Assembly (NCBI GenBank): GCA_016235445.1 | Contig: JACRLB010000015.1 | Coordinates: 186,001 to 250,000 of the forward strand | Direction of reading: 5' to 3' | Source: Chloroflexota bacterium | Lineage (GTDB): Bacteria > Chloroflexota > Anaerolineae > Anaerolineales > Villigracilaceae | DNA length: 64,000 bases | In this document: in pieces, positions 1 through 64,000 of the stretch | How the letters are laid out: the number at the start of each line of letters is the position of its first letter | Numbering within the stretch: position 1 is the stretch's first letter | The notes under the pieces: generated by a model | Told to the model about the DNA's origin: nothing | What the model saw: only the letters and a program-made list of their open reading frames with translations | Database searches by the model: none | Translations under genes and position numbers: made by a program

Positions 1-350
1 CTCTTGGGGAATTTGGGATATGAAAGCAAACTAACCAGCTCCCCCTGTGGTGGTGGGCTGGCGATTTTCCTTAGGATGTTTGTGAAAGTGGGAGTTCAGT
101 CAAGGTTCTCGTTACAATTTCCAGGCACAATTGATCTGCGCATGGCGTTCTACAAAGTTTTGTTGGCAATCATCAGGGGAGATGTTTCGGATTATAGCAC
201 TGACACCAGAGCGATGCAAGGCATCTCATATTAAATTTTCCCCGTCGTGTATACGGTTTTGCAAATCCAAAGACAGTAAGGCAGATTAAAAACACATCGA
301 GTACGCAGTACTCGATGTGTTTTGAGAACGCGGGGATATGCGCCGCTTCG
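1..350. other. Left-edge region, no recognised gene
   Basis: A reading frame is open on the plus strand from base 1 to a stop at 234, so it could be the tail of a gene that begins outside the window. The translated 76 residues show no motif I recognise, and the composition does not look clearly coding. The rest of the stretch holds only the hairpin at 289-323. Confidence 0.3.
289..323 (-). terminator. Perfect 16-bp hairpin downstream of the SQR operon
   Basis: Bases 289-304 and 308-323 are perfectly complementary with a 3-nt loop. The outer pairs are A/T, so both strands end in a short U run. It sits about 30 bases after the stop of the 42-residue gene on the minus strand, which is where an intrinsic terminator is expected. 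Confidence 0.65.
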
Positions 351-479
351 TTACGAACGCTTGCTCTGATACACCGCCATCAATATCTTGATGTTCAGGA
401 CGATAAAACGCCATGCCTGGTACAGTTTGAAGTTCATCCAAAATTTTTCAGCGCGTGAGAATTCCTGTTGGGTATTCAT
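351..479 (-). CDS. 42-residue small protein next to SQR
   Basis: This is a short open frame of 42 residues that starts MNTQQEFSRAEKF and ends in a basic tail (QSKRS). GGAGCAACTC lies just before the ATG and overlaps the stop codon of the upstream sulfide:quinone oxidoreductase gene, so the two are probably translationally coupled. A strong hairpin follows the stop. The middle (about residues 14-35) is aromatic and hydrophobic (MNFKLYQAWRFIVLNIKILM), so it could lie on the membrane surface or form a single short helix. I do not recognise a family. From the context alone I infer a small partner of the membrane-bound flavoprotein. The alternative is a conserved small protein of unrelated function. 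Confidence 0.6.
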   Translation of the reverse strand: MNTQQEFSRAEKFWMNFKLYQAWRFIVLNIKILMAVYQSKRS

Positions 480-489
480 TGAGTTGCTC

Positions 490-1929
490 CTATTCAGGGA
501 TGAGTGTCCAGCCGGGGCGGGCTTTGAACTTCCACATAAAGGTGTGATGGAGCATGAATTTCATCCACGCGCCGCTGACGCCCATCTCGAGGTGGGATGT
601 GAAAAGGTCGCGCCCGAATTCGTTTTGGTATTTTTTACGGTCAGGCACCACGGGGCGCATCACGATGGTGACGGCGTTGCCATCCCAAAGTGAGTCGCCC
701 ATGCTGGCGATGCAGGCGGCTACCATTTCGGTCATGGGTTCGCTGTGGGTGGTCTTGCCGGTTTCGATCAGGTCGGCGATGTTCAGGGCCACCAATCGTC
801 CGATTACGCCGCTGACCATGCCGGTGCGCGGCGGAGCTGGGGCAATGAGCAGGTTGTTCTTGTTGGTGAACGGCTTGGAGATGGGCCCGGGCGGCGCAAA
901 TGCAATGCCCGCCGCGAAGACGTTTGGGTAGGCGGGAGTCTGATAGGTGGAGGGCCATGCCTCAGGCGTTTGAGCAAGCTCGGGGTAGGGAAGACCGTAT
1001 TTACCGTCCACCAGAACGAAGCCTGCGGGGTTGGTCATTTTGGAGGTGATATCCTCGCCGTTTTTGTTGACGTACTTGAAGGGCTGTCCCTTGAACGCGG
1101 GGATGAGCATGGCAAAATCGAAATCGGTTGTGCCTTCGTCTCCCTCGTAGTTCTGCCAGTGGATTTTGCCTTCCTCCACTTTTGTAACCCCGGTTTGAAC
1201 TTGATAGCGAATGCCGTGATCGTTGAACACGGATTGGATAAATTCTTCGCTTCGCATCACGTGGCCGTTGCGTTTGATCTGCACGCCGTTGACGCCGAAA
1301 TCTCCGAGCAACGGTTCGTTGGAAAGCCAGAGGATATCCGCTTTGTCGCGCAGTCCCTTTTTGACCAGGTCCTTGTGTACGTTGACGATGTACTCGAATG
1401 CCGCGCCCTGACAGGTGGCGCCGGGGTGACCGGTGCCAATAACCATCTTCACGGTCTCGCCTTTTTTCATGCGCTCACACATTGCGAGGTAGGAATCCCG
1501 CGTTTTGACGGCGTGCGGCAGGGAGCAGATCGAGTGGGTGAATCCGTTTTCGGGGCCGAGGCCGGGCGTGCCGGCAAAGTTTAGGAGTGGCCCGGGCGCG
1601 ATCACAAGGTAGTCATAGTCCAGGCGGATTTCATTGCCCGTGCCGACTTCCTCGCCCAGCACGTATTGGTCGCCGGCATCGGGGTGAATTTCCTTTGCGG
1701 CGGCGTGGACGAACCGCACATTTTTGCGGTCGTATACTGGTTTGAGTTTGAAGATGGTCTGCTCTGGCTTCATGTGCCCCACGCCCAGCCATACCCAGGA
1801 GGGAAGATAACTAAACACGTCGCGATTGCTGATGACCGTGATCTCATGTTTTTTGCCGAGTTTGCTTCCGAGATACAATGCCGCAGTATGCCCGGCAAAC
1901 CCCGCGCCAATTACAACAACTTTTGCCAT
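490..1929 (-). CDS. sqr: Sulfide:quinone oxidoreductase-like FAD protein
   Basis: This 479-residue flavoprotein of the two-dinucleotide-binding-domain family probably oxidises sulfide and passes electrons to membrane quinone. Residues 5-13 (VIGAGFAGH) form the FAD Rossmann motif. Three cysteines match those used by SQR enzymes: Cys135 (SICSLPHA), Cys173 (GATCQGAAFE) and Cys406 (AACIASMGD). All three are kept, which favours true SQR over NADH dehydrogenase type II or flavocytochrome c. The C-terminal region (about 410-479) is the amphipathic membrane-anchoring part of such enzymes. The gene is followed by a coupled 42-residue gene and a terminator. Its start is ATG at 1929 with AAGGAGAAAATG upstream. 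The substrate is inferred. The SQR subtype is not resolved here, and a polysulfide or other thiol-linked reaction is possible. Confidence 0.82.
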   Translation of the reverse strand: MAKVVVIGAGFAGHTAALYLGSKLGKKHEITVISNRDVFSYLPSWVWLGVGHMKPEQTIFKLKPVYDRKNVRFVHAAAKEIHPDAGDQYVLGEEVGTGNEIRLDYDYLVIAPGPLLNFAGTPGLGPENGFTHSICSLPHAVKTRDSYLAMCERMKKGETVKMVIGTGHPGATCQGAAFEYIVNVHKDLVKKGLRDKADILWLSNEPLLGDFGVNGVQIKRNGHVMRSEEFIQSVFNDHGIRYQVQTGVTKVEEGKIHWQNYEGDEGTTDFDFAMLIPAFKGQPFKYVNKNGEDITSKMTNPAGFVLVDGKYGLPYPELAQTPEAWPSTYQTPAYPNVFAAGIAFAPPGPISKPFTNKNNLLIAPAPPRTGMVSGVIGRLVALNIADLIETGKTTHSEPMTEMVAACIASMGDSLWDGNAVTIVMRPVVPDRKKYQNEFGRDLFTSHLEMGVSGAWMKFMLHHTFMWKFKARPGWTLIPE

Positions 1930-2008
1930 AGATCATTTTCTCCTTGGGTTTATAGTATGAGTAGATCACGAAAGCGTAGCAACGACTTTAGTCGTTAGAG
2001 TCAGAAGC

Positions 2009-2100
2009 GACTTTTGCAAATTAACAATTAAACCGAGCAAAAAACTCAACGCGAATTAAGCGAAAGGTACGAAAAGCCGCGAAAATTTTCGCGTAAATTC
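2009..2100 (+). repeat. Direct repeat copy 1 (AACGCGAATTAAGCG family)
   Basis: This is a 92-bp sequence beginning GACTTTTGCAAATTAAC and ending GCGTAAATTC. It is repeated at 2345-2435 with only a few differences. The inner part (AAGCCGCGAAAATTTTCGCG) can fold on itself. Confidence 0.85.
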
Positions 2101-2344
2101 GCCCAGTTAGCGCCATTCGCGTTAAAAAAAGCCGAAAACCGGGATTGCTCGATTAATTTGGAAAGGTGCAAAAGCCGCCACTACGAAGCCCTTTCATGAG
2201 CCACGGACGGATAAATGTAATGAGGAAATCATAGCACTATAGCCGCATCATTTTTATCCCATTGGCGGAGGATTTTTTTCTCCCCCAGGAGGGGGAGAAT
2301 CTGACGTTACTGGATAAACATTATCTAATTCGATCAGGAGCGCG

Positions 2345-2435
2345 GACTTTTGCAAATTAACAATTAAACCGATCAAAAAACTCAACGCGAATTAAGCGAA
2401 AGGTACGAAAGCCGCGAAAATTTTTGCGTAAATTC
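2345..2435 (+). repeat. Direct repeat copy 2 (AACGCGAATTAAGCG family)
   Basis: This is the second copy of the repeat at 2009-2100, in the same orientation. It has one base deleted and a C-to-T change in the inner stem. The 244 bases between the copies are unique. Confidence 0.85.
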
Positions 2436-2460
2436 TCTGCCAGCGCCAACGAAGATTGAT

Positions 2461-2886
2461 TTACTTTGGATTTGGGTATGCAGTCTCTGTGCCGGGGGTG
2501 TCAACCCCGTCAATGGAGCGTGTGCCGTATAACTCTCCGTTGACAGTAACGGTGTAGCTCGCTATTCCAGAGACGTTCTGATCTGTCCCCGAAACGCTAT
2601 GCCAAGACACTGCTAATTGATTTCCTTCGAGCGTGCCTGTGCCCACATGAATGCCGCCCGAGATCAGCCATTGCAGTTCGTATTCATTTGGCTGTCCGCC
2701 TTCCGTGATGGTGAGCGTGCCGCCGTATTGTTCACCCGTTGGGTCAAATGCGTTGAGCGCGTAAGAGCCGATGATGTTCGGCACATTGTCCGCGGGGGCG
2801 TCTGCGCCAAGCGGGCCGGGTTTGTTGCGTCCGCAAGCCGAGAGAGTGAGGGCGAGTAATAAAATTAAGATATTGATTCGTTTCAT
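2461..2886 (-). CDS. Small lipoprotein of unknown function
   Basis: This 141-residue protein has a clear lipoprotein signal: MKRINILILLLALTLSACG, with lipobox LSAC and the lipidated cysteine at 18. The mature part (about residues 40-141) is rich in Gly, Thr and beta-prone stretches (YGGTLTITEGG, YTVTVNGELYGT), consistent with a small beta-barrel or lipocalin-like sheet. It is the last gene after the cytochrome b fusion, separated from it by 54 bases that hold a long perfect hairpin. It may therefore be read through at low level or from its own start. I do not recognise the family. A role near the respiratory chain is only suggested by position. Confidence 0.75.
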   Translation of the reverse strand: MKRINILILLLALTLSACGRNKPGPLGADAPADNVPNIIGSYALNAFDPTGEQYGGTLTITEGGQPNEYELQWLISGGIHVGTGTLEGNQLAVSWHSVSGTDQNVSGIASYTVTVNGELYGTRSIDGVDTPGTETAYPNPK

Positions 2887-2899
2887 GATTCCTCTTTTC

Positions 2900-2932
2900 A
2901 GGTGACAGTCACTTTAAAAGTGACTGTCACCT
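2900..2932. repeat. Long perfect palindrome between fusion gene and lipoprotein
   Basis: Bases 2900-2915 (AGGTGACAGTCACTTT) are the exact reverse complement of 2917-2932. A T-rich run (CTTTATTTTTTTA) follows on the plus strand, but the minus-strand side lacks a U tract. It would therefore stop plus-strand rather than minus-strand transcripts, or act as a processing hairpin. It shares the core GACAGTCAC with the terminator at 5371-5403. Confidence 0.7.
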
Positions 2933-2940
2933 TTATTTTT

Positions 2941-5277
2941 TTATTCTTCTTCCATCGTCATCAGGAACGCGATCAAGTCGTTGATCTGTTCTTCGGTGAG
3001 GATACTGCCAAAGTTTTGGATCATCTGTCCTTCGGGGTAGTCAGGGACAACGAAGGCGTTGGGTTCAACGATGGACTGACGCAGGTATTCTTCTGCCGTC
3101 ATGCCGGGGATGCGCTCTGCCGCGCGGGTGGCAATTCCGTAAAAGGATGGGCCGATGATCTTCTCATTTTTTTCAAGCGAGTGGCAAATACGACAGCCTG
3201 CGTTCACCCCTGAAGCAGTTTCGTAGTAAAGCTGTTCGCCTGCCACAGGGTCGGGGATGTGCATGTCGCGGAAATTGATCGTCAATGATTGGCGCGGTTC
3301 GAGGGTGATGGTTTCGTCGAACAGAATTTGTTCGATGCTTTCATCCGCGCGGTCGTACATTTTGATGGTGATGTGATGCCTGCCAACAGGCAGTTGAATT
3401 TGCTCGAAGATGCGCGCCCCCTGATTGATGTGATTATCCGTGGCGGCGTAGGTTTCATCGAAAACGAGTTCGCCGTTTACCGTCAGCGTGAGGCGGGTGG
3501 GATGGGTAAGATCAGGTTCGGGCGGGGTGAGAGGCGTCACGTCATGGATGGCGTAGCCGCTGTGATGAGTCATCTGAATCGCCAGCGTGGCTGAATCTGC
3601 ATTGAAGAATCGAGTCGGCATATCGCTCAGCCAGATTTGAAATGCGGTGACGATTGCCATGACGCCGAGCAAGGGGACGATAAAACGAAGATGCGATTTG
3701 TTCGGCGTGAACGCAAAAGCATTCGCCTCAGACTTAATCTGTGAGTTGATTGCCTTGCCAAAATCATTCGGCGCCGCCCAGGCTGTGTGAACGCGCGAAA
3801 TGAAATTTTGCTTGAGCTTTGGAAGCCGCTCGCCAGTGACGCGCTCATTTAGCCATGTGTTGCCTTCGCGGTTGGCGCAATCTTCGGGCGGACAGCCGAT
3901 GAATTGAACGCCGCTTGCGCCTGCTTCGAGGGCTTGCGCCGCGAGGTTGGGATTCGCCATCGCAATGCAGGTGAGCGGGACGATGTGGATGTTGGGGTCG
4001 TCGAAGTATTTTGCCGCGCCGTGCAAGGCGTGGCGTTCGCAGGTGAAAACGACTTTTACATTTTTCTTTTCAGCGACTTCGTTGAGAGTAGTTTTCCAAA
4101 GCGGGTCGAGGGGAATGTCGCCAAAGGTGAGGGCGTTGTCGGGACAGCTTCCGATGCAGACGCCGCACGCAACGCATAAATTTGAATCAATCTCCGCCTG
4201 GAATTTGGGACGCGCGCCGTCGGTGCGCGGAATCATTTTGATGGCGAGGTAGGGGCAATCCCTTTCGCAGAGGGTACAGCCGTCGCAGTTGGCTAAATCC
4301 ACTTTGACGGGTGCGAGTTTTTTGGCCTGGGGCATGAGCCAGGGCGCGGCGGTGACGATGCCAACGCTGAAAAGCAGGACGCTCCAAAAAAGGGTTTGCG
4401 GCCCGCGCAGAAAGGTGGGCAGGTAGAATAAATAGAATAAGTCAATGGGGGCCTGGCTGGGCAGTTGCGTGGCGTTGAGCGGCGGCAACATGCCAAGCGG
4501 GAAGAGTGCGGCGGAAAGCAGAAGCACAAAAACGGAGATGAGCATCCAGTATTTGGGGGGCATCCATTTTGCGCGGCTCATGCGTTTGAGGTGCAGCCAG
4601 AGGAAGTAGGCGGTTAGCGCGGAGAGGCCAACGTGAAGGAGGATGACGGTCAGCATGAAGCCCCAGCCATTGCCTGCCGCTTCGCCGACGATAAAGTCTA
4701 CGATGAAGGTTTGTCCGCTTTGGAAACCGTCCAGGATATTGAAGAGGCTTTGGTTCAGGATCTGTGTGCGGTCATCCCAGATCAGCCAGTAGCCTGTGAT
4801 GCCGATGAACCACACAACCACAGCCATGCCAACGCCAGTGACCCAGGCCAGCCAGCGCGGGCCGCGGAAGCGGTCCTGGAAGAAGGTGCGCCATCCATGC
4901 AGGAGTGCGAAGATGACCGCCGCGTCGGATGCGTAGCGGTGCATGGCGCGGATGATGCGCCCAATGAAGTTGGCTTCGATTTCGGATACAGCCTGATAGG
5001 AGATTGCGAATCCGAACGGGTAGAACATGGTCAGGTAGATGCCTGTCAGCAGGATGACGACCAGCAGGAAGATGGTGATCGTGCCCGTGTGATAGAGCGG
5101 GTTGAAGCGCGGGTCTTGGATAAGCCAGTTGACGGGGGCTTCGAGGCGCAGGGAAATGCTCTCGAAGGCATTGAGCAGGCGTCGGCTTGGGGTGTTGAGG
5201 CGGGTTTTCCAATCCACGCTGGGGTTGCGTTCGGAGAGGATATCGGTCAGTTGTTTTTTTTCGGGGGATGATGTCAT
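2941..5277 (-). CDS. Cytochrome b / 2x[4Fe-4S] / FlpD-like / cytochrome c fusion
   Basis: This 778-residue membrane protein has an unusual domain order. Residues 60-235 are a cytochrome b (b6-type) four-helix part. His113/His127 and His215/His229 are each spaced by 14, as in both heme sites of bc complexes. Residues 244-316 resemble the subunit IV part, but the quinone-site PEWY motif is replaced (APIDLFYLFY). Residues 331-378 hold two CxxCxxCxxxC clusters. Residues 408-500 resemble the FlpD/MvhD domain, with Cys413, Cys437, Cys462 and Cys467. A helix at about 531-551 precedes a beta-rich domain (560-675) and a monoheme cytochrome c (C695-x2-C698-H699). No Rieske protein is encoded nearby. 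I infer a quinol-to-cytochrome c route that feeds the neighbouring ba3 oxidase. Exchange with soluble ferredoxin-type donors is the alternative. The start at 5277 has no strong RBS. Confidence 0.85.
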   Translation of the reverse strand: MTSSPEKKQLTDILSERNPSVDWKTRLNTPSRRLLNAFESISLRLEAPVNWLIQDPRFNPLYHTGTITIFLLVVILLTGIYLTMFYPFGFAISYQAVSEIEANFIGRIIRAMHRYASDAAVIFALLHGWRTFFQDRFRGPRWLAWVTGVGMAVVVWFIGITGYWLIWDDRTQILNQSLFNILDGFQSGQTFIVDFIVGEAAGNGWGFMLTVILLHVGLSALTAYFLWLHLKRMSRAKWMPPKYWMLISVFVLLLSAALFPLGMLPPLNATQLPSQAPIDLFYLFYLPTFLRGPQTLFWSVLLFSVGIVTAAPWLMPQAKKLAPVKVDLANCDGCTLCERDCPYLAIKMIPRTDGARPKFQAEIDSNLCVACGVCIGSCPDNALTFGDIPLDPLWKTTLNEVAEKKNVKVVFTCERHALHGAAKYFDDPNIHIVPLTCIAMANPNLAAQALEAGASGVQFIGCPPEDCANREGNTWLNERVTGERLPKLKQNFISRVHTAWAAPNDFGKAINSQIKSEANAFAFTPNKSHLRFIVPLLGVMAIVTAFQIWLSDMPTRFFNADSATLAIQMTHHSGYAIHDVTPLTPPEPDLTHPTRLTLTVNGELVFDETYAATDNHINQGARIFEQIQLPVGRHHITIKMYDRADESIEQILFDETITLEPRQSLTINFRDMHIPDPVAGEQLYYETASGVNAGCRICHSLEKNEKIIGPSFYGIATRAAERIPGMTAEEYLRQSIVEPNAFVVPDYPEGQMIQNFGSILTEEQINDLIAFLMTMEEE

Positions 5278-5356
5278 GTGTTTGGCAGGTAGTTACAAAT
5301 AATTTCGCGTGAATGATAATGTATAAAAATAATAGCCAATACTAAAGACTGCGAAA

Positions 5357-5403
5357 TAAAAAAAAGAAGAAGGAGACAGCCACGCGGGGAGTGACTGTCT
5401 CCT
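5357..5403 (-). terminator. Intrinsic terminator after the oxidase subunit I gene
   Basis: Read on the minus strand, AGGAGACAGTCAC (5391-5403) pairs with GTGGCTGTCTCCT (5371-5383), with one G-U wobble. It is followed at once by TCTTCTTTTTTTT (5358-5370). It stands 11 bases after the stop of the subunit I gene. The cytochrome b fusion downstream may therefore be expressed partly from its own promoter or by read-through. Confidence 0.8.
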
Positions 5404-5413
5404 GTGTTTCAAA

Positions 5414-7063
5414 CTACCAGACTCGGAAGCCGGGGGAGGTGAGGGCGATGTTCTTGATCATGTCGAAGAGGACGGGTCCGTAAACGAGAACGATCAAAGC
5501 AAGCGAGCCGTAGATCCACGGAGCCCAGCGGTCGAGCCAATCTGGGGTGAGGGCGGGGTCTTGCATGGCTTCGGCCATGGGGACTTCCACTTCTTCCGTG
5601 ACCTTTTCCTTGTTCAAGGCGGTCTTGAGCATGACGGTGAGGTAGAGCGCGCCGCTGATGAAGAGGATCGCGCCGCCCACGCCGACCTGGAAGAGGCGGC
5701 TGTTCCATTCAGCAGGAACGTAGGGAGCCAGGCCGAGCGGTACGCGGCGGGGAGCGCCTTGCAGGCCGACAATGTGCATGGCATTGGAGAAGATGATCAT
5801 GCCGATGAACCAGGTCCAGGCTTGCGCAACAGCCCACTTGGGATTCCACAGTTTTCTGCCGGTGAGATAGGGCAACAGCCAGTAGGAAATGCCCATGAAG
5901 CTGAGGGTGACGGCTGTGGCCACGGTGAGGTGGAAGTGACCGGGGATGAAGGCGGTATTGTGCAAAACGAGGTTGACGTTGTAGGAAGCATTTGTCAAAC
6001 CGCCGATGCCGCCGAAGAAGAACAGGATGCCAGCGAGAAGCTGGGCGGCAACGGAGGGGTCACTCCAGTTCAATTTGCCGATCCAGGCGAGGGCGCCTTT
6101 GCCACCTTGTTTGCGTCCCGCGTGTTCGAGGGAAGCGACCACGGTGAAGGCGGTCATCATGGACGGGAAGAAGACGCCAAAGGTGAGCATGGAGTGGATG
6201 AACTTCCACACGGGCGGAACGCCGGGGTCCACATACTGGTGATGGAAACCAAGCGGTGTGGAGAGCACAAGGAAGATCCAGAAGGAAAGGCGGGCGAGTG
6301 AATCGCTGAACATCTTGCCGTTGCCAGCCTGTTTGGGGAGCATGGCATACCAGGAGATGTAGGCAGGCAGAAGCCAGAAATACACGAGCGGATGACCCGT
6401 GAACCAGAAGTAGGTGCGGGCCAGTTGCGGATCCACGCCTTCGATCAGCCCAAGCGACCAGGGCAACAGCATGGTGAGAATTTCAACCGCCACGCCAAGC
6501 GTACAAATTTGCCAAAGCAAAGCGGTTAATACGCTCGCAAAAGCAACGAAGGGGGAGCGTACGTTGGGGTTTTCCTTGCGCCATGCGGCGAAGGTCATGA
6601 ACAGCCCCCAGCCTTCCACCCAACTCCCGACCACGACAAGGGTGAGTCCTACGTAGAAAGCCCAGTTCGCTTTGAGCGGGGGATAGAAGGTGAAAAGCAC
6701 GGTGGCTTCGTTGGCAAGGATCGGGATCGCGGCGGCGACAACGCCAACGACCATGAGCCAGAAGCCGACCTTGTTCAAGGTGGGGTTCTTGAGCGGACGC
6801 TTCAAGGCGAAGGTCACATTGAAGGTCAGGAAGCCCATGATGAAGAAGGTTGTCCAAACCAGGGCATTCAAAACGCCGTGAACGGTAAGACCCTGATAGT
6901 AGGATTTGATGAAAGGCTTGAGGTAGGGATAAAAATCCCAGCCTGCATGTTCAAAGGCTTGCAGGGGGCCAAACAAACTGCCGACGGCAAGCGCCAGGAT
7001 GGCCACCAAAAGGTGTGAGCCGATGAATTTCTTTTCGCCAGTGGATAATTGATATTGTTTCAT
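5414..7063 (-). CDS. cbaA: ba3-type (B family) terminal oxidase subunit I
   Basis: This is the 549-residue catalytic subunit of a heme-copper oxidase that reduces O2 to water with electrons from cytochrome c and pumps protons. It matches the Thermus ba3 pattern rather than A-type oxidases. The low-spin heme ligands are His62 (VHGVLNALVW) and His378. The CuB ligands are His224, His274 and His275 (GFHHQYVDPG). The cross-linked Tyr is Tyr228 within GHPLVYFW. The heme a3 ligand is His376 (PGHFHL). The usual D-channel and E286 of A-type enzymes are absent, as expected for the B family. About 13-14 membrane helices are visible. It follows the subunit II gene by 18 bases and is closed by a terminator. 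A cytochrome c-dependent NO reductase is excluded by the CuB/Tyr pattern. Confidence 0.93.
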   Translation of the reverse strand: MKQYQLSTGEKKFIGSHLLVAILALAVGSLFGPLQAFEHAGWDFYPYLKPFIKSYYQGLTVHGVLNALVWTTFFIMGFLTFNVTFALKRPLKNPTLNKVGFWLMVVGVVAAAIPILANEATVLFTFYPPLKANWAFYVGLTLVVVGSWVEGWGLFMTFAAWRKENPNVRSPFVAFASVLTALLWQICTLGVAVEILTMLLPWSLGLIEGVDPQLARTYFWFTGHPLVYFWLLPAYISWYAMLPKQAGNGKMFSDSLARLSFWIFLVLSTPLGFHHQYVDPGVPPVWKFIHSMLTFGVFFPSMMTAFTVVASLEHAGRKQGGKGALAWIGKLNWSDPSVAAQLLAGILFFFGGIGGLTNASYNVNLVLHNTAFIPGHFHLTVATAVTLSFMGISYWLLPYLTGRKLWNPKWAVAQAWTWFIGMIIFSNAMHIVGLQGAPRRVPLGLAPYVPAEWNSRLFQVGVGGAILFISGALYLTVMLKTALNKEKVTEEVEVPMAEAMQDPALTPDWLDRWAPWIYGSLALIVLVYGPVLFDMIKNIALTSPGFRVW

Positions 7064-7081
7064 GGTGTCTCTCTTTGCGGC

Positions 7082-7582
7082 CTATGGCGTAACAACGACT
7101 GCGCCGTACATAACGCCGTGCCCAACGCCGCAGTATTCCGTGCAAATGTAGTTATAGGTGCCGGGGTTCTTGAATGTGATGGTCAACTTGGAAACCTGCC
7201 CGGGCAGAACCATGAAGTTCGCATTTGTATTCTGGATATTGAACCCATGCTGTACATCAGATGAAGTCACATAGAAGGACACGCGGGAACCGACAGGCAC
7301 TGTGATTTCCTTGGGTAGAAATTCCCAGTTCGGAATCGCATGAGCCAAAATATAGGCATCGTATACGCCGGGCGAAACTTCACGCAAACCAGGGTTCGAC
7401 CAGGGGCTGTTGGGGTCGGTTGCCACGGTATTTGGGTCAACGCGCTGTTCGGGCGCAGGGACTTGAATTCCCATGCCAAACGCCGCCACGCTGACCGCCG
7501 TCGCAAATAACACGAGCATGATGGCGCTGAAGATCATCCAGTTGCGCTCGTATCTGTCGATGTGCATGTTTTTGGCGCTCAT
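7082..7582 (-). CDS. cbaB: ba3-type oxidase subunit II (CuA)
   Basis: This 166-residue subunit takes electrons from cytochrome c through a binuclear CuA centre. A single N-terminal membrane helix (about residues 14-38) is followed by a periplasmic cupredoxin domain. The CuA ligands are His112 (DVQHGFNIQ), Cys147, Cys151, His155 and Met158 (CTEYCGVGHGVMYG). I chose the ATG at 7582 because GGAGG lies seven bases before it and because it overlaps the stop of the upstream subunit IIa gene (ATGA). The frame stays open upstream, but that extension (MDPCRTWRHT) is encoded inside the small gene and is unlikely. Single-helix subunit II is the form expected for ba3 enzymes. Confidence 0.93.
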   Translation of the reverse strand: MSAKNMHIDRYERNWMIFSAIMLVLFATAVSVAAFGMGIQVPAPEQRVDPNTVATDPNSPWSNPGLREVSPGVYDAYILAHAIPNWEFLPKEITVPVGSRVSFYVTSSDVQHGFNIQNTNANFMVLPGQVSKLTITFKNPGTYNYICTEYCGVGHGVMYGAVVVTP

Positions 7583-7719
7583 AGTGTGCCTCCACGTCCG
7601 ACAAGGATCCAATAGATCGTTGCCCAGATTGCGATGAGTGTGATGACAAAGATCGTCAAAACCGCGATCGTGCCAGTCGGGCGAAACTCATCATCGTCGT
7701 CTTTATCTTTTTTCGCCAT
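7579..7719 (-). CDS. cbaD: ba3-type oxidase subunit IIa (single-helix)
   Basis: This 46-residue protein starts MAKKDKDDDDEFRPTGTIAV, followed by one hydrophobic helix (about residues 17-40) and a short tail GRGGTL. It overlaps subunit II by ATGA, and AGGAGAATG precedes its start. Thermus ba3 oxidase has a comparable one-helix subunit IIa that supplies the helix missing from subunit II, and the position directly before subunit II fits. The acidic N-terminus would face the cytoplasm. It is easy to miss by length cut-offs. The name follows context and topology rather than strong sequence identity. Confidence 0.85.
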   Translation of the reverse strand: MAKKDKDDDDEFRPTGTIAVLTIFVITLIAIWATIYWILVGRGGTL

Positions 7720-7828
7720 GTTTCATTCTCCTCTTGAAATGGATTTGGGATATTATGCCGCTTCTTGCGGCGCCGCAAATTGCGGGGCGGAAATGGGCTT
7801 TTTCCTTCGCTGATTCAGTTCCACCTCC

Positions 7829-8419
7829 TTATTGCTTTAGCATGTACTTCAGATCATCGGCGATATCTTTGGAGGTCACGCCGAATGGAAATACCAGTTT
7901 CAAGTAACCCTCACGGTCGATTACCAGTAAAGTGGCGGTATGGTCTATCAAGTAACCGGAGGCCGCACTACCCACGTGCTTTTCATAAAAGATGCCGTAC
8001 AGGGATGTAACTGCCGCCAGTTGTTCCTGCGAGCCGGTGATACCAATAAACGAAGGGTGAAAGTGAGCCACATATTCAGCCAGCTTTTCGGGAGTGTCGC
8101 GTTCGGGGTCGAGGGAGATCATCAGAAGTTGGATATCCTCTGCCTGGCTGTCGCTCATACTGCGCAAAGCCTGGCCGACATTTGCCAATGTGGCGGGGCA
8201 GATATCCGGGCAGAAGATGTAGCCAAAATAGATCAAAACATACCTGCCGCGAAAATCACTCAATGAAACGTCGCCGTTGACGCTGGTGAGGGTGAAATCG
8301 AAAGACGGTTCAGGTGACTGGATGATCGTCCCATGCAGGGCCGGCTGGCGGAAGAAGTAATAGCCTGCGGCCAGTCCCAAGATTATAACGAGAATGCTGA
8401 GTAGGATTTTTGTTTTCAT
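7829..8419 (-). CDS. SCO1/SenC family copper chaperone
   Basis: This 196-residue membrane-anchored thioredoxin-fold protein probably delivers copper to the CuA site of the neighbouring oxidase or reduces its cysteines. An N-terminal helix (residues 5-23) acts as anchor. The copper ligands are Cys70 and Cys74 (FCPDICP) and His160 (LIDHTATLLV), all present and at the usual spacing. It is in the same direction as the oxidase genes, with about 110 bases between its end and the subunit IIa gene. That gap may carry an internal promoter or RNA processing site. Length and motif are typical of SCO proteins. Confidence 0.92.
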   Translation of the reverse strand: MKTKILLSILVIILGLAAGYYFFRQPALHGTIIQSPEPSFDFTLTSVNGDVSLSDFRGRYVLIYFGYIFCPDICPATLANVGQALRSMSDSQAEDIQLLMISLDPERDTPEKLAEYVAHFHPSFIGITGSQEQLAAVTSLYGIFYEKHVGSAASGYLIDHTATLLVIDREGYLKLVFPFGVTSKDIADDLKYMLKQ

Positions 8420-8438
8420 GGTTTATTTTTTTATGGGG

Positions 8439-9113
8439 TTACGGCGCGTAACAAAGGAATAAATGCGCGGCTTCGTAGGCCACTTTTTGAGGGCCGCTGG
8501 AGTTTTGAACTTCATCTGCCAGTACGCTGATGTGACGCAGGATGCGGTCAGCGGTGGAGACTTCGGTCTGGTATTTATATTCGCCGCGGATAATGCCCCA
8601 TCCATCCACCAAAACGAAGGACGGGTCGAATGTGAAGCTGTTGTCGGGGTTTTTTTCGTAGTAGGCATGAAAGCCCGAGCCGATGATCGTTTTTAGCAGG
8701 GTTTCATTTGGCGAGGTGACAAATTTCCATTGATCGGTGTCTGCGTCGATGCTTTCGGCGTGGGCGCGTAACACAAGCGGAGAGTCGATTTGCGGGTCAA
8801 AGGATATGGTGATGAAGCTCATCTTTGTTTCGCCGAGGTCGGCTTCGCTCAGCCGTGACTGGATTTCCTGCATGGTTTTGTCTATATCGTGGCAGGGGCT
8901 GGGACAATGGGTGTAGGTGAAGGTGTAGAGAACCATTTGCCCGCGTACATCTTCGTTGGTCAGGCGCATCCAGTCCTGGTCGAGCATGTCAAAGGCGGGG
9001 GAGAGGCGGATGCGCGGTAATACCTGGATGGGTTGAAAAATCTTGAAAGCAAAGGCGGAGATAACGATAAGGGCCAGCAGGCTGTAAACGCCGTTTAAAA
9101 GGTATTTGTTCAT
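8439..9113 (-). CDS. SCO-like protein lacking the copper-binding histidine
   Basis: This 224-residue paralog of the next gene has an N-terminal membrane helix (about residues 5-26) and a thioredoxin fold. It keeps Cys70 and Cys74 (HCPSPCHD), but where SCO proteins carry a conserved His the sequence reads FDPSFVLVD, with Pro164 at that place. It ends with an extra HLFLCYAP segment that adds a C-terminal cysteine. I infer a thiol-disulfide role, for example keeping the CuA cysteines or the sister SCO reduced, rather than classical Cu(I) handover. It overlaps the Rrf2 regulator by ATGA and precedes the canonical SCO by 19 bases, so the three are one transcript. Confidence 0.82.
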   Translation of the reverse strand: MNKYLLNGVYSLLALIVISAFAFKIFQPIQVLPRIRLSPAFDMLDQDWMRLTNEDVRGQMVLYTFTYTHCPSPCHDIDKTMQEIQSRLSEADLGETKMSFITISFDPQIDSPLVLRAHAESIDADTDQWKFVTSPNETLLKTIIGSGFHAYYEKNPDNSFTFDPSFVLVDGWGIIRGEYKYQTEVSTADRILRHISVLADEVQNSSGPQKVAYEAAHLFLCYAP

Positions 9114-9613
9114 GCGGTAACTTTCTCGGGGATGAAAATGTTGTTCGTGACCGAATCAATTTTCAGGGGGTGTGAGGCGTCTTTTTTCAGGTTGGTTTCG
9201 ATCAGGTTGCCTTCTTCGACAAGTTGTTGAAAGGAGACGCGCGCCATTTCGTCGCGCAGGAGGTTCTTTAATCGAACCCATTGGCAATGCACGGGGCATT
9301 TTTTGTCGAACGGGCATTCGCCGGGTTTGAGCACGCAATCGGAAAGGTAAAGCTGGCCCTCGAAATGCTCCACGATTTGCAGGAGGCTGATGTCTTTGGG
9401 CGCGTGTGCCAGGGAGATGCCGCCATCGCGGCCTGCCTGGGTGTGGATGTATCCGCCGCCTGCCAGTTCGGCCACGATGCGCTGTAAGAGGGAGGGGGGA
9501 ATCAACATTTCCCGCCCGATCTCGGATGTGAAAACGCGTTTGCCGGCCTCTTTTTTGGAGAGAGCCAGAATTACTCGCACGGCATAATCGGTTTGTCGGT
9601 TGATTCGGAGCAT
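9110..9613 (-). CDS. Rrf2-family Fe-S transcriptional regulator
   Basis: This 167-residue winged-helix regulator of the IscR/NsrR/RirA group is the first gene of the oxidase operon. The helix-turn-helix covers about residues 20-60 (FTSEIGREMLIPPSLLQRIV). Four cysteines, 93, 100, 106 and 110 (DCVLKPGECPFDKKCPVHC), match in position the cluster ligands of IscR (92/98/104). I prefer the start MLRINRQTDYAVR because it sets this numbering and matches family N-termini. Upstream starts at 9625 or 9649 lack a better RBS. It probably senses NO, O2 or iron state through a [2Fe-2S] or [4Fe-4S] cluster and controls its own operon. Which signal it senses cannot be read from the sequence. Confidence 0.88.
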   Translation of the reverse strand: MLRINRQTDYAVRVILALSKKEAGKRVFTSEIGREMLIPPSLLQRIVAELAGGGYIHTQAGRDGGISLAHAPKDISLLQIVEHFEGQLYLSDCVLKPGECPFDKKCPVHCQWVRLKNLLRDEMARVSFQQLVEEGNLIETNLKKDASHPLKIDSVTNNIFIPEKVTA

Positions 9614-9688
9614 CGCCTTTTCCATTCTAATGTTGAGGACGGGAGTCAATGTTTACGGCTATTGTAAGAATTTATCTTTCCTTTTGGA

Positions 9689-9704
9689 TGTGCTATTTAT
9701 CACA
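9689..9704. promoter_or_regulatory. Candidate Crp/Fnr-type site upstream of the oxidase operon
   Basis: TGTGC-TATTTA-TCACA (on the minus strand TGTGA-TAAATA-GCACA) differs by one base from the CRP consensus TGTGA-N6-TCACA. It lies about 75-90 bases before the Rrf2 start, a plausible activator position. No Crp/Fnr gene is in the window, so the regulator is unknown. Confidence 0.35.
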
Positions 9705-9777
9705 TTGTACTATGACAAATGTCTTTTCTTTATGACACTCTATGAGATATTTATTACAAAGTTTATCCAGATTTTTG

Positions 9778-9964
9778 CTACCGTACATTTTCCTCGTAAT
9801 AAACCCGGTAGTGGGTCGAAATAAATGTTGGCAACCGTAGCGCGAGATATTATCTCGCGCTACGGCATTTACGCAATGCCACTACCAAAAACCCTAAAGG
9901 TCTTTCTTGCCAATCAGGAATTTGCGAAGGGAAAGGAGACCTTTAGGGTTTGGGTGTACGGTAG
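9778..9964 (-). mobile_element. MITE-like element with CCCTAAAGGT inner hairpin, interrupted
   Basis: The ends CTACCGTACAT (9778-9788) and TGTACGGTAG (9955-9964) are inverted, and an inner pair CCCTAAAGGTCT / AGACCTTTAGGG flanks a 30-base centre. The same element is present uninterrupted in the opposite orientation at 47397-47495. Here it is split by an 80-bp insertion (9807-9886). No transposase is encoded, so it would move in trans if at all. Confidence 0.8.
9807..9886 (+). mobile_element. 80-bp MITE-like insertion nested in another element
   Basis: It begins GGTAGTGG and ends CCACTACC (8-bp perfect inverted ends). In the centre is a long palindrome, GTAGCGCGAGATA/TTATCTCGCGCTAC. A second copy is at 56540-56619. 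AAACCC occurs on both sides of the insert (9801-9806 and 9889-9894) but only once in the empty copy of the host element, so a short target duplication is likely. Confidence 0.8.
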
Positions 9965-10032
9965 AGAATCCAGATTTTTTTGATGTGTGAGATGAGATAT
10001 AATCGCCGAAAAACTCAACTCAGAGGTAATCC

Positions 10033-11139
10033 ATGATAGACCCTGTAATTTTTTCGTTCAAGTTGTTTAATTTGGAAATTGTGTTGCGCTGGTATGGCGT
10101 GCTGGTGATGCTTGGCGCAGTGGCTGGCGCAGTGTGGGCCGAAAGGGAAATTAAACGGCGCGGTGAGAACGGTGAGGTGATTTGGGATGCGATGATTTGG
10201 GTTCTGCCCATTGGCATCCTCGGCGCGCGGTTGTGGTATGTGGTCAACAATATTTTTAGCGGCAGTCGCTATTTTATTGATAATCCCTTCACTCAAATTA
10301 CTCTCTTCACCTGGGAGATAGCCTTTCCAACTGTTTTGGCGGTTTGGGAAGGCGGGCTGCATTTTTTTGGTGGACTGTTATTTGGCGGGGTTGTGCTGTT
10401 CTTTTTCTTAAAAAAGAATGGCATGGATGTCTGGCTTTTTCTGGATGCGCTTGCGCCAGCCACCTTGCTTGGGCAGGCTCTTGCCCGCCCTGCGAATTTC
10501 ATCAACCAGGAATTGTACGGCCAGCCGACTCAACTTCCGTGGGGGATTTCGATTGAGGCGAATCACCGCCTCGCTCAATTCGCGGACTTGAGCCAGTTCC
10601 CGGTGGAGACGACCCGCTTTCACCCAACCTTTGCCTACGAGATGATTCTAAATATCCTCATTGTTTTGTTGCTGTGGTGGCTTTCCCGCCGCTACGAGGA
10701 TGAGTTGAAGCCGGGCGCATTGTTCAGCGCGTGGTTATTGATGGCTGGTCTTTCACGCACTTTCATTGAATTCTTCCGCCCCGATCAGGCGCGGATCGGC
10801 GATACCTTCGTCAGTTACACGATGGCGGTTTCCTTCGGCATGGCAGTTGTGGGCGCGATCATGTTGCTTGTCCGTTTTGGGAAGGTACAGCTTGCGATGG
10901 CTGAAGGCTGGGAGGAGGAGTATCAAGTTAAGCAGGTGGAGCAGAAGCCCCGTCCGCGTGTGAGAGCGTACGCTGAAGATGTGTCAGATATGGATAATGG
11001 CATGGCGGTTTCCGCGCCTGTAAAAAGAAAGACTGTGGCGAAGACATCCACAAAGAAAACGGCCGCAACAGCGCCCTCGAAAGGGAAGAAGGCGCCTGCC
11101 GCCAAAAAACCAGCGCCGAAGCGCAAGGTTGAAAAGTAA
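10033..11139 (+). CDS. lgt: Prolipoprotein diacylglyceryl transferase with basic tail
   Basis: This integral membrane enzyme of 368 residues transfers diacylglycerol from phosphatidylglycerol to the lipobox cysteine of prolipoproteins, of which this window encodes many. The N-terminal RWYGVLVMLG and the signature QALARPANFINQELYG (about residues 150-165) identify Lgt. Seven membrane helices are visible up to about residue 285. The last ~80 residues are an unusual Lys/Ala/Pro-rich tail (for example KKTAATAPSKGKKAPAAKK), which would sit in the cytoplasm and is absent from standard Lgt. The function of the tail is unknown. GAGGTAATCC precedes the ATG, and a TATAAT lies about 30 bases further up. 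Confidence 0.93.
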   Translation: MIDPVIFSFKLFNLEIVLRWYGVLVMLGAVAGAVWAEREIKRRGENGEVIWDAMIWVLPIGILGARLWYVVNNIFSGSRYFIDNPFTQITLFTWEIAFPTVLAVWEGGLHFFGGLLFGGVVLFFFLKKNGMDVWLFLDALAPATLLGQALARPANFINQELYGQPTQLPWGISIEANHRLAQFADLSQFPVETTRFHPTFAYEMILNILIVLLLWWLSRRYEDELKPGALFSAWLLMAGLSRTFIEFFRPDQARIGDTFVSYTMAVSFGMAVVGAIMLLVRFGKVQLAMAEGWEEEYQVKQVEQKPRPRVRAYAEDVSDMDNGMAVSAPVKRKTVAKTSTKKTAATAPSKGKKAPAAKKPAPKRKVEK

Positions 11140-11146
11140 AGAATAT

Positions 11147-11265
11147 AGGACTTACGCAGAACGCTTTTTTGTCCGCTAATCTACGCCAATCCACGCGAAT
11201 TTTTAAAAGGATTAGCGTACATTCGTGGAGATGAGAGGACTCTATCAAGGTTTTGCGTAAGTCCT
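11147..11265 (+). mobile_element. MITE-like element, AGGACTTACGCA ends
   Basis: This 119-bp element begins AGGACTTACGCAGAACGC and ends GGTTTTGCGTAAGTCCT, with 12-bp perfect inverted ends. It lies between the lgt stop (11139) and the hairpin terminator at 11280, so it seems to have inserted between the gene and its terminator. A related element is at 14825-14979. Confidence 0.75.
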
Positions 11266-11279
11266 GGAATAACAACATG

Positions 11280-11321
11280 ACTCACCCACAAAAATAGCTT
11301 TTCGTGGGTGAGTTTGTTTTT
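11280..11321 (+). terminator. Intrinsic terminator for lgt
   Basis: ACTCACCCAC (11280-11289) pairs perfectly with GTGGGTGAGT (11304-11313) and is followed by TTGTTTTT. It is displaced about 140 bases from the lgt stop by the repeat element. A second hairpin (AACGCTGATTTT / AAAATCAGCGTT, about 11382-11419) lies further on. Confidence 0.8.
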
Positions 11322-11464
11322 AAAGACAAAATAGGATGCTGAAAAACGCACACCTGCCCTGGCGGGCGGTGCCAGGGGAAAACGCTGATTTTGCTTTTGA
11401 TCAGCGAAAATCAGCGTTCATCTGCATCCAATTTAAATTTGGAGTTAATTATGTTTTTGTCTGT

Positions 11465-12652
11465 TTACATATCCAGTTCGATGCTTTTTACGTGGACCAG
11501 GTCTTCGCGGGTTTCGAACTCAAAACGCTTGAAAATATCGGCGTAGATTTTTACGATCTGCTCGCGGGAGAAGCCCATTTTTTCCAACGAATACGAATGG
11601 TCGCTTTTGAAGGCCAGCGTTTCTTTTACGGCCTGGTCAATAATGACGGGCAGGCCGGGTTTATCGGGGTAGCCAAACTGCTCATAGAACCCGCGAATGA
11701 CCGCCTCCGGGCGCAGGATCAAATCGTCGTAATTTAGAATCAGGTGTCGGGGAGAGGGATGCGCATCCAGATAGGCCAGCGGGTGCCTGTACCAGTGCTG
11801 GGTCATGTCGAGGATTTCTTCGATGTAGTGGTAGCCATCGCTTGGCTCGGTGAATTGGCGGCGGGCATAGTTGATCCACGAAATGGTGGAGGGCAGCATA
11901 TCCAGTGGATTGCGCGCCAGATAAATAATGCGCGCATCGGGGAAGAACTCTGCCAGCGTTGCGATCTTCGCGCTGAAGGCGGGGTTCTTCGCCACGAAAT
12001 ATTTTTTACCCGTTGCATACAAATGCCGCTGTAACATGGATTTGTAAAACGTCATGATGCGCTTTTTGTGTTTGGGCGAAAGCGCCTCATCAAAGTGTTG
12101 ATAGTTCGGCATCTCATCCATGAACGGGAAGAGGAAACTGACGAAGTAGCCATCCCAAATATGCAGGTGGATGTTTTCATCCTCTTCGGGCTGGAAAAAT
12201 GAAATGGGATGAATTTTTATTTTGCCGAGCGTGCGGCGGTCGATGGCATACAGCGCGCGATGCAGAAAATTATTGAAATATTTTTTATCGAGCCGCGAGA
12301 AAAACTGCGTGATCTTCTTTTGCGTCACCGAGGGCGTCAGGTAAATATCCCAGGTGGTCAGGCTGGTGAAGGTCTCCGCATCGCGTGAAAGCAGGCGGTG
12401 CAGGAAGGTCGATCCACTGCGCAGGTTGCCGAGGATGAACAACGGCTTTTCGATTTGATAATTTTTGTGAGCGGGGAAGAGGATGTCATCCAGCCAGAAA
12501 AAAAACCAGTGGATGAGTGTGCCGACAGGCCAGACCAGATAGAAAAGAGCAAGAAAGAGAAAGCGTTTGCGGGTAAGCTGGGCAGTGGTGTTTTTGGATT
12601 TAAAAAACGAGCGGTAGAAAGTGCGCCAAAACAGGCGGAAGTTATATCTCAT
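11465..12652 (-). CDS. Sulfotransferase-family protein
   Basis: This 395-residue protein has the two PAPS-binding signatures of sulfotransferases. The 5'-phosphosulfate loop is at residues 73-87 (ILGNLRSGSTFLHRLL), and the 3'-phosphate part is near residue 240 (IIYLARNPLDMLPS). It would transfer sulfate from PAPS to an unknown acceptor, such as a lipid, glycan or small metabolite. A hydrophobic segment at about residues 31-57 may anchor it to the membrane. It is a single gene between two repeat-rich gaps, so the neighbours do not indicate the acceptor. No PAPS synthesis genes are in the window. The start at 12652 lacks a strong RBS. Confidence 0.85.
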   Translation of the reverse strand: MRYNFRLFWRTFYRSFFKSKNTTAQLTRKRFLFLALFYLVWPVGTLIHWFFFWLDDILFPAHKNYQIEKPLFILGNLRSGSTFLHRLLSRDAETFTSLTTWDIYLTPSVTQKKITQFFSRLDKKYFNNFLHRALYAIDRRTLGKIKIHPISFFQPEEDENIHLHIWDGYFVSFLFPFMDEMPNYQHFDEALSPKHKKRIMTFYKSMLQRHLYATGKKYFVAKNPAFSAKIATLAEFFPDARIIYLARNPLDMLPSTISWINYARRQFTEPSDGYHYIEEILDMTQHWYRHPLAYLDAHPSPRHLILNYDDLILRPEAVIRGFYEQFGYPDKPGLPVIIDQAVKETLAFKSDHSYSLEKMGFSREQIVKIYADIFKRFEFETREDLVHVKSIELDM

Positions 12653-12960
12653 TCAGGGCGGGATCCTTGCATTTCGATTTCCTTTCGATATTCTATCAGC
12701 AAATGACATTTTTTGATTAACGCTTTGTGAAAATATTTGGATGAAAAACATCGCCTCTTTCCGCCCTGAAAGCTGGTTCGGTTTTCTGAATCATCATCCC
12801 TCTTCGTACCGCAACACATCGTCCCCGAATGGGGATTCATGTTGCGCCCGTTTTGCGGTACAGACTCGTCTCACGCAAGATAAATCTTGCGGTACAGATG
12901 CAGTCTGTTGTAATGGGAGTAAAATTCAATTCTCAAAACCATAACTTCTTTGGAGGTACC
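12653..12960. other. Non-coding gap with compound hairpin
   Basis: I see no gene in these 308 bases. The gap holds a nested palindrome at 12806-12861 (outer GTACCGCAA / TTGCGGTAC, inner TCCCC / GGGGA) and, 25 bases on, a further GCAAGAT-AAATCTTGC palindrome ending in CGGTACAG. A TAAAAT box near 12919 may serve the downstream methyltransferase gene. Confidence 0.55.
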
Positions 12961-13605
12961 ATGAGCGATGATTTATTGACCTATCAAGCCGCACAGGATT
13001 ATCTTGCAACCCTCGTCCCACCGCGTGAAAAGGAGATGCAGGAGATGGAAGCCTACGCCGAAAAGAATGACTTTCCCATCATCGGCCCGGTCTGCGGATA
13101 TTACTGCTATCAACTGGCGCGGATGATAAAGGCCCAATCCATTTTTGAGCTGGGTTCGGGCTACGGATATTCCACGGCCTGGTTTGCCAAAGCTCTGAAA
13201 GAAAATGGCGGCGGCGTGGTGCATCACACTGTCTGGGATGAGGAACTGTCAAAGAGCGCACGCAGGCATCTGGTTAGGTTGGGAAGCGATGCTCTCGTCC
13301 AGTATCATGTGTCGGAGGCGGTCGAAGCGCTTCGCAAAACGGACGGCCCGTTCGACATCATCTTCAACGATATTGACAAGCAGGCCTACCCTGCATCCCT
13401 GTCCGTCATCAAAGACAAACTCCGCAGAGGCGGGTTGCTCATTATCGACAACATGCTCTGGCATGGGCGCCTCTTCGATAAAACAGACCTGTCTCCTGCG
13501 ACGCTGGGCGTGCATGAATTTACAAAGCAAATTACCACCGACCCAGACTGGGTCGTATCCCTTGCGCCGATGCGCGATGGGATGATCGTGGCGTATAAAA
13601 AATAA
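12961..13605 (+). CDS. SAM-dependent O-methyltransferase
   Basis: This 214-residue class I methyltransferase is of the small-molecule O-methyltransferase family (caffeoyl-CoA/catechol type). Motif I is at about residues 61-70 (IFELGSGYGYS). The acidic metal/SAM segment is FNDIDKQAYP, in the place of the family's FIDADK-x-Y, and a late motif reads GGLLIIDNMLWHG. The start at 12961 is preceded by TTGGAGGTACC. The frame remains open upstream, but that part has no coding look and no RBS. The substrate is unknown. It stands 53 bases before a MalY-like lyase, separated by a CCCTAAAGGT hairpin that may act as a terminator. Confidence 0.9.
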   Translation: MSDDLLTYQAAQDYLATLVPPREKEMQEMEAYAEKNDFPIIGPVCGYYCYQLARMIKAQSIFELGSGYGYSTAWFAKALKENGGGVVHHTVWDEELSKSARRHLVRLGSDALVQYHVSEAVEALRKTDGPFDIIFNDIDKQAYPASLSVIKDKLRRGGLLIIDNMLWHGRLFDKTDLSPATLGVHEFTKQITTDPDWVVSLAPMRDGMIVAYKK

Positions 13606-13609
13606 TACA

Positions 13610-13642
13610 AGACCCTAACGGTTTTTAAAACCTTTAGGGTCT
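13610..13642 (+). terminator. CCCTAA-GGTTTT hairpin after the methyltransferase
   Basis: AGACCCTAACGGTTTT pairs with AAAACCTTTAGGGTCT with one mismatch and almost no loop. It carries the same CCCTAAAGGT word as the elements at 9778-9964, 15288-15381 and 47397-47495, so it may be a minimal repeat used as a terminator. Confidence 0.55.
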
Positions 13643-13658
13643 CTTATAAAGAGGATAC

Positions 13659-14822
13659 ATGACTAATTTCACCGTAACTCCAAATCGTCGTAATGCCAGC
13701 AATTCGCGCAAGTGGACGAGGTATTCAAAAGATATTTTTCCAATGTGGCTGGCGGATATGGATTTCCCAGCTCCCAGGCCGATCTTGAAAAGGCTTCAAC
13801 AGGCTGTGGATCATGGGGTGTTGGGATATGAATTCGCAACCCCTGCATTACAAGAGACTGTTGCCTTGCGGATGGAGCGTTTGTATAAATGGAAAGTGAG
13901 CCCCGAGGCTGTGCTGGCTGTCACTGGCATTGTGAGTGGATATACCGTTGCCGCGCGTGCTTTCTGTTTGCCGAAAAAAGGTGTGGCGATTCAGACGCCC
14001 GTGTATAACGAATTCCATGAAGTGAAAAATAATGTCGGCATTCCGCAGGTGGATATTCCGCTGGTGAAGAGTGTGAAGGGGAATATCATTTCGTATGAAA
14101 TTGATTGGGATGTGTTCGAGAAGCAGGTCAAAAAGGTGCGGATGTTTTTGTTGTGCAATCCACACAACCCGCTGGGCATTATTTTCTCGCGCAAGGAATT
14201 GACCCGCATGGCGGAGATCTGCATCAAGCATAATGTCTTGATCGTCTCCGATGAGATTCATTCCGAGTTATTGCTGGGTGGTAATAAATTCACACCGATG
14301 GCCAGGATTTCCCGTGAGATCGAAAAGCATGTCATCACGCTGATTGCGCCGTCCAAGACTTTCAATGTCCCCGGGCTGTTTTGTGGATTTGCAATCATCC
14401 CCAACAAGGATTTGCGCGAACCTTTTGAAAAAGAAATGAATCATCTGTGCCTGCACGTTGGCAGTATGGGACTGCACGCCGCGAATGCTGCGTTTTCTGG
14501 TCAGTGTGACGGCTGGCTCAACGAACTTCGCCGCTACCTCACAGGCAACCGTGATTTTCTCGTGGACTACGTCACGAAGTACATGCCCAACGTCCGCACT
14601 ACGGTTCCAGAGGCAACCTATTTGGGCTGGCTGGATTTCACACAAGCAGGCATTGAAGGCTCGCCTTACGATTTCTTCCTCAAAAATGCAAAAGTGGCTT
14701 TAAGTGACGGGGGGATTTTCGGCAGGGAAGGGGAGGGGCATGTGCGAATCAACTTTGGCACTTCACGGAAACTGCTGAAAGAGGGGTTGGATAAAATGCG
14801 GAAGGCATTGGATTCTATTTAA
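13659..14822 (+). CDS. MalY/PatB-type PLP C-S lyase (aminotransferase fold)
   Basis: This 387-residue PLP enzyme of fold type I is of the MalY/PatB branch, which cleaves cystathionine or related C-S bonds. The N-terminal block PMWLADMDFPAPRPI is typical of this branch. PLP contacts are Asn170 (NPHNPLG), Asp198 (SDEIHSEL) and the Schiff-base Lys233 (APSKTFNVPG). A role in methionine/cysteine turnover is likely. A general aminotransferase role is less likely. An AAAGAGG-type RBS lies upstream of the ATG. A 155-bp MITE-like element starts two bases after the stop. Confidence 0.88.
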   Translation: MTNFTVTPNRRNASNSRKWTRYSKDIFPMWLADMDFPAPRPILKRLQQAVDHGVLGYEFATPALQETVALRMERLYKWKVSPEAVLAVTGIVSGYTVAARAFCLPKKGVAIQTPVYNEFHEVKNNVGIPQVDIPLVKSVKGNIISYEIDWDVFEKQVKKVRMFLLCNPHNPLGIIFSRKELTRMAEICIKHNVLIVSDEIHSELLLGGNKFTPMARISREIEKHVITLIAPSKTFNVPGLFCGFAIIPNKDLREPFEKEMNHLCLHVGSMGLHAANAAFSGQCDGWLNELRRYLTGNRDFLVDYVTKYMPNVRTTVPEATYLGWLDFTQAGIEGSPYDFFLKNAKVALSDGGIFGREGEGHVRINFGTSRKLLKEGLDKMRKALDSI

Positions 14823-14824
14823 AT

Positions 14825-14979
14825 AGGAGTTACGCAAGACGCTCCCTCATACCCTAACGGGCACTTTCCCCAACCCTTCCCCTCCGCTTTGCGGGGGAAG
14901 GGAGTCCCCTCTCCCTTCGGGACGTGTGCCCGTAAGGGTAGAGGGCTGGGGTGAGGACGAGTCGTCTTGCGTAACTCCT
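14825..14979 (+). mobile_element. MITE-like element, AGGAGTTACGCAAGACG ends
   Basis: This 155-bp element has 17-bp perfect inverted ends, AGGAGTTACGCAAGACG (14825-14841) and its reverse complement (14963-14979). The interior carries a CCCTCACCC-type palindrome that is also found at 55247-55299. The ends are a variant of those at 11147-11265. It begins directly after the stop codon of the MalY-like gene. Confidence 0.82.
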
Positions 14980-14985
14980 GTTAAA

Positions 14986-15017
14986 CAAAAAGACGGATGG
15001 GAGTTTACCCATCCGTC
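14986..15017 (-). terminator. Strong minus-strand terminator without an upstream gene
   Basis: GACGGATGGG (14992-15001) pairs perfectly with CCCATCCGTC (15008-15017). On the minus strand the hairpin is followed by TTTTTGTTT. No credible minus-strand coding sequence lies upstream within 400 bases, which points to a non-coding transcript ending here. Confidence 0.7.
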
Positions 15018-15190
15018 GGACTTGCTATATCGGGGAAGGAGGCGAATTGCAGCCTTCATTTCGTTTGGGGAACGTCTGGCGCTAAAGCTGGGCTTTAACC
15101 AGGTTGGTGCGTTTCGGCCTTCCCGTCATAATGTCTTTCAGGTGGTACTTCTATCGCAACCTCCTTTCTTATTCTTGACATCATCATACA
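14986..15190 (-). ncRNA. Candidate structured small RNA ending in a terminator
   Basis: Between about 15190 and the terminator the minus strand contains several short stems: CTGG...CCAG around 15078-15104, GAAGG...CCTTC around 15037-15059, and AGGAGGT...ACCACCT around 15138-15160. It has no convincing open frame. TATGTTAAT near 15249-15257 could be a -10 box on that strand. I do not recognise a known RNA family or riboswitch. The limits are approximate. Confidence 0.3.
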
Positions 15191-15287
15191 ACGAAAAAAA
15201 CAGCTTACATTAAAAAAACCTGTTAGTTTTGTAAATCGGCGTATAGATTAACATACAACGCAAGGTTGCGTTTTCCATCTCGTCGGT

Positions 15288-15381
15288 AGACCCTAAAGGT
15301 TTCCTTTACCATCCTTTTCCTGAAAGACAATGGATTCCTGCCAACGGTAACGAAAATTAACGGAGAAAACCTTTAGGGTCT
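15288..15381. repeat. CCCTAAAGGT inverted-repeat element
   Basis: GACCCTAAAGGTTT (from 15289) and AAACCTTTAGGGTC (to 15380) are perfectly inverted around about 65 bases. It shares the inner word of the elements at 9778-9964 and 47397-47495 but has a different centre. Confidence 0.7.
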
Positions 15382-15413
15382 GATTGGCGGCTTGCCTTGC
15401 GCTGTAACATTAA

Positions 15414-15926
15414 TTACCTGCGCATACCCCAATATTTGATCTCTCGATGAATGGGATACAACGGCAAAAAATTTGCGCCATATCCCTTGCCTGCATATTG
15501 CATCATTAACTTGCGGGCGTGTCGAAGATTGTCTCTGTCCATATTCAAGGGCAGGGATAACAACTCCTCCAAAACCGCATGTAAAGGTTTCCCCGTCAGT
15601 TTTTTATACAGGTTGAATTCAACCTGCCAGGCATCCAATTCCCCGTAAATGGACAGGGCCGTGAGCGCCCCCTGTTGCAAATGGCGCACTTCATGCACGA
15701 ACAACGTCCACGCGCGCGGGTTTTCCAAAACAGATTGCTGGCTGTGGTGAACCGAATTCAAAAAGAACTTTCCTCCAAGCGTCCAGAACGCGCCCACGCT
15801 TTTTCTTGCCCGCCTCATCCCAACTTTTATGTTTCGCGCGCGGACGTACTCCACTGCATCCCTTCCCTCAGCCGAAGATTGGGCCACCTTCTCGAAATAT
15901 TTTTCAAGCCATTCGGAATTCTGCAT
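15414..15926 (-). CDS. Hypothetical protein with HEVRH zinc-peptidase-like motif
   Basis: This 170-residue soluble protein without a signal peptide carries FVHEVRHLQQGALTAL (about residues 76-91), an HExxH-type helix as in zinc peptidases. A second acidic helix follows (IYGELDAWQVEFNLYKK) that could give the third ligand Glu. That arrangement (HExxH then an E-containing helix) is seen in minimal gluzincin-like domains often encoded in bacterial genomes as uncharacterised proteins. I infer a possible metal-dependent hydrolase, but the family is not identified. It ends two bases from the stop of the lipoprotein gene upstream, so both are co-transcribed. Confidence 0.65.
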   Translation of the reverse strand: MQNSEWLEKYFEKVAQSSAEGRDAVEYVRARNIKVGMRRARKSVGAFWTLGGKFFLNSVHHSQQSVLENPRAWTLFVHEVRHLQQGALTALSIYGELDAWQVEFNLYKKLTGKPLHAVLEELLSLPLNMDRDNLRHARKLMMQYAGKGYGANFLPLYPIHREIKYWGMRR

Positions 15927-15928
15927 GA

Positions 15929-16423
15929 TTATTTCAAAGCAGAGTCAGTGATTCCACGGAGGAATGAGACTAGTTCGACCATGCCCGAGTCTGGCAGGGA
16001 AATATCATCCAATTGAATGGCAAGATTGTTTTTACCGCTGTGAATCTCAAGATCATAAATAAAACAATCTGCACAGTTGCCTGGGCCGGGCTGTTTTACA
16101 TCGGCGCCGTCAAGGATGGAGATCATTTCGTTTAACGTCGCCAGTTCATTAAAGGAAAGCTCGCCTGAAACGGTTTTATTGGCGCGTTCATCAACGGCGG
16201 AGTACTTTCCATCCGATGAAACTTCCAGGGAACGCATCAACCCCATGATGCCGCCAGAGTGTGTCATTTTTATTGTCCATTCATCCACCACAGGTAATGT
16301 CGGCGTGGATAAAAGCACCGCGGTGGGCGCGGGCGTGCTGGCATCCGTCACCTCTGGTGACGACGCGCAACCCGCAACGAGAAAGGCAGATATCAATATC
16401 GAAAGAAAAACAGTTCTCAGCAT
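15929..16423 (-). CDS. Lipoprotein of unknown function
   Basis: This is a 164-residue lipoprotein. The chosen start MLRTVFLSILISAFLVAGCASS has the lipobox VAGC and is preceded by AAGGAGTGAAA. A longer frame from 16474 would spoil the signal peptide and has no RBS. After a Thr/Pro linker (PAPTAVLLSTPT) the mature domain contains KMTHSGGIMGLMRS and a CADC pair (GNCADCFIYDLEIHSG) that may be a disulfide or metal site. The family is unknown. It is transcribed with the HEVRH protein behind it. Confidence 0.75.
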   Translation of the reverse strand: MLRTVFLSILISAFLVAGCASSPEVTDASTPAPTAVLLSTPTLPVVDEWTIKMTHSGGIMGLMRSLEVSSDGKYSAVDERANKTVSGELSFNELATLNEMISILDGADVKQPGPGNCADCFIYDLEIHSGKNNLAIQLDDISLPDSGMVELVSFLRGITDSALK

Positions 16424-16540
16424 TTTCACTCCTTTGAATATGTTAAGCATAGCAAGAAATAGACGAACCCGCAACAGTTTTGTTCCTCCGTTACGGCTTT
16501 CTTAAAGTAGCTTGACCATTTTACAATTTTATGGCAAAGG

Positions 16541-16703
16541 CTTAACGCGAATTACGCAAATTGGGCGAACACTTGCGCTGCGCGCCAGCGCAGTGTAACG
16601 CGAATTTTTTTCGCGTCATTCGTCTCATTCGAAAAATTCGCGTTAAGTTTTTTTCTCTTTGAAAGTCCGAGTGTTCAGCCTGCACACTCTTTACACATGA
16701 GCC
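16541..16703 (+). repeat. Long interspersed repeat copy A (ends ACATGAGCC)
   Basis: About 163 bases match 46339-46499 closely. Both contain GGGCGAACACTTGCGCTGCG, a large AACGCGAATT...AATTCGCGTT palindrome, and the right end TGCACACTCTTT-A-ACATGAGCC. Copy A seems to have lost the left inverted end (GGCTCATGT) that copy B keeps. No gene is seen in the whole gap 16428-16794 apart from a TAGAAT box near 16773. Confidence 0.8.
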
Positions 16704-16794
16704 AAGATTTTCAGACTTTGAGAAAGCCGTATTCCTCCGTTTTTTATGATAGTTCCTGATGGCATCCTGCGGTAGAATTTAGCCGAGGTAGTTT

Positions 16795-17946
16795 ATGAGA
16801 CAAGTCGCCATCATTGGAATTGGCCAAACAAAAATAGATGAGCAATGGGACAAATCCCTGCGCGAGATCGGCGGGGACGCCGCCTTTGCCGCCATGCAAG
16901 ATGCAGGCATCGAAAAAGTTGACTCGCTTTTCATCGGCAACATGCTTTCGTCCATCGTCAGCGGGCAAAACCAGCTCGGGACTTTTTTTTCGGATTGGAT
17001 CGGGCTGTGGAAACAGGAAGCCGTGAAGATAGAGGCCGCCTGCGGATCAGGAGCCGCTGCGTTTCGTTCCGCGCTGATGGCTGTTGCCTCCGGCGACACA
17101 GACTCTGCGCTGGTGGTGGGTGTCGAAAAAATGACAGACAAAGCGGGGCATGAAATCACCGCCGCCTTAGCCACAGCCGCCGACGCCGATTACGAAGTAG
17201 AGCAGGGGGTTACATTTGTAGGCTTGAATGCCCTCGTCATGCGAAGGTACATGCACGAATTTGGCTGGAAGCACAAAGACTTCGCCCCGTTCAGCATCAA
17301 TGCCCATGCCAACGCCATGCACAACCCGTATGCGCGCCTGCATGAAAAAATAAACCTTGAAAAATTTGAGAATTCCTCGATGGTGGCAACCCCCATCAAC
17401 CTGATGGATGCCTCGCCCATTGGCGATGGCGCCGCGGCGGCGATCATCGTCCCTGCCGAGACGGTGACGCGAAAACCAAAGATCGTCGTTGCCGCCTCTG
17501 CCTCAGCCACAGATACGATTGCCGTTCATTCACGCAAAGATCCGCTGTTTTTGCAGGCGGCCTACTTATCTTCCAGGCGTGCGTATGACATGGCGGGAGT
17601 CACTCCTGCGGATATTGATCTCTTTGAATTGCATGATGCCTTTTCGATTATGGCGGCGCTCTCCCTCGAAGCGAGCGGGTTTGCCGAAAGAGGCCAGGGC
17701 GTAAGACTCGCTCTCGAAAACAGAATCAGCCCACAGGGCGATGTGCCCGTCTGCACTCGCGGAGGATTAAAAGCCCGGGGGCACCCAGTCGGCGCAACAG
17801 GCATGTATCAAATTGTGGAGGTTGTCCAGCAATTGAGAGGGGAGTGCGGCCAGACGCAAGTGGATGGCGCGAGGATTGGCATGGCACAGAATATCGGCGG
17901 ATCGGGAGCCACCATCCTCACCCATATTTTGAAGCAGGAAGAATGA
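16795..17946 (+). CDS. Thiolase-family acyl-CoA acyltransferase
   Basis: This 383-residue thiolase-fold protein is nearest to the SCP2-type acetyl-CoA acetyltransferases. Nucleophile Cys83 lies in EAACGSGAAA, a His280 in LHDAF takes the place of the NEAF loop, and the general base His330 is in RGGLKARGHPVGATG. It may act in beta-oxidation or as a condensing enzyme with an HMG-CoA synthase-like partner, but no partner gene or DUF35/OB protein is adjacent. GAGGTAG lies seven bases before the ATG, with a TAGAAT -10 box 16 bases before the start. The direction (degradative or biosynthetic) cannot be told from the sequence. Confidence 0.88.
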   Translation: MRQVAIIGIGQTKIDEQWDKSLREIGGDAAFAAMQDAGIEKVDSLFIGNMLSSIVSGQNQLGTFFSDWIGLWKQEAVKIEAACGSGAAAFRSALMAVASGDTDSALVVGVEKMTDKAGHEITAALATAADADYEVEQGVTFVGLNALVMRRYMHEFGWKHKDFAPFSINAHANAMHNPYARLHEKINLEKFENSSMVATPINLMDASPIGDGAAAAIIVPAETVTRKPKIVVAASASATDTIAVHSRKDPLFLQAAYLSSRRAYDMAGVTPADIDLFELHDAFSIMAALSLEASGFAERGQGVRLALENRISPQGDVPVCTRGGLKARGHPVGATGMYQIVEVVQQLRGECGQTQVDGARIGMAQNIGGSGATILTHILKQEE

Positions 17947-18064
17947 CGGAACGTTTCGATTATTGCAATTTCATTGTGAAACTGTGTTTTTTGACCTAAA
18001 TTCATCCAATATAAAAAGTATGCAATATACTCAGCCTACCTTTCATTTATGCAAGGAGACTGCC

Positions 18065-18454
18065 ATGGCATCAGAACGCAGAAAGCTATCGCGCAAGAAT
18101 TTTTCCTATTACATGCGTGTCCTCGATGAGACGACTGGCGAACTCGTCGGCCAACTTTCGGACATCAGCACTGGCGGGTTTAGAATCGAGAGTAGCCAAT
18201 CGATTGCGATTGGCACAAGCTTCCAACTTCGCATTGACCAGACACGCGAAATTTCAAATAAAAGTTACCTGTCTTTTACTGCGCGGGTTAGATGGTGCCA
18301 GCTCGACCCCTACGACCCAACCATCTACAACGTCGGCTTTCAACTTGTGGATATGACCCCAGCCGACTATGATGTCTTCGTCAAAATGTTCAATGAATAC
18401 GCGGCGCAAAGACAAGCCCATCACAAAAGCAATTCGGATTATCAGTGGGGATAA
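18065..18454 (+). CDS. PilZ domain protein
   Basis: This 129-residue single-domain PilZ protein is likely a c-di-GMP receptor. The N-terminal arginine-rich block RRKLSRKNF and the downstream DISTGGFRIES correspond to the RxxxR and D/NxSxxG motifs that bind the nucleotide. The ATG at 18065 is preceded by AAGGAGACTGCC. An in-frame upstream extension is unlikely. The C-terminus is a short helix (ADYDVFVKMFNEYAAQRQ). It is a single gene with its own terminator, and no cyclase or phosphodiesterase is in the window, so the controlled process is unknown. Confidence 0.88.
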   Translation: MASERRKLSRKNFSYYMRVLDETTGELVGQLSDISTGGFRIESSQSIAIGTSFQLRIDQTREISNKSYLSFTARVRWCQLDPYDPTIYNVGFQLVDMTPADYDVFVKMFNEYAAQRQAHHKSNSDYQWG

Positions 18455-18470
18455 CGCTATTCGATGATGA

Positions 18471-18500
18471 ACGCCCTGTTCGATGGAGCAGGGCGTTTTT
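18471..18500 (+). terminator. Terminator after the PilZ gene
   Basis: ACGCCCTG (18471-18478) pairs with CAGGGCGT (18489-18496), followed by TTTTATTTA. Confidence 0.8.
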
Positions 18501-18549
18501 ATTTAGTTCTCAATTAACCAAAAACATTTCGCAGGGATATAAAACCGTG

Positions 18550-18555
18550 TAAAAT
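18550..18555 (+). promoter_or_regulatory. -10 box TAAAAT seven bases before an ATG
   Basis: TAAAAT ends seven bases before the start codon of the first PlsC-like gene. Transcription would begin at or next to the ATG, giving a leaderless messenger. Confidence 0.5.
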
Positions 18556-18562
18556 TAATGCC

Positions 18563-19246
18563 ATGAAAAAATTCCTGGGCTGGCTTATCCATGCCGTACT
18601 AAAACTCCTTGTGAAAGTGGAAGCCATCGGCTACGAAAACCTGCCTGAAAAAGGCGGTTTTGTTATTGCAGTGAATCACCTGGGCTTTCTCGATGCGCCG
18701 ATGGCCTTTTATGCCCTCGACGACTTGAACATATTTATTCCCGTCGCTGAAAAATGGGCGGAAAACCCAATCCTCAAATGGCTGGGCAAACATCTCGATG
18801 CCATATTTGTCGACCGTTTCAACCCCGACCTCAAAGCCATGCGTGAAATGATCAAGAGAATGGAAAATGGGCAAAATCTCATCATTGCCCCCGAGGGCAC
18901 GCGCGCCCGTGACGAAAAGATGGCGCAGGGAAAACCTGGCGTGGCGTACCTCGCTTCCAAAATGCAATGGCCTATCGTGCCCGTTGCCATCGCTGGCACG
19001 GAGGATAGGCTCGTAAAAAACAGCCTCAAAAAATTTAAGCGCGCGCCGGTCCGCCTGGTGGCGGGCAAAGCCTTTACCCTGCCGCCCTTCCCAAAAGAGA
19101 ATCGCGATGAAAAGCTTCAGGAATACACGGATGAAATCATGTGCCGCATTGCAGTCATGCTCCCTGAAAAGAATCGCGGATATTACGCGGAGCATCCGCG
19201 CTTGAGAGAATTATTGAAGGACATAAATAGAATCCATGAAATATAA
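18563..19246 (+). CDS. PlsC-family acyltransferase 1
   Basis: This 227-residue 1-acyl-glycerol-3-phosphate acyltransferase-like protein probably adds the second acyl chain in phospholipid synthesis. The catalytic HX4D is His39-Asp44 (NHLGFLD), and the substrate-binding block is APEGTRAR (about 110-117). A short hydrophobic N-terminus (about residues 4-18) would attach it to the membrane. It overlaps the following paralog by 11 bases. No RBS is visible, but a -10 box lies seven bases upstream, so leaderless translation is plausible. Confidence 0.9.
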   Translation: MKKFLGWLIHAVLKLLVKVEAIGYENLPEKGGFVIAVNHLGFLDAPMAFYALDDLNIFIPVAEKWAENPILKWLGKHLDAIFVDRFNPDLKAMREMIKRMENGQNLIIAPEGTRARDEKMAQGKPGVAYLASKMQWPIVPVAIAGTEDRLVKNSLKKFKRAPVRLVAGKAFTLPPFPKENRDEKLQEYTDEIMCRIAVMLPEKNRGYYAEHPRLRELLKDINRIHEI

Positions 19247-19910
19247 AATTGTGAGAACCATCGTTCGATTTATCATGAGCCTGATCGCCGACGTGGAATT
19301 CGTCGGCATGGAAAAATTACCCGCTGGCAATGTACTGCTTGCCGCGAATCATTTGGGGCGTTTGGATACCGCCGTCCTGCTTTGCGCATTCGACCGGGAA
19401 GACATCATCATGGCGGTCGCTGAAAAATACAGGGACCATCCCTTCTTCGGAGCCATTGGCCGCGCCGTGGACGCGATCTGGCTTAACCGATTCGAAGCAG
19501 ACTTTGCCGCATTGCGCGAAATTCTAACGCGGATGCAAAAAGGCGGCTTGATGGTCATTGCCCCTGAAGGCACACGCTCGAAGGCCGAAGCCTTGCAGGA
19601 AGCAAAGATGGGCGCGGCATTTCTGGCCAGCAAAAGCGGCTACCCTGTTTTGCCCGTTGCATTAACAGGCACCGAAGACCGCGGCGTGATCGCCAACTTA
19701 AAAAGATTTCGCCGCTCGAAAATAAGGGCGGTGGCAGGTGAACCGTTTTATATCGAAATCCCCAGGGGCAAAGGGCGCGAAGAAGCCATGCGTCAGGCCA
19801 CAAGCGAGATCATGTGCCGAATTGCTTCCATGCTCCCTGAAAGGTATCGCGGGTATTACAGGGATTTTCCGAGAGTGAAGGAATTATTACAGGGGAAACT
19901 TAACTTTTGA
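19236..19910 (+). CDS. PlsC-family acyltransferase 2
   Basis: This 224-residue paralog of the preceding gene has the same layout: HX4D at His39-Asp44 (NHLGRLD), APEGTRSK, and a C-terminal motif MCRIASMLPERYRGYY that is nearly repeated in the first copy (MCRIAVMLPEKNRGYY). The pair arose by tandem duplication. They may differ in acyl or head-group preference. It overlaps the first gene by 11 bases, and its end overlaps that of the convergent SulP gene by 11 bases. Confidence 0.9.
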   Translation: MKYKIVRTIVRFIMSLIADVEFVGMEKLPAGNVLLAANHLGRLDTAVLLCAFDREDIIMAVAEKYRDHPFFGAIGRAVDAIWLNRFEADFAALREILTRMQKGGLMVIAPEGTRSKAEALQEAKMGAAFLASKSGYPVLPVALTGTEDRGVIANLKRFRRSKIRAVAGEPFYIEIPRGKGREEAMRQATSEIMCRIASMLPERYRGYYRDFPRVKELLQGKLNF

Positions 19911-21576
19911 CTTTCTCGATCTTCCGACAGAACTTACAACCCCGCCTCTCTGCTTCGACGATGGCCTGATCGCTGGACCAAAAGAAATTTTTCTCGCTGA
20001 TGGTTTCCACCAGTCCGCCGCGCTCCATCATTTGCTTTGCATTCTCATGAACACCCGCGAACATGAGCGTGCCGCCCTGTTTGTGGAGCCGCTCGTGCAG
20101 GCGGTGAATGGCTTCGATACCCGCTGTGTCAATCAATGACACCCCGCGCATGGAGAGAATGAGGGCGTGCGTTTCTTTCAGGTCGGCAAAGGCTTCGTTG
20201 AATTGACCCGTTGCCGCGAAGAAGAGCGGGCCAGTCAGAAACGCCACCCGCACGTGTTTGCATTTTCCCTCGGTTTCGATTCCCTTTTGTCTCAATCGCT
20301 TGATGTCCACATCCTGCACGGTGATGTCGATGCTGGCGATTTTGTTGAGGAAGACCGCACCCGCGAGGAACGAGCCGATCAGGATGGCCTGGGTCAGGTC
20401 GAGCACGATGGTCGCGACCATCGTGATGGTGAAAGCGATCATGTCGGTTTTGAAGCGTTTGCCGAAGATGAATTTGATCGCATCCCACTCATTCATGCGG
20501 ACGGCAGTGACCATGAGCACACCTGCCAGCGCAGCCAGGGGAATTCGCGCCATGAGAGGCGCAAGCAGGAACATGGAAAGCAATATTCCAACCGCGTGGA
20601 TAATGCTGACCATGCGAGTCTGTCCGCCTGATTTGATACCCACGCTGGAGCGCGCAATCGCCGCCGTGGCAGGGACTCCGCCGAAGAAGGGGATGACCAT
20701 GTTGCCAATGCCTTGCGCGATGAGCTCTTGATTCGCTTGCAGGCGCACACCCGTCATGTTTGAACCAACCGCACCGCAGAGCAATGACTCCACTGCGCCG
20801 AGGGCGGTGATGGTAAGCGTGGGGGCGACAAAATCGGAGAGGTTGCTGAAAGGAATGTTGGAAATGCTGAGGTGATCGGTGAGGAACAATGTTTGGGGGA
20901 TGGGTCCGATCATTGGGGCCGACCAGTTCAAAGTCCAGTTAAGAAGCGTGGCGAGGATAATTCCCAAAAGCGAAGCAGGGAATCGCGCGTTCCATTTTTT
21001 GGGCATGAACAGCATCGTTCCTACAACAACAAGCCCGAGGAGTAGAGATTGGAGATTGGGGGTGAATCTGCCATCGAAATATCCGAGAATTTTTTGCGCG
21101 GCGGTCTCTGTGGCTGGAGTTTTAATCCCTAAAAAATTATCAATTTGACCGATGAAGATGATGAGCGCAATGCCCGATGTGAAGCCGCTGATGACGGGCG
21201 CGGGAATGAAGGCGATGAAGCGGCCAAGGCGCAGGATGCCAACCACAAGCAGGATCGCGCCTGAAAGCAGACCCGCAACCCAAATCCCCTCCAGCCCGTA
21301 GCGTTGCACAAGCACGATCAACAGCGCAGACATTGCGCCAGTTGGCCCGCTGATCTGATACGGCGCGCCGCCGAGCAAGCCCATGATGATGCCTGCAAGC
21401 ACGGCAGTCACCAACCCCGCCGCCGCGCTTGCGCCCGATGCAACGCCGAACGCCAACGCAAGCGGAAGCGCAACCGCGGCAACAGTGAGCCCTGCGAGCA
21501 GGTCTTGTTGAAATTTGACAAGCGAATAGTTTGAGAACTCGTCTTTGTACAGGCGAGCGAGCGAACGACGTGGCAT
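19900..21576 (-). CDS. SulP-family anion transporter with STAS domain
   Basis: This 558-residue transporter has about 10-12 membrane helices (residues 20-420 of the chosen start) followed by a cytoplasmic STAS domain (about 435-545, LSMRGVSLIDTAGIEAIHRL). SulP proteins carry sulfate, bicarbonate or other anions by proton or sodium symport. I use the ATG at 21576 (MPRRSLARLYKDEF) because TCGGAGAAC lies upstream. A longer frame to 21717 gives a non-membrane, improbable leader. The tail has a GCKFCRK cysteine pair not typical of the family. Two carbonic-anhydrase-like genes follow upstream on the same strand, which makes bicarbonate a candidate substrate. Confidence 0.9.
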   Translation of the reverse strand: MPRRSLARLYKDEFSNYSLVKFQQDLLAGLTVAAVALPLALAFGVASGASAAAGLVTAVLAGIIMGLLGGAPYQISGPTGAMSALLIVLVQRYGLEGIWVAGLLSGAILLVVGILRLGRFIAFIPAPVISGFTSGIALIIFIGQIDNFLGIKTPATETAAQKILGYFDGRFTPNLQSLLLGLVVVGTMLFMPKKWNARFPASLLGIILATLLNWTLNWSAPMIGPIPQTLFLTDHLSISNIPFSNLSDFVAPTLTITALGAVESLLCGAVGSNMTGVRLQANQELIAQGIGNMVIPFFGGVPATAAIARSSVGIKSGGQTRMVSIIHAVGILLSMFLLAPLMARIPLAALAGVLMVTAVRMNEWDAIKFIFGKRFKTDMIAFTITMVATIVLDLTQAILIGSFLAGAVFLNKIASIDITVQDVDIKRLRQKGIETEGKCKHVRVAFLTGPLFFAATGQFNEAFADLKETHALILSMRGVSLIDTAGIEAIHRLHERLHKQGGTLMFAGVHENAKQMMERGGLVETISEKNFFWSSDQAIVEAERRGCKFCRKIEKVKS

Positions 21577-21934
21577 AAGTTGTTCTCCGAAATAAATAGT
21601 TTTACAAAGACTCGCGCCGAGGCAGTCGCTCGGCACACGTGCTCCCCCAGTGCGTCCTTTGTTTAGTGCAGGGATTTTATCACTGATGAAATCCCGATAG
21701 TGAAGCGATTCTTGCATTCTTTGACAAGCAGGTTTTGCCTTCCTTGTACGGCAAAGACAATTTGAATATATATTTGGGAAAATGTATCTGCCATGTCTCC
21801 TCCAAAATAGTAGGTATAAATTTGTTGCTCAATCCCGAAGGGATGAAATAATTATAGAACAAAATAATATTGTGTTTGAACCCCGAAGGGGTGTCATAAT
21901 GTCATCCCTTCGGGATTATTCATCGAAAAGCAGA
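21577..21934. other. Gap with CCCGAAGGG inverted repeat
   Basis: I see no gene. Bases 21831-21917 form an inverted repeat: AATCCCGAAGGGATGA (21831-21846) is matched perfectly by TCATCCCTTCGGGATT (to 21917). The interior holds a second copy of the word (CCCCGAAGGGG). The element lies between the SulP and carbonic-anhydrase-like genes. Confidence 0.65.
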
Positions 21935-22297
21935 CTACGACTTCTGCTCGAAAGTCCCATCCAGATTTAAATAATAAGTATCCACATCGAGGTGGGGGAA
22001 GATGCGGCGGATCTTGTCTTCGGCTTCGAATAAATCTTCTTCATGGTGTTCCTCGGTTCCGCCGGGGCCGTACATGCCGCAATCTTCGTGGTTGATGAGG
22101 ATGACTCGGGATATGCCGTGCAGGCGGGCAGAGATATCCACCTGACGGATGACATCGTACACGTCATAGACGCCGCCAGCCATCACGGCGCGGTCGTAGC
22201 TGGCTTTGCCGAGGTTGGCTTCGAGCCATTGGTTGATGAAGGATTGCAGGCGAAAGTCCATGCAGTGGACGACGATGGCTTCACATTTGTGGGTCAT
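21935..22297 (-). CDS. Minimal beta-carbonic-anhydrase-like protein 1
   Basis: This 120-residue protein has the zinc-site pattern of beta-carbonic anhydrases in compressed form: Cys12-x-Asp14-x-Arg16 (VHCMDFR) and His70-x2-Cys73 (INHEDCG). Classical beta-enzymes are about 200 residues, so this is at the small end. The fold core is present, but the N-terminal arm and C-terminal helices are missing. It may hydrate CO2 or bind another small molecule. It is 12 bases from a paralog with the same motifs. The SulP transporter nearby suggests bicarbonate handling, which is inference only. Confidence 0.75.
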   Translation of the reverse strand: MTHKCEAIVVHCMDFRLQSFINQWLEANLGKASYDRAVMAGGVYDVYDVIRQVDISARLHGISRVILINHEDCGMYGPGGTEEHHEEDLFEAEDKIRRIFPHLDVDTYYLNLDGTFEQKS

Positions 22298-22309
22298 GAG
22301 GTTTCCTTT

Positions 22310-22687
22310 TTATGAAATGGATTCGAACGTTCCTTCCAAATGAAGATAGAACGTTTCAACTTTTAATTTGTGGAACAGGGCGTTGATCTTGGCTTGCGCA
22401 TCTTTCAAATCGCGCTTGTGGCGTTTATAGGTTCCTGCGCGTCCGTAGGCGCGGCAATCTTCGTGATTGATGAGGCAGACGGTTTCAATGGTATGGATTT
22501 TCACAGCAAGCTCAACGTATTTCAGAACCATCTCATAATCATGCACGCCGCCCGCCAGAGAGATGATGTCAAAGTTGTCGTACCCGAAGCGGACGGTGAT
22601 CCACGGTTGGATGAATTTTTGCAGGCGGTAGTCCATGCAATGGACGACAAGTGCATCGCAGTGGATGATGGGTTTTTTAGCTGGCAT
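22310..22687 (-). CDS. Minimal beta-carbonic-anhydrase-like protein 2
   Basis: This 125-residue paralog of the neighbouring gene has Cys17-x-Asp19-x-Arg21 (VHCMDYR) and His75-x2-Cys78 (INHEDCR). After the second zinc motif it has RAYGRAGTYKRHKRD where the other has GMYGPGGTEEHHEED, so the two copies carry opposite charge at the same surface. A heterodimer is therefore conceivable. It is the first of the two genes in transcription. A 112-bp inverted-repeat element lies just upstream (22697-22808). Confidence 0.75.
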   Translation of the reverse strand: MPAKKPIIHCDALVVHCMDYRLQKFIQPWITVRFGYDNFDIISLAGGVHDYEMVLKYVELAVKIHTIETVCLINHEDCRAYGRAGTYKRHKRDLKDAQAKINALFHKLKVETFYLHLEGTFESIS

Positions 22688-22696
22688 ATTTGATTT

Positions 22697-22808
22697 GGGT
22701 GTGTTTCAAATGAGTTGAAGATATGGAACGTCCCGAAGGTTTTCTCGAAGACTTTGGCCGTTTTCTAAACCTTCGGGACGGTTGTTTCAACTGAAATGAA
22801 ACACACCC
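22697..22808. mobile_element. MITE-like element, GGGTGTGTTTCA ends
   Basis: This 112-bp element has GGGTGTGTTTCA at the left and TGAAACACACCC at the right (12-bp perfect, extending imperfectly to about 24). The inner hairpin is CGTCCCGAAGGTTT / AAACCTTCGGGACG. The architecture (outer ends plus an inner CCC-AAGGT-type stem) is the same as the elements at 9778 and 47397. Confidence 0.75.
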
Positions 22809-22817
22809 ATTTGATTT

Positions 22818-24257
22818 TTATAAAACTTCGCCTTCGCTTCTCTTCAAAAATTGTCCATCGCCGCTTTTGCCGAGCCATCGTTCGCCGTCCACAATGAGTT
22901 TGCCGCGCAGGAAAACTTTTTCAGGATAGCCCGTCAATTCCCAGCCTTCGTACAGGTTGTAATCGGTGCGCTGGTGGGAATGGGCAAGGCCGTAGTTTAC
23001 TTTTTTTTCAGGATCCCAAATGGTAATATCGGCATCTGAGCCTTCGAGCAAGGCTCCCTTGCGCGGGTACAGGCCAAATATCTTCGCGGGGTTCGTGGAC
23101 GTGTACGCCACAAATTGATTCGCGCTAATTCTTCCTGCGCGCACACCCTGCGTCCACAAAACAGGCAGGCGGTCTTGAATGCCTGGCAAGCCGTTGGGGA
23201 TTTTTGTAAAATCGTCCCGTCCAAGTTCCTTGCCTGCAATCGCAATTTCTTTGCCTTCATACATCATCGGTTTTGCGCCGTCAAAATAAAACGGGCAATG
23301 ATCCGTGCCGATGGTTTGCAAAATGCCGTTCGTGAGTCCCTCCCATAATCGCGCGTTATCCTGTTTCGTCCGCATGGGCGGAGAGCAAATCCACTTGGCG
23401 CCATCAGGCTGACGCAAATTATCGATTGTAAAAAATAGATATTGCGGGCAGGTTTCGCCCATCACTTTGACTCCGCGTTCACGGGCATATTGAAGCATGT
23501 CCACTTCGCCGCCCATATTCATGTGGACGATGTAGACCGACGCTTCGCTTTCCGCTGCCATGCCTGCCACTCGTAAAGTGGCATCTACTGCCCCCCAGCC
23601 GGGCCTGGTCCATGCGTGCCATTCGGGAGTTGTATGCCCGCAAGCCAGCGCTTCGGCAACCAGGGTTTCGATGATATCCCCGTTTTCACAATGCGCCATG
23701 ACGAGCATTCCGTTGTCTTTGGCAATTCGCATTGCCTTGAAAATACTGCCATCATCGATGCGGAGACGCCCGTTGTAGGCGGTGAAGACTTTGAGAGTTT
23801 GAATGCCCATTTTCATCAACGATGGAATCTCTTTGGCGATCCTGTCATTGAACTGGGTGAGGTTCATGTGGAAGGAATAGTCAATGGCGGCTTTCCCGGC
23901 TTTCTTCATCCACAAATCGACGGAGTGGTTGAAATCACCCTCACCCTGCCCTCTCCCGGAGGGAGAGGGTTCAAGAACAACGAAATCCATTGCGGTGGTT
24001 GTCCCGCCAAACGCGGCGGCCTTGTGACCCGTGTAATGGTCGTCCGATGAGACAGTGCCAAACATGGGCAGGTCCAAATGGACGTGCGGGTCTATGCCGC
24101 CGGGCAGAATCAGCTTGTTGGTGGCATCCACTTGATGGTTAGAATCAACTTCCAGATTAAGTCCGATGCGGGTGATCTTTTCATCTTCGATCAGGATGTC
24201 TGATTGAAACGTATCCGAGGCGGTGATCAACGTGCCGTTCTTTATCAATGTTTTCAT
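22818..24257 (-). CDS. Dihydropyrimidinase / hydantoinase
   Basis: This 479-residue cyclic amidohydrolase probably opens dihydropyrimidine or hydantoin rings. Metal-binding residues are visible: HVH in GGIDPHVHLDLP, the carbamylated lysine in TLKVFTAYNG, His in MAHCENGD, His in YIVHMNMGG and Asp in GTDHCPF. Between the first helix block and the rest, an extra PSPSGRGQGEG is encoded by a CCCTCACCC-type palindrome (23936-23971) that also occurs at 14905-14957 and 55247-55299, so a repeat has entered the gene in frame. It is a single gene with the start at 24257. The physiological substrate is not certain. Confidence 0.9.
   Translation of the reverse strand: MKTLIKNGTLITASDTFQSDILIEDEKITRIGLNLEVDSNHQVDATNKLILPGGIDPHVHLDLPMFGTVSSDDHYTGHKAAAFGGTTTAMDFVVLEPSPSGRGQGEGDFNHSVDLWMKKAGKAAIDYSFHMNLTQFNDRIAKEIPSLMKMGIQTLKVFTAYNGRLRIDDGSIFKAMRIAKDNGMLVMAHCENGDIIETLVAEALACGHTTPEWHAWTRPGWGAVDATLRVAGMAAESEASVYIVHMNMGGEVDMLQYARERGVKVMGETCPQYLFFTIDNLRQPDGAKWICSPPMRTKQDNARLWEGLTNGILQTIGTDHCPFYFDGAKPMMYEGKEIAIAGKELGRDDFTKIPNGLPGIQDRLPVLWTQGVRAGRISANQFVAYTSTNPAKIFGLYPRKGALLEGSDADITIWDPEKKVNYGLAHSHQRTDYNLYEGWELTGYPEKVFLRGKLIVDGERWLGKSGDGQFLKRSEGEVL
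23936..23971 (-). repeat. In-frame palindromic repeat inside the hydantoinase gene
   Basis: CACCCTCACCCTGCCCTCTC followed by CCGGAGGGAGAGGG forms a palindromic sequence translated as EPSPSGRGQGEG. The same word is found in intergenic elements of this window. It sits between conserved blocks, probably on a surface loop, and leaves the frame intact. Confidence 0.8.
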
Positions 24258-24300
24258 GGGGGTTCCTGTTTCTCTTTATTTTATACCAATTTGAATCTGA

Positions 24301-24306
24301 TATAAT
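24301..24306 (+). promoter_or_regulatory. -10 box TATAAT seven bases before an ATG
   Basis: A consensus TATAAT is followed by seven bases and then the ATG of the LysM-like gene, with no Shine-Dalgarno sequence. A leaderless transcript is likely. Confidence 0.55.
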
Positions 24307-24313
24307 TTTTCGA

Positions 24314-25150
24314 ATGAACCCAAAACGTTTTCTTATTTTGCTTCTGCTTGTCAGTTTGCTTTTGCTTGGGCTATGGCTGCCGGCCCATGCTGCGCCGCTG
24401 GGGCAGGTGATTTCCACGCCCACGCCTGGCGCGGATGGACGCATTATCTACATTGTGAAGCCGGGGGAAAATTGTTTTGTGGTGGCGGCCATTCATGGAA
24501 TTACGCAGGAGCAATTGCGCCAGTTGAATTCAAATTTGGATGAGAACTGCACTCTGATCGAAGGGCAGGAATTGCTGATCGGCATTGTCTCCGTTGTGTT
24601 GACTCCCACTGCGGGGCCGTCTGCCATCCCCGGCACGCCGACGGTCACTCCGACGCCTTTATCTGGCACGACCGAAGTGTGCGTTTTGCTGTTTGACGAT
24701 GTCAACGGCAATGCACTGCGCGAAGAGACGGAACCTGCGGTTGCGGGCGGCGCGGTCAGTGTGACCGAGAATAATGGGAAATATTCAGCCACGCTGGATA
24801 CCACCATCCCTGCCGACCCGGAGGCGTATCAGGGGATTTGTTTTACGGATATTCCAGAAGGGAATTACAACATTACGGTGGGTATCCCTGATAATTACAA
24901 CCCGACCATGCAATTGAATCATTCTTTGGATGTAAACGCTGGCGATCGCGCCGAGGTGGGTTTTGGAATCCAATCTCAGGATGTGGTGGTAGACCCAGGC
25001 GCGGCTGAAGAGAGCGGCGGCGGCAAGTCTACGATCCTTGGGATTTTTGGGGCGTTGTTCCTGCTGGGTGGGGCGGGGCTGGGATATTATGCCTGGCGCT
25101 CCGGCAAGCCGGAAAGCAAACTTTCGGGCGGCGGGTTTTTGAAGAAGTGA
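24314..25150 (+). CDS. Secreted LysM-like / SdrD-B-like protein with C-terminal membrane helix
   Basis: This 278-residue envelope protein has a signal peptide at residues 1-26 (LLLVSLLLLGLWLPAHAA). A LysM-like stretch follows at about 45-95 (IYIVKPGENCFVVAAIHGIT...LIEGQELLI), then a Pro/Thr linker and a beta-sandwich of the SdrD-B/Cna-B kind (about 120-225, VLLFDDVNGNALREETEPA). A membrane helix (about 245-263) and a short basic tail close it. It would be held on the outside of the cell with LysM binding glycan. The chosen ATG lies seven bases after TATAAT. It converges on the rnhB operon. Details of ligand are unknown. Confidence 0.8.
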   Translation: MNPKRFLILLLLVSLLLLGLWLPAHAAPLGQVISTPTPGADGRIIYIVKPGENCFVVAAIHGITQEQLRQLNSNLDENCTLIEGQELLIGIVSVVLTPTAGPSAIPGTPTVTPTPLSGTTEVCVLLFDDVNGNALREETEPAVAGGAVSVTENNGKYSATLDTTIPADPEAYQGICFTDIPEGNYNITVGIPDNYNPTMQLNHSLDVNAGDRAEVGFGIQSQDVVVDPGAAEESGGGKSTILGIFGALFLLGGAGLGYYAWRSGKPESKLSGGGFLKK

Positions 25151-25212
25151 CGCAAGATTGATCTCCCTGGCATTCAAGCGCCAGGGCAAGTGTGCGGTAC
25201 GAAAATCACGCG

Positions 25213-25827
25213 TTACTTTTTTAATTTAAAGGTTTTTCGATGGATGGGGGTGTGGCCGATTTGACGGATGCGCTTACAGTGCAGGCTTGTGCCATAGCCT
25301 TTGTGATGTGAAAACCCATACTCTGGATAGGTGGTGTCCAACTCCATCATTTTCTCGTCGCGGGTGGTTTTGGCGAGGATGGATGCGCTTGCGATGCTTA
25401 ATGAGCGCTGGTCACCTTTGACGAGGGCGGTTTGGGAAATATCCAGTTCGGGGAGTTCGAGGCGGAAATCTGTCAGTAAATAATTGGGGAGGATGGCGAG
25501 CATTTCGAGGGCGCGGCTTGCGGCGAGGCGTGTGGCGGGGACAATGCCCAGTGCGTCGATCTCTTTTGCGGAGGCGAAGCCAATGCCCCAGGTGAGGGCG
25601 GTCTCTTTGATGAGGGGGCTAAAGCGGAGGCGCTTACGGGGAGTCAACTGTTTGGAGTCGCGCACCCCGCCCAGGGTTTGGGAAAGAAGCGGGTTGTCGT
25701 TTGGCAGGATGACCGCTCCTACACAAACGGGGCCGGCCAGGGCGCCGCGTCCGGCTTCATCCATCCCTGCAATGTGTTGATAGCTGTTCCAGAGTTCCTG
25801 TTCGTGGGATAAATCAGGAAAGATCAT
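25213..25827 (-). CDS. rnhB: Ribonuclease HII
   Basis: This 204-residue endonuclease removes ribonucleotides from DNA. The active-site block is Asp23-Glu24 in GMDEAGRGALAGPV, with a later catalytic Asp expected in the KGDQRSLSIASASILAK region and a further acidic residue in RDEKMMELD. The length is normal for RnhB. It is the last gene of a four-gene minus-strand operon and overlaps the glycosyltransferase gene by 14 bases. A GC-rich hairpin (CCCTGGC / GCCAGGG, 25165-25186) follows the stop of the convergent gene. Confidence 0.94.
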   Translation of the reverse strand: MIFPDLSHEQELWNSYQHIAGMDEAGRGALAGPVCVGAVILPNDNPLLSQTLGGVRDSKQLTPRKRLRFSPLIKETALTWGIGFASAKEIDALGIVPATRLAASRALEMLAILPNYLLTDFRLELPELDISQTALVKGDQRSLSIASASILAKTTRDEKMMELDTTYPEYGFSHHKGYGTSLHCKRIRQIGHTPIHRKTFKLKK

Positions 25828-26542
25828 ATTTGCCGCGCTGGGCGTTGAGGTGGATGCGGAAAATATCGCCGAGCATTTGCAGGGCGTCTCGAATGGCGTT
25901 GACTTTGCTGTCCGGGTCGTAATGCCATTGGATGGGGATTTCCTTGATTCTTAATTTTTTTCGTCGGGCGATGTAAAGATTTTCGATGTCGAAGGACCAG
26001 CCCAAAAGGGTTTGCTGACTAAAAATTTTCTCTGCGGCTTTTGCGCTGAAACATTTGAAGCCGCATTGGGTATCGTTTAAGCCTGGCAGGATCAACAAGC
26101 GAATGGCGAAGTTGATGGCGCGCCCGCCCAAATGACGGTAGGAGGGTTCGTTGTAGCGGATGGCGCCGGGCGCTTCCCGCGAACCGATGGCGATATCGAA
26201 ATCGGCAAGGGCGGGGGGGATGAATTTTTGAATTTCTTCGATGGGCATGGAGAGGTCGGCATCGCAAATGAAGCGATATTCGCCGCGGGCTTGCAACATG
26301 CCGTGCCGCACAGCATTGCCTTTGCCGCGCTGTTCTTCCTGGTAGACGGTTACGTTGGGGTTTTGTAAAGCGAATTCGCGCGCCAGTTGGAGGGTGCGGT
26401 CTGTACTGCCGTTTTCCACGATGATGATCTCGAAGGAAAGGGACTGTTTTTTCAGGAAATCAAAAATTTGCCCGAGGGTGCGAGGCAGGCGGCTCTCTTC
26501 GTTGTGAGCCGGTATGACGATGGACAGGAATGGGTTTTTCAA
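25814..26542 (-). CDS. Family 2 glycosyltransferase (dolichyl/polyprenyl-phosphate glucosyltransferase type)
   Basis: This 242-residue cytoplasmic GT-A enzyme has IVIPAHNEESRLPRTL at the N-terminus, VENGSTDRT, and a DxD at Asp94-Asp96 (CDADLSMP). GLNDTQCGFKCF further on is typical of polyprenyl-phosphate beta-glucosyl/mannosyl transferases, which charge a lipid carrier with one sugar. No C-terminal membrane helices are present, so it would be a peripheral enzyme. It overlaps rnhB by 14 bases and lies seven bases after the NERD-like gene. Confidence 0.87.
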   Translation of the reverse strand: MKNPFLSIVIPAHNEESRLPRTLGQIFDFLKKQSLSFEIIIVENGSTDRTLQLAREFALQNPNVTVYQEEQRGKGNAVRHGMLQARGEYRFICDADLSMPIEEIQKFIPPALADFDIAIGSREAPGAIRYNEPSYRHLGGRAINFAIRLLILPGLNDTQCGFKCFSAKAAEKIFSQQTLLGWSFDIENLYIARRKKLRIKEIPIQWHYDPDSKVNAIRDALQMLGDIFRIHLNAQRGKYDLS

Positions 26543-26548
26543 TGCTGG

Positions 26549-27469
26549 TTATAGAGTTGATAGATAGAAAATGCCAATCCCAATGACGATACAGCATTCG
26601 ATGATGAACATGCCAATTAGCAGGGCCAATTGGGTATTGGTCATGCCCAGGGTTTTCTTTTGTGCGGGTGCGGCTTTGCGGCGCGGGAGCGGGCGGGCGG
26701 GGTTAGGCTCGTGTAGGTTTGGAAACCCTGAATTTTCGGGTTCACTGCCATCGTCAAATGCGAACCCCAGGTCATCGGGGTCGGATGCATTGAAAATAGC
26801 CTGTGCGCGTGAAACGGATTTTTCGGCTGTTCCGCCCACATCTGTTTGCGGGGTTAACAATAGCTCTTCCGGGGTGCGGGGGGTGATGATGCGGTCGGCA
26901 AGCGCGTAAATAGAGTCTGTGCGCAAAATGGGGCGCGCTTGTAACAGGGAGCCAGCAAATTGTTTGATCGCATCACTGCGGAGCACGCGCACAGCCGGGC
27001 GCAGGGATTCGATCTCTGCGCCGGGGTCGCTTGCGATCAGTACGGCTTCCACTGGCACTTGCAGGTTGATCTTTTGGCTTTCCAGGTATTTTTGAAATGC
27101 GCGCGCCAGTTTTGAGATCAGGTCAACCAGGTTTCTTCTGGCAGGCACTGAAAGGCCGTTGCTCATTACCGTGTTCCACTCATCACCCTTTGCTTCAAAG
27201 TGCCCCTTTGCCTGGGTTACGAAGATGACAGAAATACCGCCGGCGCCCACCAAAATGAGCGGAATCACGATCTCGCTGTTTGGCAGGGTAAAATTGCGGA
27301 TGAGCACAAAGCCTTTTTCCAGGATGCGGTCCATTTGAGCGATGACCGTTTTTTGGGCTTCCAACTCGGCATACCAGTTCAGCCCGTATTTCAATGTCCC
27401 CTGAACACGGGCAATGATGTTGATATTTCCGCTTTCATCTTGAAGTGAAGTCTTGTCGATAATTTTCAT
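26549..27469 (-). CDS. Membrane-anchored protein with NERD-like N-terminal domain
   Basis: This 306-residue protein resembles nuclease-related (NERD) domains in its N-terminal part (about residues 30-130): VGAGGISVIFVTQAKGHFEAKGDEW has the hydrophobic strand and the Gln-x-Lys that NERD/restriction-endonuclease folds use. The middle (about 190-260) is a disordered acidic linker, followed by a basic patch (RPLPRRKAAPAQKK) and a single C-terminal helix (about 281-304). Nuclease activity is uncertain, since a full catalytic set is not obvious. It is in an operon with the small gene upstream and with GT2 and rnhB downstream. Confidence 0.65.
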   Translation of the reverse strand: MKIIDKTSLQDESGNINIIARVQGTLKYGLNWYAELEAQKTVIAQMDRILEKGFVLIRNFTLPNSEIVIPLILVGAGGISVIFVTQAKGHFEAKGDEWNTVMSNGLSVPARRNLVDLISKLARAFQKYLESQKINLQVPVEAVLIASDPGAEIESLRPAVRVLRSDAIKQFAGSLLQARPILRTDSIYALADRIITPRTPEELLLTPQTDVGGTAEKSVSRAQAIFNASDPDDLGFAFDDGSEPENSGFPNLHEPNPARPLPRRKAAPAQKKTLGMTNTQLALLIGMFIIECCIVIGIGIFYLSTL

Positions 27470-27479
27470 GGCAATTTAC

Positions 27480-27782
27480 TTAGAAGAGCGGCACACCTTC
27501 AAGTTCGTCGTTGTTTGCGTTTGCGTGGGTCGCAAGAAATTCACGGTCATTCTTTTTCACCAGCAATACAGATTTTCCAACAGTGAAGGTGCTGGCAAGC
27601 AGGTCTTCACGCGAGCCGGTGATATATTGCTGGCCTTTTTGAAGCCGTTCCAAAAGAATCTTTCGATCCACGATAACGCGGTCTGAAAATGTAGCCCCGC
27701 GCTTTTCATAAACCCGCGCCATTGCGATCTGTCCATTTTTGTAGCGTACTGCTTCGATGACACCATCTATCTTTTTTGCCAT
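27480..27782 (-). CDS. Small hypothetical protein, first gene of the rnhB operon
   Basis: This 100-residue soluble protein starts MAKKIDGVIEAVRYKNGQ. GAGGAAAAAT precedes the ATG at 27782. An alternative GTG four codons upstream has no RBS. It looks beta-rich, with alternating strands and KRGATFSDRVIVDRKILLERLQKGQQYITG, resembling small SH3/PRC-barrel-like domains, but I do not recognise a family. A 100-bp hairpin element lies directly upstream in its leader. Its end is ten bases before the NERD-like gene. Confidence 0.7.
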   Translation of the reverse strand: MAKKIDGVIEAVRYKNGQIAMARVYEKRGATFSDRVIVDRKILLERLQKGQQYITGSREDLLASTFTVGKSVLLVKKNDREFLATHANANNDELEGVPLF

Positions 27783-27798
27783 ATTTTTCCTCACGCTG

Positions 27799-27899
27799 AT
27801 AATCAGTACTTCACGAAAGACTCTGGAGTCGATCAGCCTGCTGCCTGAAATACCGATCAGCTTGCTGATCGACTCCAGAATCGTGTACTACTGATAATT
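27799..27899. repeat. Long hairpin element in the leader of the rnhB operon
   Basis: ATAATCAGTA...CTGGAGTCGATCAG (27799-27836) is inverted as CTGATCGACTCCAG...TACTGATAAT (27864-27898), with a few mismatches. The inner 14 bases are perfect. It ends about 17 bases before the ATG of the first gene, so it would form a large stem in the messenger or be a MITE-like insertion. Confidence 0.7.
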
Positions 27900-27972
27900 T
27901 TAACACACACGGTTAAACAATTGAGACACGGTTCACAGAGAATGTACCTCCGTGTCTCCGCGTCTCTCTGTG

Positions 27973-27995
27973 AATTGTCGGGGCGAGAGGATTCG
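27973..27995 (+). repeat. Partial duplicate of the tRNA-Pro 3' end
   Basis: AATTGTCGGGGCGAGAGGATTCG at 27973-27995 is identical to 28043-28065, which spans the 3' acceptor and T-arm of the tRNA gene and its flank. The copies are 70 bases apart in the same orientation, as left by an integration/excision event or slippage. Confidence 0.8.
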
Positions 27996-28046
27996 CATCG
28001 TCCCCAAGAGGGGAAACCTGCGCCTACTCATCTCTCCAAAAAATTG

Positions 28047-28121
<75 letters not shown>

Positions 28122-28140
28122 ATCAAATGAACCTGCCGAG

Positions 28141-28146
28141 TATAAT
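28141..28146 (+). promoter_or_regulatory. -10 box TATAAT seven bases before an ATG
   Basis: A consensus TATAAT precedes the ATG at 28154 by seven bases, so the esterase messenger probably starts at its own start codon. No convincing -35 is seen at the right distance. Confidence 0.5.
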
Positions 28147-28153
28147 GCGAAGG

Positions 28154-29053
28154 ATGAATACCCGTCAAGCAACAATCTGGATTACAACCCTCACGCTTCT
28201 CATCGGACTTTCAGCCTGCTCCACACCAAATGAAAGAATCCCCGCCCAAACAGTGACGCCGCCACCGCCCACCGCCACAGTCACTTTCACTCCCAGCCCC
28301 ATCCCATTGACAGCAACACTCACACCTTTGGCTTGTCTCACCCAGCCGGGGAAAATCAAACAGGAAGCCATTCCCTTTGGTAATAACCTGAAACAGGAAT
28401 TTCTTGTTTATACTCCGCCATGCTACAACGAAATGACGGAACTTCATTATCCCGTGCTGTACCTGTTGCATGGGCAAACCTACACACAAGATCAGTGGGT
28501 GAGGCTTGGCGCTCCGCAGATCGCAGACCGGCTTATTCATTCGAGAAAGGCAGTTCCATTTATTATCGTCTTTCCCGATGACCATTACTGGAATGCCTCG
28601 CCCGGGGCAGGGTTTGGCGACCGCCTCATTTTGGAAATCATCCCATTCATGGACAAAACCTACCGCACCATTCCAGACCGTGACCATCGCTCCCTCGGCG
28701 GCCTTTCCCGCGGCGGCGGCTGGACGGTGAAACTTGGCTTTGAACATCCCGAATTATTTGGCGCGCTTGGGTTACATTCCCCGGCGGTCTTCAAGAATAA
28801 CGCGCCGTACGTGGAAAAAATAATAAAAGAAATTCCCGAAGAGTCCCGCCCGCTGTTGTGGCTGGATGTGGGCGATGCAGACCGTGAACTGCCAAGCATC
28901 CTGCTCTTTGAAGAGATGCTGACCCGCAATAATTACTTTCATGAATACCACTTTTATACCGGCTTCCACGCAGAGGATTATTGGAGTATGCACGTGGGGG
29001 AATATCTCCGCTGGTATGCGCAGGCCTGGCGGGAAGAACCAGCGGAGCAATAA
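28154..29053 (+). CDS. Lipoprotein esterase of the enterochelin-esterase/EstD family
   Basis: This 299-residue exported alpha/beta hydrolase has a signal peptide with lipobox IGLSACS and a Pro/Thr linker (PPPPTATVTFTPSPIPLTAT). The body has YPVLYLLHGQTYTQDQW, the nucleophile in SLGGLSRGGGW, and a late acid/His part (FHAEDYWSMHV). This matches the Esterase_D family (ferric enterobactin esterase, S-formylglutathione hydrolase, mycolyltransferases). It would act on the outer face of the cell. The substrate is unknown. I chose ATG 28154 to keep the signal peptide compact, and it also lies seven bases after TATAAT. Confidence 0.85.
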   Translation: MNTRQATIWITTLTLLIGLSACSTPNERIPAQTVTPPPPTATVTFTPSPIPLTATLTPLACLTQPGKIKQEAIPFGNNLKQEFLVYTPPCYNEMTELHYPVLYLLHGQTYTQDQWVRLGAPQIADRLIHSRKAVPFIIVFPDDHYWNASPGAGFGDRLILEIIPFMDKTYRTIPDRDHRSLGGLSRGGGWTVKLGFEHPELFGALGLHSPAVFKNNAPYVEKIIKEIPEESRPLLWLDVGDADRELPSILLFEEMLTRNNYFHEYHFYTGFHAEDYWSMHVGEYLRWYAQAWREEPAEQ

Positions 29054-29055
29054 GA

Positions 29056-29061
29056 TATAAT
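29056..29061 (+). promoter_or_regulatory. -10 box TATAAT of galE
   Basis: TATAAT stands 28 bases before the galE ATG, leaving a short leader with CAGGAG as Shine-Dalgarno sequence. Here the leader is normal, in contrast to the neighbouring genes. Confidence 0.5.
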
Positions 29062-29089
29062 TTTGGAACACCATTTTTCAGGAGCATAA

Positions 29090-30088
29090 ATGAACATCTT
29101 TGTTACAGGCGGGGCGGGGTATATCGGTTCGGCTACTGCCGAGGCGTTGATACAAGCAGGGCATTCCGTTACTGTCTTCGATTCGCTGGTTACCGGGCAT
29201 CGCGCCGCAGTGCCTGAGGGAGCAAGATTCATCCACGCTTCATTGGACGACAGCCACGCGCTTGCTGAAGCGCTAACCTCCACAAAGTATGATGCGATCA
29301 TGCATTTCGCCGCGTTCATCGAAGCGGGTGAAAGCATGAAAGACCCCGGCAAGTTTTTTCGTAATAACTTTACCAATTCCCTGCGGTTGATGGAAACCGC
29401 TGTTCAGGCGGGCGTGAAGAAAATTGTCTTTTCCTCCACTGCGGCGGTGTATCAATCGAGCGAAGAGCCGTTGACGGAGGAGTCGCCGCTAGGGCCAACC
29501 AACGTTTACGGACACACAAAGTTGATGACCGAGCAGGCTCTTGAGTGGTATCGCAGTATTTACGGCTTGCATTTTGCCGCACTGCGTTATTTCAATGCCT
29601 GCGGAGCTTTGCCCGGGCGCGGTGAAGCGCACCAGCCTGAGTCGCATCTCATCCCGCGCGTGTTGCAGATTGCGCTGGGGCAGGCTGAGTCTGCAACCAT
29701 TTATGGCACGGACTATCCCACGCCAGACGGCACTTGCATCCGCGACTACATCCACATTGGGGATTTGGTGTCCGCGCACATTCTGGCTTTGGATGCGCTG
29801 GACACACGCGATAAACTGATCTTTAACGTGGGCAGTGGAAATGGTTTTTCGGTGCGGGAAGTGATCGAGACAGCCCGCAAGGTGACAGGCCATGCCATCC
29901 CCGTAGTTGAGTCTCCGCGCCGGGCGGGGGACTCGGCCCGCCTGGTTGCCTCGCCGAATAAAATTATCAGCGAACTGGGCTGGAAGCCGTCCCGCACGAA
30001 CATGCAGGAAATCCTCTCCAGCGCGTGGGAGTGGCATCAGTCGAACCCGGGTGGGTACGAAAATAATAAGCTTGCGAGTTATAATTAA
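29090..30088 (+). CDS. galE: UDP-glucose 4-epimerase
   Basis: This 332-residue extended short-chain dehydrogenase interconverts UDP-glucose and UDP-galactose. The NAD motif is TGGAGYIGS (residues 6-14), the catalytic YxxxK lies in NVYGHTKLM (about residue 140), and the FNACGALPGRGEAHQPESHL block is typical of GalE. It would supply galactosyl units for envelope glycans. CAGGAG precedes the start. The MNT gene begins three bases after the stop but has its own -10 box. Confidence 0.93.
   Translation: MNIFVTGGAGYIGSATAEALIQAGHSVTVFDSLVTGHRAAVPEGARFIHASLDDSHALAEALTSTKYDAIMHFAAFIEAGESMKDPGKFFRNNFTNSLRLMETAVQAGVKKIVFSSTAAVYQSSEEPLTEESPLGPTNVYGHTKLMTEQALEWYRSIYGLHFAALRYFNACGALPGRGEAHQPESHLIPRVLQIALGQAESATIYGTDYPTPDGTCIRDYIHIGDLVSAHILALDALDTRDKLIFNVGSGNGFSVREVIETARKVTGHAIPVVESPRRAGDSARLVASPNKIISELGWKPSRTNMQEILSSAWEWHQSNPGGYENNKLASYN
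30080..30085 (+). promoter_or_regulatory. -10 box TATAAT six bases before an ATG
   Basis: TATAAT overlaps the end of galE and precedes the MNT start codon by six bases, which suggests a leaderless messenger for the nucleotidyltransferase. Confidence 0.45.
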
Positions 30089-30091
30089 AGT

Positions 30092-30418
30092 ATGAAACTT
30101 CGGCCCAGGGTCCGCGCGCTGAAACTTGCCGCTAAAGTTCGTGAGCGGCTTGCCGCCGAATTAAGACAACCAGTTAAGGTCATCATGTTCGGTTCGCAGG
30201 CGCGCGGTGATGCAACGAAATATTCGGATATTGATCTATTTATCATTGTCCCGTCCCTTGACGATAGGACTCGGAAAACAATCTCGGAAATTACCTGGGA
30301 AATAGGTTTTGAAGCGGAAAAAATAATTTCAGCAATTCCCGCCACTGAGGAAAAAATAAAGAAATACCACTTCCTCCCTCTTTATAAGAATGTCAAGAAG
30401 GAAGGGGTGGTTGCATGA
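30092..30418 (+). CDS. MNT-type nucleotidyltransferase (HEPN partner)
   Basis: This 108-residue minimal nucleotidyltransferase has GSQARGDATKYSDIDLFII (from Gly34), the GSxxxRGD...SDIDL pattern with metal residues Asp46 and Asp48. In MNT-HEPN toxin-antitoxin pairs this enzyme adds AMP to the HEPN ribonuclease and silences it. It overlaps the following HEPN gene by ATGA, so the two are coupled. The antitoxin role is inferred from the family. Its usual target motif seems to have been lost here (see the next entry). Confidence 0.85.
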   Translation: MKLRPRVRALKLAAKVRERLAAELRQPVKVIMFGSQARGDATKYSDIDLFIIVPSLDDRTRKTISEITWEIGFEAEKIISAIPATEEKIKKYHFLPLYKNVKKEGVVA

Positions 30419-30627
30419 AAGACGATGCTTCGAAACAAGCTTTGGTAAATTACCGCATGGATCGCGCCCTTCAAACTTTACATGCCGCCCAAGCTTTACA
30501 TAGCCAAAATGAAGACCCGGCCAGCGTTGTCAACCGTGCCTATTATGCGATGTTTTATGCCGCGCTGGCAATGCTCGCAACAATTGGACATGAAACAGAG
30601 AAATTGTTTTTTCTACGCGGTGACTGA
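30415..30627 (+). pseudogene. Truncated HEPN-domain protein
   Basis: These 70 residues match the N-terminal half of HEPN proteins of MNT-HEPN modules (VNRAYYAMFYAALAMLATIG). The frame then ends soon after HETEKLFFLRGD, whereas full HEPN proteins are about 120-140 residues and carry the Rx4-6H ribonuclease motif further on. The stop lies six bases from the end of the convergent lipoprotein gene, and no remaining HEPN sequence is visible downstream. I infer a deletion that removed the toxic part. It could still fold as a binding partner for MNT. Confidence 0.7.
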
Positions 30628-30632
30628 AATAA

Positions 30633-31262
30633 TTATTGATCGCAGGTAAACCGTCTTAACGCTTCTTCAAAAAGCGGACGGGATGCTTCTGCTTGCGGGG
30701 TGTAGGCTTTCCATGCAAAGACGCGGTCGCCGCAGGTCCATGCGCCGGAGCCACCGAAGGGTAGGAGGGGGGTGGCGGTGGAGGTGATCTGGGTGTACAT
30801 CACGTTCATGTTGCGGATGAGCATGACATCCATGTTGCCGTCGCGGGTATCGATGGCAGTGTCGATGATGGTGTCTAGCAGGAATTTTGGGTCGGAGGCG
30901 CCGGGGGCGGTCTGCCACATGACTTGGATGAAGAGGTTGCCGTTGAATGCGGCGAGCAATCCCTGGCTGAATGTGCTGGGGGCGGCGGGGTTTTGCTGGG
31001 CGCTGACGTCGAAGAAGGCCATGTCTGTGGGGTGGCCGATGCAGAAGGAATATTCGCAGAATAACCCTGCGAGATTGAAGGGCGTGGGGGATGGATAGGG
31101 TGTGGATGGGGGGATGGGTGTGGCAGTTGGGATTGCGGCCAATGTTGCGGCAACGGATTGGCGGATCTGTTGGTTGGGGTCTGGGGGCGTTTTCGGGGAG
31201 CAGGATGCTGATAGAAACAGAATCAGGCTGAGGGTTAAGAAATGAAGCGTTTGTCTTTTCAT
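30633..31262 (-). CDS. Lipoprotein of unknown function
   Basis: This is a 209-residue lipoprotein. MKRQTLHFLTLSLILFLSAS precedes the lipidated Cys21 (lipobox SASC), then a Pro/Thr linker (PTATPIPPSTPYPSPTP). The mature domain (about 60-209) has Cys pairs in FCEYSFCIGHP and WTCGD...FTCDQ, probably disulfides. The start is ATG 31262, six bases after TATAAT on the minus strand. A longer frame is unlikely. I do not recognise the family. Confidence 0.75.
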   Translation of the reverse strand: MKRQTLHFLTLSLILFLSASCSPKTPPDPNQQIRQSVAATLAAIPTATPIPPSTPYPSPTPFNLAGLFCEYSFCIGHPTDMAFFDVSAQQNPAAPSTFSQGLLAAFNGNLFIQVMWQTAPGASDPKFLLDTIIDTAIDTRDGNMDVMLIRNMNVMYTQITSTATPLLPFGGSGAWTCGDRVFAWKAYTPQAEASRPLFEEALRRFTCDQ

Positions 31263-31268
31263 CCTAAA

Positions 31269-31274
31269 ATTATA
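31269..31274 (-). promoter_or_regulatory. -10 box TATAAT six bases before an ATG
   Basis: On the minus strand TATAAT-TTTAGG-ATG is seen. The nirK terminator hairpin lies directly upstream, where a -35 element would be. Confidence 0.5.
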
Positions 31275-31279
31275 ATGGA

Positions 31280-31306
31280 AAAGCCCCGTCAAGTTGACGG
31301 GGCTTT
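31280..31306 (-). terminator. Terminator of the nirK gene
   Basis: AAAGCCCCGTCAA and TTGACGGGGCTTT are perfectly inverted around one base. On the minus strand the stem ends in TTTT. It stands 22 bases after the nirK stop. Confidence 0.8.
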
Positions 31307-31328
31307 ATGTTGTGATGGTCGCTTATTT

Positions 31329-32732
31329 TTAGTGCCCGCTTGGGCCGGGTGTGCCGTTGAAGATTTCGAGATTGTCGGGGCCTTCAACGATCATGAAGCC
31401 TGCGAGACCGCGTTGTAATCTTGAGAGGGCGTGGTCTACGAGGATGTAGCGGCCAGGCACTTCGAGATGGAATTCGACCACGGTTGCGCCGCCGGGCGGG
31501 ACGAGGGTGGTTTGCACGTCGGTGAGGGGGGCGGCGGTGAGGGAGGCTTGATCGTAGACGCGGTCGAAGATTTCGCCGATAACGTGGAAGGAGGAGGTTA
31601 GGTTGGGGCCGCCGACGCCGAAGAAGATGCGTACGGTTTCGCCGACATTGGCTTTGAGCGGTTTCTGGTCGGTGAGTGCGCCGACTGCGCCGTTGAAGAC
31701 GATGTATTCGGGGTCTTCGTCGAGGAGTTTGGTCACGTCGGTGGTTTGTTTGCCTTTGTCGCCGAATGCGCCGGTGGTGTAGATGTCGCCTTGCATGACG
31801 TAGAATTCGCGGTCAACGGGGGCCAGGCCTTCTTCAGGCTCGACGAGGATGAGTCCGTACATGCCGTTGGAGATATGGTTGGCGACCATCGGGGTGGCGC
31901 AGTGGTAGACGAAGAGACCGACGTTGATGGCTTTGGCGGTGAACATGGTTTCTTTGCCTGGTTCGGTTTGGGTCATTACTGCGCCTCCGCCGGGACCTGT
32001 AACTGCGTGGAAGTCAACGGAGTGATTCATGGTGCTGGTGGTGCTGTTCTTCATGTGGACTTCGATGGTGTCGCCCACGCGCACGCGGACGAAGGGGCCG
32101 GGGACTGCGCCGTTGAAGGTCCAGTAGGTGAAGGTGGTTCCGTCGGCGAGCTGGCCTTCGACTTCGATGGCTTCAAGGTTGACAACAACGGTTGTTGGTT
32201 CGCGCACTGCGAGAGGGGCGGGCAGGTCGGTTGGGTCGCGGACAACGTCTGCGCCAGTGGTGGGCTCCTGAGGAACGGCGGCTGCGGATGATTCGCCGTA
32301 TGCGCCAGCGGGCAATCCATTGAGATAGTTGACCATGGCGTTGACTTCGTCGGTGGTGAGTGTGTCTTTCAATGCGGCAGGCATTACGTTGGAGGTACAT
32401 GCGCCGGTGGGGCATTCAGGCGCGATGAACAAATTGGGGTCGAGAATGGATTCGCGGATGTATTCTTCGGCGGTGGCCGCTTTGCCGCTGTATGAGCCGC
32501 TATTGAAGTGGTCTTTGGCCATCATGCTCACATCCGCCAGGCTGGGGGCAATTACGCCGGCCGCGTTTGGTACACCGGGGATGGCGTGGCAGGTTCCGCA
32601 GGCGCCTTTTTCGAATGCGGCGAGGGTCTCAGCTTCGGAGTAGGTTTTGTCGCTGGCGGCTTTTGCTCCACAAGCGGCGATAAATATAGCGAATAACACA
32701 GCTATGGGAAGGAACTTCACGAACTTTTTCAT
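31329..32732 (-). CDS. nirK: Cytochrome c-NirK fusion lipoprotein (copper nitrite reductase)
   Basis: This 467-residue exported protein probably reduces nitrite to NO. A lipoprotein signal (lipobox IAAC, Cys21) is followed by a monoheme cytochrome c domain (Cys45-Cys48-His49, likely Met117 as axial ligand) and two cupredoxin domains. Type 1 copper ligands are His237, Cys278, His286 and Met291. Type 2 ligands are His242, His277 and His383. The catalytic Asp240 is also present. The cytochrome is at the N-terminus, the reverse of the better-known C-terminal fusions. It would take electrons directly without a separate azurin. It is divergent from the copper operon and has its own terminator. The start at 32732 has GAGGAGAAT upstream. 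Confidence 0.92.
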   Translation of the reverse strand: MKKFVKFLPIAVLFAIFIAACGAKAASDKTYSEAETLAAFEKGACGTCHAIPGVPNAAGVIAPSLADVSMMAKDHFNSGSYSGKAATAEEYIRESILDPNLFIAPECPTGACTSNVMPAALKDTLTTDEVNAMVNYLNGLPAGAYGESSAAAVPQEPTTGADVVRDPTDLPAPLAVREPTTVVVNLEAIEVEGQLADGTTFTYWTFNGAVPGPFVRVRVGDTIEVHMKNSTTSTMNHSVDFHAVTGPGGGAVMTQTEPGKETMFTAKAINVGLFVYHCATPMVANHISNGMYGLILVEPEEGLAPVDREFYVMQGDIYTTGAFGDKGKQTTDVTKLLDEDPEYIVFNGAVGALTDQKPLKANVGETVRIFFGVGGPNLTSSFHVIGEIFDRVYDQASLTAAPLTDVQTTLVPPGGATVVEFHLEVPGRYILVDHALSRLQRGLAGFMIVEGPDNLEIFNGTPGPSGH

Positions 32733-32889
32733 TTTATTTTTATTCTCCTCAAAGGGTTTATATTTGCGCTGTTTCATGGTTGATGAAACAGGGATGTGTT
32801 GTAAGCCTTGTGAAAAACAGCACATTTAACAACAATATATCTTTTTTAAAGGATAATTTCTGTAACTTTTGTCACATTACATTTATCGG
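32733..32889. other. Divergent promoter region between nirK and csoR
   Basis: No gene is seen. The nirK leader contains GAGGAGAATAAAAATAAA before its ATG. The region around 32825-32880 is A/T-rich and would hold the nirK promoter. I see no clear FNR or NnrR site. Confidence 0.4.
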
Positions 32890-32919
32890 TTGACGATTTT
32901 CTGGCGAGAGTGTTATTAT
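32890..32919 (+). promoter_or_regulatory. csoR promoter (TTGACG-N18-TATTAT)
   Basis: TTGACG at 32890-32895 and TATTAT at 32914-32919 are 18 bases apart and just upstream of the CsoR-type operator. This is the best -35/-10 pair of the window. Confidence 0.7.
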
Positions 32920-32928
32920 CGGGATGCC

Positions 32929-32948
32929 TACCCCCCTGGGGGGGGGTA
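32929..32948 (+). promoter_or_regulatory. CsoR-type operator
   Basis: TACCCCCC-T-GGGGGGGGGTA is the G/C-tract pseudo-palindrome bound by copper-sensing CsoR repressors. It lies at the expected transcription start, ten bases after the -10 box. Repression would be released when CsoR binds Cu(I). Confidence 0.75.
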
Positions 32949-32989
32949 AGATGGAAGAGACAGGCCTTATCTGGAAGCGAGAGGTACCC

Positions 32990-33259
32990 ATGGAAAACGA
33001 AAACACGATCCGACGATTGAAAACCGTGGAAGGCCACCTGCGCGGCGTCATCCGCATGGTGGAGGAGGATACATACTGTATTGATGTTATCCGTCAGATT
33101 CAGGCTGTTGAAGCCGCGTTGAATAAGGTCAGCGCCCAGATTTTGGAGGGGCATCTTAATTCCTGTGTCACGACCGCCATTCAGGGTAACGATAAAAAGG
33201 AACGCGAGCGTGTGTTGAAGGAAATCACCGAAGTGTTCGAGATGTCTACGAAAGTGTAA
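32990..33259 (+). CDS. csoR: CsoR-family copper-sensing repressor
   Basis: This 89-residue all-helical repressor has the copper ligand set Cys-His-Cys: Cys in DTYCIDVIRQ, His in LEGHLNSC and Cys four residues after it, as in CsoR. It lacks a DNA-binding domain of HTH type, as usual for the family. The ATG at 32990 begins MENENTIRRLKTVEGHLRG. An earlier ATG at 32951 would add 13 residues not seen in the family. It probably represses the operon csoR-copZ-copA through the operator just upstream. The Cys/His set argues against formaldehyde (FrmR) or nickel (RcnR) sensing. Confidence 0.9.
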   Translation: MENENTIRRLKTVEGHLRGVIRMVEEDTYCIDVIRQIQAVEAALNKVSAQILEGHLNSCVTTAIQGNDKKERERVLKEITEVFEMSTKV

Positions 33260-33368
33260 TCTACGTCCTGAGCGAAGTTGAAGGACATTCGTGACATGCG
33301 CTTCGACTCCGCTCAGCGCGAAGAAAATATCAAAAATAAAAATCATACAACCCAAGGAGAAATAACCC

Positions 33369-33587
33369 ATGACCACAGTTACATATACCGTCCCCGCCAT
33401 TTCCTGCGGACATTGCACCCACACCATCGAAAGCGAAGTGGGCGAATTGCAGGGTGTCCAATCCGTGAAGGCGGCCATTGACACGAAGAAAGTGGAAATC
33501 ACTTTTGATGCGCCCGCGAGCGAGCAGACAATCAAGGCTTTGCTGGCGGAGATCAATTACCCCGCTGAAGGATTAATCACACTGTAG
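33369..33587 (+). CDS. copZ: CopZ-like copper chaperone (HMA domain)
   Basis: This 72-residue heavy-metal-associated domain binds Cu(I) through CGHC (ISCGHCTHTI) and would pass copper to CopA or CsoR. The typical beta-alpha-beta-beta-alpha-beta pattern fills the whole length. AAGGAGAAATAACC precedes the start. It lies between csoR and copA, as in many copper operons. The gap to csoR contains a short palindrome (GAGCGAAGTTGAAG / CTTCGACTCCGCTC), which may be a small repeat. Confidence 0.9.
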   Translation: MTTVTYTVPAISCGHCTHTIESEVGELQGVQSVKAAIDTKKVEITFDAPASEQTIKALLAEINYPAEGLITL

Positions 33588-33652
33588 TTGATGACGGAAC
33601 ACGCTGTACGTAACAAATTCCGTGCAGTGTGTTCCGTTTGTAAGGAATTGAA

Positions 33653-36130
33653 ATGGCTGATACAAAGCAATTAACCCTCCCCATCACTGGCATGACTTGC
33701 GCGAACTGTGTTGCCACAGTGGAACGCAACTTAAAGAAAATGGACGGTGTGCAAAGCGCGGTTGTGAATCTTTCTTCTGAGCGCGCCACCGTGGACTTTG
33801 ACGCCGCCAAGCTTGGGCTGACCGATGTCATTGCGCGCGTCAACCGCGCAGGCTATGGCGTTGCCACAGGCGAAGCAGACCTGGTCATCAAGCGGCTTTC
33901 GGACGATAACGACGCGCGCCGTTTGGAGAAGGCGCTCACCAAGCTCGAAGGCGTGTTGGAGGCGCAGGTTACTTTCACCACTGAAAAAGCGCGTGTCAAG
34001 TATGTGCCCACCATTGTCACACAAGCCGAACTGCGCCGCGCCGTCTCCTCTGCGGGATTTGAAGCCATGGAACTCGGCGGCGAAGCGGAAGACGCCGAAG
34101 CGATGGCGCGCGAGCATGAGATCAACGAACAACGCCGCCTGCTCATCATTGGTTTGATTTTCACAGTTCCGCTTTTCCTGCTTTCGATGGGGAAAGATTT
34201 AAACCTGCTCCCCGCTTTCTTTTATACGGGCAATGCAATGGAGGGGATGGTCGAAGCCCAGCCGTGGTTTGGCTGGTTGATGCTCGCGTTGGCGTTGCCC
34301 GTTCAATTTTATGTTGGCTGGCAGTATTATGTCGGCGCGTACAAGGCATTGCGAAACAAATCCGCAAATATGGATGTGCTGATCGTGATGGGTTCATCCG
34401 CCGCATTTTTCTATTCCCTGCCGATCACCTTCGGCTTGTTGATGGGACACGTCTATTACGAGACGGCGGCGGTCATCATCACGCTGATCAAACTTGGAAA
34501 ATTCCTGGAGGCGCGCGCAAAAGGACGCACTTCAGAGGCGATCAAAAAATTGATGGGATTGCGCGCCAAAACCGCCCGCGTCATTCGCGACGGGGTGGAG
34601 GCTGAAGTCTCGATAGACGATGTGCGCGTCGGAGACATGGTTCTCGTCAAACCTGGCGAGAAGATTCCCGTGGACGGCGTGGTGGTGGATGGCCGCAGCG
34701 CCATTGACGAATCTATGCTGACGGGTGAATCCCTGCCAGTGGAAAAGAAGCCTGGCGACCCTGTCATCGGCGCGACGCTGAATAAGCTGGGAATGTTGAA
34801 ATTTGAGGCTACTAAAGTTGGCAAGGAAACTGCGCTCGCGCAGATCATCAAATTGGTGGAAGATGCGCAAGGAAGCAAGGCTCCCATCCAAAAGATCGCG
34901 GATCAGGTCTCGGCGGTGTTCGTGCCAATTGTGATTGCAATTGCCGCACTGACATTTTTCGGCTGGTATTTCTTTGGCCCCACTCTCCCGATCAACGCGG
35001 ATGTGGACAACTTCACGCGCGCTCTCATCAACATGGTGGCCGTGCTGGTGATTGCCTGTCCATGTGCGATGGGGCTTGCCACACCGACCGCCATCATGGT
35101 TGGAACAGGCAAAGGCGCCGAGGCGGGAATTCTCTTCCGCAACAGCGAAGCGCTGGAACGCGCGGGGAAGGTCTCAGTGGTTGTTCTCGATAAAACAGGG
35201 ACAATTACAAAAGGCCAGCCTGCGGTGACGGATGTAATTACGAATCACGAATTACGAATTACGAATGAGGAATTACTACGGCTTGCTGCAAGTGTTGAGC
35301 GCGGCTCCGAACATCCATTAGGCGAATCCATTTGGGCGGAGGCAACGACTCGCGGGTTGACTTTAGTAGAACCCACTGGTTTTAAAGCAGAGGCTGGGCA
35401 TGGCGTTCAGGCCGAGGTCGAAGGAAGAAGCGTCATTGTCGGGAACAAGCGAATGTTCGAGGCGCGCGGAATCCAGTTAGGGAATCTTGAATCCGAAGTG
35501 TCGCGTCTTCAATCCGAAGCAAAAACAGCCATGCTGGTTGCAATTGATAACCAGGCCGCGGGAATTATCGCGGTGGCGGATACGATCAAGGACAGCTCGA
35601 AAGATGCGATTGCCGTCCTGCACAAAATGGGTTTGAAAGTTGCGATGATCACAGGCGATAACCAAAAAACCGCCGAAGCAATTGCCAAACAGGTTGGCGT
35701 GGATACGGTGCTTGCCGAAGTATTGCCTGAAGGCAAATCATCTGAGGTCAAAAAACTTCAATCTCCAATCTCCAGTTCTCAACTCCCCAATGTCGTCGCC
35801 ATGGTTGGCGACGGCGTCAACGACGCGCCCGCGCTCGCGCAAGCCGATGTAGGACTCGCGATTGGGACGGGAACAGATGTGGCAATGGCCGCCGCTCCCG
35901 TGACCTTGATGAGCGGCGATCTGCGCGGTGTTGCGCGCGCAATTATGCTCTCACGCAAAACGCTTTCCACCATCAAGCAGAATCTATTCTGGGCGTTTAT
36001 CTACAACGTGATTCTGATCCCTGCGGCCATGTTGGGATATTTGAACCCCATGCTTGCCGCTGGCGCAATGGCGTTTAGCAGTGTGTTCGTAGTTACGAAT
36101 AGTTTGCGCCTGCGCGGACAGAAAATATAA
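33653..36130 (+). CDS. copA: Copper-exporting P1B-type ATPase
   Basis: This 825-residue pump exports Cu(I). The N-terminus has one functional HMA domain (GMTCANC, Cys16/Cys19) and a second HMA-like domain without the CxxC. The membrane part has the CPC motif ([13 protein letters not shown]). The soluble part has the phosphorylation site DKTGT, the nucleotide-binding SEHPLGES and the hinge [11 protein letters not shown]. Two stretches are encoded by tandem 7-mers and look inserted: [15 protein letters not shown] (35237-35271) and [12 protein letters not shown] (35759-35786). They extend the N-domain and a P-domain loop but keep the frame. The start is at 33653 with TTGAAATGG before it. Confidence 0.93.
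35237..35271 (+). repeat. Five tandem 7-mers inside copA
   Basis: The units are ATTACGA, ATCACGA, ATTACGA, ATTACGA and ATGAGGA, with a sixth diverged unit (ATTACTA) after them. They lie between conserved copA blocks and are translated as [11 protein letters not shown]. Confidence 0.85.
35759..35786 (+). repeat. Four tandem 7-mers inside copA
   Basis: The units are CAATCTC, CAATCTC, CAGTTCT and CAACTCC. They encode [11 protein letters not shown] just before the GDGVNDAP motif of CopA. Confidence 0.75.
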
Positions 36131-36145
36131 AAGCACGTGGATAGG

Positions 36146-36313
36146 TATACTGGGCGCGGCCATGAATTGCGGTTTTCCTTTTTAACGCAAAGTCACAAAG
36201 TCGCAAAGATTCAAGGGCTTTTCCTTCGCGCCTTTGCGACTTGGCGTTAAGAATTTCATTCGACAAAAGCGCAATTTGTTCCCAAAGCGCAATTTGTTCC
36301 CGTGTTCAGTATA
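36146..36313 (+). mobile_element. MITE-like element, TATACTGGGCGCGG ends
   Basis: The left end TATACTGGGCGCGGCCATGAATTGCG is matched imperfectly by an inverted right end ending CAGTATA. The inner stem is built from AACGCAAAG-type words (GCAAAGTCGCAAAG / CTTTGCGACTTGGCG). A relative is at 47512-47725. Confidence 0.65.
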
Positions 36314-36399
36314 GTCAGGTAGTCAGGTAAACAGGTAGACACGTAGACACCTGTTTCCCTATTTACTTGTTTCCCTGTTTACTTGTTTACTTGTTTCCC
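36312..36399 (+). repeat. Eleven tandem octamers upstream of the SafE/cupredoxin gene
   Basis: Starting at TAGTCAGG the sequence is divisible into eleven 8-base units (TAGTCAGG x2, TAAACAGG, TAGACACG, TAGACACC, TGTTTCCC, TATTTACT, TGTTTCCC, TGTTTACT x2, TGTTTCCC). They diverge but keep the period. The two halves are roughly inverted, so the array can fold. It abuts the MITE-like element and ends 30 bases before the ATG. Confidence 0.75.
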
Positions 36400-36428
36400 G
36401 TTCCCCCGTCTACTTCTTCCGAGGCCAA

Positions 36429-37649
36429 ATGCAGAAACAAAAAAACAAACCCATTGACCCCGTTGTAATCGTCATGCTCGGCGTTGTGTTCGTTGCAATC
36501 GCAGTCGCAATGATCGCATTTCAACCTAATTCAAATTCCATCAACATCGCCGCAGGCGCAGGCACGCTGAGCCAGCTTCTCGTTGCATTTGTCACTGGCA
36601 TCACCACAGGCGGATTAAGCTGTCTCGCCGTGCAGGGTGGTTTGCTGGCAAGTTCCCTCGCTCATCAGATCGAGCAGGACTACGTCGAACACGCGGCGAA
36701 AAATAAAAAAGTAAAAACAGCCCCGCGTTCCAACTCCGCTTTGCCTATCGCATTGTTTCTGCTTGCAAAACTGGTCGCGTACACATTGCTCGGCGCGCTC
36801 CTCGGCTGGCTGGGTTCGTACCTCACCCTCAGCCCGCTCACCCGCGCCTTCCTCATGATCGCCATCGGCATCTTCATGATCGGCAACGCCCTGCGCATGT
36901 TCAACGTCCATCCCATCTTTCGCTATTTCTCCATCGAGCCGCCGAAATTCATCACGCGCTACATTCGCCGCACCGCCAAAGGGACAGACACCGCCACGCC
37001 AATTTTTCTCGGCTTGCTCACCGTCTTCATTCCTTGCGGCGTCACACAAGCCATGATGGCAACCGCCCTCGGCACAGGCAGTATCGCCATGGGCGCCGCC
37101 CTCATGTTCGCCTTCACCCTCGGCACCAGCCCCGTCTTTTTCATCATCGCCTATTTGACAACCGAGCTTGGTTCACGCCTTGAAAAATTCTTCATGCGAT
37201 TCGTAGCCGTGCTGGTTCTGATTTTGGGATTTGTGACTCTCGACGGCGGACTCAATTTGATGGGCTCCCCCTTCTCGCTTCAAAACTTAACCCTTCGACT
37301 AACCGCTCAGGGCGCCGCCCGCAACTGGTTCCCGTCCGAAAGCATTGCCTCCGCCCAAACAGATTCCTCCCAACCCTCCGCAGACGGCTCCATCACCCTC
37401 CAAGTCCAAAACAGCGGATATTTCCCCACCACCCTCAAAGCCCCCGCTGACAAAGACTTCACTTTGAATCTCGTCACCAACCAAACCTACTCCTGCGCCA
37501 GAGACTTTGTCATCCCTGCCTTGAATTTTTACGAACTACTTCCCGATACTGGAACCGTTCAAGTTAATATCCCCGCTCAAAAAGCTGGCTCCACGCTCTT
37601 CTTCACCTGCTCCATGGGCATGTACACCGGGCAGATCGTTTTTGAATAA
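36429..37649 (+). CDS. SafE/DsbD-like membrane protein with C-terminal cupredoxin-like domain
   Basis: This 406-residue protein has six to seven membrane helices (about residues 15-270). It carries family motifs TGGLSCLAVQGG and IPCGVTQAMM, like the sulfite-exporter/urease-accessory H family that includes copper-handling proteins. A periplasmic tail (about 310-406) has a cupredoxin-like fold with Cys/Met ligands: YSCARDFVIP and FFTCSMGMYTG. I infer copper import or periplasmic copper handling, because it lies between copA and a second copZ in a CsoR-controlled region. Direct transport of copper is not shown by sequence alone. The start is at 36429 with CCGAGGCCAA before it. Confidence 0.82.
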   Translation: MQKQKNKPIDPVVIVMLGVVFVAIAVAMIAFQPNSNSINIAAGAGTLSQLLVAFVTGITTGGLSCLAVQGGLLASSLAHQIEQDYVEHAAKNKKVKTAPRSNSALPIALFLLAKLVAYTLLGALLGWLGSYLTLSPLTRAFLMIAIGIFMIGNALRMFNVHPIFRYFSIEPPKFITRYIRRTAKGTDTATPIFLGLLTVFIPCGVTQAMMATALGTGSIAMGAALMFAFTLGTSPVFFIIAYLTTELGSRLEKFFMRFVAVLVLILGFVTLDGGLNLMGSPFSLQNLTLRLTAQGAARNWFPSESIASAQTDSSQPSADGSITLQVQNSGYFPTTLKAPADKDFTLNLVTNQTYSCARDFVIPALNFYELLPDTGTVQVNIPAQKAGSTLFFTCSMGMYTGQIVFE

Positions 37650-37653
37650 AAAC

Positions 37654-37704
37654 CTTTCTTTCTTCTTTCCTCTTTCTTGAGGAGGAAAGAAGAAAGAAGA
37701 AAGA
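37654..37704 (+). repeat. Hairpin of TTTCTTTCTTC words between two copper genes
   Basis: CTTTCTTTCTTCTTTCCTC (37654-37672) is followed by its near reverse complement GAGGAAAGAAGAAAGAAG (37683-37700). It lies between the SafE/cupredoxin stop and the second copZ. The GAGGAAAGAAG arm is near the start of copZ2 and may mask its ribosome site. Confidence 0.7.
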
Positions 37705-37711
37705 AAACTTC

Positions 37712-37924
37712 ATGATCAAAAAAACCTTCAAAATCCCCGACATGACCTGCTCCAACTGCGCCATGAAACTCGAATCCCTCGAAGATTCATTGGACGGCGT
37801 GAAGGAAATCAACGCCAGCTATCACAGGTTGGAAATGGTCATCGAATATGACGAATCGAAATTGAACGATGAACAGATCGTAGCGGCGGTGAGAAAAAAA
37901 GGTTATCAGGCGGAAATAATATAG
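37712..37924 (+). CDS. Second CopZ-like copper chaperone (HMA domain)
   Basis: This 70-residue HMA domain has the copper motif MTCSNC (residues 11-16). It is diverged from the first copZ product (CGHC) and closer to the N-terminal domain of CopA-type pumps. It would pass copper to or from the SafE/cupredoxin protein encoded just before it. It is the last gene of the copper island. The minus-strand gene behind it ends ten bases away. Confidence 0.88.
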   Translation: MIKKTFKIPDMTCSNCAMKLESLEDSLDGVKEINASYHRLEMVIEYDESKLNDEQIVAAVRKKGYQAEII

Positions 37925-37933
37925 AAACTATTT

Positions 37934-38728
37934 TCATGCGGCTGCCCAAAGCCACTTCCAATTCTTATACTGAACCCTGTGCATTGCTTGGATAACATCG
38001 TCCGGCTGGGGGTCAATGCTTACTGCTTCAAGCTGAAATCGGGCATCAACTGTGTTTCCCCACGTAGGTGGTTTGGTTGTGATGGAATATTGGGAGGGGT
38101 AATATTTATTGTCAATTACCAGTTGTGTGGTTTTTCGCGAGAAATCCACAGCCATTTTTGCGGTATGCCATTTCGTGTCAACGTTTTTCTGACCAACATG
38201 AACCCATCGATTGCCGTTCCAGGCTCGCAAGGTACCCTGTGGGTCTTCTTGATCGCCCCATGGGTTAATCAGCCATTGAAATGCCATTCCATAGTCTTGC
38301 CGTGTGGCGGCGCCGTCCCAAATAAAAATGCCGCATTCCACCGTCTGCCCATTGAGGGTTAAATTTATGTTCTGCTCGGGTAAATAGGGGAGTCGAAATA
38401 AAAAACTGCAAATATGAAAATAATTTAATAACGCAGGATTCACTACTTTTTTGTAGGTTATATTGTGTGCCATGATAACGCGTTTCAATACATTCGCTCT
38501 CACTTCACTGTATCCCGCTTGGTGAATGGTTTTGATGTCGTTGTCATTTACGCCCCCTTCCGGATATTCCGCATCCCCCCTTTTGACAATCCATCCATTC
38601 AAATTCGTTCCCTTAATTAATGTAGGGCTTTCTGCTTCCCTGGCCTGCACAGGGTTGAATTTCGTTGCTGCAATTCCTCCGGCCAGTAACGCTCCGCCAA
38701 ATTTGAGAAAATCACGTCGGTTTATCAT
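37934..38728 (-). CDS. Tat-exported protein of unknown function
   Basis: This 264-residue protein begins with a twin-arginine signal (INRRDFLKFGGALLAGGIAA), so it is exported folded, possibly with a cofactor. The mature part has a beta-sandwich character (INLTLNGQTVECGIFIWDGA, TTQLVIDNKYYPSQYSI), as in carbohydrate-binding or LamG-like domains. No catalytic motif is clear. It follows the membrane protein gene upstream by ten bases and is probably co-transcribed. I do not recognise the family. Confidence 0.72.
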   Translation of the reverse strand: MINRRDFLKFGGALLAGGIAATKFNPVQAREAESPTLIKGTNLNGWIVKRGDAEYPEGGVNDNDIKTIHQAGYSEVRANVLKRVIMAHNITYKKVVNPALLNYFHICSFLFRLPYLPEQNINLTLNGQTVECGIFIWDGAATRQDYGMAFQWLINPWGDQEDPQGTLRAWNGNRWVHVGQKNVDTKWHTAKMAVDFSRKTTQLVIDNKYYPSQYSITTKPPTWGNTVDARFQLEAVSIDPQPDDVIQAMHRVQYKNWKWLWAAA

Positions 38729-38738
38729 CTCTGCCTCC

Positions 38739-39242
38739 TTACTTTATCCAGACCCATAGATACTCATCAACGGGAGTGTTGTATCCTTCCACCCATATTT
38801 TAATTTCTGTTTCCCCGGAGCCGGGATCACCGATATCAAGTATTGTTCCAGAAACAACGTTTTTATACTCTCTCACGGGGACCGGATTTGCTTTTTGGTA
38901 GGTCTGGACGGTCATCACGCAGCGCTCCCCGCTTGGCGGCGTCCACGAAACGGGAATCTCATTATTAACTTGAAAGGCCGCCGCATGTGCCTTTTCCTTT
39001 GTGACCGTTGGCGCGGAAATCTTTGCTTTTAAGCATGGATCACCGGTAGGCCAAAAGATTGCCAGAGTAATCCCCACGATTACCCCAATTAGAATCCCGA
39101 CAGAAGCGCCTATGCTAATTGAACGATTTGTTTGTTTGTCACTCCTTTTCCTGTTAATCAGGTACGCACTTATAATGCCCCCCGTTGTTGTAATGATGGT
39201 GGTAATCAGCGTTCTGATGATCTCGTTCGTTGAATCGGGCAT
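38739..39242 (-). CDS. Membrane-anchored hypothetical protein
   Basis: This 167-residue protein has one or two N-terminal helices (about residues 8-30 and 43-65) and an exported beta-rich domain (about 75-167) with Cys70 and Cys107, which could bridge. It contains a Trp-rich end (EYLWVWIK). A four-base-level link with the Tat-exported protein (ten-base gap) indicates one transcript. No family is recognised. Confidence 0.62.
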   Translation of the reverse strand: MPDSTNEIIRTLITTIITTTGGIISAYLINRKRSDKQTNRSISIGASVGILIGVIVGITLAIFWPTGDPCLKAKISAPTVTKEKAHAAAFQVNNEIPVSWTPPSGERCVMTVQTYQKANPVPVREYKNVVSGTILDIGDPGSGETEIKIWVEGYNTPVDEYLWVWIK

Positions 39243-39492
39243 AATTACTCCTTAATCACGGATCGTAATCGAGCTACAAAAACAACCTTATCATCACAAG
39301 GCCTGTTGACTTCTTGTTTTGTCTTGACAGAGAAATATATCTATTTTTTGTTTGTCCGAATATTGAAAAACGGTACCAGATACTCTACATCTATATCCAC
39401 GTGTGCTTGTTAAAAATACTATACAATAGATTATGTTGAATTACAAGTTCTTATTACTTGCTTCGTATGGCGAAACATTCAACATGCTGGTG
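39243..39492. other. Short A/T-rich gap
   Basis: About 250 bases hold no gene or repeat that I can support. Divergent promoters for the membrane protein gene and the DUF2203 gene must be here. Only the TATACT box at 39493 is clear. Confidence 0.4.
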
Positions 39493-39498
39493 TATACT
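39493..39498 (+). promoter_or_regulatory. -10 box TATACT six bases before an ATG
   Basis: TATACT-GGCCCC-ATG leaves no space for a leader, so the DUF2203 messenger is probably leaderless. Confidence 0.5.
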
Positions 39499-39504
39499 GG
39501 CCCC

Positions 39505-39888
39505 ATGCCCAAATACTACACCCCAAAAGAAGCAAATGAATCATTGACCATCGTCCGCCCGCTGGTGGAGGAGATGATGGCAATCAGCGAGAGAATTCGC
39601 GCACACCAGCCTGAGCTATGGGCTGTGGCGCAGAAAGCGGCAGGGAATGGCGGCAGTCCCGCCCTTAGCAAGCTCCTCCCCGATTTTGACAGACTGCATG
39701 AAATTTTGCATCAAGTCCTGGGGATGGGGGTCGAGGTCAAGGATTTGACCATCGGGTTGATCGACTTCGTCGCCTTGCGCGATGGCAGGGAAATCTATCT
39801 GTGTTGGCAATGCGGGGAGGGGAGTATCAGGTACTGGCACGAGATCGAAGCGGGGTTTGCGGGCCGCCAGTTAATTGACTGGGAATAG
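39505..39888 (+). CDS. DUF2203 family protein
   Basis: This 127-residue protein matches the small helical DUF2203 family: YYTPKEANESLTIVRPLVEE at the start, GVEVKDLTIGLIDFVALRDG in the middle and YLCWQCGEG near the end. The family is widespread in Chloroflexi, Deinococci and Firmicutes and has no known function. The CWQC pair near the C-terminus may bind metal. I start at ATG 39505 because the family begins there and because of the -10 box six bases upstream. A longer frame from 39433 is probably not translated. Confidence 0.85.
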   Translation: MPKYYTPKEANESLTIVRPLVEEMMAISERIRAHQPELWAVAQKAAGNGGSPALSKLLPDFDRLHEILHQVLGMGVEVKDLTIGLIDFVALRDGREIYLCWQCGEGSIRYWHEIEAGFAGRQLIDWE

Positions 39889-39953
39889 GTCATTGTTATA
39901 TCCCTCGAATCGTTTATACTTCCGCGCATCCAAATTACACTGGCAGAAAATCA

Positions 39954-40784
39954 ATGACCCTATCCACCATTGGACGGTATGAAGTAGAAGCTGAGTTGAC
40001 GCAGGGCGGCATGGGCGTTATTTTTTTGGCGCGTGACCCCTACATTCAGCGTCAGGTCGTTGTCAAAGTTTTGATGTACAAACATACATTAGACGATCTC
40101 TATCGCGAGTTCTTCCAGCGTGAAGCGGAAGTGATCGCCGCGCTGGAGCACCCCTGCATTGTGCCGATCTATGATTTCGGCTGGCATGGGCAACAGCCTT
40201 ACATCGTCATGCGCTACATGGCCGCAGGCAGTTTGGACGACAGACTCAAAAAAGGGGAAATCAAACTCACTGAAATGGCGCATATCCTCAAACGTGTGTC
40301 CGAAGCGCTGGACGCCGCCCACGCGGGCAACATCATCCATCGTGACGTTAAACCATCCAACATCCTTTTTGATTCAACAGGCGAGGCCTTCCTCTCCGAT
40401 TTCGGCATTGCGAAATCCAAAGCCATTTCTGATGATGAAGGGGAGTGGCTGGTGGGCACGCCCGCGTACATGAGTCCTGAACAAGTGAAAGGGAATCGCG
40501 TGGATGGCCGTTCCGATATCTATGCCCTCGGTGTTGTACTGTATCGACTGCTCTCAGGCAAACTGCCCTTCGCCTCCGAATCCACCACGGCGTTGATCAA
40601 CATGCATGTCGAACTTCCCATTCCCGATATTCGGCAGGTAAAGGCCAACGTCCCTGCCGTGTGGCAGGAGGTTGTCGCGAAAGCGATGGCCAAAGACCCC
40701 AATGACCGCTACGCCGCCGCAAGCGATTTTGCCCGCGATGTAACCGAAGTGGTTTCAGGCAAGTGGTATTTGAGAAAGCTGTAA
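39954..40784 (+). CDS. Serine/threonine protein kinase, PknB type
   Basis: This 276-residue Hanks-type kinase without membrane or sensor domains would be cytoplasmic. The glycine loop is LTQGGMGVIFLARD (about 14-27), the ATP lysine is Lys38, the catalytic loop is HRDVKPSNILF with Asp131, DFG is at 149-151, and the activation segment is GTPAYMSPEQVKG. All residues for activity are present. PknB proteins usually have C-terminal PASTA or TPR domains, which are absent. It has its own terminator. Substrates are unknown. Confidence 0.92.
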   Translation: MTLSTIGRYEVEAELTQGGMGVIFLARDPYIQRQVVVKVLMYKHTLDDLYREFFQREAEVIAALEHPCIVPIYDFGWHGQQPYIVMRYMAAGSLDDRLKKGEIKLTEMAHILKRVSEALDAAHAGNIIHRDVKPSNILFDSTGEAFLSDFGIAKSKAISDDEGEWLVGTPAYMSPEQVKGNRVDGRSDIYALGVVLYRLLSGKLPFASESTTALINMHVELPIPDIRQVKANVPAVWQEVVAKAMAKDPNDRYAAASDFARDVTEVVSGKWYLRKL

Positions 40785-40807
40785 GAGACAACGCTCCATG
40801 CTCATCA

Positions 40808-40848
40808 AAGACCTTGTTGCCATTGGGACAAGGTCTTATTTTTTTTTA
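40808..40848 (+). terminator. Terminator after the kinase gene
   Basis: AAGACCTTGT (40808-40817) pairs perfectly with ACAAGGTCTT (40828-40837) and is followed by ATTTTTTTTT. Confidence 0.88.
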
Positions 40849-40851
40849 GTA

Positions 40852-41040
40852 GCGGTTACTTTGTAAGTGATGACAATGTTGAGCCTCCAAGCGAACTTTT
40901 TTAACGCGAACACTTGCGCCGCGTGCCAGTGCGGTGTGGCGCGAATTTGGCGAATTTCGCCAAAATTTTAAAAAATTCGCGGCATTCGCTCATTTCGCGA
41001 AATTCGCGTTGAGAATTATCACTTACTTTTCAACCACCGC
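40852..41040 (+). mobile_element. MITE-like element with AACGCGAA interior
   Basis: The ends GCGGTTACTTTGTAAGTGAT and (inverted) ATCACTTACTTTTCAACCACCGC are imperfect inverted repeats. The interior is a large palindrome of AACGCGAA/TTCGCGTT words plus CACTTGCGCCGCGTGCCAG, related to the repeats at 16541 and 46301. Confidence 0.65.
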
Positions 41041-41087
41041 CTTTTTTTTACCTGTTTACCTGCCTGCCAAACCATCCAAGGAGAAGA

Positions 41088-41987
41088 ATGAACAAAGGTA
41101 TTCTCAGCGGCATTGCCGCCTATGCACTGTGGGGATTTTTCCCGATTTATTGGAAATTATTACATGATGTGCCCGCCCTGCAACTGCTCGGACACCGCAT
41201 CGGCTGGTCGTTTGGCCTGTTGATGCTTTACATTCTGCTCACCAAACAATGGAACGATTTCCGCACCCTGGCCTTCCATCGGAAAACCATTGGCATATAC
41301 GCCGTGGCGGGCGTCTTGCTTTCCTTGAACTGGCTGGTATATGTGTGGGGCGTCAACGCTGGCTTCATCATCGAGACGAGCCTCGGCTATTTCATCAACC
41401 CCCTCCTCAGCGTTTTGTTTGGAGTTTTATTTCTGCGCGAAAGACTGCGCCCCATGCAATGGGTTCCCGTGGTAATTGCCGCCATTGGCGTCATCTACCT
41501 CACCGTCACCTACGGCAGTCTGCCGTGGATCGCGCTCTCGCTTGCAGTAACTTTCGGCTTGTACGGCCTCGTCAAAAAACTCTCCCCGCTGGGTTCGGTC
41601 TATGGCCTCACCCTCGAAACAGGCATCGTCTTTCCAATCGCGCTGATCTATCTTACAGTGATCCAGTCCAACGGCACGGGCGCATTTCTGCACGGCGGCT
41701 TGACGGTGGATGTCCTCCTCGTTGGCGCAGGCATCGTCACCACCATTCCATTGCTCATGTTCGCCTCCGCCGCAAAACAAATCCCATTGAACATGATCGG
41801 CGTCCTGCAATATTTTGCGCCCACCATTCAATTTCTCATCGGCGTATTTGTTTACAAGGAACCTTTCGACACCACGCGCCTGATCGGCTTCAGCATCGTC
41901 TGGCTCGCGCTCGTCATCTTCTGGGTTGAAAATCTCATCGCGCATCGCGCACCCGTTCAACCCATCCCTGAATTGGGCGAAGGCTGA
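41088..41987 (+). CDS. rarD: RarD-type EamA transporter
   Basis: This 299-residue drug/metabolite transporter-superfamily protein has ten membrane helices. The N-terminus GILSGIAAYALWGFFPIYWK is the RarD signature. The substrate of RarD proteins is not well defined (chloramphenicol resistance was reported for some). CCAAGGAGAAG precedes the start. Its stop codon shares one base with the start of the next gene (TGATG), so the two are coupled. Confidence 0.9.
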   Translation: MNKGILSGIAAYALWGFFPIYWKLLHDVPALQLLGHRIGWSFGLLMLYILLTKQWNDFRTLAFHRKTIGIYAVAGVLLSLNWLVYVWGVNAGFIIETSLGYFINPLLSVLFGVLFLRERLRPMQWVPVVIAAIGVIYLTVTYGSLPWIALSLAVTFGLYGLVKKLSPLGSVYGLTLETGIVFPIALIYLTVIQSNGTGAFLHGGLTVDVLLVGAGIVTTIPLLMFASAAKQIPLNMIGVLQYFAPTIQFLIGVFVYKEPFDTTRLIGFSIVWLALVIFWVENLIAHRAPVQPIPELGEG

Positions 41988-42994
41988 TGAAACTGCTTTT
42001 TATCGGCGGCACGGGCCTCATCAGCTCCGCATGTGCGGAGCTTGCAGTTCAACAAGGCCACGAGCTTTTTCTTTTGAATCGCTCCTCTTCGGCAAAATAC
42101 CCCGCGCCCAAACATGCGACTACTTTACAGGCAGATATCCACGCTGATTCATCGCCTCTTTCCGCCCTGTTAGCTGGTCATCGTTTCGACGCAGTGGTCG
42201 ACTTCATTGCATTTTCCCCGCAAGACATCGAACGCGATATCTCCCTCTTTCGCGGCAAGACCGATCAATTCGTATTCATCTCGTCTGCCAGCGCCTACCA
42301 AAAGCCAGTTAAAAATTATCTCATCACCGAAGAGACACCGCTGGAGAATCCATTTTGGGAATATTCGCGAAACAAGATTGCCTGCGAAGAAAAGTTGATG
42401 AACGAGTATCGCGCCAGCGGATTCCCCGTCACCATCATTCGGCCTTCCCACACTTACGGCCCTTCGCAGATTCCATTTGCAGTGGGGAGCTGGCTGAACC
42501 CGTGGACTTTGGTCAACCGCATGAAGCAGGGTAAGCCCGTCATCGTCCCTGGGGATGGCACATCTCTTTGGGTTTTAACGTGGAACGAAGATTTCGCAGT
42601 CGGTTTGCTTGGCCTGCTCGGAAATAAAAAAGCCATCGGCGAGGCCTTCCACGTTACATCAGACGAAGTTCTCAGTTGGAATCAAATCTACCTCGAAGCG
42701 TATCAGGTCCTCGGTCAGGCGCCGAACGTGGTTCACATCCCCAGCGATTTTATTGCGCGGTTCGATGAACATGCAGTGGGCAGTCTCATCGGCGACAAAT
42801 CCAACAGCGTGGTGTTCGACAACAGCAAGATCAAACGCTTCGTGCCCGAATACAACTGCAAAGTGAAATGGAGCGAAGGCCTGCGCCGCTCGCTGGCGTG
42901 GTTCGAGGCGCATCCGCAATTCCAAACGATAGACGGCGAATCCAATCAACTTTGGGATAAAATTATCGAAGCATACGAAAAAGCTATTCCATAA
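41987..42994 (+). CDS. NAD-dependent epimerase/dehydratase-like protein
   Basis: This 335-residue Rossmann-fold protein of the extended short-chain dehydrogenase superfamily has FIGGTGLISSACAELAV, an altered GxxGxxS nucleotide motif (residues 5-14), at the start. Sequences such as VDFIAFSPQDIERDI and VTIIRPSHTYGPSQIP resemble plant CSP41-like and isoflavone reductase-like proteins. The YxxxK pair is altered (EYSRNK), so it may bind NAD or RNA rather than act as a classic epimerase. It is coupled to rarD. Confidence 0.82.
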   Translation: MKLLFIGGTGLISSACAELAVQQGHELFLLNRSSSAKYPAPKHATTLQADIHADSSPLSALLAGHRFDAVVDFIAFSPQDIERDISLFRGKTDQFVFISSASAYQKPVKNYLITEETPLENPFWEYSRNKIACEEKLMNEYRASGFPVTIIRPSHTYGPSQIPFAVGSWLNPWTLVNRMKQGKPVIVPGDGTSLWVLTWNEDFAVGLLGLLGNKKAIGEAFHVTSDEVLSWNQIYLEAYQVLGQAPNVVHIPSDFIARFDEHAVGSLIGDKSNSVVFDNSKIKRFVPEYNCKVKWSEGLRRSLAWFEAHPQFQTIDGESNQLWDKIIEAYEKAIP

Positions 42995-43034
42995 AATTCC
43001 CGCCATGGGTATAAATTCAGTAAACGAGGTTGCG

Positions 43035-44234
43035 ATGATGGATAAAAAGAAAGGTGTGATTGGCATTCTAACCGGGGGCGGCGATGTGCCGGGCTTGAAC
43101 CCAGCTATTCGGGCGGTAACGATCCGCGCTTTGCGTGAGGGCTATCAAGTAATTGGCATCCGCCGCGGCTGGGGCGGGCTGGTGGATATTATCCGCGAGA
43201 AGGATGCCGATAACAGCAATAATTTTCAAGTGCTCAGCGAGGAGATCGTCAACCGCGCAGGGCGCACAGGCGGCACATTCCTGCACACCTCGCGCACAAA
43301 CCCAGGCAAGGTTAGGAAGGCGGATGTCCCTGAACATTTGCAGGGCAAGTATGCTGAAGAGAAAAATGACCTGACAGCCGAAGTTCTCAAAAATCTTGAT
43401 TTTCTCGGCATAGATTATATGATCCCGATTGGGGGCGACGATACGCTCAGCTATGGAGTGCGGCTCTATCAGGAGGGATTCAAAGTCGTCGCCATCCCAA
43501 AGACGATGGATAACGATGTGCCAGGCACGGATTATTGCATCGGCTTTAGCACCTGTGTCACCCGCACCATTTCATTGACCAACAGCCTGCGGACGATTGC
43601 CGGGTCGCATGAACGCCCCATGATTCTTGAAGTGTTTGGGCGTTATGCCGGGTTTACCGCCATGCTGCCCACCATGGCCGGGGCCGCAAACCGCTGTGTG
43701 ATACCGGAATATAAATTTAATATTGACCACCTGACGGAACTGCTGATAAAAGACCGCGATGCCAACCCCAGTCATTATTCGGTGTTGTTGATTTCAGAAG
43801 GGGCCATGTACGAAGGCGGTGAAATGGTGTTCAAAGACCGCTCCACTGATGCGTACGGTCATGCCAAATTGGGGGGCATTGGCGACCTGGTTTCCGAGCG
43901 GATCAAGGAACTTTCGCCGAATCACAATAATGGCAAGACGGTGGATGTGATCAACCAGAAACTGGGCTACATGGTGCGCGGCGGTGACCCGGATGCAATC
44001 GACTCGATTGTCCCAATGGCGTTTGGCAACCTCGCGCTCGACCTGGTGTTGGGCGGCATCCACGGCAGGCTGGTGGTTTTGAAGAATGGCCGCTACGATA
44101 ATATGCCGTTGGATATTGTCACATCCACGAAGAAGCTTGTGGATGTAAGCCGTTTTTACGACACCGACCGCTACCGCCCCAAGTATGAAAATTTCGAGAT
44201 GAAGCCGCTGTTCATCATGACCAGCGAGTTGTAG
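43035..44234 (+). CDS. pfp: Phosphofructokinase, probably PPi-dependent
   Basis: This 399-residue enzyme of the PFK family phosphorylates fructose-6-phosphate. The ATP enzyme has Gly-Gly-Asp-Gly at the phosphoryl-donor site, but here it is GGDDT (Asp136), and the position of Gly124 in E. coli PfkA is Lys156 (AIPKTMDND). Both residues mark the pyrophosphate-dependent group, so PPi is the likely donor and the reaction would be reversible. The active-site block TMDNDVPGTD is intact. The chosen start ATG 43035 is preceded by CGAGGTTGCG. A longer frame from 43005 lacks an RBS. A terminator follows. Confidence 0.88.
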   Translation: MMDKKKGVIGILTGGGDVPGLNPAIRAVTIRALREGYQVIGIRRGWGGLVDIIREKDADNSNNFQVLSEEIVNRAGRTGGTFLHTSRTNPGKVRKADVPEHLQGKYAEEKNDLTAEVLKNLDFLGIDYMIPIGGDDTLSYGVRLYQEGFKVVAIPKTMDNDVPGTDYCIGFSTCVTRTISLTNSLRTIAGSHERPMILEVFGRYAGFTAMLPTMAGAANRCVIPEYKFNIDHLTELLIKDRDANPSHYSVLLISEGAMYEGGEMVFKDRSTDAYGHAKLGGIGDLVSERIKELSPNHNNGKTVDVINQKLGYMVRGGDPDAIDSIVPMAFGNLALDLVLGGIHGRLVVLKNGRYDNMPLDIVTSTKKLVDVSRFYDTDRYRPKYENFEMKPLFIMTSEL

Positions 44235-44258
44235 ATTTTAGTGCGAGGGTTAAAAAAT

Positions 44259-44292
44259 ACGAGAGTCGGATTGCAAATCCGACTCTCGTTTG
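44259..44292 (+). terminator. Terminator after the PFK gene
   Basis: ACGAGAGTCGGATT (44259-44272) pairs perfectly with AATCCGACTCTCGT (44276-44289), followed by TTGTG. Confidence 0.8.
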
Positions 44293-44391
44293 TGTAATCA
44301 GCCGCCTCGGCGCCGCAACCCTTCGGCTGGTTCAGGGCAGGCTTTCATGTTGCGCGTGGTTTGAGGAAAGCCACGGTACTGAATAAATTGC

Positions 44392-44534
44392 GGGAGTGGC
44401 TAATGTAGTGGGCTTGCCAAAAGATTTAACTACGGAGCACACGGAGGTCACGGAGAAAAACTCTTAGAAATCTCTGTGTACTCTGTGATCTCTGTGGTGA
44501 GAGGTTTTTTTAGCCCATTCTTTTAGCCACTCCC
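44392..44534 (+). mobile_element. MITE-like element, GGGAGTGGCTAA ends
   Basis: The left end GGGAGTGGCTAATGTAGTGGGCT is matched at the right by AGCCCATTCTTTTAGCCACTCCC. The interior has an imperfect palindrome of CACGGAG / CTCTGTG words. It occupies most of the gap between PFK and the prenyltransferase. Confidence 0.7.
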
Positions 44535-44571
44535 TAAACTGCGTAACATCAGTTATTCGGCGTGGTTTGAG

Positions 44572-44577
44572 TATAAT
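44572..44577 (+). promoter_or_regulatory. -10 box TATAAT of the prenyltransferase gene
   Basis: TATAAT lies 30 bases before the ATG, leaving a leader with a GAGGAG Shine-Dalgarno sequence (TGTGAGGAGAG). Confidence 0.55.
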
Positions 44578-44607
44578 TGTCCAAATTTTCTGTGAGGAGA
44601 GTTTAAT

Positions 44608-45627
44608 ATGAATTTTGCGATGTGGAAGAAAGCATTACAAGTTATCCCTGATGTGTCGAAAGAGGAGTGGGATGGATTGGATGTGATATCCAAATGGCTG
44701 ATCTCCACTCGCGCCGCAGTTCTTGTTATGACATTTATTTCCGCCGCGCTGGCAGGTTTGTTCGCCTGGCGTGACGGGTCGTTTGACTTACTCCCCTGGC
44801 TGGCTCTGGTGTTTGGCCTGATCATGGCCCACGCCTCGAACAACATCTTCAACGATTACACAGACTTCGTCCGCGGGGTGGATAAGGACAATTACTACCG
44901 CAACATCTATGGCGCACAGCCCATTGCCAAAGGGTTGATGACCAAACGCCAGCATCTGACTTATTTTGCGGTGACGGGCCTGCTTGCCTTTGTTGCCGGG
45001 CTGTACCTGATCTTCGTCAATTCCAACGACCCGGTGATTTGGGTGTTGCTTGGTCTGGGCGCTTTCTTTGTCCTCTTTTACACCTGGCCTCTCAAATACA
45101 TTGCTCTCGGTGAAGTAGCCGTTCTGTTGGTGTGGGGACCGTTGATGATCGGCGGCGGATATTATGTGCTGGCACATCAATGGAATTGGAATGTGGTTCT
45201 CGCCTGCCTGCCTTATGCGCTTGGCGTAACCACCGTGATCTTCGGCAAGCACATTGATAAACTGGATAAAGACAGGGAAAAGAAAATCAACACCCTGCCG
45301 GTGGTGATTGGTGAAAAGGCCTCCCGCTTTACCGTGCTGGCGATGATGATCATTCCGTATTTTCTGACTATGTACTTGATTGCCATCAAATTCTTCACCC
45401 CGATCATGGCGGTTGTGTTTTTGGCGGCTCCCACCTTTTTGCGTATGTACCCTGTTTTCCTCAAGCCCAAGCCTGAGACCAAACCTGAAGGTCAGCCTGG
45501 CTGGCCGCTGTATTTTGTGGGCTATGCTTTCTACAATAACCGCGGCTTTGGCATGTATTTCATGGTCGGTTTGCTGTTGGATATTGTTCTCAGGATACTG
45601 CCATTCACACAAAATTTCTGGCGGTAG
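44608..45627 (+). CDS. UbiA-family prenyltransferase (MenA-like)
   Basis: This 339-residue membrane enzyme has eight or nine helices. The first Asp-rich motif is NNIFNDYTDFVRGVD and the second is HIDKLDKDREKKINT, both needed for prenyl diphosphate and Mg binding. It would attach a polyprenyl chain to an aromatic acid, and menaquinone synthesis (MenA) is the most likely pathway because the window's respiratory chain is quinone-based. 4-hydroxybenzoate or heme O prenylation is the alternative. No other men genes are adjacent. A terminator-like hairpin (AGCCTCCCG / GCGGGGGGCT) follows. Confidence 0.85.
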   Translation: MNFAMWKKALQVIPDVSKEEWDGLDVISKWLISTRAAVLVMTFISAALAGLFAWRDGSFDLLPWLALVFGLIMAHASNNIFNDYTDFVRGVDKDNYYRNIYGAQPIAKGLMTKRQHLTYFAVTGLLAFVAGLYLIFVNSNDPVIWVLLGLGAFFVLFYTWPLKYIALGEVAVLLVWGPLMIGGGYYVLAHQWNWNVVLACLPYALGVTTVIFGKHIDKLDKDREKKINTLPVVIGEKASRFTVLAMMIIPYFLTMYLIAIKFFTPIMAVVFLAAPTFLRMYPVFLKPKPETKPEGQPGWPLYFVGYAFYNNRGFGMYFMVGLLLDIVLRILPFTQNFWR

Positions 45628-45649
45628 AATCAGCCTGATGGTTGGAATC

Positions 45650-45683
45650 AAGCCTCCCGTAGTTTGAAGCGGGGGGCTTTTTT
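45650..45683 (+). terminator. Terminator after the prenyltransferase gene
   Basis: AAGCCTCCCG and GCGGGGGGCTT pair with one mismatch, followed by TTTTTAT. It may serve the convergent gene as well. Confidence 0.6.
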
Positions 45684-46251
45684 ATGTGTCGCCCGCATTC
45701 AATCGCTCATTGGAGAGGAAATAGGTTTGCGCGGGGAGGAGCAGGTGCCAGCGTTTGCCTGTGGCGTAGACGGTGGTACAGCGGGAGCGCGGCAGGCGTT
45801 TGATTAGCGCTGAGTCGTATAACAGAATGGAACGGCTGGTGATGCTTTCGATGACGGTCCAATGATCGTGATAGCCCTGCAAACCCAAAATGATGGAGCG
45901 TCCGGGGGTTCCATTTAGAAAGGTTTGCATGGATTTCCAGAAGGCTGTCAGGTCTGGGTTTGGTACGCCGCGCCAGGGGATTTCCACATTCGAGATGCGT
46001 TTGCGGCCCACCACTTTTTTCAGGATGACGAGCATTTCGGTGTGGATGATGCCGCCGATCAGGAACTTGGTTAATAAGCCGCGGCGGGAGAGGTAATGGA
46101 TCAGGCCGTCGAATAATTGCTGGGTTTCTTCGTCGCTGGAATGGTTGACGATGCGCTCGGCGTTGATGATGCTGTATAAGCCGCAGAGCGAATCCAGGCC
46201 GCCTTGTTGGTAGGGGGGCATTCCTGATGAGGTTTGATAATACCTGCGCAT
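45682..46251 (-). CDS. Putative papain-like (C39-type) cysteine peptidase
   Basis: This 189-residue protein carries QQGGLDSLCGLYSIINAERI (Gln16, Cys23), a typical papain-fold start with an oxyanion Gln and a nucleophile Cys. His130 follows in GYHDHWTVIESI and Asp146 in LLYDSALIK, completing a Gln-Cys-His-Asp set like C39 peptidases. No signal peptide or transporter is linked, so it may be a cytoplasmic protease or deconjugase. The family is not identified with certainty, and a catalytically altered relative is possible. It lies alone between the prenyltransferase gene and a repeat element. Confidence 0.72.
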   Translation of the reverse strand: MRRYYQTSSGMPPYQQGGLDSLCGLYSIINAERIVNHSSDEETQQLFDGLIHYLSRRGLLTKFLIGGIIHTEMLVILKKVVGRKRISNVEIPWRGVPNPDLTAFWKSMQTFLNGTPGRSIILGLQGYHDHWTVIESITSRSILLYDSALIKRLPRSRCTTVYATGKRWHLLLPAQTYFLSNERLNAGDT

Positions 46252-46300
46252 GGAGAATCTGGTTTAATCCTTTTGCCAAAATACAAGATGTTGCAGACTT

Positions 46301-46499
46301 GGCTCATGTGTAGACTCTGTACAATTGATCAAAACCTTTTAACGCGAGCTACGCAAATTGGGCGAACACTTGCGCTGCGCGCCAGCGCAGTGTAACGCGA
46401 ATTTTTTTGCGTCATTCGCCTCATTCGGAAAATTCGCGTTAAGTTTTTTGCTCTTTGAAAGTCCGAGCATTCAGCCTGCACACTCTTTATACATGAGCC
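46301..46499 (+). mobile_element. MITE-like element copy B, GGCTCATGT ends
   Basis: This 199-bp element has GGCTCATGTGTA at the left and TACATGAGCC at the right. It contains the same GGGCGAACACTTGCGCTGCG and AACGCGAATT palindrome as 16541-16703. It is the more complete copy and fills the gap between the peptidase and MBL genes. Confidence 0.75.
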
Positions 46500-46532
46500 G
46501 CAGACTTTTCATTCATCTGCAACATCTTGTGG

Positions 46533-47363
46533 TTATTCGCTGTGGATTTGCTGGTGCAAAGCCCGCATGTTGCGCCGATGCAGAGTCTCTGCGAGGCCGC
46601 CGAGGTAGACGCGGCTCTTGCCGCAACTTTCAATGGTGATCTCATCGAGGAATTCATCCACGTTTTTGCGCTTGCCCGCAGATTTGGCGGCCTTCTTGAT
46701 GTTGTTGAGGTAATTCAAATTTTCTTTTACAGCCGCGTCTATTTCGCCGCGCAGGATGATGTCGCCGTGTCCCTGGATGATGTTTTCAAGCCCCATGCGC
46801 CCGATCTTTTTGATGGAGGCCAGCAGATCGTCCACGTCGCCGTCTACGATGTAGGGGAGGGGCATGAAGGCGTCGCCGGCGAAGAGCACGCGGTCTTCCT
46901 CCACCAGTACAGAGATGCCGTCGTCGCTGTGGCCGAAGGCGGGGGCGAGGATGAGATTCTTTTTCCCGACGCGCATGGCCATTTCACCGGAGGCAAACGT
47001 CAGGTGGGGAGGAACGATCTTTACCTGCCGAAGGTTTGCATTCTGTTTGCGCGAACCTTCCAGGGAGGGAATCCCGTTTTCGATCAAATATTCCCTGCAT
47101 TTTGCATGGCCGATAATCGTTGCGCCGGGGAAGAAGCAGTTGCCCCAGGTGTGATCGGCATGATAGTGCGTATTGATGACATAACGAACCTGCACGCCCA
47201 GCTCATGTTCGATGAACTCGCGCATTCCAAGGGTTTCTTCGGGGAGGGCGAGGGTGTCTATTACCACTGCCCATTGCGGGCCGACGATGACGCCAGCCGT
47301 TACCTGGGCGTAGACTTCACTTTGGAACCAAAACACATTTTCTGATACTCGTTCTCGGTGCAT
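46533..47363 (-). CDS. Metallo-beta-lactamase fold hydrolase
   Basis: This 276-residue MBL-fold protein has its metal motif in INTHYHADHTWGN, a later His in APAFGHSDDGI, the bridging Asp in LFAGDAFMPLPY and a final His in IIQGHGD. It is of the general subclass of hydrolases related to glyoxalase II and lactonases. The start ATG 47363 (MHRERVSENVFWFQSEVYAQ) has AAGAAGGTTG upstream. A TTG seven codons earlier is possible. The substrate is unknown. It is a lone gene between two repeat elements. Confidence 0.87.
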   Translation of the reverse strand: MHRERVSENVFWFQSEVYAQVTAGVIVGPQWAVVIDTLALPEETLGMREFIEHELGVQVRYVINTHYHADHTWGNCFFPGATIIGHAKCREYLIENGIPSLEGSRKQNANLRQVKIVPPHLTFASGEMAMRVGKKNLILAPAFGHSDDGISVLVEEDRVLFAGDAFMPLPYIVDGDVDDLLASIKKIGRMGLENIIQGHGDIILRGEIDAAVKENLNYLNNIKKAAKSAGKRKNVDEFLDEITIESCGKSRVYLGGLAETLHRRNMRALHQQIHSE

Positions 47364-47396
47364 ACTCACAACCTTCTTAATCAAATTTATTCTTCT

Positions 47397-47495
47397 CTAC
47401 CGTACATCCAAACCCTAAAGGTCTCCATTCCCTTCGCAAATTCCTGATTGGCAAGAAAGACCTTTAGGGTTTTTTACGAGGAAAATGTACGGTAG
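47397..47495 (+). mobile_element. MITE-like element with CCCTAAAGGT inner hairpin, intact copy
   Basis: This 99-bp element has CTACCGTACAT at the left and ATGTACGGTAG at the right. The inner pair AAACCCTAAAGGTCT / AGACCTTTAGGGTTT encloses TTCGCAAATTCCTGATTGGC. It is the uninterrupted counterpart of 9778-9964 in reverse orientation. Confidence 0.8.
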
Positions 47496-47511
47496 CAAAA
47501 TTTATTCTAAG

Positions 47512-47725
47512 TATACTGGGCGCGGTCAGGAACTGCGCTTTTATTCAACAGGGATTCGGCGGGCTGACCCACAGGGTGCTTCGCAAAGCCCTGCCTCAGT
47601 ACGTTGAAGTCGGCTGAAGCCGACTGGTTTGAGTCCGCTTTAGCGGACTTGCATGTACTGAGCAGGGGATTTATCCCCGCGAAACGGGCGGCAGAAAACC
47701 GCAATTTGTAACCGCGCACAGTATA
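47512..47725 (+). mobile_element. MITE-like element, TATACTGGGCGCGG ends
   Basis: The left end TATACTGGGCGCGGTCAGG and the inverted right end (ACCGCGCACAGTATA) match at about 25 of 31 positions. The interior carries two palindromes (AGTCGGCTGAAGCCGACT and GTCCGCTTTAGCGGAC). It is related to 36146-36313. Confidence 0.7.
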
Positions 47726-48126
47726 GTTTGACAATGGCACATTTCAAAACCTTTACCGCAAAGTCCACAAAGGGGCACAACACTTGCGCCGCACTGCGTT
47801 TGTTGCAGTGCAGGTGAGGAGAGCAAAAGGCTAAAAACGAAGGTTTCCTTCGTGACACTCACCTGAACTGGCGCACGGCGCAAGTGTCGTGCCTTTGTGG
47901 TTTTGTACTTTGGTTTCAGTCTTAATGTGACATTGTCAAAGTAGTGCTTACGCGGGACCTCAAAGAACTTTCGCAAATTTAACTACGGGTACGATGTTGC
48001 GAATTGGCACGAATTATTTAGAAATTCTCGTAATTCGCGGCGAAATGATTTTGAACCGCGTAAATATTACTATTGTTAATAGCACACTATAGCATAAATT
48101 TCAAGTTGACTAGACAAATTTGAGGG
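47726..48126. other. Non-coding gap with long imperfect palindrome
   Basis: I see no gene. Around 47750-47910 a large imperfect palindrome (ACCGCAAAGTCCACAAAGG ... CCTTTGTGGTTTTGTAC) surrounds CACTTGCGCCG / CGGCGCAAGTG words, as in the elements at 16541, 40852 and 46301. The remainder, up to the lpd terminator, is A/T-rich. Confidence 0.5.
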
Positions 48127-48164
48127 ACAAAAAAAAACCTCGGGGTCTCTAAGACTCCCGAGGT
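48127..48164 (-). terminator. Terminator after lpdA
   Basis: ACCTCGGG and CCCGAGGT (about 48138-48164) form the stem. On the minus strand it is followed by TTTTTTTTTGTCCC. It stands 10 bases after the lpdA stop. Confidence 0.85.
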
Positions 48165-48174
48165 CTGCTGATGA

Positions 48175-49575
48175 CTAAATATGTATTGGCGTTCCGCTTG
48201 CGCCGTGCGCCGCTTCCATGAGCGTTTCACTCAGTGTTGGGTGCGCATGAACGTTCCTTGCGATCTCGTGCGGGGTGAGTTCCATCATGCGAGCCAGGGT
48301 AAGTTCGGGGAGTAGTTCGGTCACTTCGGGGCCGATCATGTGGGCGCCGAGAATCTCGCCATATTTTTCGTCCACCACGATCTTCACGAAGCCCGCATAA
48401 TCGCCAAGCCCAAGCGCCTTGCCATTGGCCTGGAAGGGAAAGCGGCCAATCTTAATATTGTAGCCCTTCTCTTTTGCCTGCGCTTCGGTCAGTCCGAACG
48501 AAGCCACCTGCGGATAGGAATATGTGGCGCGCGGCATCATTTCATAATCGAGCGTCACGGTTTCATGTCCGCCAATGTGTTCGGCGGCGACAATGCCCAT
48601 CGCCGAGCCGACATGCGCCAGCATGAGTTTGCCCGTCACATCCCCGACCGCCCAAATGCCAGGCACGTTCGTCTGCATCTTTTCATTCACTTCGACAAAG
48701 CCGCGCTCGTTGATCTGCACGCCGACTTCTTCGAGGCCAAGTCCCTTTGAATTGGGACGGAAACCGATCGCGACTAAAGCCTGGTCTGCTTCCAGTACTG
48801 TTTCTTTTCCCCCCGCTGACACTTTAACCTGCACGCCTGTTTTGGTTGCTTCCACAGATTCAACTTTATGGCTCGTCATGATCTTAATGCCGCGCTTCTT
48901 GAATTCCTTTTCGAGTTCCTTCGAGACTTCTTCATCTTCCAGCGGCACAACGCGCGGCAACATTTCAACGATGGTCACATCCACGCCGTACGCGCTCCAG
49001 ATGGTGGAAAATTCCACGCCGATGGCGCCAGAGCCGATGACCACAACGGATTTGGGGAGTTTGTCTTGCAGGATGGCTTCCCAATAGGTGACGACCTTGT
49101 CGCCGTCCACTTTCCACACGGGCGGGACCATGGCGCTCGCGCCCGTGGCAACGATGATGTTCTTTGCTTTGAGTTCTGTGATCTTTCCATCTTTGTCCGT
49201 CACGTTGAGCGTGTCTTTGGCCTTGAACTTCGCCTCGCCCATGAAGACGGCGATGTTGTTCTTCTTCATCAAAAAGCCGACGCCTTTGGTCAATCGGTCT
49301 GAATTCTGGCGCGAGCGTTTGACGGCTACGCTGTAATCCAGTTTCAGGTTATCGAAGGAGAAGCCAAAGTCCTTGCCGCGTTCGCGCAGGGTGTGAGCCA
49401 CTTCCGCATTTTTGAGCAAGGACTTGGATGGGATACAGCCTACGTTTAAACATACTCCGCCCATCCATTGCTTGTCCACGATTGCGACTTTCTGTTTCAA
49501 TTGCGCGGCACGGATTGCGGCCACATATCCCGCGGGGCCCGCGCCGATCACAACGACATCAAAATTTTCTGCCAT
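48175..49575 (-). CDS. lpdA: Dihydrolipoyl dehydrogenase (E3)
   Basis: This 466-residue flavoenzyme reoxidises the lipoyl arm of 2-oxo-acid dehydrogenase complexes and reduces NAD+. FAD motif VVVIGAGPAGY, redox disulfide Cys42-Cys47 (GGVCLNVGCIPSK), NAD motif VVIGSGAIGVEF and the C-terminal His-Glu active-site pair (HAHPTLSETL) are all present. The length is normal. AGGAGAG precedes the start. It is the last gene of the complex cluster but has a hairpin with an internal TATAAT just upstream (49598-49628), so a separate promoter is possible. Confidence 0.95.
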   Translation of the reverse strand: MAENFDVVVIGAGPAGYVAAIRAAQLKQKVAIVDKQWMGGVCLNVGCIPSKSLLKNAEVAHTLRERGKDFGFSFDNLKLDYSVAVKRSRQNSDRLTKGVGFLMKKNNIAVFMGEAKFKAKDTLNVTDKDGKITELKAKNIIVATGASAMVPPVWKVDGDKVVTYWEAILQDKLPKSVVVIGSGAIGVEFSTIWSAYGVDVTIVEMLPRVVPLEDEEVSKELEKEFKKRGIKIMTSHKVESVEATKTGVQVKVSAGGKETVLEADQALVAIGFRPNSKGLGLEEVGVQINERGFVEVNEKMQTNVPGIWAVGDVTGKLMLAHVGSAMGIVAAEHIGGHETVTLDYEMMPRATYSYPQVASFGLTEAQAKEKGYNIKIGRFPFQANGKALGLGDYAGFVKIVVDEKYGEILGAHMIGPEVTELLPELTLARMMELTPHEIARNVHAHPTLSETLMEAAHGASGTPIHI

Positions 49576-49597
49576 TGAAAATACTCTCCTAAATATA

Positions 49598-49628
49598 AAA
49601 GGTTAAGGGGATTATACCCTTAACCTTT
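49598..49628 (-). terminator. Hairpin with TATAAT in the loop upstream of lpdA
   Basis: AAAGGTTAAGGG and CCCTTAACCTTT are inverted. On the minus strand the loop reads TATAAT. It may stop DLH transcripts while carrying the -10 box of lpdA. A -35 at the right distance is not evident. A further palindrome (CTGTAAAACAAGTC / GACTTGTTTTACAG, 49652-49683) overlaps the DLH stop codon. Confidence 0.55.
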
Positions 49629-49676
49629 TTTGTCTTTCGTAAAACAAGTCCTGTAAAACAAGTCTATAGACTTGTT

Positions 49677-50333
49677 TTACAGGGTTGCGCGCAAAAATTC
49701 AATTGTCCGATCCCATGCCAATTGCGCGGATGCGGAGTCATATTCGGGGCGGTCAGACTCAACGAACCAGTGACCAACTCCGGGGTAGGTGTGAAGCGTC
49801 GCATCCACGCCCGCGGATTTAAATTCCGCGAACGTTTTTTCCACATATTCGTTCGGCTCCCATTCGTCGTTATCGCTGTAATGCCCCATCACTTTGGATG
49901 TGACCTTTCCATAATCCGCGTATTCATTGCCGTAGAAAAGAACCGTCGCCCCGACCTGCTCCGGGGTGGTGGATGCGACGATCAGCGCCCAGCCTGCGCC
50001 CATCGAGAAACCGACCAATCCAATCTTTCCTTTCACCATGCTTCGCAAATATTCTTTTGCCGCCATCACCGTATCGCCCACAAGTTGACTGTCACTTTTT
50101 TCCATCAACTCTTTGGCTTCGTCAATGGTCTTTGCGATCTGCCCGTTACGCATGTCTGGCGCGAGGACGGTAAATCCCTGCTCGGCGAGGCGGTCGCATA
50201 CCTGCTTGAAGAACGGCTTCAAGCCCCACCAGGCATGAAGCAATAACACGCCAGGTCCGCCGCCGTTTGCAAGATAGGCGTTGACTTTTTTATCGTTCAC
50301 ACTTAATTGGATTTCAGAAGTTTGAATGGACAT
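49677..50333 (-). CDS. Dienelactone hydrolase family protein
   Basis: This 218-residue alpha/beta hydrolase has LLHAWWGLKPFFK (oxyanion region), the nucleophile in VGFSMGAGW (Ser110) and a His in GVGHWFVE near the end. True dienelactone hydrolases use Cys at the nucleophile, so the Ser form here points to a broader carboxylesterase of the DLH family. It is 19 bases after the methyltransferase gene, in the same direction, inside the 2-oxo-acid dehydrogenase cluster. Its link to that pathway is unclear. Confidence 0.85.
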   Translation of the reverse strand: MSIQTSEIQLSVNDKKVNAYLANGGGPGVLLLHAWWGLKPFFKQVCDRLAEQGFTVLAPDMRNGQIAKTIDEAKELMEKSDSQLVGDTVMAAKEYLRSMVKGKIGLVGFSMGAGWALIVASTTPEQVGATVLFYGNEYADYGKVTSKVMGHYSDNDEWEPNEYVEKTFAEFKSAGVDATLHTYPGVGHWFVESDRPEYDSASAQLAWDRTIEFLRATL

Positions 50334-50351
50334 GGCAAATCTCCTTTGGAT

Positions 50352-50828
50352 CTAAACCCAGCGCCTCACCCTTGAACTGTAGCCTGTGTACTGCTCTTTG
50401 AATTTTTTCTCCAGATAGGCTTCTTCCTTCTCGATCACCAGCCGACTCATGGTGGTGGCAAAAAACGGCGCGGCAACGAAGCCCCACAGAGAACCGTAAT
50501 TCAACGGGAAGCCAATCACCATCAGGAAAAATCCCAGATAGATCGGGTTGCGTGTGAGGCGGTAAATGCCGCCCGTCACCAGCATCTTGACCGATCCATG
50601 CGGGTCGAGGGTTGTGCGCGCCTTGCGAAATTCGATGAATGCGCCCACGCCGAGCATAAAGCCAATGAAGGTTAAGCCGAGGCCGATGGTTCTTCCAATC
50701 GCAGGGACTTCAAATGGAATGGGGAAAAATCTTTGCAACACCATCGCCACGACGAGATAAAATAACGCGACAAACGGCGGGTGAATGTTCTTGTTGATGT
50801 TCGGGCTGTCTTTTTGTTTTTCGCTCAT
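50352..50828 (-). CDS. Isoprenylcysteine methyltransferase-like membrane protein
   Basis: This 158-residue protein has four or five helices. The motif LVTGGIYRLTRNPIYLGFFL and the C-terminal EEAYLEKKFKEQYTGYSSRVRRW identify the ICMT/phospholipid methyltransferase family, which methylates isoprenylated proteins, phospholipids or quinone-like lipids with SAM. The start is ATG 50828 (GGAGTTAATCAG upstream). A longer frame runs back into the E2 gene and is unlikely. The substrate is unknown. The gene is four bases after E2. Confidence 0.85.
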   Translation of the reverse strand: MSEKQKDSPNINKNIHPPFVALFYLVVAMVLQRFFPIPFEVPAIGRTIGLGLTFIGFMLGVGAFIEFRKARTTLDPHGSVKMLVTGGIYRLTRNPIYLGFFLMVIGFPLNYGSLWGFVAAPFFATTMSRLVIEKEEAYLEKKFKEQYTGYSSRVRRWV

Positions 50829-50832
50829 CTGA

Positions 50833-52053
50833 TTAACTCCAGTTTTCCAACGTCTCTTTGACCTTCGCCAAAAACCAATCCGCAGATGCGCCATCGAGAA
50901 TGCGGTGATCGAACACGAAGGACATGTACACCATCGGGCGGATGGCAATTGCGTCATCCACAACGATCACACGTTTTTGCATTGCGCCGATTCCGAGAAT
51001 CCCACACTGCGGCTGGTTGATGACGGGGAATGCGAATAAAGAGCCGCTGATTCCGTGATTGGTCAACGTGAACGTGCCGCCTCTCACTTCATCGGGTTGC
51101 AGTTTCTTCGAGCGGGCGCGTGCCGCCAAATCGTTGACCGAGCGCGCCATCGCCAGCAGGGAGTGATTGTCCGCGCCTTTGATGACAGGCACGATCAAAC
51201 CTTCCTCGCCAAGTGAAGTTGCCATGCCGAGGTTGATATTCTTGTGAACAAGAACGCCTTCATCGCTCCACGAAGAATTGACAATTGGGTAGGCTTTCAG
51301 CCCCGCAACAATGGCGGTCATAAAATATGCCGTGAAAGTGAGGTTGACTCCGTCCCGCTCAAATGCGGCTTTGTTCGCGGCGCGATGTTTCGCCACGCGA
51401 GACATATCCGCTTCCATCACGGTCAACACATGCGGGGAGGTATGTTTGGATTCGACCATGTGATGCGCAATGGATTTTCGCATGGTGCTGTGTTTGATCA
51501 ATTGATCGCCAGCCACGGGCGTGACCACGGACGATGGACGACTAACCACGGTCTGTGGTCTATAGTCTGTCGTCTTTTTCCCGCTTTCAACAAACGCCAA
51601 CACATCATTCTTCGTGATGCGTCCGCTCATGCCTGTGCCGCTCACTTGGGACAAGTCCACGCCATGCTCGGCGGCGATCTTTGCAACGACGGGGGAGATG
51701 AAGCCCAAGTCCGTGTTGCGTGGTGCGTGATTCGTAATTGGTGATTGGAGATTGGTAATTGGTAATTGGGAGGAGGCAGGTTTTTGCGCAGGCGTGACAC
51801 TGTCCACTGCTTCCCCGGCCACTCCGATAATTGCCAGTAATTCCCCAACCTTCGCGGCCTGACCTTCCTGCATATCGATTCTCAGGATCACACCCGAAGC
51901 AGGCGCTGGGATTTCGGTATCCACTTTGTCGGTATTCACTTCGAGCAGGGGCTCCAGCTCGTTGATCGTGTCGCCAACCTGCTTGAGCCATTTTGTGACG
52001 GTGACTTCATCAACGCCTTCGCCGAGTCTTGGTACTAAAACTTTAGTTGCCAT
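50833..52053 (-). CDS. Dihydrolipoamide acyltransferase (E2)
   Basis: This 406-residue core subunit of a 2-oxo-acid dehydrogenase complex has one lipoyl domain (residues 1-80, lipoyl Lys43 in TDKVD), a peripheral subunit-binding domain (about 118-155, ISPVVAKIAAEHGVDLSQV) and the acyltransferase domain with HRILDG near residue 385. The two linkers are encoded by tandem 7-mers (51727-51768 and 51523-51578) and read QLPITNLQSPITN and DYRPQTVVSRPSS, instead of the usual Ala/Pro-rich linker. Whether it belongs to pyruvate, branched-chain or 2-oxoglutarate dehydrogenase is not settled by the sequence. The start has GGAGAAATT upstream. Confidence 0.92.
   Translation of the reverse strand: MATKVLVPRLGEGVDEVTVTKWLKQVGDTINELEPLLEVNTDKVDTEIPAPASGVILRIDMQEGQAAKVGELLAIIGVAGEAVDSVTPAQKPASSQLPITNLQSPITNHAPRNTDLGFISPVVAKIAAEHGVDLSQVSGTGMSGRITKNDVLAFVESGKKTTDYRPQTVVSRPSSVVTPVAGDQLIKHSTMRKSIAHHMVESKHTSPHVLTVMEADMSRVAKHRAANKAAFERDGVNLTFTAYFMTAIVAGLKAYPIVNSSWSDEGVLVHKNINLGMATSLGEEGLIVPVIKGADNHSLLAMARSVNDLAARARSKKLQPDEVRGGTFTLTNHGISGSLFAFPVINQPQCGILGIGAMQKRVIVVDDAIAIRPMVYMSFVFDHRILDGASADWFLAKVKETLENWS
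51523..51578 (-). repeat. Eight tandem 7-mers in the second E2 linker
   Basis: Plus-strand units are GACCACG, GACGATG, GACGACT, AACCACG, GTCTGTG, GTCTATA, GTCTGTC and GTCTTTT. The first four and the last four form two sub-types. They encode KKTTDYRPQTVVSRPSSVV on the minus strand. Confidence 0.75.
51727..51768 (-). repeat. Six tandem 7-mers in the first E2 linker
   Basis: Plus-strand units are GTGATTC, GTAATTG, GTGATTG, GAGATTG, GTAATTG and GTAATTG. Six units are 42 bases, a multiple of three, so the E2 frame is kept. They encode SQLPITNLQSPITNH. Confidence 0.85.
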
Positions 52054-52068
52054 AATTTCTCCAGTTTT

Positions 52069-52103
52069 CAGTAAACAGTGGTCAGTGAACAGTGAACAGT
52101 GAT
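52069..52103 (+). repeat. Five tandem 7-mers upstream of the E2 gene
   Basis: The units are CAGTAAA, CAGTGGT, CAGTGAA, CAGTGAA and CAGTGAT, directly between the E2 start and the stop of the four-helix-bundle gene. The array is non-coding for E2 and touches the last codon of the upstream gene. Confidence 0.8.
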
Positions 52104-52543
52104 CAGTTGTTGGTTGTGACGATGTATTCAGGGGCTTCTTCGCGGATGGTGCGTGAGGGGTCGCCGCAGAATAGTTCGGCTTTTTCGATCATGCCGCCCA
52201 ACATGCGTCCGATTTCGAGGCATTTTTCGAGCAGTTGAGCGCTGGTTTTCTGGTCAATGTATTCACAATCCAGAGCGGTTTCGATCCAATGTTGCGTTTC
52301 CATTTGTTCGCCATCCGAATCAGTGAGTTTGCTGATAAAGTGCTTTTCATACCTGCGTTTTGCCCATGCCTCTGCAAGATTTGCGCCTATCGAGCGGGAC
52401 GAGCGGCGAATTTGATCTGTCAGGGAATAAGTCTCATCTTTTGGAAATGACCTCGTAAGTTTAAAGATTTCCTGCTGTAACTGACGACTCTTCTTATAAA
52501 CAATCAAATCACGAAAACTCTGTGCGTGCTGTAATCCACTCAT
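52103..52543 (-). CDS. Four-helix-bundle protein (23S rRNA IVP-like family)
   Basis: This 146-residue protein of the small four-helix-bundle family is often encoded in 23S rRNA intervening sequences or as stand-alone genes. QSFRDLIVYKKSRQLQQEIF opens it, and TDQIRRSSRSIGANLAEAWAKRR is the family's best-conserved part. Function is unknown. The ATG at 52543 has AAGGAGCAGAA before it. Further upstream the frame remains open only because it is a run of 7-mers that spell repeated SVISYQ, which I do not count as gene. It sits between E1 and E2 and looks like an insertion in the operon. Confidence 0.85.
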   Translation of the reverse strand: MSGLQHAQSFRDLIVYKKSRQLQQEIFKLTRSFPKDETYSLTDQIRRSSRSIGANLAEAWAKRRYEKHFISKLTDSDGEQMETQHWIETALDCEYIDQKTSAQLLEKCLEIGRMLGGMIEKAELFCGDPSRTIREEAPEYIVTTNN

Positions 52544-52565
52544 TTCTGCTCCTTGTTCGTCCACT

Positions 52566-52698
52566 GATAACTGATAACTGATGACTGATAACTGATAACT
52601 GATGACTGATGACTGATAACTGATGACTGATAACTGATAACTGATGACTGATGACTGATGACTGATAACTGATGACTGATAACTGATAACTGATAACT
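52566..52698 (+). repeat. Nineteen tandem 7-mers (GATAACT/GATGACT)
   Basis: Exactly 133 bases form 19 perfect-length units. Every unit is GATAACT or GATGACT, with eight of the latter, so only one position varies. The array starts 20 bases upstream of the four-helix-bundle RBS and ends at the stop region of the E1 gene (52701). Other arrays of the same period are at 35237, 51523, 51727 and 52069. Confidence 0.95.
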
Positions 52699-52700
52699 GT

Positions 52701-55115
52701 TCACTGAAATACTGGATACTTCCCCGGATCAACCTCATTCATCATTTCATACACAGCATCGAACACCGTCTCCACATTTGGCTTGGACCAGTAATCGCCA
52801 TCACTTCCATACGCGGGACGATGGGCTTTTGCAGAGAGCGTCCGCGCGGGGGAGTCTAAATGGAAGTAGCCGCCTTGCTTTTCGATGACTTCCTGCATCA
52901 TGTAGGCCGTTGTTCCGCCTGGCACATCTTCATCCACAAATAAAACGCGCGAAGTCTTTTTGAGTGACTCAACGATCTCGTGGTGAATATCAAACGGCAT
53001 CAGCGATTGCACATCGATCACTTCAACTTCGATGCCGACTTTGCTTAGCTTGTCTGCCGCTTCAAGAACGACACGACAGCACGCGCCGTAGGTGACAATG
53101 GTGACATCCTTCCCTGCGCGGATGGTTTCAGGGACGCCCAACGGCAAAGTCATTTCGGCGATGTTATCAGGCAGGCGTTCTTTGACGCGATAGCCGTTCA
53201 ACACTTCCACCACAATCGCGGGTTCATCGGCTTTCAACAACGTGTTGTAAAAACCTGCGGCGCGGGTCATGTCACGCGGAACCAACAAATAAATGCCGCG
53301 CACAAAATTCAAAATGCCAGACATGGGCGAACCCGAATGCCAAATCCCTTCGAGGCGATGCCCACGCGTGCGGATGATGACGGGCGCTTTTTGTCCGCCT
53401 GCGGTGCGCCAGTGCAGAGATGCCAGGTCATCGCTCATCGTTTGGATCGCGTACAAAACATAATCAAGATATTGAATCTCGGCAATCGGGCGCAGTCCGC
53501 GCAAGGCCATGCCAATAGCCTGCCCCATGATCGTCGCTTCGCGAATGCCCGTATCCGTCACGCGGAACTCGCCATATTTTTCCTGCATCCCTTTGAAGCC
53601 CTGGTTCACGTCGCCAAGTTTGCCAACGTCTTCGCCAAACGCAATCAACCGCGGCTCACGCGCCAGTGCGGCATCGAAGGCGGCATTGACCACTTCAAAG
53701 CCGAACATGGTCGGCGACGAATCGGAATATGCAGGTTTTACTTCGTCCACCTTCAACGCCGTGCCCGAATACAAATGCGAGCCGTATCGTTCCAGATTAA
53801 CTTTGTCGTCGTTATTTTTCCATGCGATTAAAACCTGCTTGACGGGATTCGACTCATCCCTGAGGATTCGCAACGCCTCATGCGTGATCGTGTGAATGTC
53901 GCGCCTCGTATACGACGGGAGGCCTGCCAGCCGATCTTTGAGCATTCGCAACTCTGACGCATGGCTCGACGAGCTTGCGATCTCGTCGAACATGTCCATC
54001 ACCTGGTTGCGCTCGTCGGTGATGGGGGCGAGGTACGCATCCCACGCGGCTTTGCGGAATCCTTCCACAGCGGCGTAATCTGCCTTTTCAACAGAATCAA
54101 GCTCGGGTGCAGAAATGACGCGGTGTTCCAACATCCACGCGCGCATTTTTTTAAGTCCATCAAATTCTTCTTCCCATTTGAGTCGTTCGGGAGTCTTGTA
54201 GCGTTCGTGTGATCCGCTGGTGCTGTGGCCTTGCGGCTGTGTCACGTCAATGACATGAATGAGCGCGGGGATGTGATATTCGCGCGCGATCTCGGCGGCG
54301 CTGAGATAGGTCTCGATGAGCGCGGGATAATCCCATGCGCGGACGGTGTAATGGTCGTATCCGTTTTGGACTTGATCGGGCGTTGCAAGCGGGTCGCGCT
54401 CGAAGCCTTTGAGCAGTGAGCCGATATTTTCTTTGACCATTTGAAATTGATTGGGGACGGAGATGCCGTAGCCGTCATCATAAATGGTAAGGATGGCTGG
54501 CGCTTTGAGCACGCCAATGGCATTGACCGATTCCCAAAACAGACCTTCGGCAGTGGAAGCATTGCCGATGGTTGCAAATGCAACTTCATCCCCGTTATTT
54601 GAAAAATCCTTGAATTCATTTAATTCTTTTAACTTGCGATACAAAACGGATGCGTACGCCAGCCCCACGGCGCGCGGCATTTGCGCGGCGGTTGGGGAAA
54701 TATCCGATGCGGTGTTGTACATCTGCGTTTGCGGACGCCATGAGCCGTTGGGATATAAATTGCGCGAGGCAAAATGCGCGTTCATTTGTCTGCCGCCGCT
54801 GGCGGGGTCGTAGGTGACATCGGCATGGGAGTACAACTGCGCAAAAAATTCCTGGATGCTCATCACGCCAAGCATGAACATCCAGGTCTGGTCGCGGTAA
54901 TATCCCGAACGCCAGTCGCCTTTGCGGAAGGCGCGGGCGATGGCAAGCTGGGCAATTTCCTTGCCGTCGCCGAAAATCCCGAACTTTGCCTTGCCGCTGA
55001 GGACTTCCCTTCTGCCGATAAGCGAAGCCTGCCTGCTTTGATAGGCAAGGCGGTAATCTTTTATGATTTCATCTTTCTCGAGGGGCAACGCAATAGAACC
55101 CTTTTTCCTGGGCAT
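52701..55115 (-). CDS. 2-oxo-acid dehydrogenase E1, alpha/beta fusion
   Basis: This is an 804-residue thiamine diphosphate enzyme. Residues 1 to about 450 are E1 alpha (FGDGKEIAQLAIARAFRKGD, TIGNASTAEGLFWESVNAIG, DDGYGIS). Residues about 470-804 are E1 beta (RLIAFGEDVGKLGDVNQGF, ITYGACCRVVLEAADKL-like, VLFVDEDVPGGTTAYM). In most bacteria these are two genes. Fused E1 proteins are known from several phyla. It decarboxylates a 2-oxo acid and passes the acyl group to the E2 lipoyl arm. The substrate (pyruvate or branched-chain) is unclear. AGGAGAGAGAG precedes the start. It is the first gene of the cluster. Confidence 0.92.
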   Translation of the reverse strand: MPRKKGSIALPLEKDEIIKDYRLAYQSRQASLIGRREVLSGKAKFGIFGDGKEIAQLAIARAFRKGDWRSGYYRDQTWMFMLGVMSIQEFFAQLYSHADVTYDPASGGRQMNAHFASRNLYPNGSWRPQTQMYNTASDISPTAAQMPRAVGLAYASVLYRKLKELNEFKDFSNNGDEVAFATIGNASTAEGLFWESVNAIGVLKAPAILTIYDDGYGISVPNQFQMVKENIGSLLKGFERDPLATPDQVQNGYDHYTVRAWDYPALIETYLSAAEIAREYHIPALIHVIDVTQPQGHSTSGSHERYKTPERLKWEEEFDGLKKMRAWMLEHRVISAPELDSVEKADYAAVEGFRKAAWDAYLAPITDERNQVMDMFDEIASSSSHASELRMLKDRLAGLPSYTRRDIHTITHEALRILRDESNPVKQVLIAWKNNDDKVNLERYGSHLYSGTALKVDEVKPAYSDSSPTMFGFEVVNAAFDAALAREPRLIAFGEDVGKLGDVNQGFKGMQEKYGEFRVTDTGIREATIMGQAIGMALRGLRPIAEIQYLDYVLYAIQTMSDDLASLHWRTAGGQKAPVIIRTRGHRLEGIWHSGSPMSGILNFVRGIYLLVPRDMTRAAGFYNTLLKADEPAIVVEVLNGYRVKERLPDNIAEMTLPLGVPETIRAGKDVTIVTYGACCRVVLEAADKLSKVGIEVEVIDVQSLMPFDIHHEIVESLKKTSRVLFVDEDVPGGTTAYMMQEVIEKQGGYFHLDSPARTLSAKAHRPAYGSDGDYWSKPNVETVFDAVYEMMNEVDPGKYPVFQ

Positions 55116-55246
55116 GAACTCTCTCTCCTGAGTTTTAGTTGGGTGGGATTATAACGGAAGAACAAAGGATGAAGAAATGAAGAAAGAAAAAGTGTGCAAG
55201 CAAAGGTAGTCAGGGGAGGTAGATTGTTCGCTGGGCTGTGAACACC

Positions 55247-55299
55247 CCTCACCCTGCCCTCTACCCTTACGGGCACACGTCCCTCAGGGAGAGGGGGGA
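55247..55299 (+). repeat. CCCTCACCC-type repeat
   Basis: CCCTCACCCTGCCCTCTACC followed by CTTACGGGCACACGTCCC matches the reverse complement of 14905-14957 closely, and its first part matches the in-frame repeat at 23936-23971. Confidence 0.75.
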
Positions 55300-55458
55300 G
55301 TCGACACGGCGAAAAGTCTTCATACTTGGGGTGAGGGAAAAGGGGAAGGCTGACAACCTTTGCTTGCACACAAGAAAAAAGAGGAAAGAATAACGCGGAC
55401 ATTTCTGCCTGTTCACTTTCCACTTTCCATGCCAGGAAGGCGCAGACCCTGACTGTGT

Positions 55459-55549
55459 GGATTAAAGTTTTGGAAATGTGGCGCAAGTCTCTGACTTGCG
55501 AGGCAAATCAGAGATTTGTCCCACGCGGAGTGCCGAAAAAATATTCCAC
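55459..55549 (+). repeat. 91-bp interspersed repeat, copy 1
   Basis: The sequence beginning GGATTAAAGTTTTGGAAATG and ending AAAAAATATTCCAC is repeated at 63798-63889 with few changes. An inner palindrome (GTGGCGCAAGTC ... GATTTGTCCCAC) is present. Confidence 0.85.
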
Positions 55550-55594
55550 ACCCGACGCTGACTAGTACTCTTTGGCATAAATAAGTCGGTGGTT

Positions 55595-55649
55595 GTAGTA
55601 GCGACTTCAGTCGCTTACCAAGCCTAAAAACGACTGAAGTCGTTACTAC
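55595..55649. repeat. CGACTTCAGTCG hairpin
   Basis: GTAGTAGCGACTTCAGTCGC and CGACTGAAGTCGTTACTAC form an imperfect inverted repeat of about 20 bases per arm. Each arm is itself palindromic. Confidence 0.7.
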
Positions 55650-55749
55650 GAAATCAAGACGAATTTATGCCCGCCTGTACTAGTGTTTTGCGCTGACAGT
55701 AACTCTGTGCTAAAATTTATTTGATAATTATTTCAAAAAGGAGAGAACC

Positions 55750-56484
55750 ATGAAAATTTTACGTCCCTTTATTTTTTTGGCAGGATTGCTTTTGGTTGTT
55801 AGTTTAGCCTGCGGCGGCACCGTGTCGAACGAGCCAACCGTTGCTCCCCAGGAACCGATTGTACAGCCAGACCAGCCGACCCCAATTCCGCCGACTGAAG
55901 CGCCTGTTGTTTCGGCAGGCCCCTACTTCACCGAAGAATTCGACTCTGACCCACAGTGGCATTATGAAATTATCAAGGGCAATGATAAATCCGACCCTGA
56001 GTCTGTGTCGTATAAATTTGACTCCAGCCGCATGATCGTCGAGATTCCAGAGGAAGCGCTTTTTGTGTATTATATTTACGAAGGCCAAACCTATGAGAAC
56101 GTCCGCCTGGACATCAAAGTGGAGAATCGCGGCGTCAACAGCCAGCAAGTCAGCTTGATCTGCAACTTTGGGGATAACGCCTGGTATGAATGGGCAGTGC
56201 AAAGCGACGGAAGGTGGGAGTTGTTCGCCGTCAGCGATGGATATCATCGAATGCACAACGGCGCTTCCAATTTCATCAAACAGGGCAAGGATGTGAACGA
56301 ATACGCGATGAGCTGTGTCGATAATGAAATTTCCTTCTTTGTCAACGGTGAAGAACCCAAAGGCAGTCCTTATATAGATCGTCAATATGCCCTGCGTGGC
56401 GGAAATGTCGGCTTTTCGATTTCATCGCTTCGGGCAATCCCCGTATTGATCGAAGTGGATTGGTTCAAGATTTCGGAACCTTAA
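55750..56484 (+). CDS. Lipoprotein with LamG-like beta-sandwich
   Basis: This 244-residue lipoprotein has MKILRPFIFLAGLLLVVSLA as signal, lipobox SLAC (Cys21), a Pro/Thr linker (QPDQPTPIPPTEAP) and a beta-sandwich domain (about 57-244) of the LamG/glucanase-like kind. Sequences such as YFTEEFDSDPQWHYE and FVNGEEPKGSPYIDRQYALRGGNVGF are typical of these domains in Anaerolineae exported proteins. It may bind glycan. Cys142 and Cys189 could form a disulfide. AAAGGAGAGAACC precedes the start. No linked genes suggest a role. Confidence 0.82.
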   Translation: MKILRPFIFLAGLLLVVSLACGGTVSNEPTVAPQEPIVQPDQPTPIPPTEAPVVSAGPYFTEEFDSDPQWHYEIIKGNDKSDPESVSYKFDSSRMIVEIPEEALFVYYIYEGQTYENVRLDIKVENRGVNSQQVSLICNFGDNAWYEWAVQSDGRWELFAVSDGYHRMHNGASNFIKQGKDVNEYAMSCVDNEISFFVNGEEPKGSPYIDRQYALRGGNVGFSISSLRAIPVLIEVDWFKISEP

Positions 56485-56539
56485 TAATTCACCTTACGCG
56501 ATATTCCGAGGGGCGACCCAACAAAGCATAACCTTTTTT

Positions 56540-56619
56540 GATGGTGGGTCGAAATAAATGTTGACAACCGTAGCGCGAGATATTATCTCGCGCTACGTCA
56601 TTTACTCAATGCCGCCACC
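56540..56619 (+). mobile_element. 80-bp MITE-like element, second copy
   Basis: It matches 9807-9886 closely. The central palindrome GTAGCGCGAGATA / TTATCTCGCGCTAC is unchanged, and the ends are GGTGG and CCACC. It lies between the lipoprotein stop and the convergent phosphatase gene. Confidence 0.8.
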
Positions 56620-56629
56620 CCCTTTTTTA

Positions 56630-59600
56630 TTATTCCACCTTCCGAATCGCCAGCATGGTAAGGTCATCGCCCAATGGAACGAGGCCGATAAATTCATTCA
56701 AATGCTCTTCCACCGCAACAAGGACTTCATCTGAAGTGTGAGACTGGGTGGATGCCAACGCTTCCATTAATCGCCCATCGCCAAAGAGATCGCCTTCCGC
56801 AGAAAATGCTTCCGTCAGGCCATCGGTATACAGCAGTAATTTATCCCCAAATGAAAGTGAAATCGCGCGCTCCTGAATGTTGAGCTGTTCCATCACACCC
56901 AGCGCAACGGCAGTGCGCGTGAGTTTTTCGATCTCCCCATTTTTCTTCACCCAAAACGGCGGGTTATGCCCCGCGTTCACATACGTAAATTTTCCATGCT
57001 CCAGATCCAGCTCGCCATAAACGGCGGTCACGAACATGCCTTGCTGAGTATCGGGCAGTAACAGGTCATTCACGCGGCGCATTGCCTCGGCGGGTGAGTT
57101 GGTTTCGATCACGGCCGCGCGCATCAATGTCCGCGTGAGCGCCATGAACAAAGCGGCAGGCATGCCCTTGTCAGCCACATCCGCAATGAAGATGCCCAGC
57201 TTTTTATTCGGCAGTTCGATCACATCATAAAAATCACCGCCCACCTGACGCGCCGTGCGCCAGCGCGCCGCAAATTGCCAGGCGGGGTGCTCAGGCAAAA
57301 CCTGCGGGATAAACGTCTGCTGAATTTGGCGCGCAAGCTGAACTTCCGTTTGGAGGCGTTCGCGCACCACCATCTCCTGCTGTAAAAGATCATTCTGAAT
57401 CGCAAGCGCGGCCTGCTGTGCAATGCCATTGATAATCTCGATGCGCCGCGAGCGGAAGCGGCGTCCATTCTCCGTCTCTTCGATTAACATGACGCCGAAC
57501 AGGTCATTCTTGATGGATAGCGGAACCGCCATCAGCAAACGATCTGCGCTCATTACATCCGCTTCATTCTTAACCTCCGGCCTGATTCCCAACCAGGCAT
57601 TCGGCAACGCTTTTGGTTTTAGTGCATGTGTGATGAGATGATTTTCTTCTTTTGCACAATCCAGCAAAGGGAACACGCCCTCTGGAAATTCCCTTTCGGT
57701 CATGATCGCTTCTTCGTTTTCTGAAAAGCCATACGCGTGCGCGTGTGAAGCCGTGAAAGACAACCGCTTTGCATCCCAACGATATAAAGCCACCCGCTTC
57801 ACGCCCACGAGGATCGGCATGATGCGCGTGACGGAACTTAATATCTCTTCGAGGTCGCTCAAGCTGACAACAGCCTGCGCCACCTGCAACAATGCCGCAG
57901 AAGCGTACGCCTGCTCCTGCGCCGAGTCATACAGGCGGGCGTTCTCGATGGCGACGGCGGCATAGCTCGCAAAAGTGGTGGTGATGCTCTGAGCTTCATG
58001 TCCGTACCGCCCGGAGGTGTGATGAGCAAGAGCCAGCACCCCCAGCGGACGGTCTCCCACACGCAACGGCGCGGCAATGGATGAATAATTCCCATCGTAG
58101 CCAGCCGCCAGCCCCGCAGGCCAGATCGGTTCATCCACACGGCGGATGATGGGAACGTCAGAGACCAATGCTTCAGCCATTGCGTAGGTTGCGTCAGGGT
58201 TGCTGATGCACACGCTCTCCAACTGACCTGCATCAATTCCATGCACGGCAGAGAGACAAAGCTCGCCATCCTGCAAGAGCCAAATGGCTGAAACATCGAT
58301 GGGCAGGTTGCGGTCCAATTCGGCGAGGATGGTTTCGAGCACCTCGTCCACGCCCACGTTGTCTGAAACAAGGCCAGCCACTTCGCGCAGGCTGTCAGCT
58401 ATTTGCCGCCGCCATTGCTCGGAGCGGTATAAGTCTGCGTTGCGGATGGCGGCGGCCATCGTATCTGCCACAGCCTCAAACATGATTCTGTCATCTTCGG
58501 TGAACGCATTTAATTTGTCCGATTGAATATCCAGCAGGCCGATCACATTCTCGTTGAAGATCAGCGGCACGCACAGTTCAGACTGTGTATTTTTGGGCGG
58601 CAATGGCGAATGAATATAACGGTCATCCTTTGAAACATCGTTTGCAAGCACGGTCGTTCCATTTCGCGCCACCCAGAGCATGATGCCTTTCGCATCATCC
58701 AGATGAATGGAAAAGCCTTCCAGCTTTTTACTGCGCCTGCCACTGCCTGCTTCATACACGATCAACCGTCGGTTGTGATGGACGGTGAACAGGGAAACAT
58801 GGGGGTAGCCAAATTTCTCGTGGATCAATGAAGCGGCGTCGCGCATTAACTGCGAGAGATCGAGTGTGGACGTCACGCTTTTGCTGACTTCAGAAACCAG
58901 CGTAAGTTGGTCGGCGCGGCGGTGCAGGGAACTGAACAAGCGCGCGCCTTCCACGGCGCGGGCAATGTTATCCGCAAGCGCGTGGAGGATGAGCAGGTCA
59001 TTTGGGTGGAAGGCTTTTTTGTGGTTGCTTTGCACATCCAACACGCCGAGCACACGGTCTTCGATTTTTAGCGGGATGACGATTTCAGATTTGGTTTCGG
59101 GCAGGCTGTCAATGAAGCGGTAGCGCGGGTCTGCCTGAACATCGTCGCAGACGATTTGTTCGCCGAGCCTGGCAGATTCGCCGATCAATCCCTGCCCCAT
59201 GTCCACTTCCAGCGCGATGGATGCTTTCTTCTTTCCCTTGCGCGGGGCAACTGCGCTGGAACGAAAACGAAGCGCGTTGGAATTTGGGTCGAGGGTGAAA
59301 ATGGCAACGTAATAAAAGTTGAATGTCTTTTGGATTAATTCTGTGACGCGCGCAGAGAGTTCATCCAGGTCCAGGACATTTGCGATCTGGGCGCTGACTT
59401 CGCGCACGAGATTAAGCTGGCGCAAACGGAACTGCTCCACTTCGGCGCGGTGGGATGCAATTAAGCTGACGGCCACGATCTGGGCGAGAGCCTGGAGCAG
59501 GTTTAATTCTTCGGCGGAGAAAGCGGGGCCATTGGGGCGGGTGAGTTGGAGCGCTCCCAGCGTAATCCCATGATCTTCGAGCGGCACCGAGGCCACGGTT

Positions 59601-59890
59601 ACGAAAGAGGCGTTTTTTTTCTTATCCAGTTTGATGAATGGCTTTTTTGTTTTGAGGGCCTGTTTCATTCCCTCATGCGCTGGCTGGGGTGAAAATGCGG
59701 GGGCGTTCTTCCAATCCGGCAGGCGGAAGACTTTTTCATTCAGCCAAACATCCACCGTGCCTTCGATGAGGCGGCTGGTCATGGCGAAGATTTCATCCCG
59801 TTGTGCGCTGAGTGAGTTTTTGTTGCGAAGATCTTCCCCCAGGCTGGCAAGCTGGCGCCAGTCCCATGCATCTCGGTGTGCGGCGTTCAT
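56630..59890 (-). CDS. Multi-GAF sensor with SpoIIE-type serine phosphatase
   Basis: This 1086-residue cytoplasmic protein has about five GAF-like domains in series (roughly residues 25-160, 185-325, 345-490, 515-660 and 690-845), linked by long helices, followed by a PP2C/SpoIIE phosphatase (about 870-1083). Phosphatase residues are visible in GGDFYDVIEL, FIADVADKGMPAALFMAL, LLYTDGLTEAFS and GDDLTMLAIRK. GAF ligands are unknown and no obvious bilin cysteine is seen. It would dephosphorylate the STAS protein encoded downstream and so switch the RsbW-like kinase. The RsbW gene is six bases upstream of it in transcription order. AAACGCGAC-type linkers are absent, so the long array is a single open frame. 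Confidence 0.9.
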   Translation of the reverse strand: MNAAHRDAWDWRQLASLGEDLRNKNSLSAQRDEIFAMTSRLIEGTVDVWLNEKVFRLPDWKNAPAFSPQPAHEGMKQALKTKKPFIKLDKKKNASFVTVASVPLEDHGITLGALQLTRPNGPAFSAEELNLLQALAQIVAVSLIASHRAEVEQFRLRQLNLVREVSAQIANVLDLDELSARVTELIQKTFNFYYVAIFTLDPNSNALRFRSSAVAPRKGKKKASIALEVDMGQGLIGESARLGEQIVCDDVQADPRYRFIDSLPETKSEIVIPLKIEDRVLGVLDVQSNHKKAFHPNDLLILHALADNIARAVEGARLFSSLHRRADQLTLVSEVSKSVTSTLDLSQLMRDAASLIHEKFGYPHVSLFTVHHNRRLIVYEAGSGRRSKKLEGFSIHLDDAKGIMLWVARNGTTVLANDVSKDDRYIHSPLPPKNTQSELCVPLIFNENVIGLLDIQSDKLNAFTEDDRIMFEAVADTMAAAIRNADLYRSEQWRRQIADSLREVAGLVSDNVGVDEVLETILAELDRNLPIDVSAIWLLQDGELCLSAVHGIDAGQLESVCISNPDATYAMAEALVSDVPIIRRVDEPIWPAGLAAGYDGNYSSIAAPLRVGDRPLGVLALAHHTSGRYGHEAQSITTTFASYAAVAIENARLYDSAQEQAYASAALLQVAQAVVSLSDLEEILSSVTRIMPILVGVKRVALYRWDAKRLSFTASHAHAYGFSENEEAIMTEREFPEGVFPLLDCAKEENHLITHALKPKALPNAWLGIRPEVKNEADVMSADRLLMAVPLSIKNDLFGVMLIEETENGRRFRSRRIEIINGIAQQAALAIQNDLLQQEMVVRERLQTEVQLARQIQQTFIPQVLPEHPAWQFAARWRTARQVGGDFYDVIELPNKKLGIFIADVADKGMPAALFMALTRTLMRAAVIETNSPAEAMRRVNDLLLPDTQQGMFVTAVYGELDLEHGKFTYVNAGHNPPFWVKKNGEIEKLTRTAVALGVMEQLNIQERAISLSFGDKLLLYTDGLTEAFSAEGDLFGDGRLMEALASTQSHTSDEVLVAVEEHLNEFIGLVPLGDDLTMLAIRKVE

Positions 59891-59895
59891 GGGAT

Positions 59896-60306
59896 TTATC
59901 CCCTCCGCTTGATCATTGTCAGCAGGTTGCCTGTTCTTGCGTTGGTTTCGTAGCGGACTTCATCCATTAATTTTCGCATGAGATACAAGCCAAGCCCGCC
60001 GATCTGGCGTTCTGAAAGGTCTGCTTTTAAGTTGGGTTGTTTGACTTTGGAAGGGTCGAATGGTTTGCCTGTGTCGCGCATGGTGATGATCAGTTCACTG
60101 CCCTGCATGTTGCATGTGATTTCAAGGGTTGCATCAGAGATGCCGGCGTAGGCATGTTCGATGATGTTGGAGGCGGCTTCGTCTGCGGCAAGCTGAAGGG
60201 AGTAAATATCCTTTTCCGAAAAACCGCCCTCGCGGGCAACCTGCGCAACGAGGCTGCGAATCTCATCCAGAAATTCAAACCTGGCTGGAAATGTTGAATG
60301 GGCCAT
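59896..60306 (-). CDS. RsbW-like anti-sigma serine kinase
   Basis: This 136-residue GHKL-type ATPase of the RsbW/SpoIIAB class has the N-box EAASNIIEHAY, G1 motif RDTGKPFDPSKV and G2 IGGLGLYLMRKLMD. It would phosphorylate the STAS protein (60388-60723) and bind a target protein when free. No sigma factor gene is in the window, so the target may be elsewhere or not a sigma factor. The start ATG at 60306 lies seven bases after a TACAAT box. It is followed by the phosphatase gene after six bases. Confidence 0.88.
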   Translation of the reverse strand: MAHSTFPARFEFLDEIRSLVAQVAREGGFSEKDIYSLQLAADEAASNIIEHAYAGISDATLEITCNMQGSELIITMRDTGKPFDPSKVKQPNLKADLSERQIGGLGLYLMRKLMDEVRYETNARTGNLLTMIKRRG

Positions 60307-60313
60307 AAATAAA

Positions 60314-60319
60314 ATTGTA
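60314..60319 (-). promoter_or_regulatory. -10 box TACAAT seven bases before an ATG
   Basis: On the minus strand TACAAT-TTTATTT-ATG is seen, without a Shine-Dalgarno sequence. This suggests a leaderless start for the RsbW-like gene, separate from the STAS gene upstream. Confidence 0.45.
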
Positions 60320-60387
60320 TGCCGCCTCCATCATAAAAGACGAAGCGGCATGTTTGTTTTATCCTTCCAGAACACACATGGCGTTCT

Positions 60388-60723
60388 TTAGAAACTGCCA
60401 ACGGCTTCGATGGCATCATCGAAGGTTTTGAAAAGCTCGGTAAACCCTGCCAGTTCCAGGGCTTCGTGGATGCGTTGAGGAACGCTCACCAGCACCAGTT
60501 CGCCGCGATTGTAGCGTTTGCAGTTTCTTTGGGTGGCAAGCAGGGCACGAAACCCCGCGCTGGACATGTATTCCAGTTCACTCATATCCACCACGATTTT
60601 GAATTTCCCATCATTGTTTGCTTTTTCAAGAGCTTTTGAAAAATCAGGAGCAGTGGCGCTATCCACACGGCCTTTTACTTTGACCAAATCACAATGTTTG
60701 AATTCCTGGGTGGTGATTTCCAT
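60388..60723 (-). CDS. STAS anti-anti-sigma factor (RsbV-like)
   Basis: This 111-residue STAS-domain protein starts MEITTQEFKHCDLVKVKG. The regulatory serine lies in DMSELEYMSSAGFRALL (Ser57 or 58), the site that RsbW-type kinases phosphorylate. The ATG 60723 has AAGGAGAAATT upstream. A longer frame would add an unlikely leader. In its dephosphorylated form it would bind the RsbW-like kinase and free its target. It belongs with the two downstream genes as a partner-switching module. Confidence 0.92.
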   Translation of the reverse strand: MEITTQEFKHCDLVKVKGRVDSATAPDFSKALEKANNDGKFKIVVDMSELEYMSSAGFRALLATQRNCKRYNRGELVLVSVPQRIHEALELAGFTELFKTFDDAIEAVGSF

Positions 60724-60840
60724 AATTTCTCCTTCAACAATGATGATGGATTTTTTTGACTGGGCGGGATTATAACACGTTCCAAATGGCGGGGTTTTTG
60801 GAAATAACAGCGTGAGTATGGCAGTGAAATTGCATCGGAT

Positions 60841-60972
60841 ATAGCGCAAAACTTTCGGGATTCTTAACGCAAAGCCGCAAAGCCGCCAGGAATTAATTCT
60901 TTTGCGCCTCTGCGCCTTTGCGTTAAATACTGCAAGGTGTTTCGTGAAATTTTACCGATACTTTTGCGCTAC
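60841..60972 (+). mobile_element. MITE-like element, AGCGCAAAA ends
   Basis: ATAGCGCAAAACTTTCGG at the left and CCGATACTTTTGCGCTAC at the right are imperfect inverted ends. The interior is an inverted pair of AACGCAAAGCCGCAAAG / CTCTGCGCCTTTGCGTT words, as in 36146-36313. It lies between the STAS and Trm112-like genes. Confidence 0.65.
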
Positions 60973-61045
60973 ACTCGGCAGTGAATGAGGCCCTAAAATA
61001 AATATTCCCACATGGTACAATCTCTGCCTGTAAAAAGGAGACACC

Positions 61046-61264
61046 ATGGTTAGTTCTGAACTGCTTGAAATTTTACGCTGTCCCAATTGCGTTCGTGAAA
61101 AGGAGGGACTGCTAACCCTTCACAAAGATGCCTGGCTCATCTGCCAGGATTGCGGGCGCAAATACCCCATCGTGGATGACATCCCCGTCATGCTCATCGA
61201 CGAAGGCGATAAGTGGATCAACACCGCGCAGGATGCGCTTCCCGTTCCCCCGCCTGCCAAATAA
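61046..61264 (+). CDS. Trm112-like zinc-ribbon protein
   Basis: This 72-residue Trm112p-family protein has the first CxxC in RCPNC and the second in CQDCGRKYPIVDDIPVML, which would bind one zinc. Such proteins are activators of methyltransferases in eukaryotes. In bacteria they are small zinc-ribbon proteins often near glycosyltransferases or methyltransferases. AAGGAGACACC precedes the start. It is followed after three bases by a HEAT-repeat gene, probably the same operon. Confidence 0.85.
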   Translation: MVSSELLEILRCPNCVREKEGLLTLHKDAWLICQDCGRKYPIVDDIPVMLIDEGDKWINTAQDALPVPPPAK

Positions 61265-61267
61265 AAA

Positions 61268-61831
61268 ATGAACGATCTTCCGGCTGACCTCACCAGCGGA
61301 GACGATGAACGCGCCGAAAACGCCATCCCTGTAATTTCAAAAATGGGATCGGCGGCCATTCCCCTCCTGCTGGAATTAACCCGCTCAGAAGATGTAGACG
61401 CCCGCTGGTGGGCGGTGCGCGCACTGGCCGCCTCGCCTCACACGCGGACCGTTGACCTGATTCCGCTCCTCAGCGACTCAGCCCCCGAGGTGCGTGCCGC
61501 AACCGCCCTGGCGTTGTGCCACCATCCGCACGAAGATGCAGTGGGCGCGTTGATCCACGCCCTTGCAGACGAAGACGCTCTTACAGCGGGGTTGGCAGGC
61601 AATGCTCTCGTGAAGATAGGAAGCCCTTCGGTGCCGCACCTGCTCAAGGTCATGGAAGAGGCGCCGACAGGCATCCGCGCGCTGGTGTTGCGCACCCTTT
61701 CCGAGATTCGCGATCATCGCGCCATCCCAATGATGATGAAATGCCTGGGCGAGGAATCTGCGCTTTTGCAGTATTGGGCGCAGGAAGGTTTGGAGAAACT
61801 TGGGCTGGATATGGTATATATTAAGCCCTGA
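61268..61831 (+). CDS. HEAT-repeat protein
   Basis: This 187-residue all-helical protein has about five HEAT/PBS-type repeats (for example DARWWAVRALAASPHTRTV, DALTAGLAGNALVKIGSPSV). It would be a scaffold or partner protein. Repeat proteins of this kind also occur as phycobilisome-lyase-like relatives, but no catalytic residues are seen. It is in one transcript with the Trm112-like and LCP genes. Function is unknown. Confidence 0.83.
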   Translation: MNDLPADLTSGDDERAENAIPVISKMGSAAIPLLLELTRSEDVDARWWAVRALAASPHTRTVDLIPLLSDSAPEVRAATALALCHHPHEDAVGALIHALADEDALTAGLAGNALVKIGSPSVPHLLKVMEEAPTGIRALVLRTLSEIRDHRAIPMMMKCLGEESALLQYWAQEGLEKLGLDMVYIKP

Positions 61832-61845
61832 GGTTTTTGAAAAAA

Positions 61846-63306
61846 ATGAATAGATTTGAATTTCTGAAAAAAATAAAATTCCCAAAAGTTGGCCGTCCCT
61901 CCGTGGGGCAGATCATCTTTTGGGGTGTGACAGCCGCGTTGAGCATTGCTGTTTACATTTTTGCGAACAACTTTACTCAATGTTTTACCCTGGCCGATTT
62001 GCCAGGCGACCCCCCCGCCAGTTGCGGCGTCGAGCAGGCCAGTGAGCTATTTAATCCTGAAGGTACGCCGATTGTGGATTTGCCCCCGACCCCCGTTGTC
62101 CTTCCCGAAGTGGAACTTCCCTCGTGGGATGGAGCCAGCCGCATCAACATCCTCTTCATCGGTTTGGATGCGCGTGACTGGGCGGAGAATGAAGGCCCGC
62201 CGCGCTCGGACACGATGATCCTTTTCACGGTGGACCCGATCACAAAGACGGCTGGGATGTTGTCCATTCCGCGTGATCTGTGGGTGAATATCCCTGGCTT
62301 TGGGTACAGCCGCATCAACACCGCGTATTCCAGTGGGGAGGGCGCACAGCTTCCCGGCGGCGGTCCCGGCCTTGCAATGAGAACTGTGGAGCAATTGCTG
62401 GGCGTGCCTGTGCATTATTATGCCCAGATCGATTTTCTGACCTTTATTGATATGGTGAATATTCTGGGCTGTATCAATGTTGTTCCAGAAGAGCGCCTTG
62501 TGCTCGACCCGATTGGTTCCGGGGAAGATCATGTTGTGGTTACGCCCGGCGGCGAACGTAAATTGTGCGGCTGGAAGGTGCTTGCCTATGCCCGCACTCG
62601 TAAAACGGAAGGCGGTGACTCTGACCGCTCCCGCCGCCAACAGCAGGTGATCTTTGCCTTGCAGGAAAAAATATTCGACCCTGAGATTTTTCCAACCCTG
62701 GTTGCGCAGGCTCCAATGCTTTATGAACAGCTTTCCAATGGCATTCATACCAACATGCCTTTGGAAGATGCCCTTAAACTGGCCGTGCTCGGCAGGGATA
62801 TTTCACGCGAGAGCATCAAAACGGGCGTGATCGATACCAGCATGGTGACATTCGATAATACAACCCTCAACGGTCAAGCCGCCAGCGTGATGAAGCCGAT
62901 TGCAGACAAAATCCGTGTACTGCGGGACGAGATATTCACCTCCACTGGGCCGCTCAGCCCCATGGCAGTTCCATTCGGCAATGCCGATGTTAATCTGATT
63001 ACACAAGCCATGCGCGACGAAGGCGCACGAGTCCGCATTATGGATGGCACCTTCACCCCCGGCCTGGACCAGCGCGCAGGCCTGTTCTTCCAGTCCTACG
63101 GCATGAATGTGACCGAGGTGGCCGCTTCCCCGGAAGTGTATGGCCAGACCGTCATCATTGTGTACGGCCCCAAGCTATACACCATCCGATGGATGCAAAG
63201 CATCTTTGGCATCGCCAACCGACGGGTTGTCTTTAACCCAGACCCGGCCTCCACTGTGGATATCGAGATACGGCTCGGCTCGGATATTTCGGGAAGCATT
63301 CCGTAA
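61846..63306 (+). CDS. LytR-CpsA-Psr (LCP) protein
   Basis: This 486-residue envelope protein attaches glycopolymers to peptidoglycan. A membrane helix is at about residues 22-42. The LCP domain (about 100-290) has RINILFIGLDAR, PPRSDTMILF, MLSIPRDLWVNIPG and KTEGGDSDRSRRQQ, with the Arg and Asp residues that bind polyprenyl phosphate. The C-terminal LytR_C domain (about 380-465) follows. I start at ATG 61846. A TTG three codons earlier has GAGG at four bases, so it could also be used. It is the last gene of the operon, before a bidirectional terminator. Confidence 0.9.
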   Translation: MNRFEFLKKIKFPKVGRPSVGQIIFWGVTAALSIAVYIFANNFTQCFTLADLPGDPPASCGVEQASELFNPEGTPIVDLPPTPVVLPEVELPSWDGASRINILFIGLDARDWAENEGPPRSDTMILFTVDPITKTAGMLSIPRDLWVNIPGFGYSRINTAYSSGEGAQLPGGGPGLAMRTVEQLLGVPVHYYAQIDFLTFIDMVNILGCINVVPEERLVLDPIGSGEDHVVVTPGGERKLCGWKVLAYARTRKTEGGDSDRSRRQQQVIFALQEKIFDPEIFPTLVAQAPMLYEQLSNGIHTNMPLEDALKLAVLGRDISRESIKTGVIDTSMVTFDNTTLNGQAASVMKPIADKIRVLRDEIFTSTGPLSPMAVPFGNADVNLITQAMRDEGARVRIMDGTFTPGLDQRAGLFFQSYGMNVTEVAASPEVYGQTVIIVYGPKLYTIRWMQSIFGIANRRVVFNPDPASTVDIEIRLGSDISGSIP

Positions 63307-63321
63307 CTTGTGAATTTCAAC

Positions 63322-63361
63322 AAAAAACATCCCCTCCATTTTGTGGAGGGGATGTTTTTTT
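63322..63361. terminator. Bidirectional terminator
   Basis: AAAAAACATCCCCTCCA (63322-63338) and TGGAGGGGATGTTTTTTT (63344-63361) pair almost perfectly. U runs are present on both strands, serving the LCP gene and the convergent DUF4870 gene. Confidence 0.9.
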
Positions 63362-63375
63362 GTAAGGCAGGAAGG

Positions 63376-63687
63376 TTACGCCCAGCCTTGATTGCGAATG
63401 AAATCGCTGATCATCGGGATCTTGATATCCTGTCCCTGATAAGCGAGGTAAGCCCAGTACAACTGCGCGAAGATCAGGATGGTGCCACAGCCGAAAGTGA
63501 CGGTGGCAATGATCGAAATAACCACAGTAGCAACGATGGATTGAACGGCGGCAAACTTCACATAAGGGCGGGATTTCTTATCTTCCATGAACAATACGAC
63601 GACGGCGATCAAGGGGATCAGGTAGCTGAGCATTGCCCACAGTTTGTCGTCACTGGTGATTTCAGGGTTCATCGATTCTTGAGACAT
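63376..63687 (-). CDS. DUF4870-type small membrane protein
   Basis: This 103-residue protein has three hydrophobic helices (about residues 16-34, 45-68 and 70-86) and the pattern DDKLWAMLSYLIPLIAVVV and RPYVKFAAVQSIVATVV, typical of the DUF4870/Tic20-like family. Function is unknown. AGGAATAAATC precedes the start codon on the minus strand. It is a single gene with a terminator. Confidence 0.82.
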   Translation of the reverse strand: MSQESMNPEITSDDKLWAMLSYLIPLIAVVVLFMEDKKSRPYVKFAAVQSIVATVVISIIATVTFGCGTILIFAQLYWAYLAYQGQDIKIPMISDFIRNQGWA

Positions 63688-63797
63688 GATTTATTCCTCC
63701 GAATAATTTGGGTTTGAATTGGCAGTATTTTACAGCCTTTCAACACAAAACGCAAACCAGTTATTTCATACTTTAGTACCAGCGTTTTGGAGGGTCT

Positions 63798-63889
63798 GGA
63801 CTAAAGTTTCGGAAATGTGGCGCAAGTCTCTAACTATGCGAGGCAAGTCAGAGATTTGTCCCACGCGGAGTGCCGAAAAAATATTCCAC
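63798..63889 (+). repeat. 91-bp interspersed repeat, copy 2
   Basis: It matches 55459-55549 at almost every base, with one inserted A (AACTATGCG against GACTTGCG). It lies between the DUF4870 gene and fmt. Confidence 0.85.
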
Positions 63890-63932
63890 GCCCCATTTTT
63901 GAAATCAGGTTTCAATTTTTTGTAAAAGGCAG

Positions 63933-63938
63933 TAAAAT
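63933..63938 (+). promoter_or_regulatory. -10 box TAAAAT six bases before the fmt ATG
   Basis: TAAAAT-TTTTAT-ATG is seen, with no Shine-Dalgarno sequence. A leaderless transcript is likely. Confidence 0.5.
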
Positions 63939-63944
63939 TTTTAT

Positions 63945-64000
63945 ATGTCCATCAAAATTGTATTCATGGGGTCTCCCGATTTTTCCCTGCAATCCCTGCG
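63945..64000 (+). CDS. fmt: Methionyl-tRNA formyltransferase, 5' end only
   Basis: The window ends 56 bases into this gene. The first residues MSIKIVFMGSPDFSLQSLR match the N-terminus of Fmt, which formylates initiator Met-tRNA. The domain with the folate-binding motif would follow beyond the window. The start has no Shine-Dalgarno sequence but a -10 box six bases upstream. Confidence 0.85.
   Translation, partial: MSIKIVFMGSPDFSLQSL

Follow-up and report, generated by a model that had tools for sequence, protein, structure and literature searches.

The gene at positions 2941–5277 of the window, the whole 64,000-nucleotide stretch of DNA analysed here, encodes a single 778-residue chain in which a cytochrome b core is joined to two [4Fe-4S] motifs, an FlpD domain, a beta domain and a cytochrome c, next to the genes of a ba3 oxidase. 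Our leading interpretation, which we hold at slightly less than even confidence, is that the protein is dedicated to supplying electrons to heme-copper enzymes of the CuA type, and that it most likely passes low-potential electrons from the cytosol by way of its hemes b to cytochrome c. Its relatives, which occur in many uncultured bacteria, form two clades, labelled type A and type B in the present analysis, and probably feed O2- and NO-reducing enzymes by a route that the literature searched does not describe.

In the proposed mechanism, a cytochrome b6/subunit IV core would be retained as a two-heme transmembrane conduit, with the Rieske protein gone, the PEWY motif degenerate, a [4Fe-4S]2-FlpD docking module on the cytoplasmic side and the cytochrome c outside. 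Reduced ferredoxin or a soluble dehydrogenase would dock on the FlpD domain as the cytosolic donor, and electrons would then pass from a [2Fe-2S] cluster through the two [4Fe-4S] clusters, heme bH, heme bL and the cytochrome c to CuA of the ba3 oxidase and on to O2, leaving out the quinone pool. For NO, the equivalent delivery would be made by the paralogue linked to eNOR. A point against this proposal is that inside-to-outside electron flow would oppose the proton-motive force.

The gene cluster and the make-up of the chain

The open reading frame lies on the minus strand, with its start ATG at 5277 and its stop ending at 2941, and has no internal stop. Upstream of it, on the same strand, are genes for COX1, COX2, two SCO1/SenC proteins and an Rrf2 regulator, which bears out the position beside a ba3 oxidase given in the first-pass annotation.

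490–1929, minus strand: SQR/FCSD-like flavoprotein (Pyr_redox_2; weak SQR match far below cut-off)
2461–2886, minus strand: conserved lipoprotein-like gene LP7, matched in 36/80 related loci
2941–5277, minus strand: whole gene for the 778-residue cytochrome b/2x[4Fe-4S]/FlpD/beta-domain/cytochrome c protein (ORF, Pfam, AF2)
5414–7063, minus strand: ba3-type (B-family) oxidase subunit I, COX1 (PF00115, E 2e-94; site GHPLVYFW with Tyr)
7082–7612, minus strand: oxidase subunit II, COX2, with CuA-like CxxxC (PF00116; ORF listed from TTG)
7829–8419, minus strand: SCO1/SenC protein (PF02630, E 1e-40)
8439–9113, minus strand: second SCO1/SenC protein (PF02630, E 2e-16)
9110–9649, minus strand: regulator of the Rrf2 family, first gene of the cluster (PF02082; TIGR00738 over cut-off)

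We take the CxxxC of the 7082–7612 product to be a CuA-like motif; the true COX2 start is probably further inside the ORF than the listed TTG. No Rieske [2Fe-2S] subunit gene was found in the window cluster by ORF list or Pfam. The SQR/FCSD-like flavoprotein, matched in 10/80 related loci, may be a partner of the 778-residue protein.

Motif and Pfam searches confirmed the composition first read from the letters, with the gene on the minus strand: a b6-type core with both heme His pairs (113/127 and 215/229), two sets of Fe-S cysteines (331/334/337/341 and 368/371/374/378), an FlpD domain with four cysteines (413/437/462/467) and a heme c motif, C695xxC698-H699, near the C-terminus. The Pfam matches were Cytochrome_B (6e-14), FlpD (4e-12), Fer4_7 (4e-8) and Cytochrom_C (5e-5), the FlpD family (PF02662) scoring 46.8 bits against a cut-off of 22.3. 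Pfam gave no NrfD match in the chain, and the beta domain matched DUF4399 at E 0.0019 only, below the family cut-off.

We aligned the window protein with 58 hand-chosen members of 72 parsed relatives. Across these 59 rows the four heme His, eight Fe-S Cys and four FlpD Cys residues are invariant. That the binding residues for both b hemes, both [4Fe-4S] clusters and an FlpD cluster are so conserved supports electron delivery. Cytochrome_B, FlpD and Fer4 were matched by all 59, and a fused cytochrome c is present in 37. The subunit IV-like part lacks PEWY, as had been claimed: the equivalent loop reads PIDLFYLFYLP, and ef loop columns 259–300 show no PEWY-type Qo consensus across the 59 rows. 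The same loop keeps D279 (57/59), L283 (59/59) and P287 (57/59). The Fd-FlpD part scores 69 bits with the HdrA2 model, far short of the cut-off set for it, and its likeness to HdrA2/MvhD, electron-docking modules of soluble enzymes, again favours delivery. An HdrA-type FAD/flavin domain was absent from the 18 Pfam matches and from the 25 of 86 NCBIfam matches listed.

Predicted fold

The AF2 model of the chain (pLDDT 90.4, pTM 0.86) divides as follows.

4579–5115, minus strand: cytochrome b6-like helices A–D, residues 55–233, ligands H113/H127 and H215/H229 (PF00033, 7qhm_B, AF2)
4336–4554, minus strand: helices E and F, subunit IV-like, plus the ef loop; PEWY absent, D279 conserved (AF2, PDB matches, alignment)
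4120–4308, minus strand: two [4Fe-4S] ferredoxin motifs, residues 324–386 (Fer4_7/Fer4; eight invariant Cys)
3745–4056, minus strand: FlpD/MvhD-like domain, residues 408–511 (PF02662; 9sw2_D, 5odc_D)
3625–3699, minus strand: transmembrane helix, residues 527–551, read as helix G (AF2 helix; cytochrome b rows)
3265–3594, minus strand: beta domain, residues 562–671, no clear homologue (AF2; structure searches)
2953–3249, minus strand: monoheme cytochrome c domain, residues 677–775 (structural match 1w2l)

The cytochrome b fold spans residues 55–318 at a Z of about 20 (7qhm_B, Z 20.3, 252 residues, rmsd 3.4), and predicted fold and conserved ligands together support a cytochrome b with two bis-His b heme sites. 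Cytochrome b matches extending beyond helix F reach model residues 556–562 (e.g. 6adq_B, 8ic2_Ac). Because residues 527–551 thus align with cytochrome b past helix F, the Fe-S/FlpD module is an insertion in the F–G loop, which is cytoplasmic in cytochrome b. The presence of this fold, and of one more cytochrome b-like helix beyond the FlpD domain, supports electron delivery. The FlpD domain aligns to the MvhD-type chains 9sw2_D and 5odc_D. Read off the cytochrome b fold of the model, the side of each domain can be assigned provisionally, and the beta domain would lie on the outer side. Foldseek returned only weak matches for the beta domain (CBM20, toxins; low TM-score), and the VIA rows reach the cytochrome c part but not the beta domain. 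The cytochrome c domain found its best structural match in 1w2l, the corresponding domain of a caa3 oxidase (Z 13.2 and rmsd 2.3 over 92 residues, 37% identity), and the diheme cytochrome Kustd1711 shared the top place; that a top match of the fused domain is an oxidase-donor domain is a further argument for delivery to CuA.

Linkage to ba3 oxidases in type A

Relatives with the shared core are found in dozens of Chloroflexota and Acidimicrobiia genomes. An assembly join, raised as a refutation in the first-pass annotation, or a pseudogene has a practically negligible probability given the open frame and the identical domain order in dozens of independent genomes; these relatives rule out a join of two genes.

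The gene stays next to the oxidase in most related loci. By tblastn, 71 of the 80 named loci have a ba3 subunit I gene upstream in the same orientation; eight of the remaining nine begin less than 2.6 kb from a contig end. Sixty-nine of the 71 oxidases have the ba3 active site, none has the eNOR site and two are cut by contig ends. Among 199 genomes of the window's class, 29 have a close ba3 oxidase, and 23 of these carry the gene, against one of the 170 others, where it lies on a 3-kb contig. The Fisher value for these counts assumes independent genomes, an assumption that does not hold. This tight linkage supports electron delivery to the oxidase. It has exceptions, which count against that reading: six close ba3 loci are without the cytochrome b/FlpD gene, 9 kb upstream of the gene in locus L110 holds no oxidase gene, and in L131 the upstream 1.4 kb contains SCO1 and Rrf2 genes in the opposite orientation.

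Part of the family has the cytochrome c fused, and in the rest it is mostly encoded by a neighbouring gene. Fusion was seen in 44 of the 71 members parsed; of the 27 unfused ones, 23 have a cytochrome c gene no more than 2.5 kb upstream, a pattern in keeping with delivery; none was found upstream in the other four, two of which lie near contig ends, and these four speak against it. A further point against is that no flavoprotein adjoins all members. No universal cytosolic partner gene emerged across the 80 loci, the GltD-like gene being found in 21 and the SQR/FCSD-like gene in 10.

Genes in these loci were called by a simple longest-ORF rule, and neighbour counts were taken from tblastn because spurious antisense ORFs hid some COX genes. 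Eight of the 80 loci lack a parsed family ORF (L060, L067, L070, L071, L075, L082, L096 and L107), and L135 (410 aa) was excluded as partial, so that the fused/unfused count took in 71 loci. The 24 type A genomes and the ba3 genome lists were compiled by hand from search tables.

A paralogue clade linked to eNOR

Type B is a separate paralogue clade (SH-aLRT 100), and 12 of its 16 loci also hold eNOR-type enzymes, a second CuA-enzyme linkage that supports electron delivery. Several of its clusters have the order eNORC–eNORB–DsbD_2 protein–Cu ATPase–type B gene, and by hand count a Cu ATPase is present in 13/16 loci and a DsbD_2 protein in 11/16. Two features of type B weigh against delivery. 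Its members lack a fused cytochrome c, and a CxxCH-bearing ORF was seen in four of the eight neighbourhoods listed, the window genome's own type B neighbourhood having none. Moreover, the FlpD cysteines are lost in 6 of 16 rows, all six from the window organism's own family, and the FlpD cluster therefore cannot be essential there.

The copper genes bear on the idea that these proteins are CcoG-like maturation factors for the oxidase or NO reductase, in which cytosolic electrons would reduce outer Cu(II) or SCO1 during CuA/CuB assembly. We regard this as improbable. Besides the type B copper genes and the SCO1 genes found in 49/80 type A loci, it can draw on the two [4Fe-4S] motifs, the C-terminal beta domain and the place right after the oxidase genes, which recall CcoG as portrayed in PMC7558416. 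However, a search of the whole window genome for FixG_C, the 778-residue protein included, found nothing at E 0.001, and membership in CcoG/FixG was rejected on that basis; in 14 control genomes the family was matched in three and exceeded its cut-off in one. The attached cytochrome c resembles an oxidase-donor domain, the FlpD cysteines are invariant in type A, and the six ba3 clusters without the gene indicate that it seems not to be needed for assembly there.

Quinol oxidation, Rieske proteins and alternative complex III

The protein might instead be a Rieske-free quinol:cytochrome c oxidoreductase, which we consider unlikely, if less so than a maturation role. Menaquinol would be oxidised at a remodelled outer site formed by the D279 loop and the cd1 helix, with electrons passing to the attached cytochrome c and ba3, and the Fe-S/FlpD module would tie those hemes to the cytosol, for instance by feeding ferredoxin electrons to quinone in the manner proposed for cyclic electron flow through b6f. 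The whole b6/subunit IV fold, the helices in the cd1/cd2 place (residues 169–182 and 186–197 of the AF2 model), the conserved D279, L283 and P287 and the adjoining oxidases are as this reading would have them, and the retained quinol-site helices (cd1/cd2, ef) correspondingly count against electron delivery that by-passes quinone. Set against quinol oxidation are the missing PEWY and the missing Rieske protein. The Rieske-less character claimed at the outset holds for the chain, and the only Rieske-fold match in the window genome is a 115-residue soluble ferredoxin-type protein; a bc-type Rieske protein was not found in this genome or in four others of one genus (G076, G119, G137 and G186).

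The window genome also already has an apparent alternative complex III-like cluster, separate from the 778-residue gene (G000:C4), whose subunits we name, as an assumption, by size and motif. The protein is thus probably not the cell's sole quinol:cytochrome c reductase. Such clusters are clear in G119, G137 and G186 and only partial in G076, where spurious antisense ORFs mask them; the NrfD_2 profile had no match in any genome, controls included, and is therefore uninformative here. Furthermore, a complete Rieske/cytochrome b cluster, with its own b6 and subunit IV genes, lies beside the gene in 18 of 80 loci, so that proteins of this type do not simply replace that complex.

Single-chain bifurcation without a Rieske protein is a remote prospect. 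Quinol oxidised outside would send one electron through cytochrome c to the ba3 oxidase (towards eNOR in the sister clade) and the other by bL and then bH to the module of [4Fe-4S] clusters and FlpD, yielding a low-potential reductant. The cofactor groups are predicted to lie in an order that would permit this, and the MvhD domain belongs to the bifurcating HdrA2B2C2 enzyme, according to PMC5296606. However, a Rieske-like first acceptor is absent, PEWY is lost, and part of the family has lost the FlpD cysteines. Judged by typical redox potentials, quinone bifurcation here would at best come out roughly energy-neutral.

Comparison with known systems

In characterised cytochrome b/subunit IV complexes, electrons reach cytochrome c through a Rieske protein. 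The 778-residue protein shares with bc1, bcc and b6f complexes the cytochrome b fold, the four heme His, the subunit IV-like helices, a cytochrome c part and adjoining CuA oxidase genes. By contrast, it lacks Rieske and PEWY, is one chain and carries ferredoxin and FlpD in its F–G loop. An FlpD domain preceded by two [4Fe-4S] motifs is shared with MvhD/FlpD, HdrA2 and QmoB, the last an FlpD-containing electron-transfer module, and Cys 437, 462 and 467 align to MvhD cysteines, whereas the first FlpD motif is CxxH here and CxxC in MvhD. Unlike those proteins, it has no HdrA flavin domain, is built into a membrane cytochrome b and is encoded beside an oxygen reductase rather than a hydrogenase. 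The cytochrome c domain is like that of caa3-type oxidases but is fused to the cytochrome b protein, not to subunit II, and the lack of an NrfD-type membrane subunit match separates the protein from alternative complex III. CcoG/FixG, which PMC7558416 describes, is alike in its two [4Fe-4S] motifs, C-terminal beta domain and gene position; the present protein differs in having two b hemes, FlpD and cytochrome c and no FixG_C sequence match.

The literature searched held no characterised enzyme with the cytochrome b/2x[4Fe-4S]/FlpD/cytochrome c architecture, and the initial failure to match the protein to a described complex stands to that extent. The only published trace found there is RME88945.1, an ORF to which Table A3 of PMC8756737 assigns a cytochrome b6 (PRK03735), a DMSOR_beta-like Fe-S part, FlpD and a homologue of cytochrome 'C1'; in the part of that paper seen, it is a table row, given without function, gene context or family. 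Beyond the first-pass annotation, our analysis adds the placing of the module in the F–G loop, the split between fused and neighbouring cytochromes c, the second clade tied to eNOR and the Rieske clusters beside some of the loci.

The 778-residue protein dispenses with the Rieske subunit, carries its own cytochrome c and has a docking module of the hydrogenase type, predicted to lie on the cytoplasmic face. If cytosolic electrons go straight to the oxidase or eNOR, it would provide a quinone-by-passing respiratory or O2/NO-scavenging route; if instead it oxidises quinol, the need for the Rieske protein itself would become testable. A single defined chain is available for both questions.

A cytochrome b-FlpD-cytochrome c protein encoded behind a ba3 oxidase

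The gene at window positions 2941-5277 on the minus strand encodes 778 residues with zero internal stops, confirming the single-chain frame proposed in the first-pass annotation, and its heme, Fe-S, FlpD and CxxCH motifs lie at the residues assigned to them there. The location claimed for it, right behind the oxidase genes, also holds, as COX1 is directly upstream on the same strand. The same-strand transcription order is an Rrf2 regulator, two SCO1/SenC genes, COX2, COX1, the window gene, a lipoprotein-like gene and then an SQR/FCSD-like flavoprotein. COX1 carries a GHPLVYFW site, from which we take it to belong to a ba3 (B-family) oxidase. The top NCBIfam match of the window protein was the cytochrome b6 model PRK03735, and its ferredoxin-FlpD part resembled the C-terminal part of HdrA2, both with scores far under the cut-off.

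First gene of the cluster and Pfam domains of the window protein
Window 9649-9110, minus strand: Rrf2 regulator, first in transcription order
Residues 57-231: Cytochrome_B
Residues 324-384: two Fer4 motifs
Residues 413-508: FlpD
Residues 680-775: Cytochrom_C

Relatives were drawn from a 199-genome sample of the window's class and from a scan of named genomes (best 80 loci). Their titles point to Chloroflexota/Anaerolineae and Acidimicrobiia, mostly MAGs, and in a phylum sample of 201 genomes each of the 8 genomes with a match at E 1e-40 fell in the window's class. We refer to the window protein and its ba3-linked relatives as type A. When 59 type A proteins (the window protein and 58 chosen relatives) were aligned, no variation appeared at the four heme His, at the eight ferredoxin Cys or at the four FlpD Cys, and Cytochrome_B, FlpD and Fer4 are matched by 59/59.

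The small lipoprotein-like gene (window 2461-2886), of unknown family, was matched near the family gene in 36 of the best 80 loci and often runs opposite to it. The SQR/FCSD-like flavoprotein (window 490-1929), which could be the electron donor, turns up again close to the cluster in 10 of these 80. By eye, window 31329-37649 groups a 498-aa protein that contains a cytochrome c domain with a CopA-like copper ATPase and a SafE-like-looking membrane protein. At 19900-22687, also by eye, two small carbonic-anhydrase-like genes precede a SulP-like transporter gene on the same strand. Elsewhere in the window genome (contig C7, 107843-114812; locus L037), HdrABC-like genes were recognized by eye along with a stand-alone MvhD-like protein and subunits resembling those of hydrogenases, so a usual FlpD partner system coexists there.

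Predicted structure and membrane sidedness

An AF2 model of the window protein built on the type A alignment has a mean pLDDT of 90.4 and a pTM of 0.86. Over residues 55-318 the model aligns with cytochrome b from actinobacterial bcc complexes (7qhm_B; Z 20.3, rmsd 3.4, 252 residues), and many structural-match rows also align the helix ending at ~556-562 to cytochrome b residues up to ~342-394. In the model we read this helix as helix G of cytochrome b; with helix G beyond FlpD, the ferredoxin and FlpD domains form an insertion in the F-G loop. The F-G loop of cytochrome b is on the cytoplasmic side and the segment after helix G is outside, and we therefore infer that the Fe-S/FlpD module is cytoplasmic and the part after helix G is outside. 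A separate model of residues 552-778 comprises a beta domain and the cytochrome c, the latter matching best, in a tie, the diheme cytochrome Kustd1711 and the cytochrome c domain of a caa3 oxidase (1w2l; Z 13.2, 37% identity).

The reported absence of PEWY is borne out by the alignment of 59 proteins, in which the ef loop shows no PEWY consensus and carries D279 (57/59), L283 (59/59) and P287 (57/59). Because this Qo motif is degenerate, and because FlpD modules in the Mvh/Hdr family dock soluble enzymes, we favour entry of electrons from a cytosolic carrier. The main rival for the source of electrons is quinol oxidation at the outer site. Electron bifurcation by the protein is possible but improbable.

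Linkage to ba3 oxidase

That the gene stays beside oxidase subunit I in related genomes was borne out: 71 of the best 80 loci have ba3 subunit I upstream in the same orientation, its active site being of ba3 type in 69, of eNOR (NO-reductase-type heme-copper enzyme) type in 0 and cut by contig ends in 2. Among the remaining 9, 8 start at most 2.6 kb from a contig end, including L131, whose 1.4 kb of upstream sequence has SCO1 and Rrf2 genes in the opposite orientation. L110 has no oxidase gene in the 9 kb upstream; this full-length fused member (L110:9001-11247), with 9 kb on each side, is without any oxidase neighbour searched for. In members with a fused cytochrome c, tblastn matches of the family gene and ba3 subunit I are ~30-270 bases apart where measurable. 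Where the cytochrome c is not fused, the two genes are usually separated by a cytochrome c gene or a longer cluster; a cytochrome c gene is present at most 2.5 kb upstream in 23/27, and none within that distance in L106, L117, L124 and L131.

Within the sample of the class, type A is present in 23/29 genomes with a ba3 subunit I at least 55% identical and in 0/22 with a more distant one (43-54% identity). One type A genome has no detected ba3; its 3-kb contig holds little beyond the gene. The family is absent from all six close ba3 loci without type A, which have COX2-COX1 in every case and SCO1 genes in 4/6.

A sister clade beside eNOR-type enzymes

The window genome encodes a second family copy (contig C39, 81182-83302; L036:8183-10303, minus strand), 35% identical over residues 31-385 and without the cytochrome c, which adjoins an eNOR-type enzyme (HPAQQ), a Cu ATPase and a DsbD_2-family protein. 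It belongs to a paralogous clade, type B (SH-aLRT 100), and one label change on a quick tree parts A from B. In 12/16 loci type B adjoins a CuA-type heme-copper enzyme with the active-site Tyr replaced by Gln (HPAQQ), a replacement that PMC8756737 describes as the mark of eNOR; L160, L161, L163 and L167 have no such enzyme in the stretch covered. By hand count, frequent neighbours are a copper ATPase (13/16) and a DsbD_2-family protein (11/16). Of the 8 type B neighbourhoods listed, 4 contain a CxxCH-bearing ORF, and that of the window genome contains none. Six type B rows, all from the window's own taxonomic family and including the C39 copy, have lost the FlpD cysteines.

Copper reduction like that of the cupric reductase CcoG agrees with this gene order and fits in part, but it does not explain the cytochrome c, the window protein gives no match to the FixG_C domain of CcoG, and ba3 clusters exist without the family gene.

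Rieske proteins and other electron routes

A Rieske search gave a match in 16/20 family-bearing genomes and none in G119, G137, G076 and G186; these four belong to a single genus, are 87-98% complete and each carry type A next to ba3. The Rieske-less character first proposed for the protein stands. In the window genome the sole Rieske match is a soluble protein of 115 aa, whose neighbours we take to be SUF genes. NrfD-family proteins occur in 20/20; their neighbourhoods in the window genome, G119, G137 and G186 are read as alternative complex III, with subunits named by size and motifs, and the similar cluster of G076 is readable in part only. Additionally, 18 of the best 80 loci hold a complete GltD-like/b6/subunit IV/Rieske/triheme cytochrome c cluster. 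In L103, L104, L105, L108, L116, L125, L133 and L134 this conserved cluster, with its GltD-like flavoprotein, lies between the ba3 genes and the family gene.

Placement and proposed function

We file the family as of the cytochrome b/b6 kind and outside the Rieske/cytochrome b complexes, since tests for two features that define the latter found neither. The earlier failure to match a described complex was upheld in a full-text literature search, with most subscription papers and all preprints outside its reach, which found no description of the family; earlier notice elsewhere is possible. The sole literature trace found is a row for RME88945.1 in Table A3 of PMC8756737, listing cytochrome b6, Fe-S, FlpD and a cytochrome c homologue.

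Conserved cofactor ligands, a predicted fold, genetic linkage and cytochrome c fusion are shown here. On the proposed reading, the protein would join a cytoplasmic Fe-S entry across the membrane to an outer cytochrome c and hand electrons on to CuA of the oxidase.
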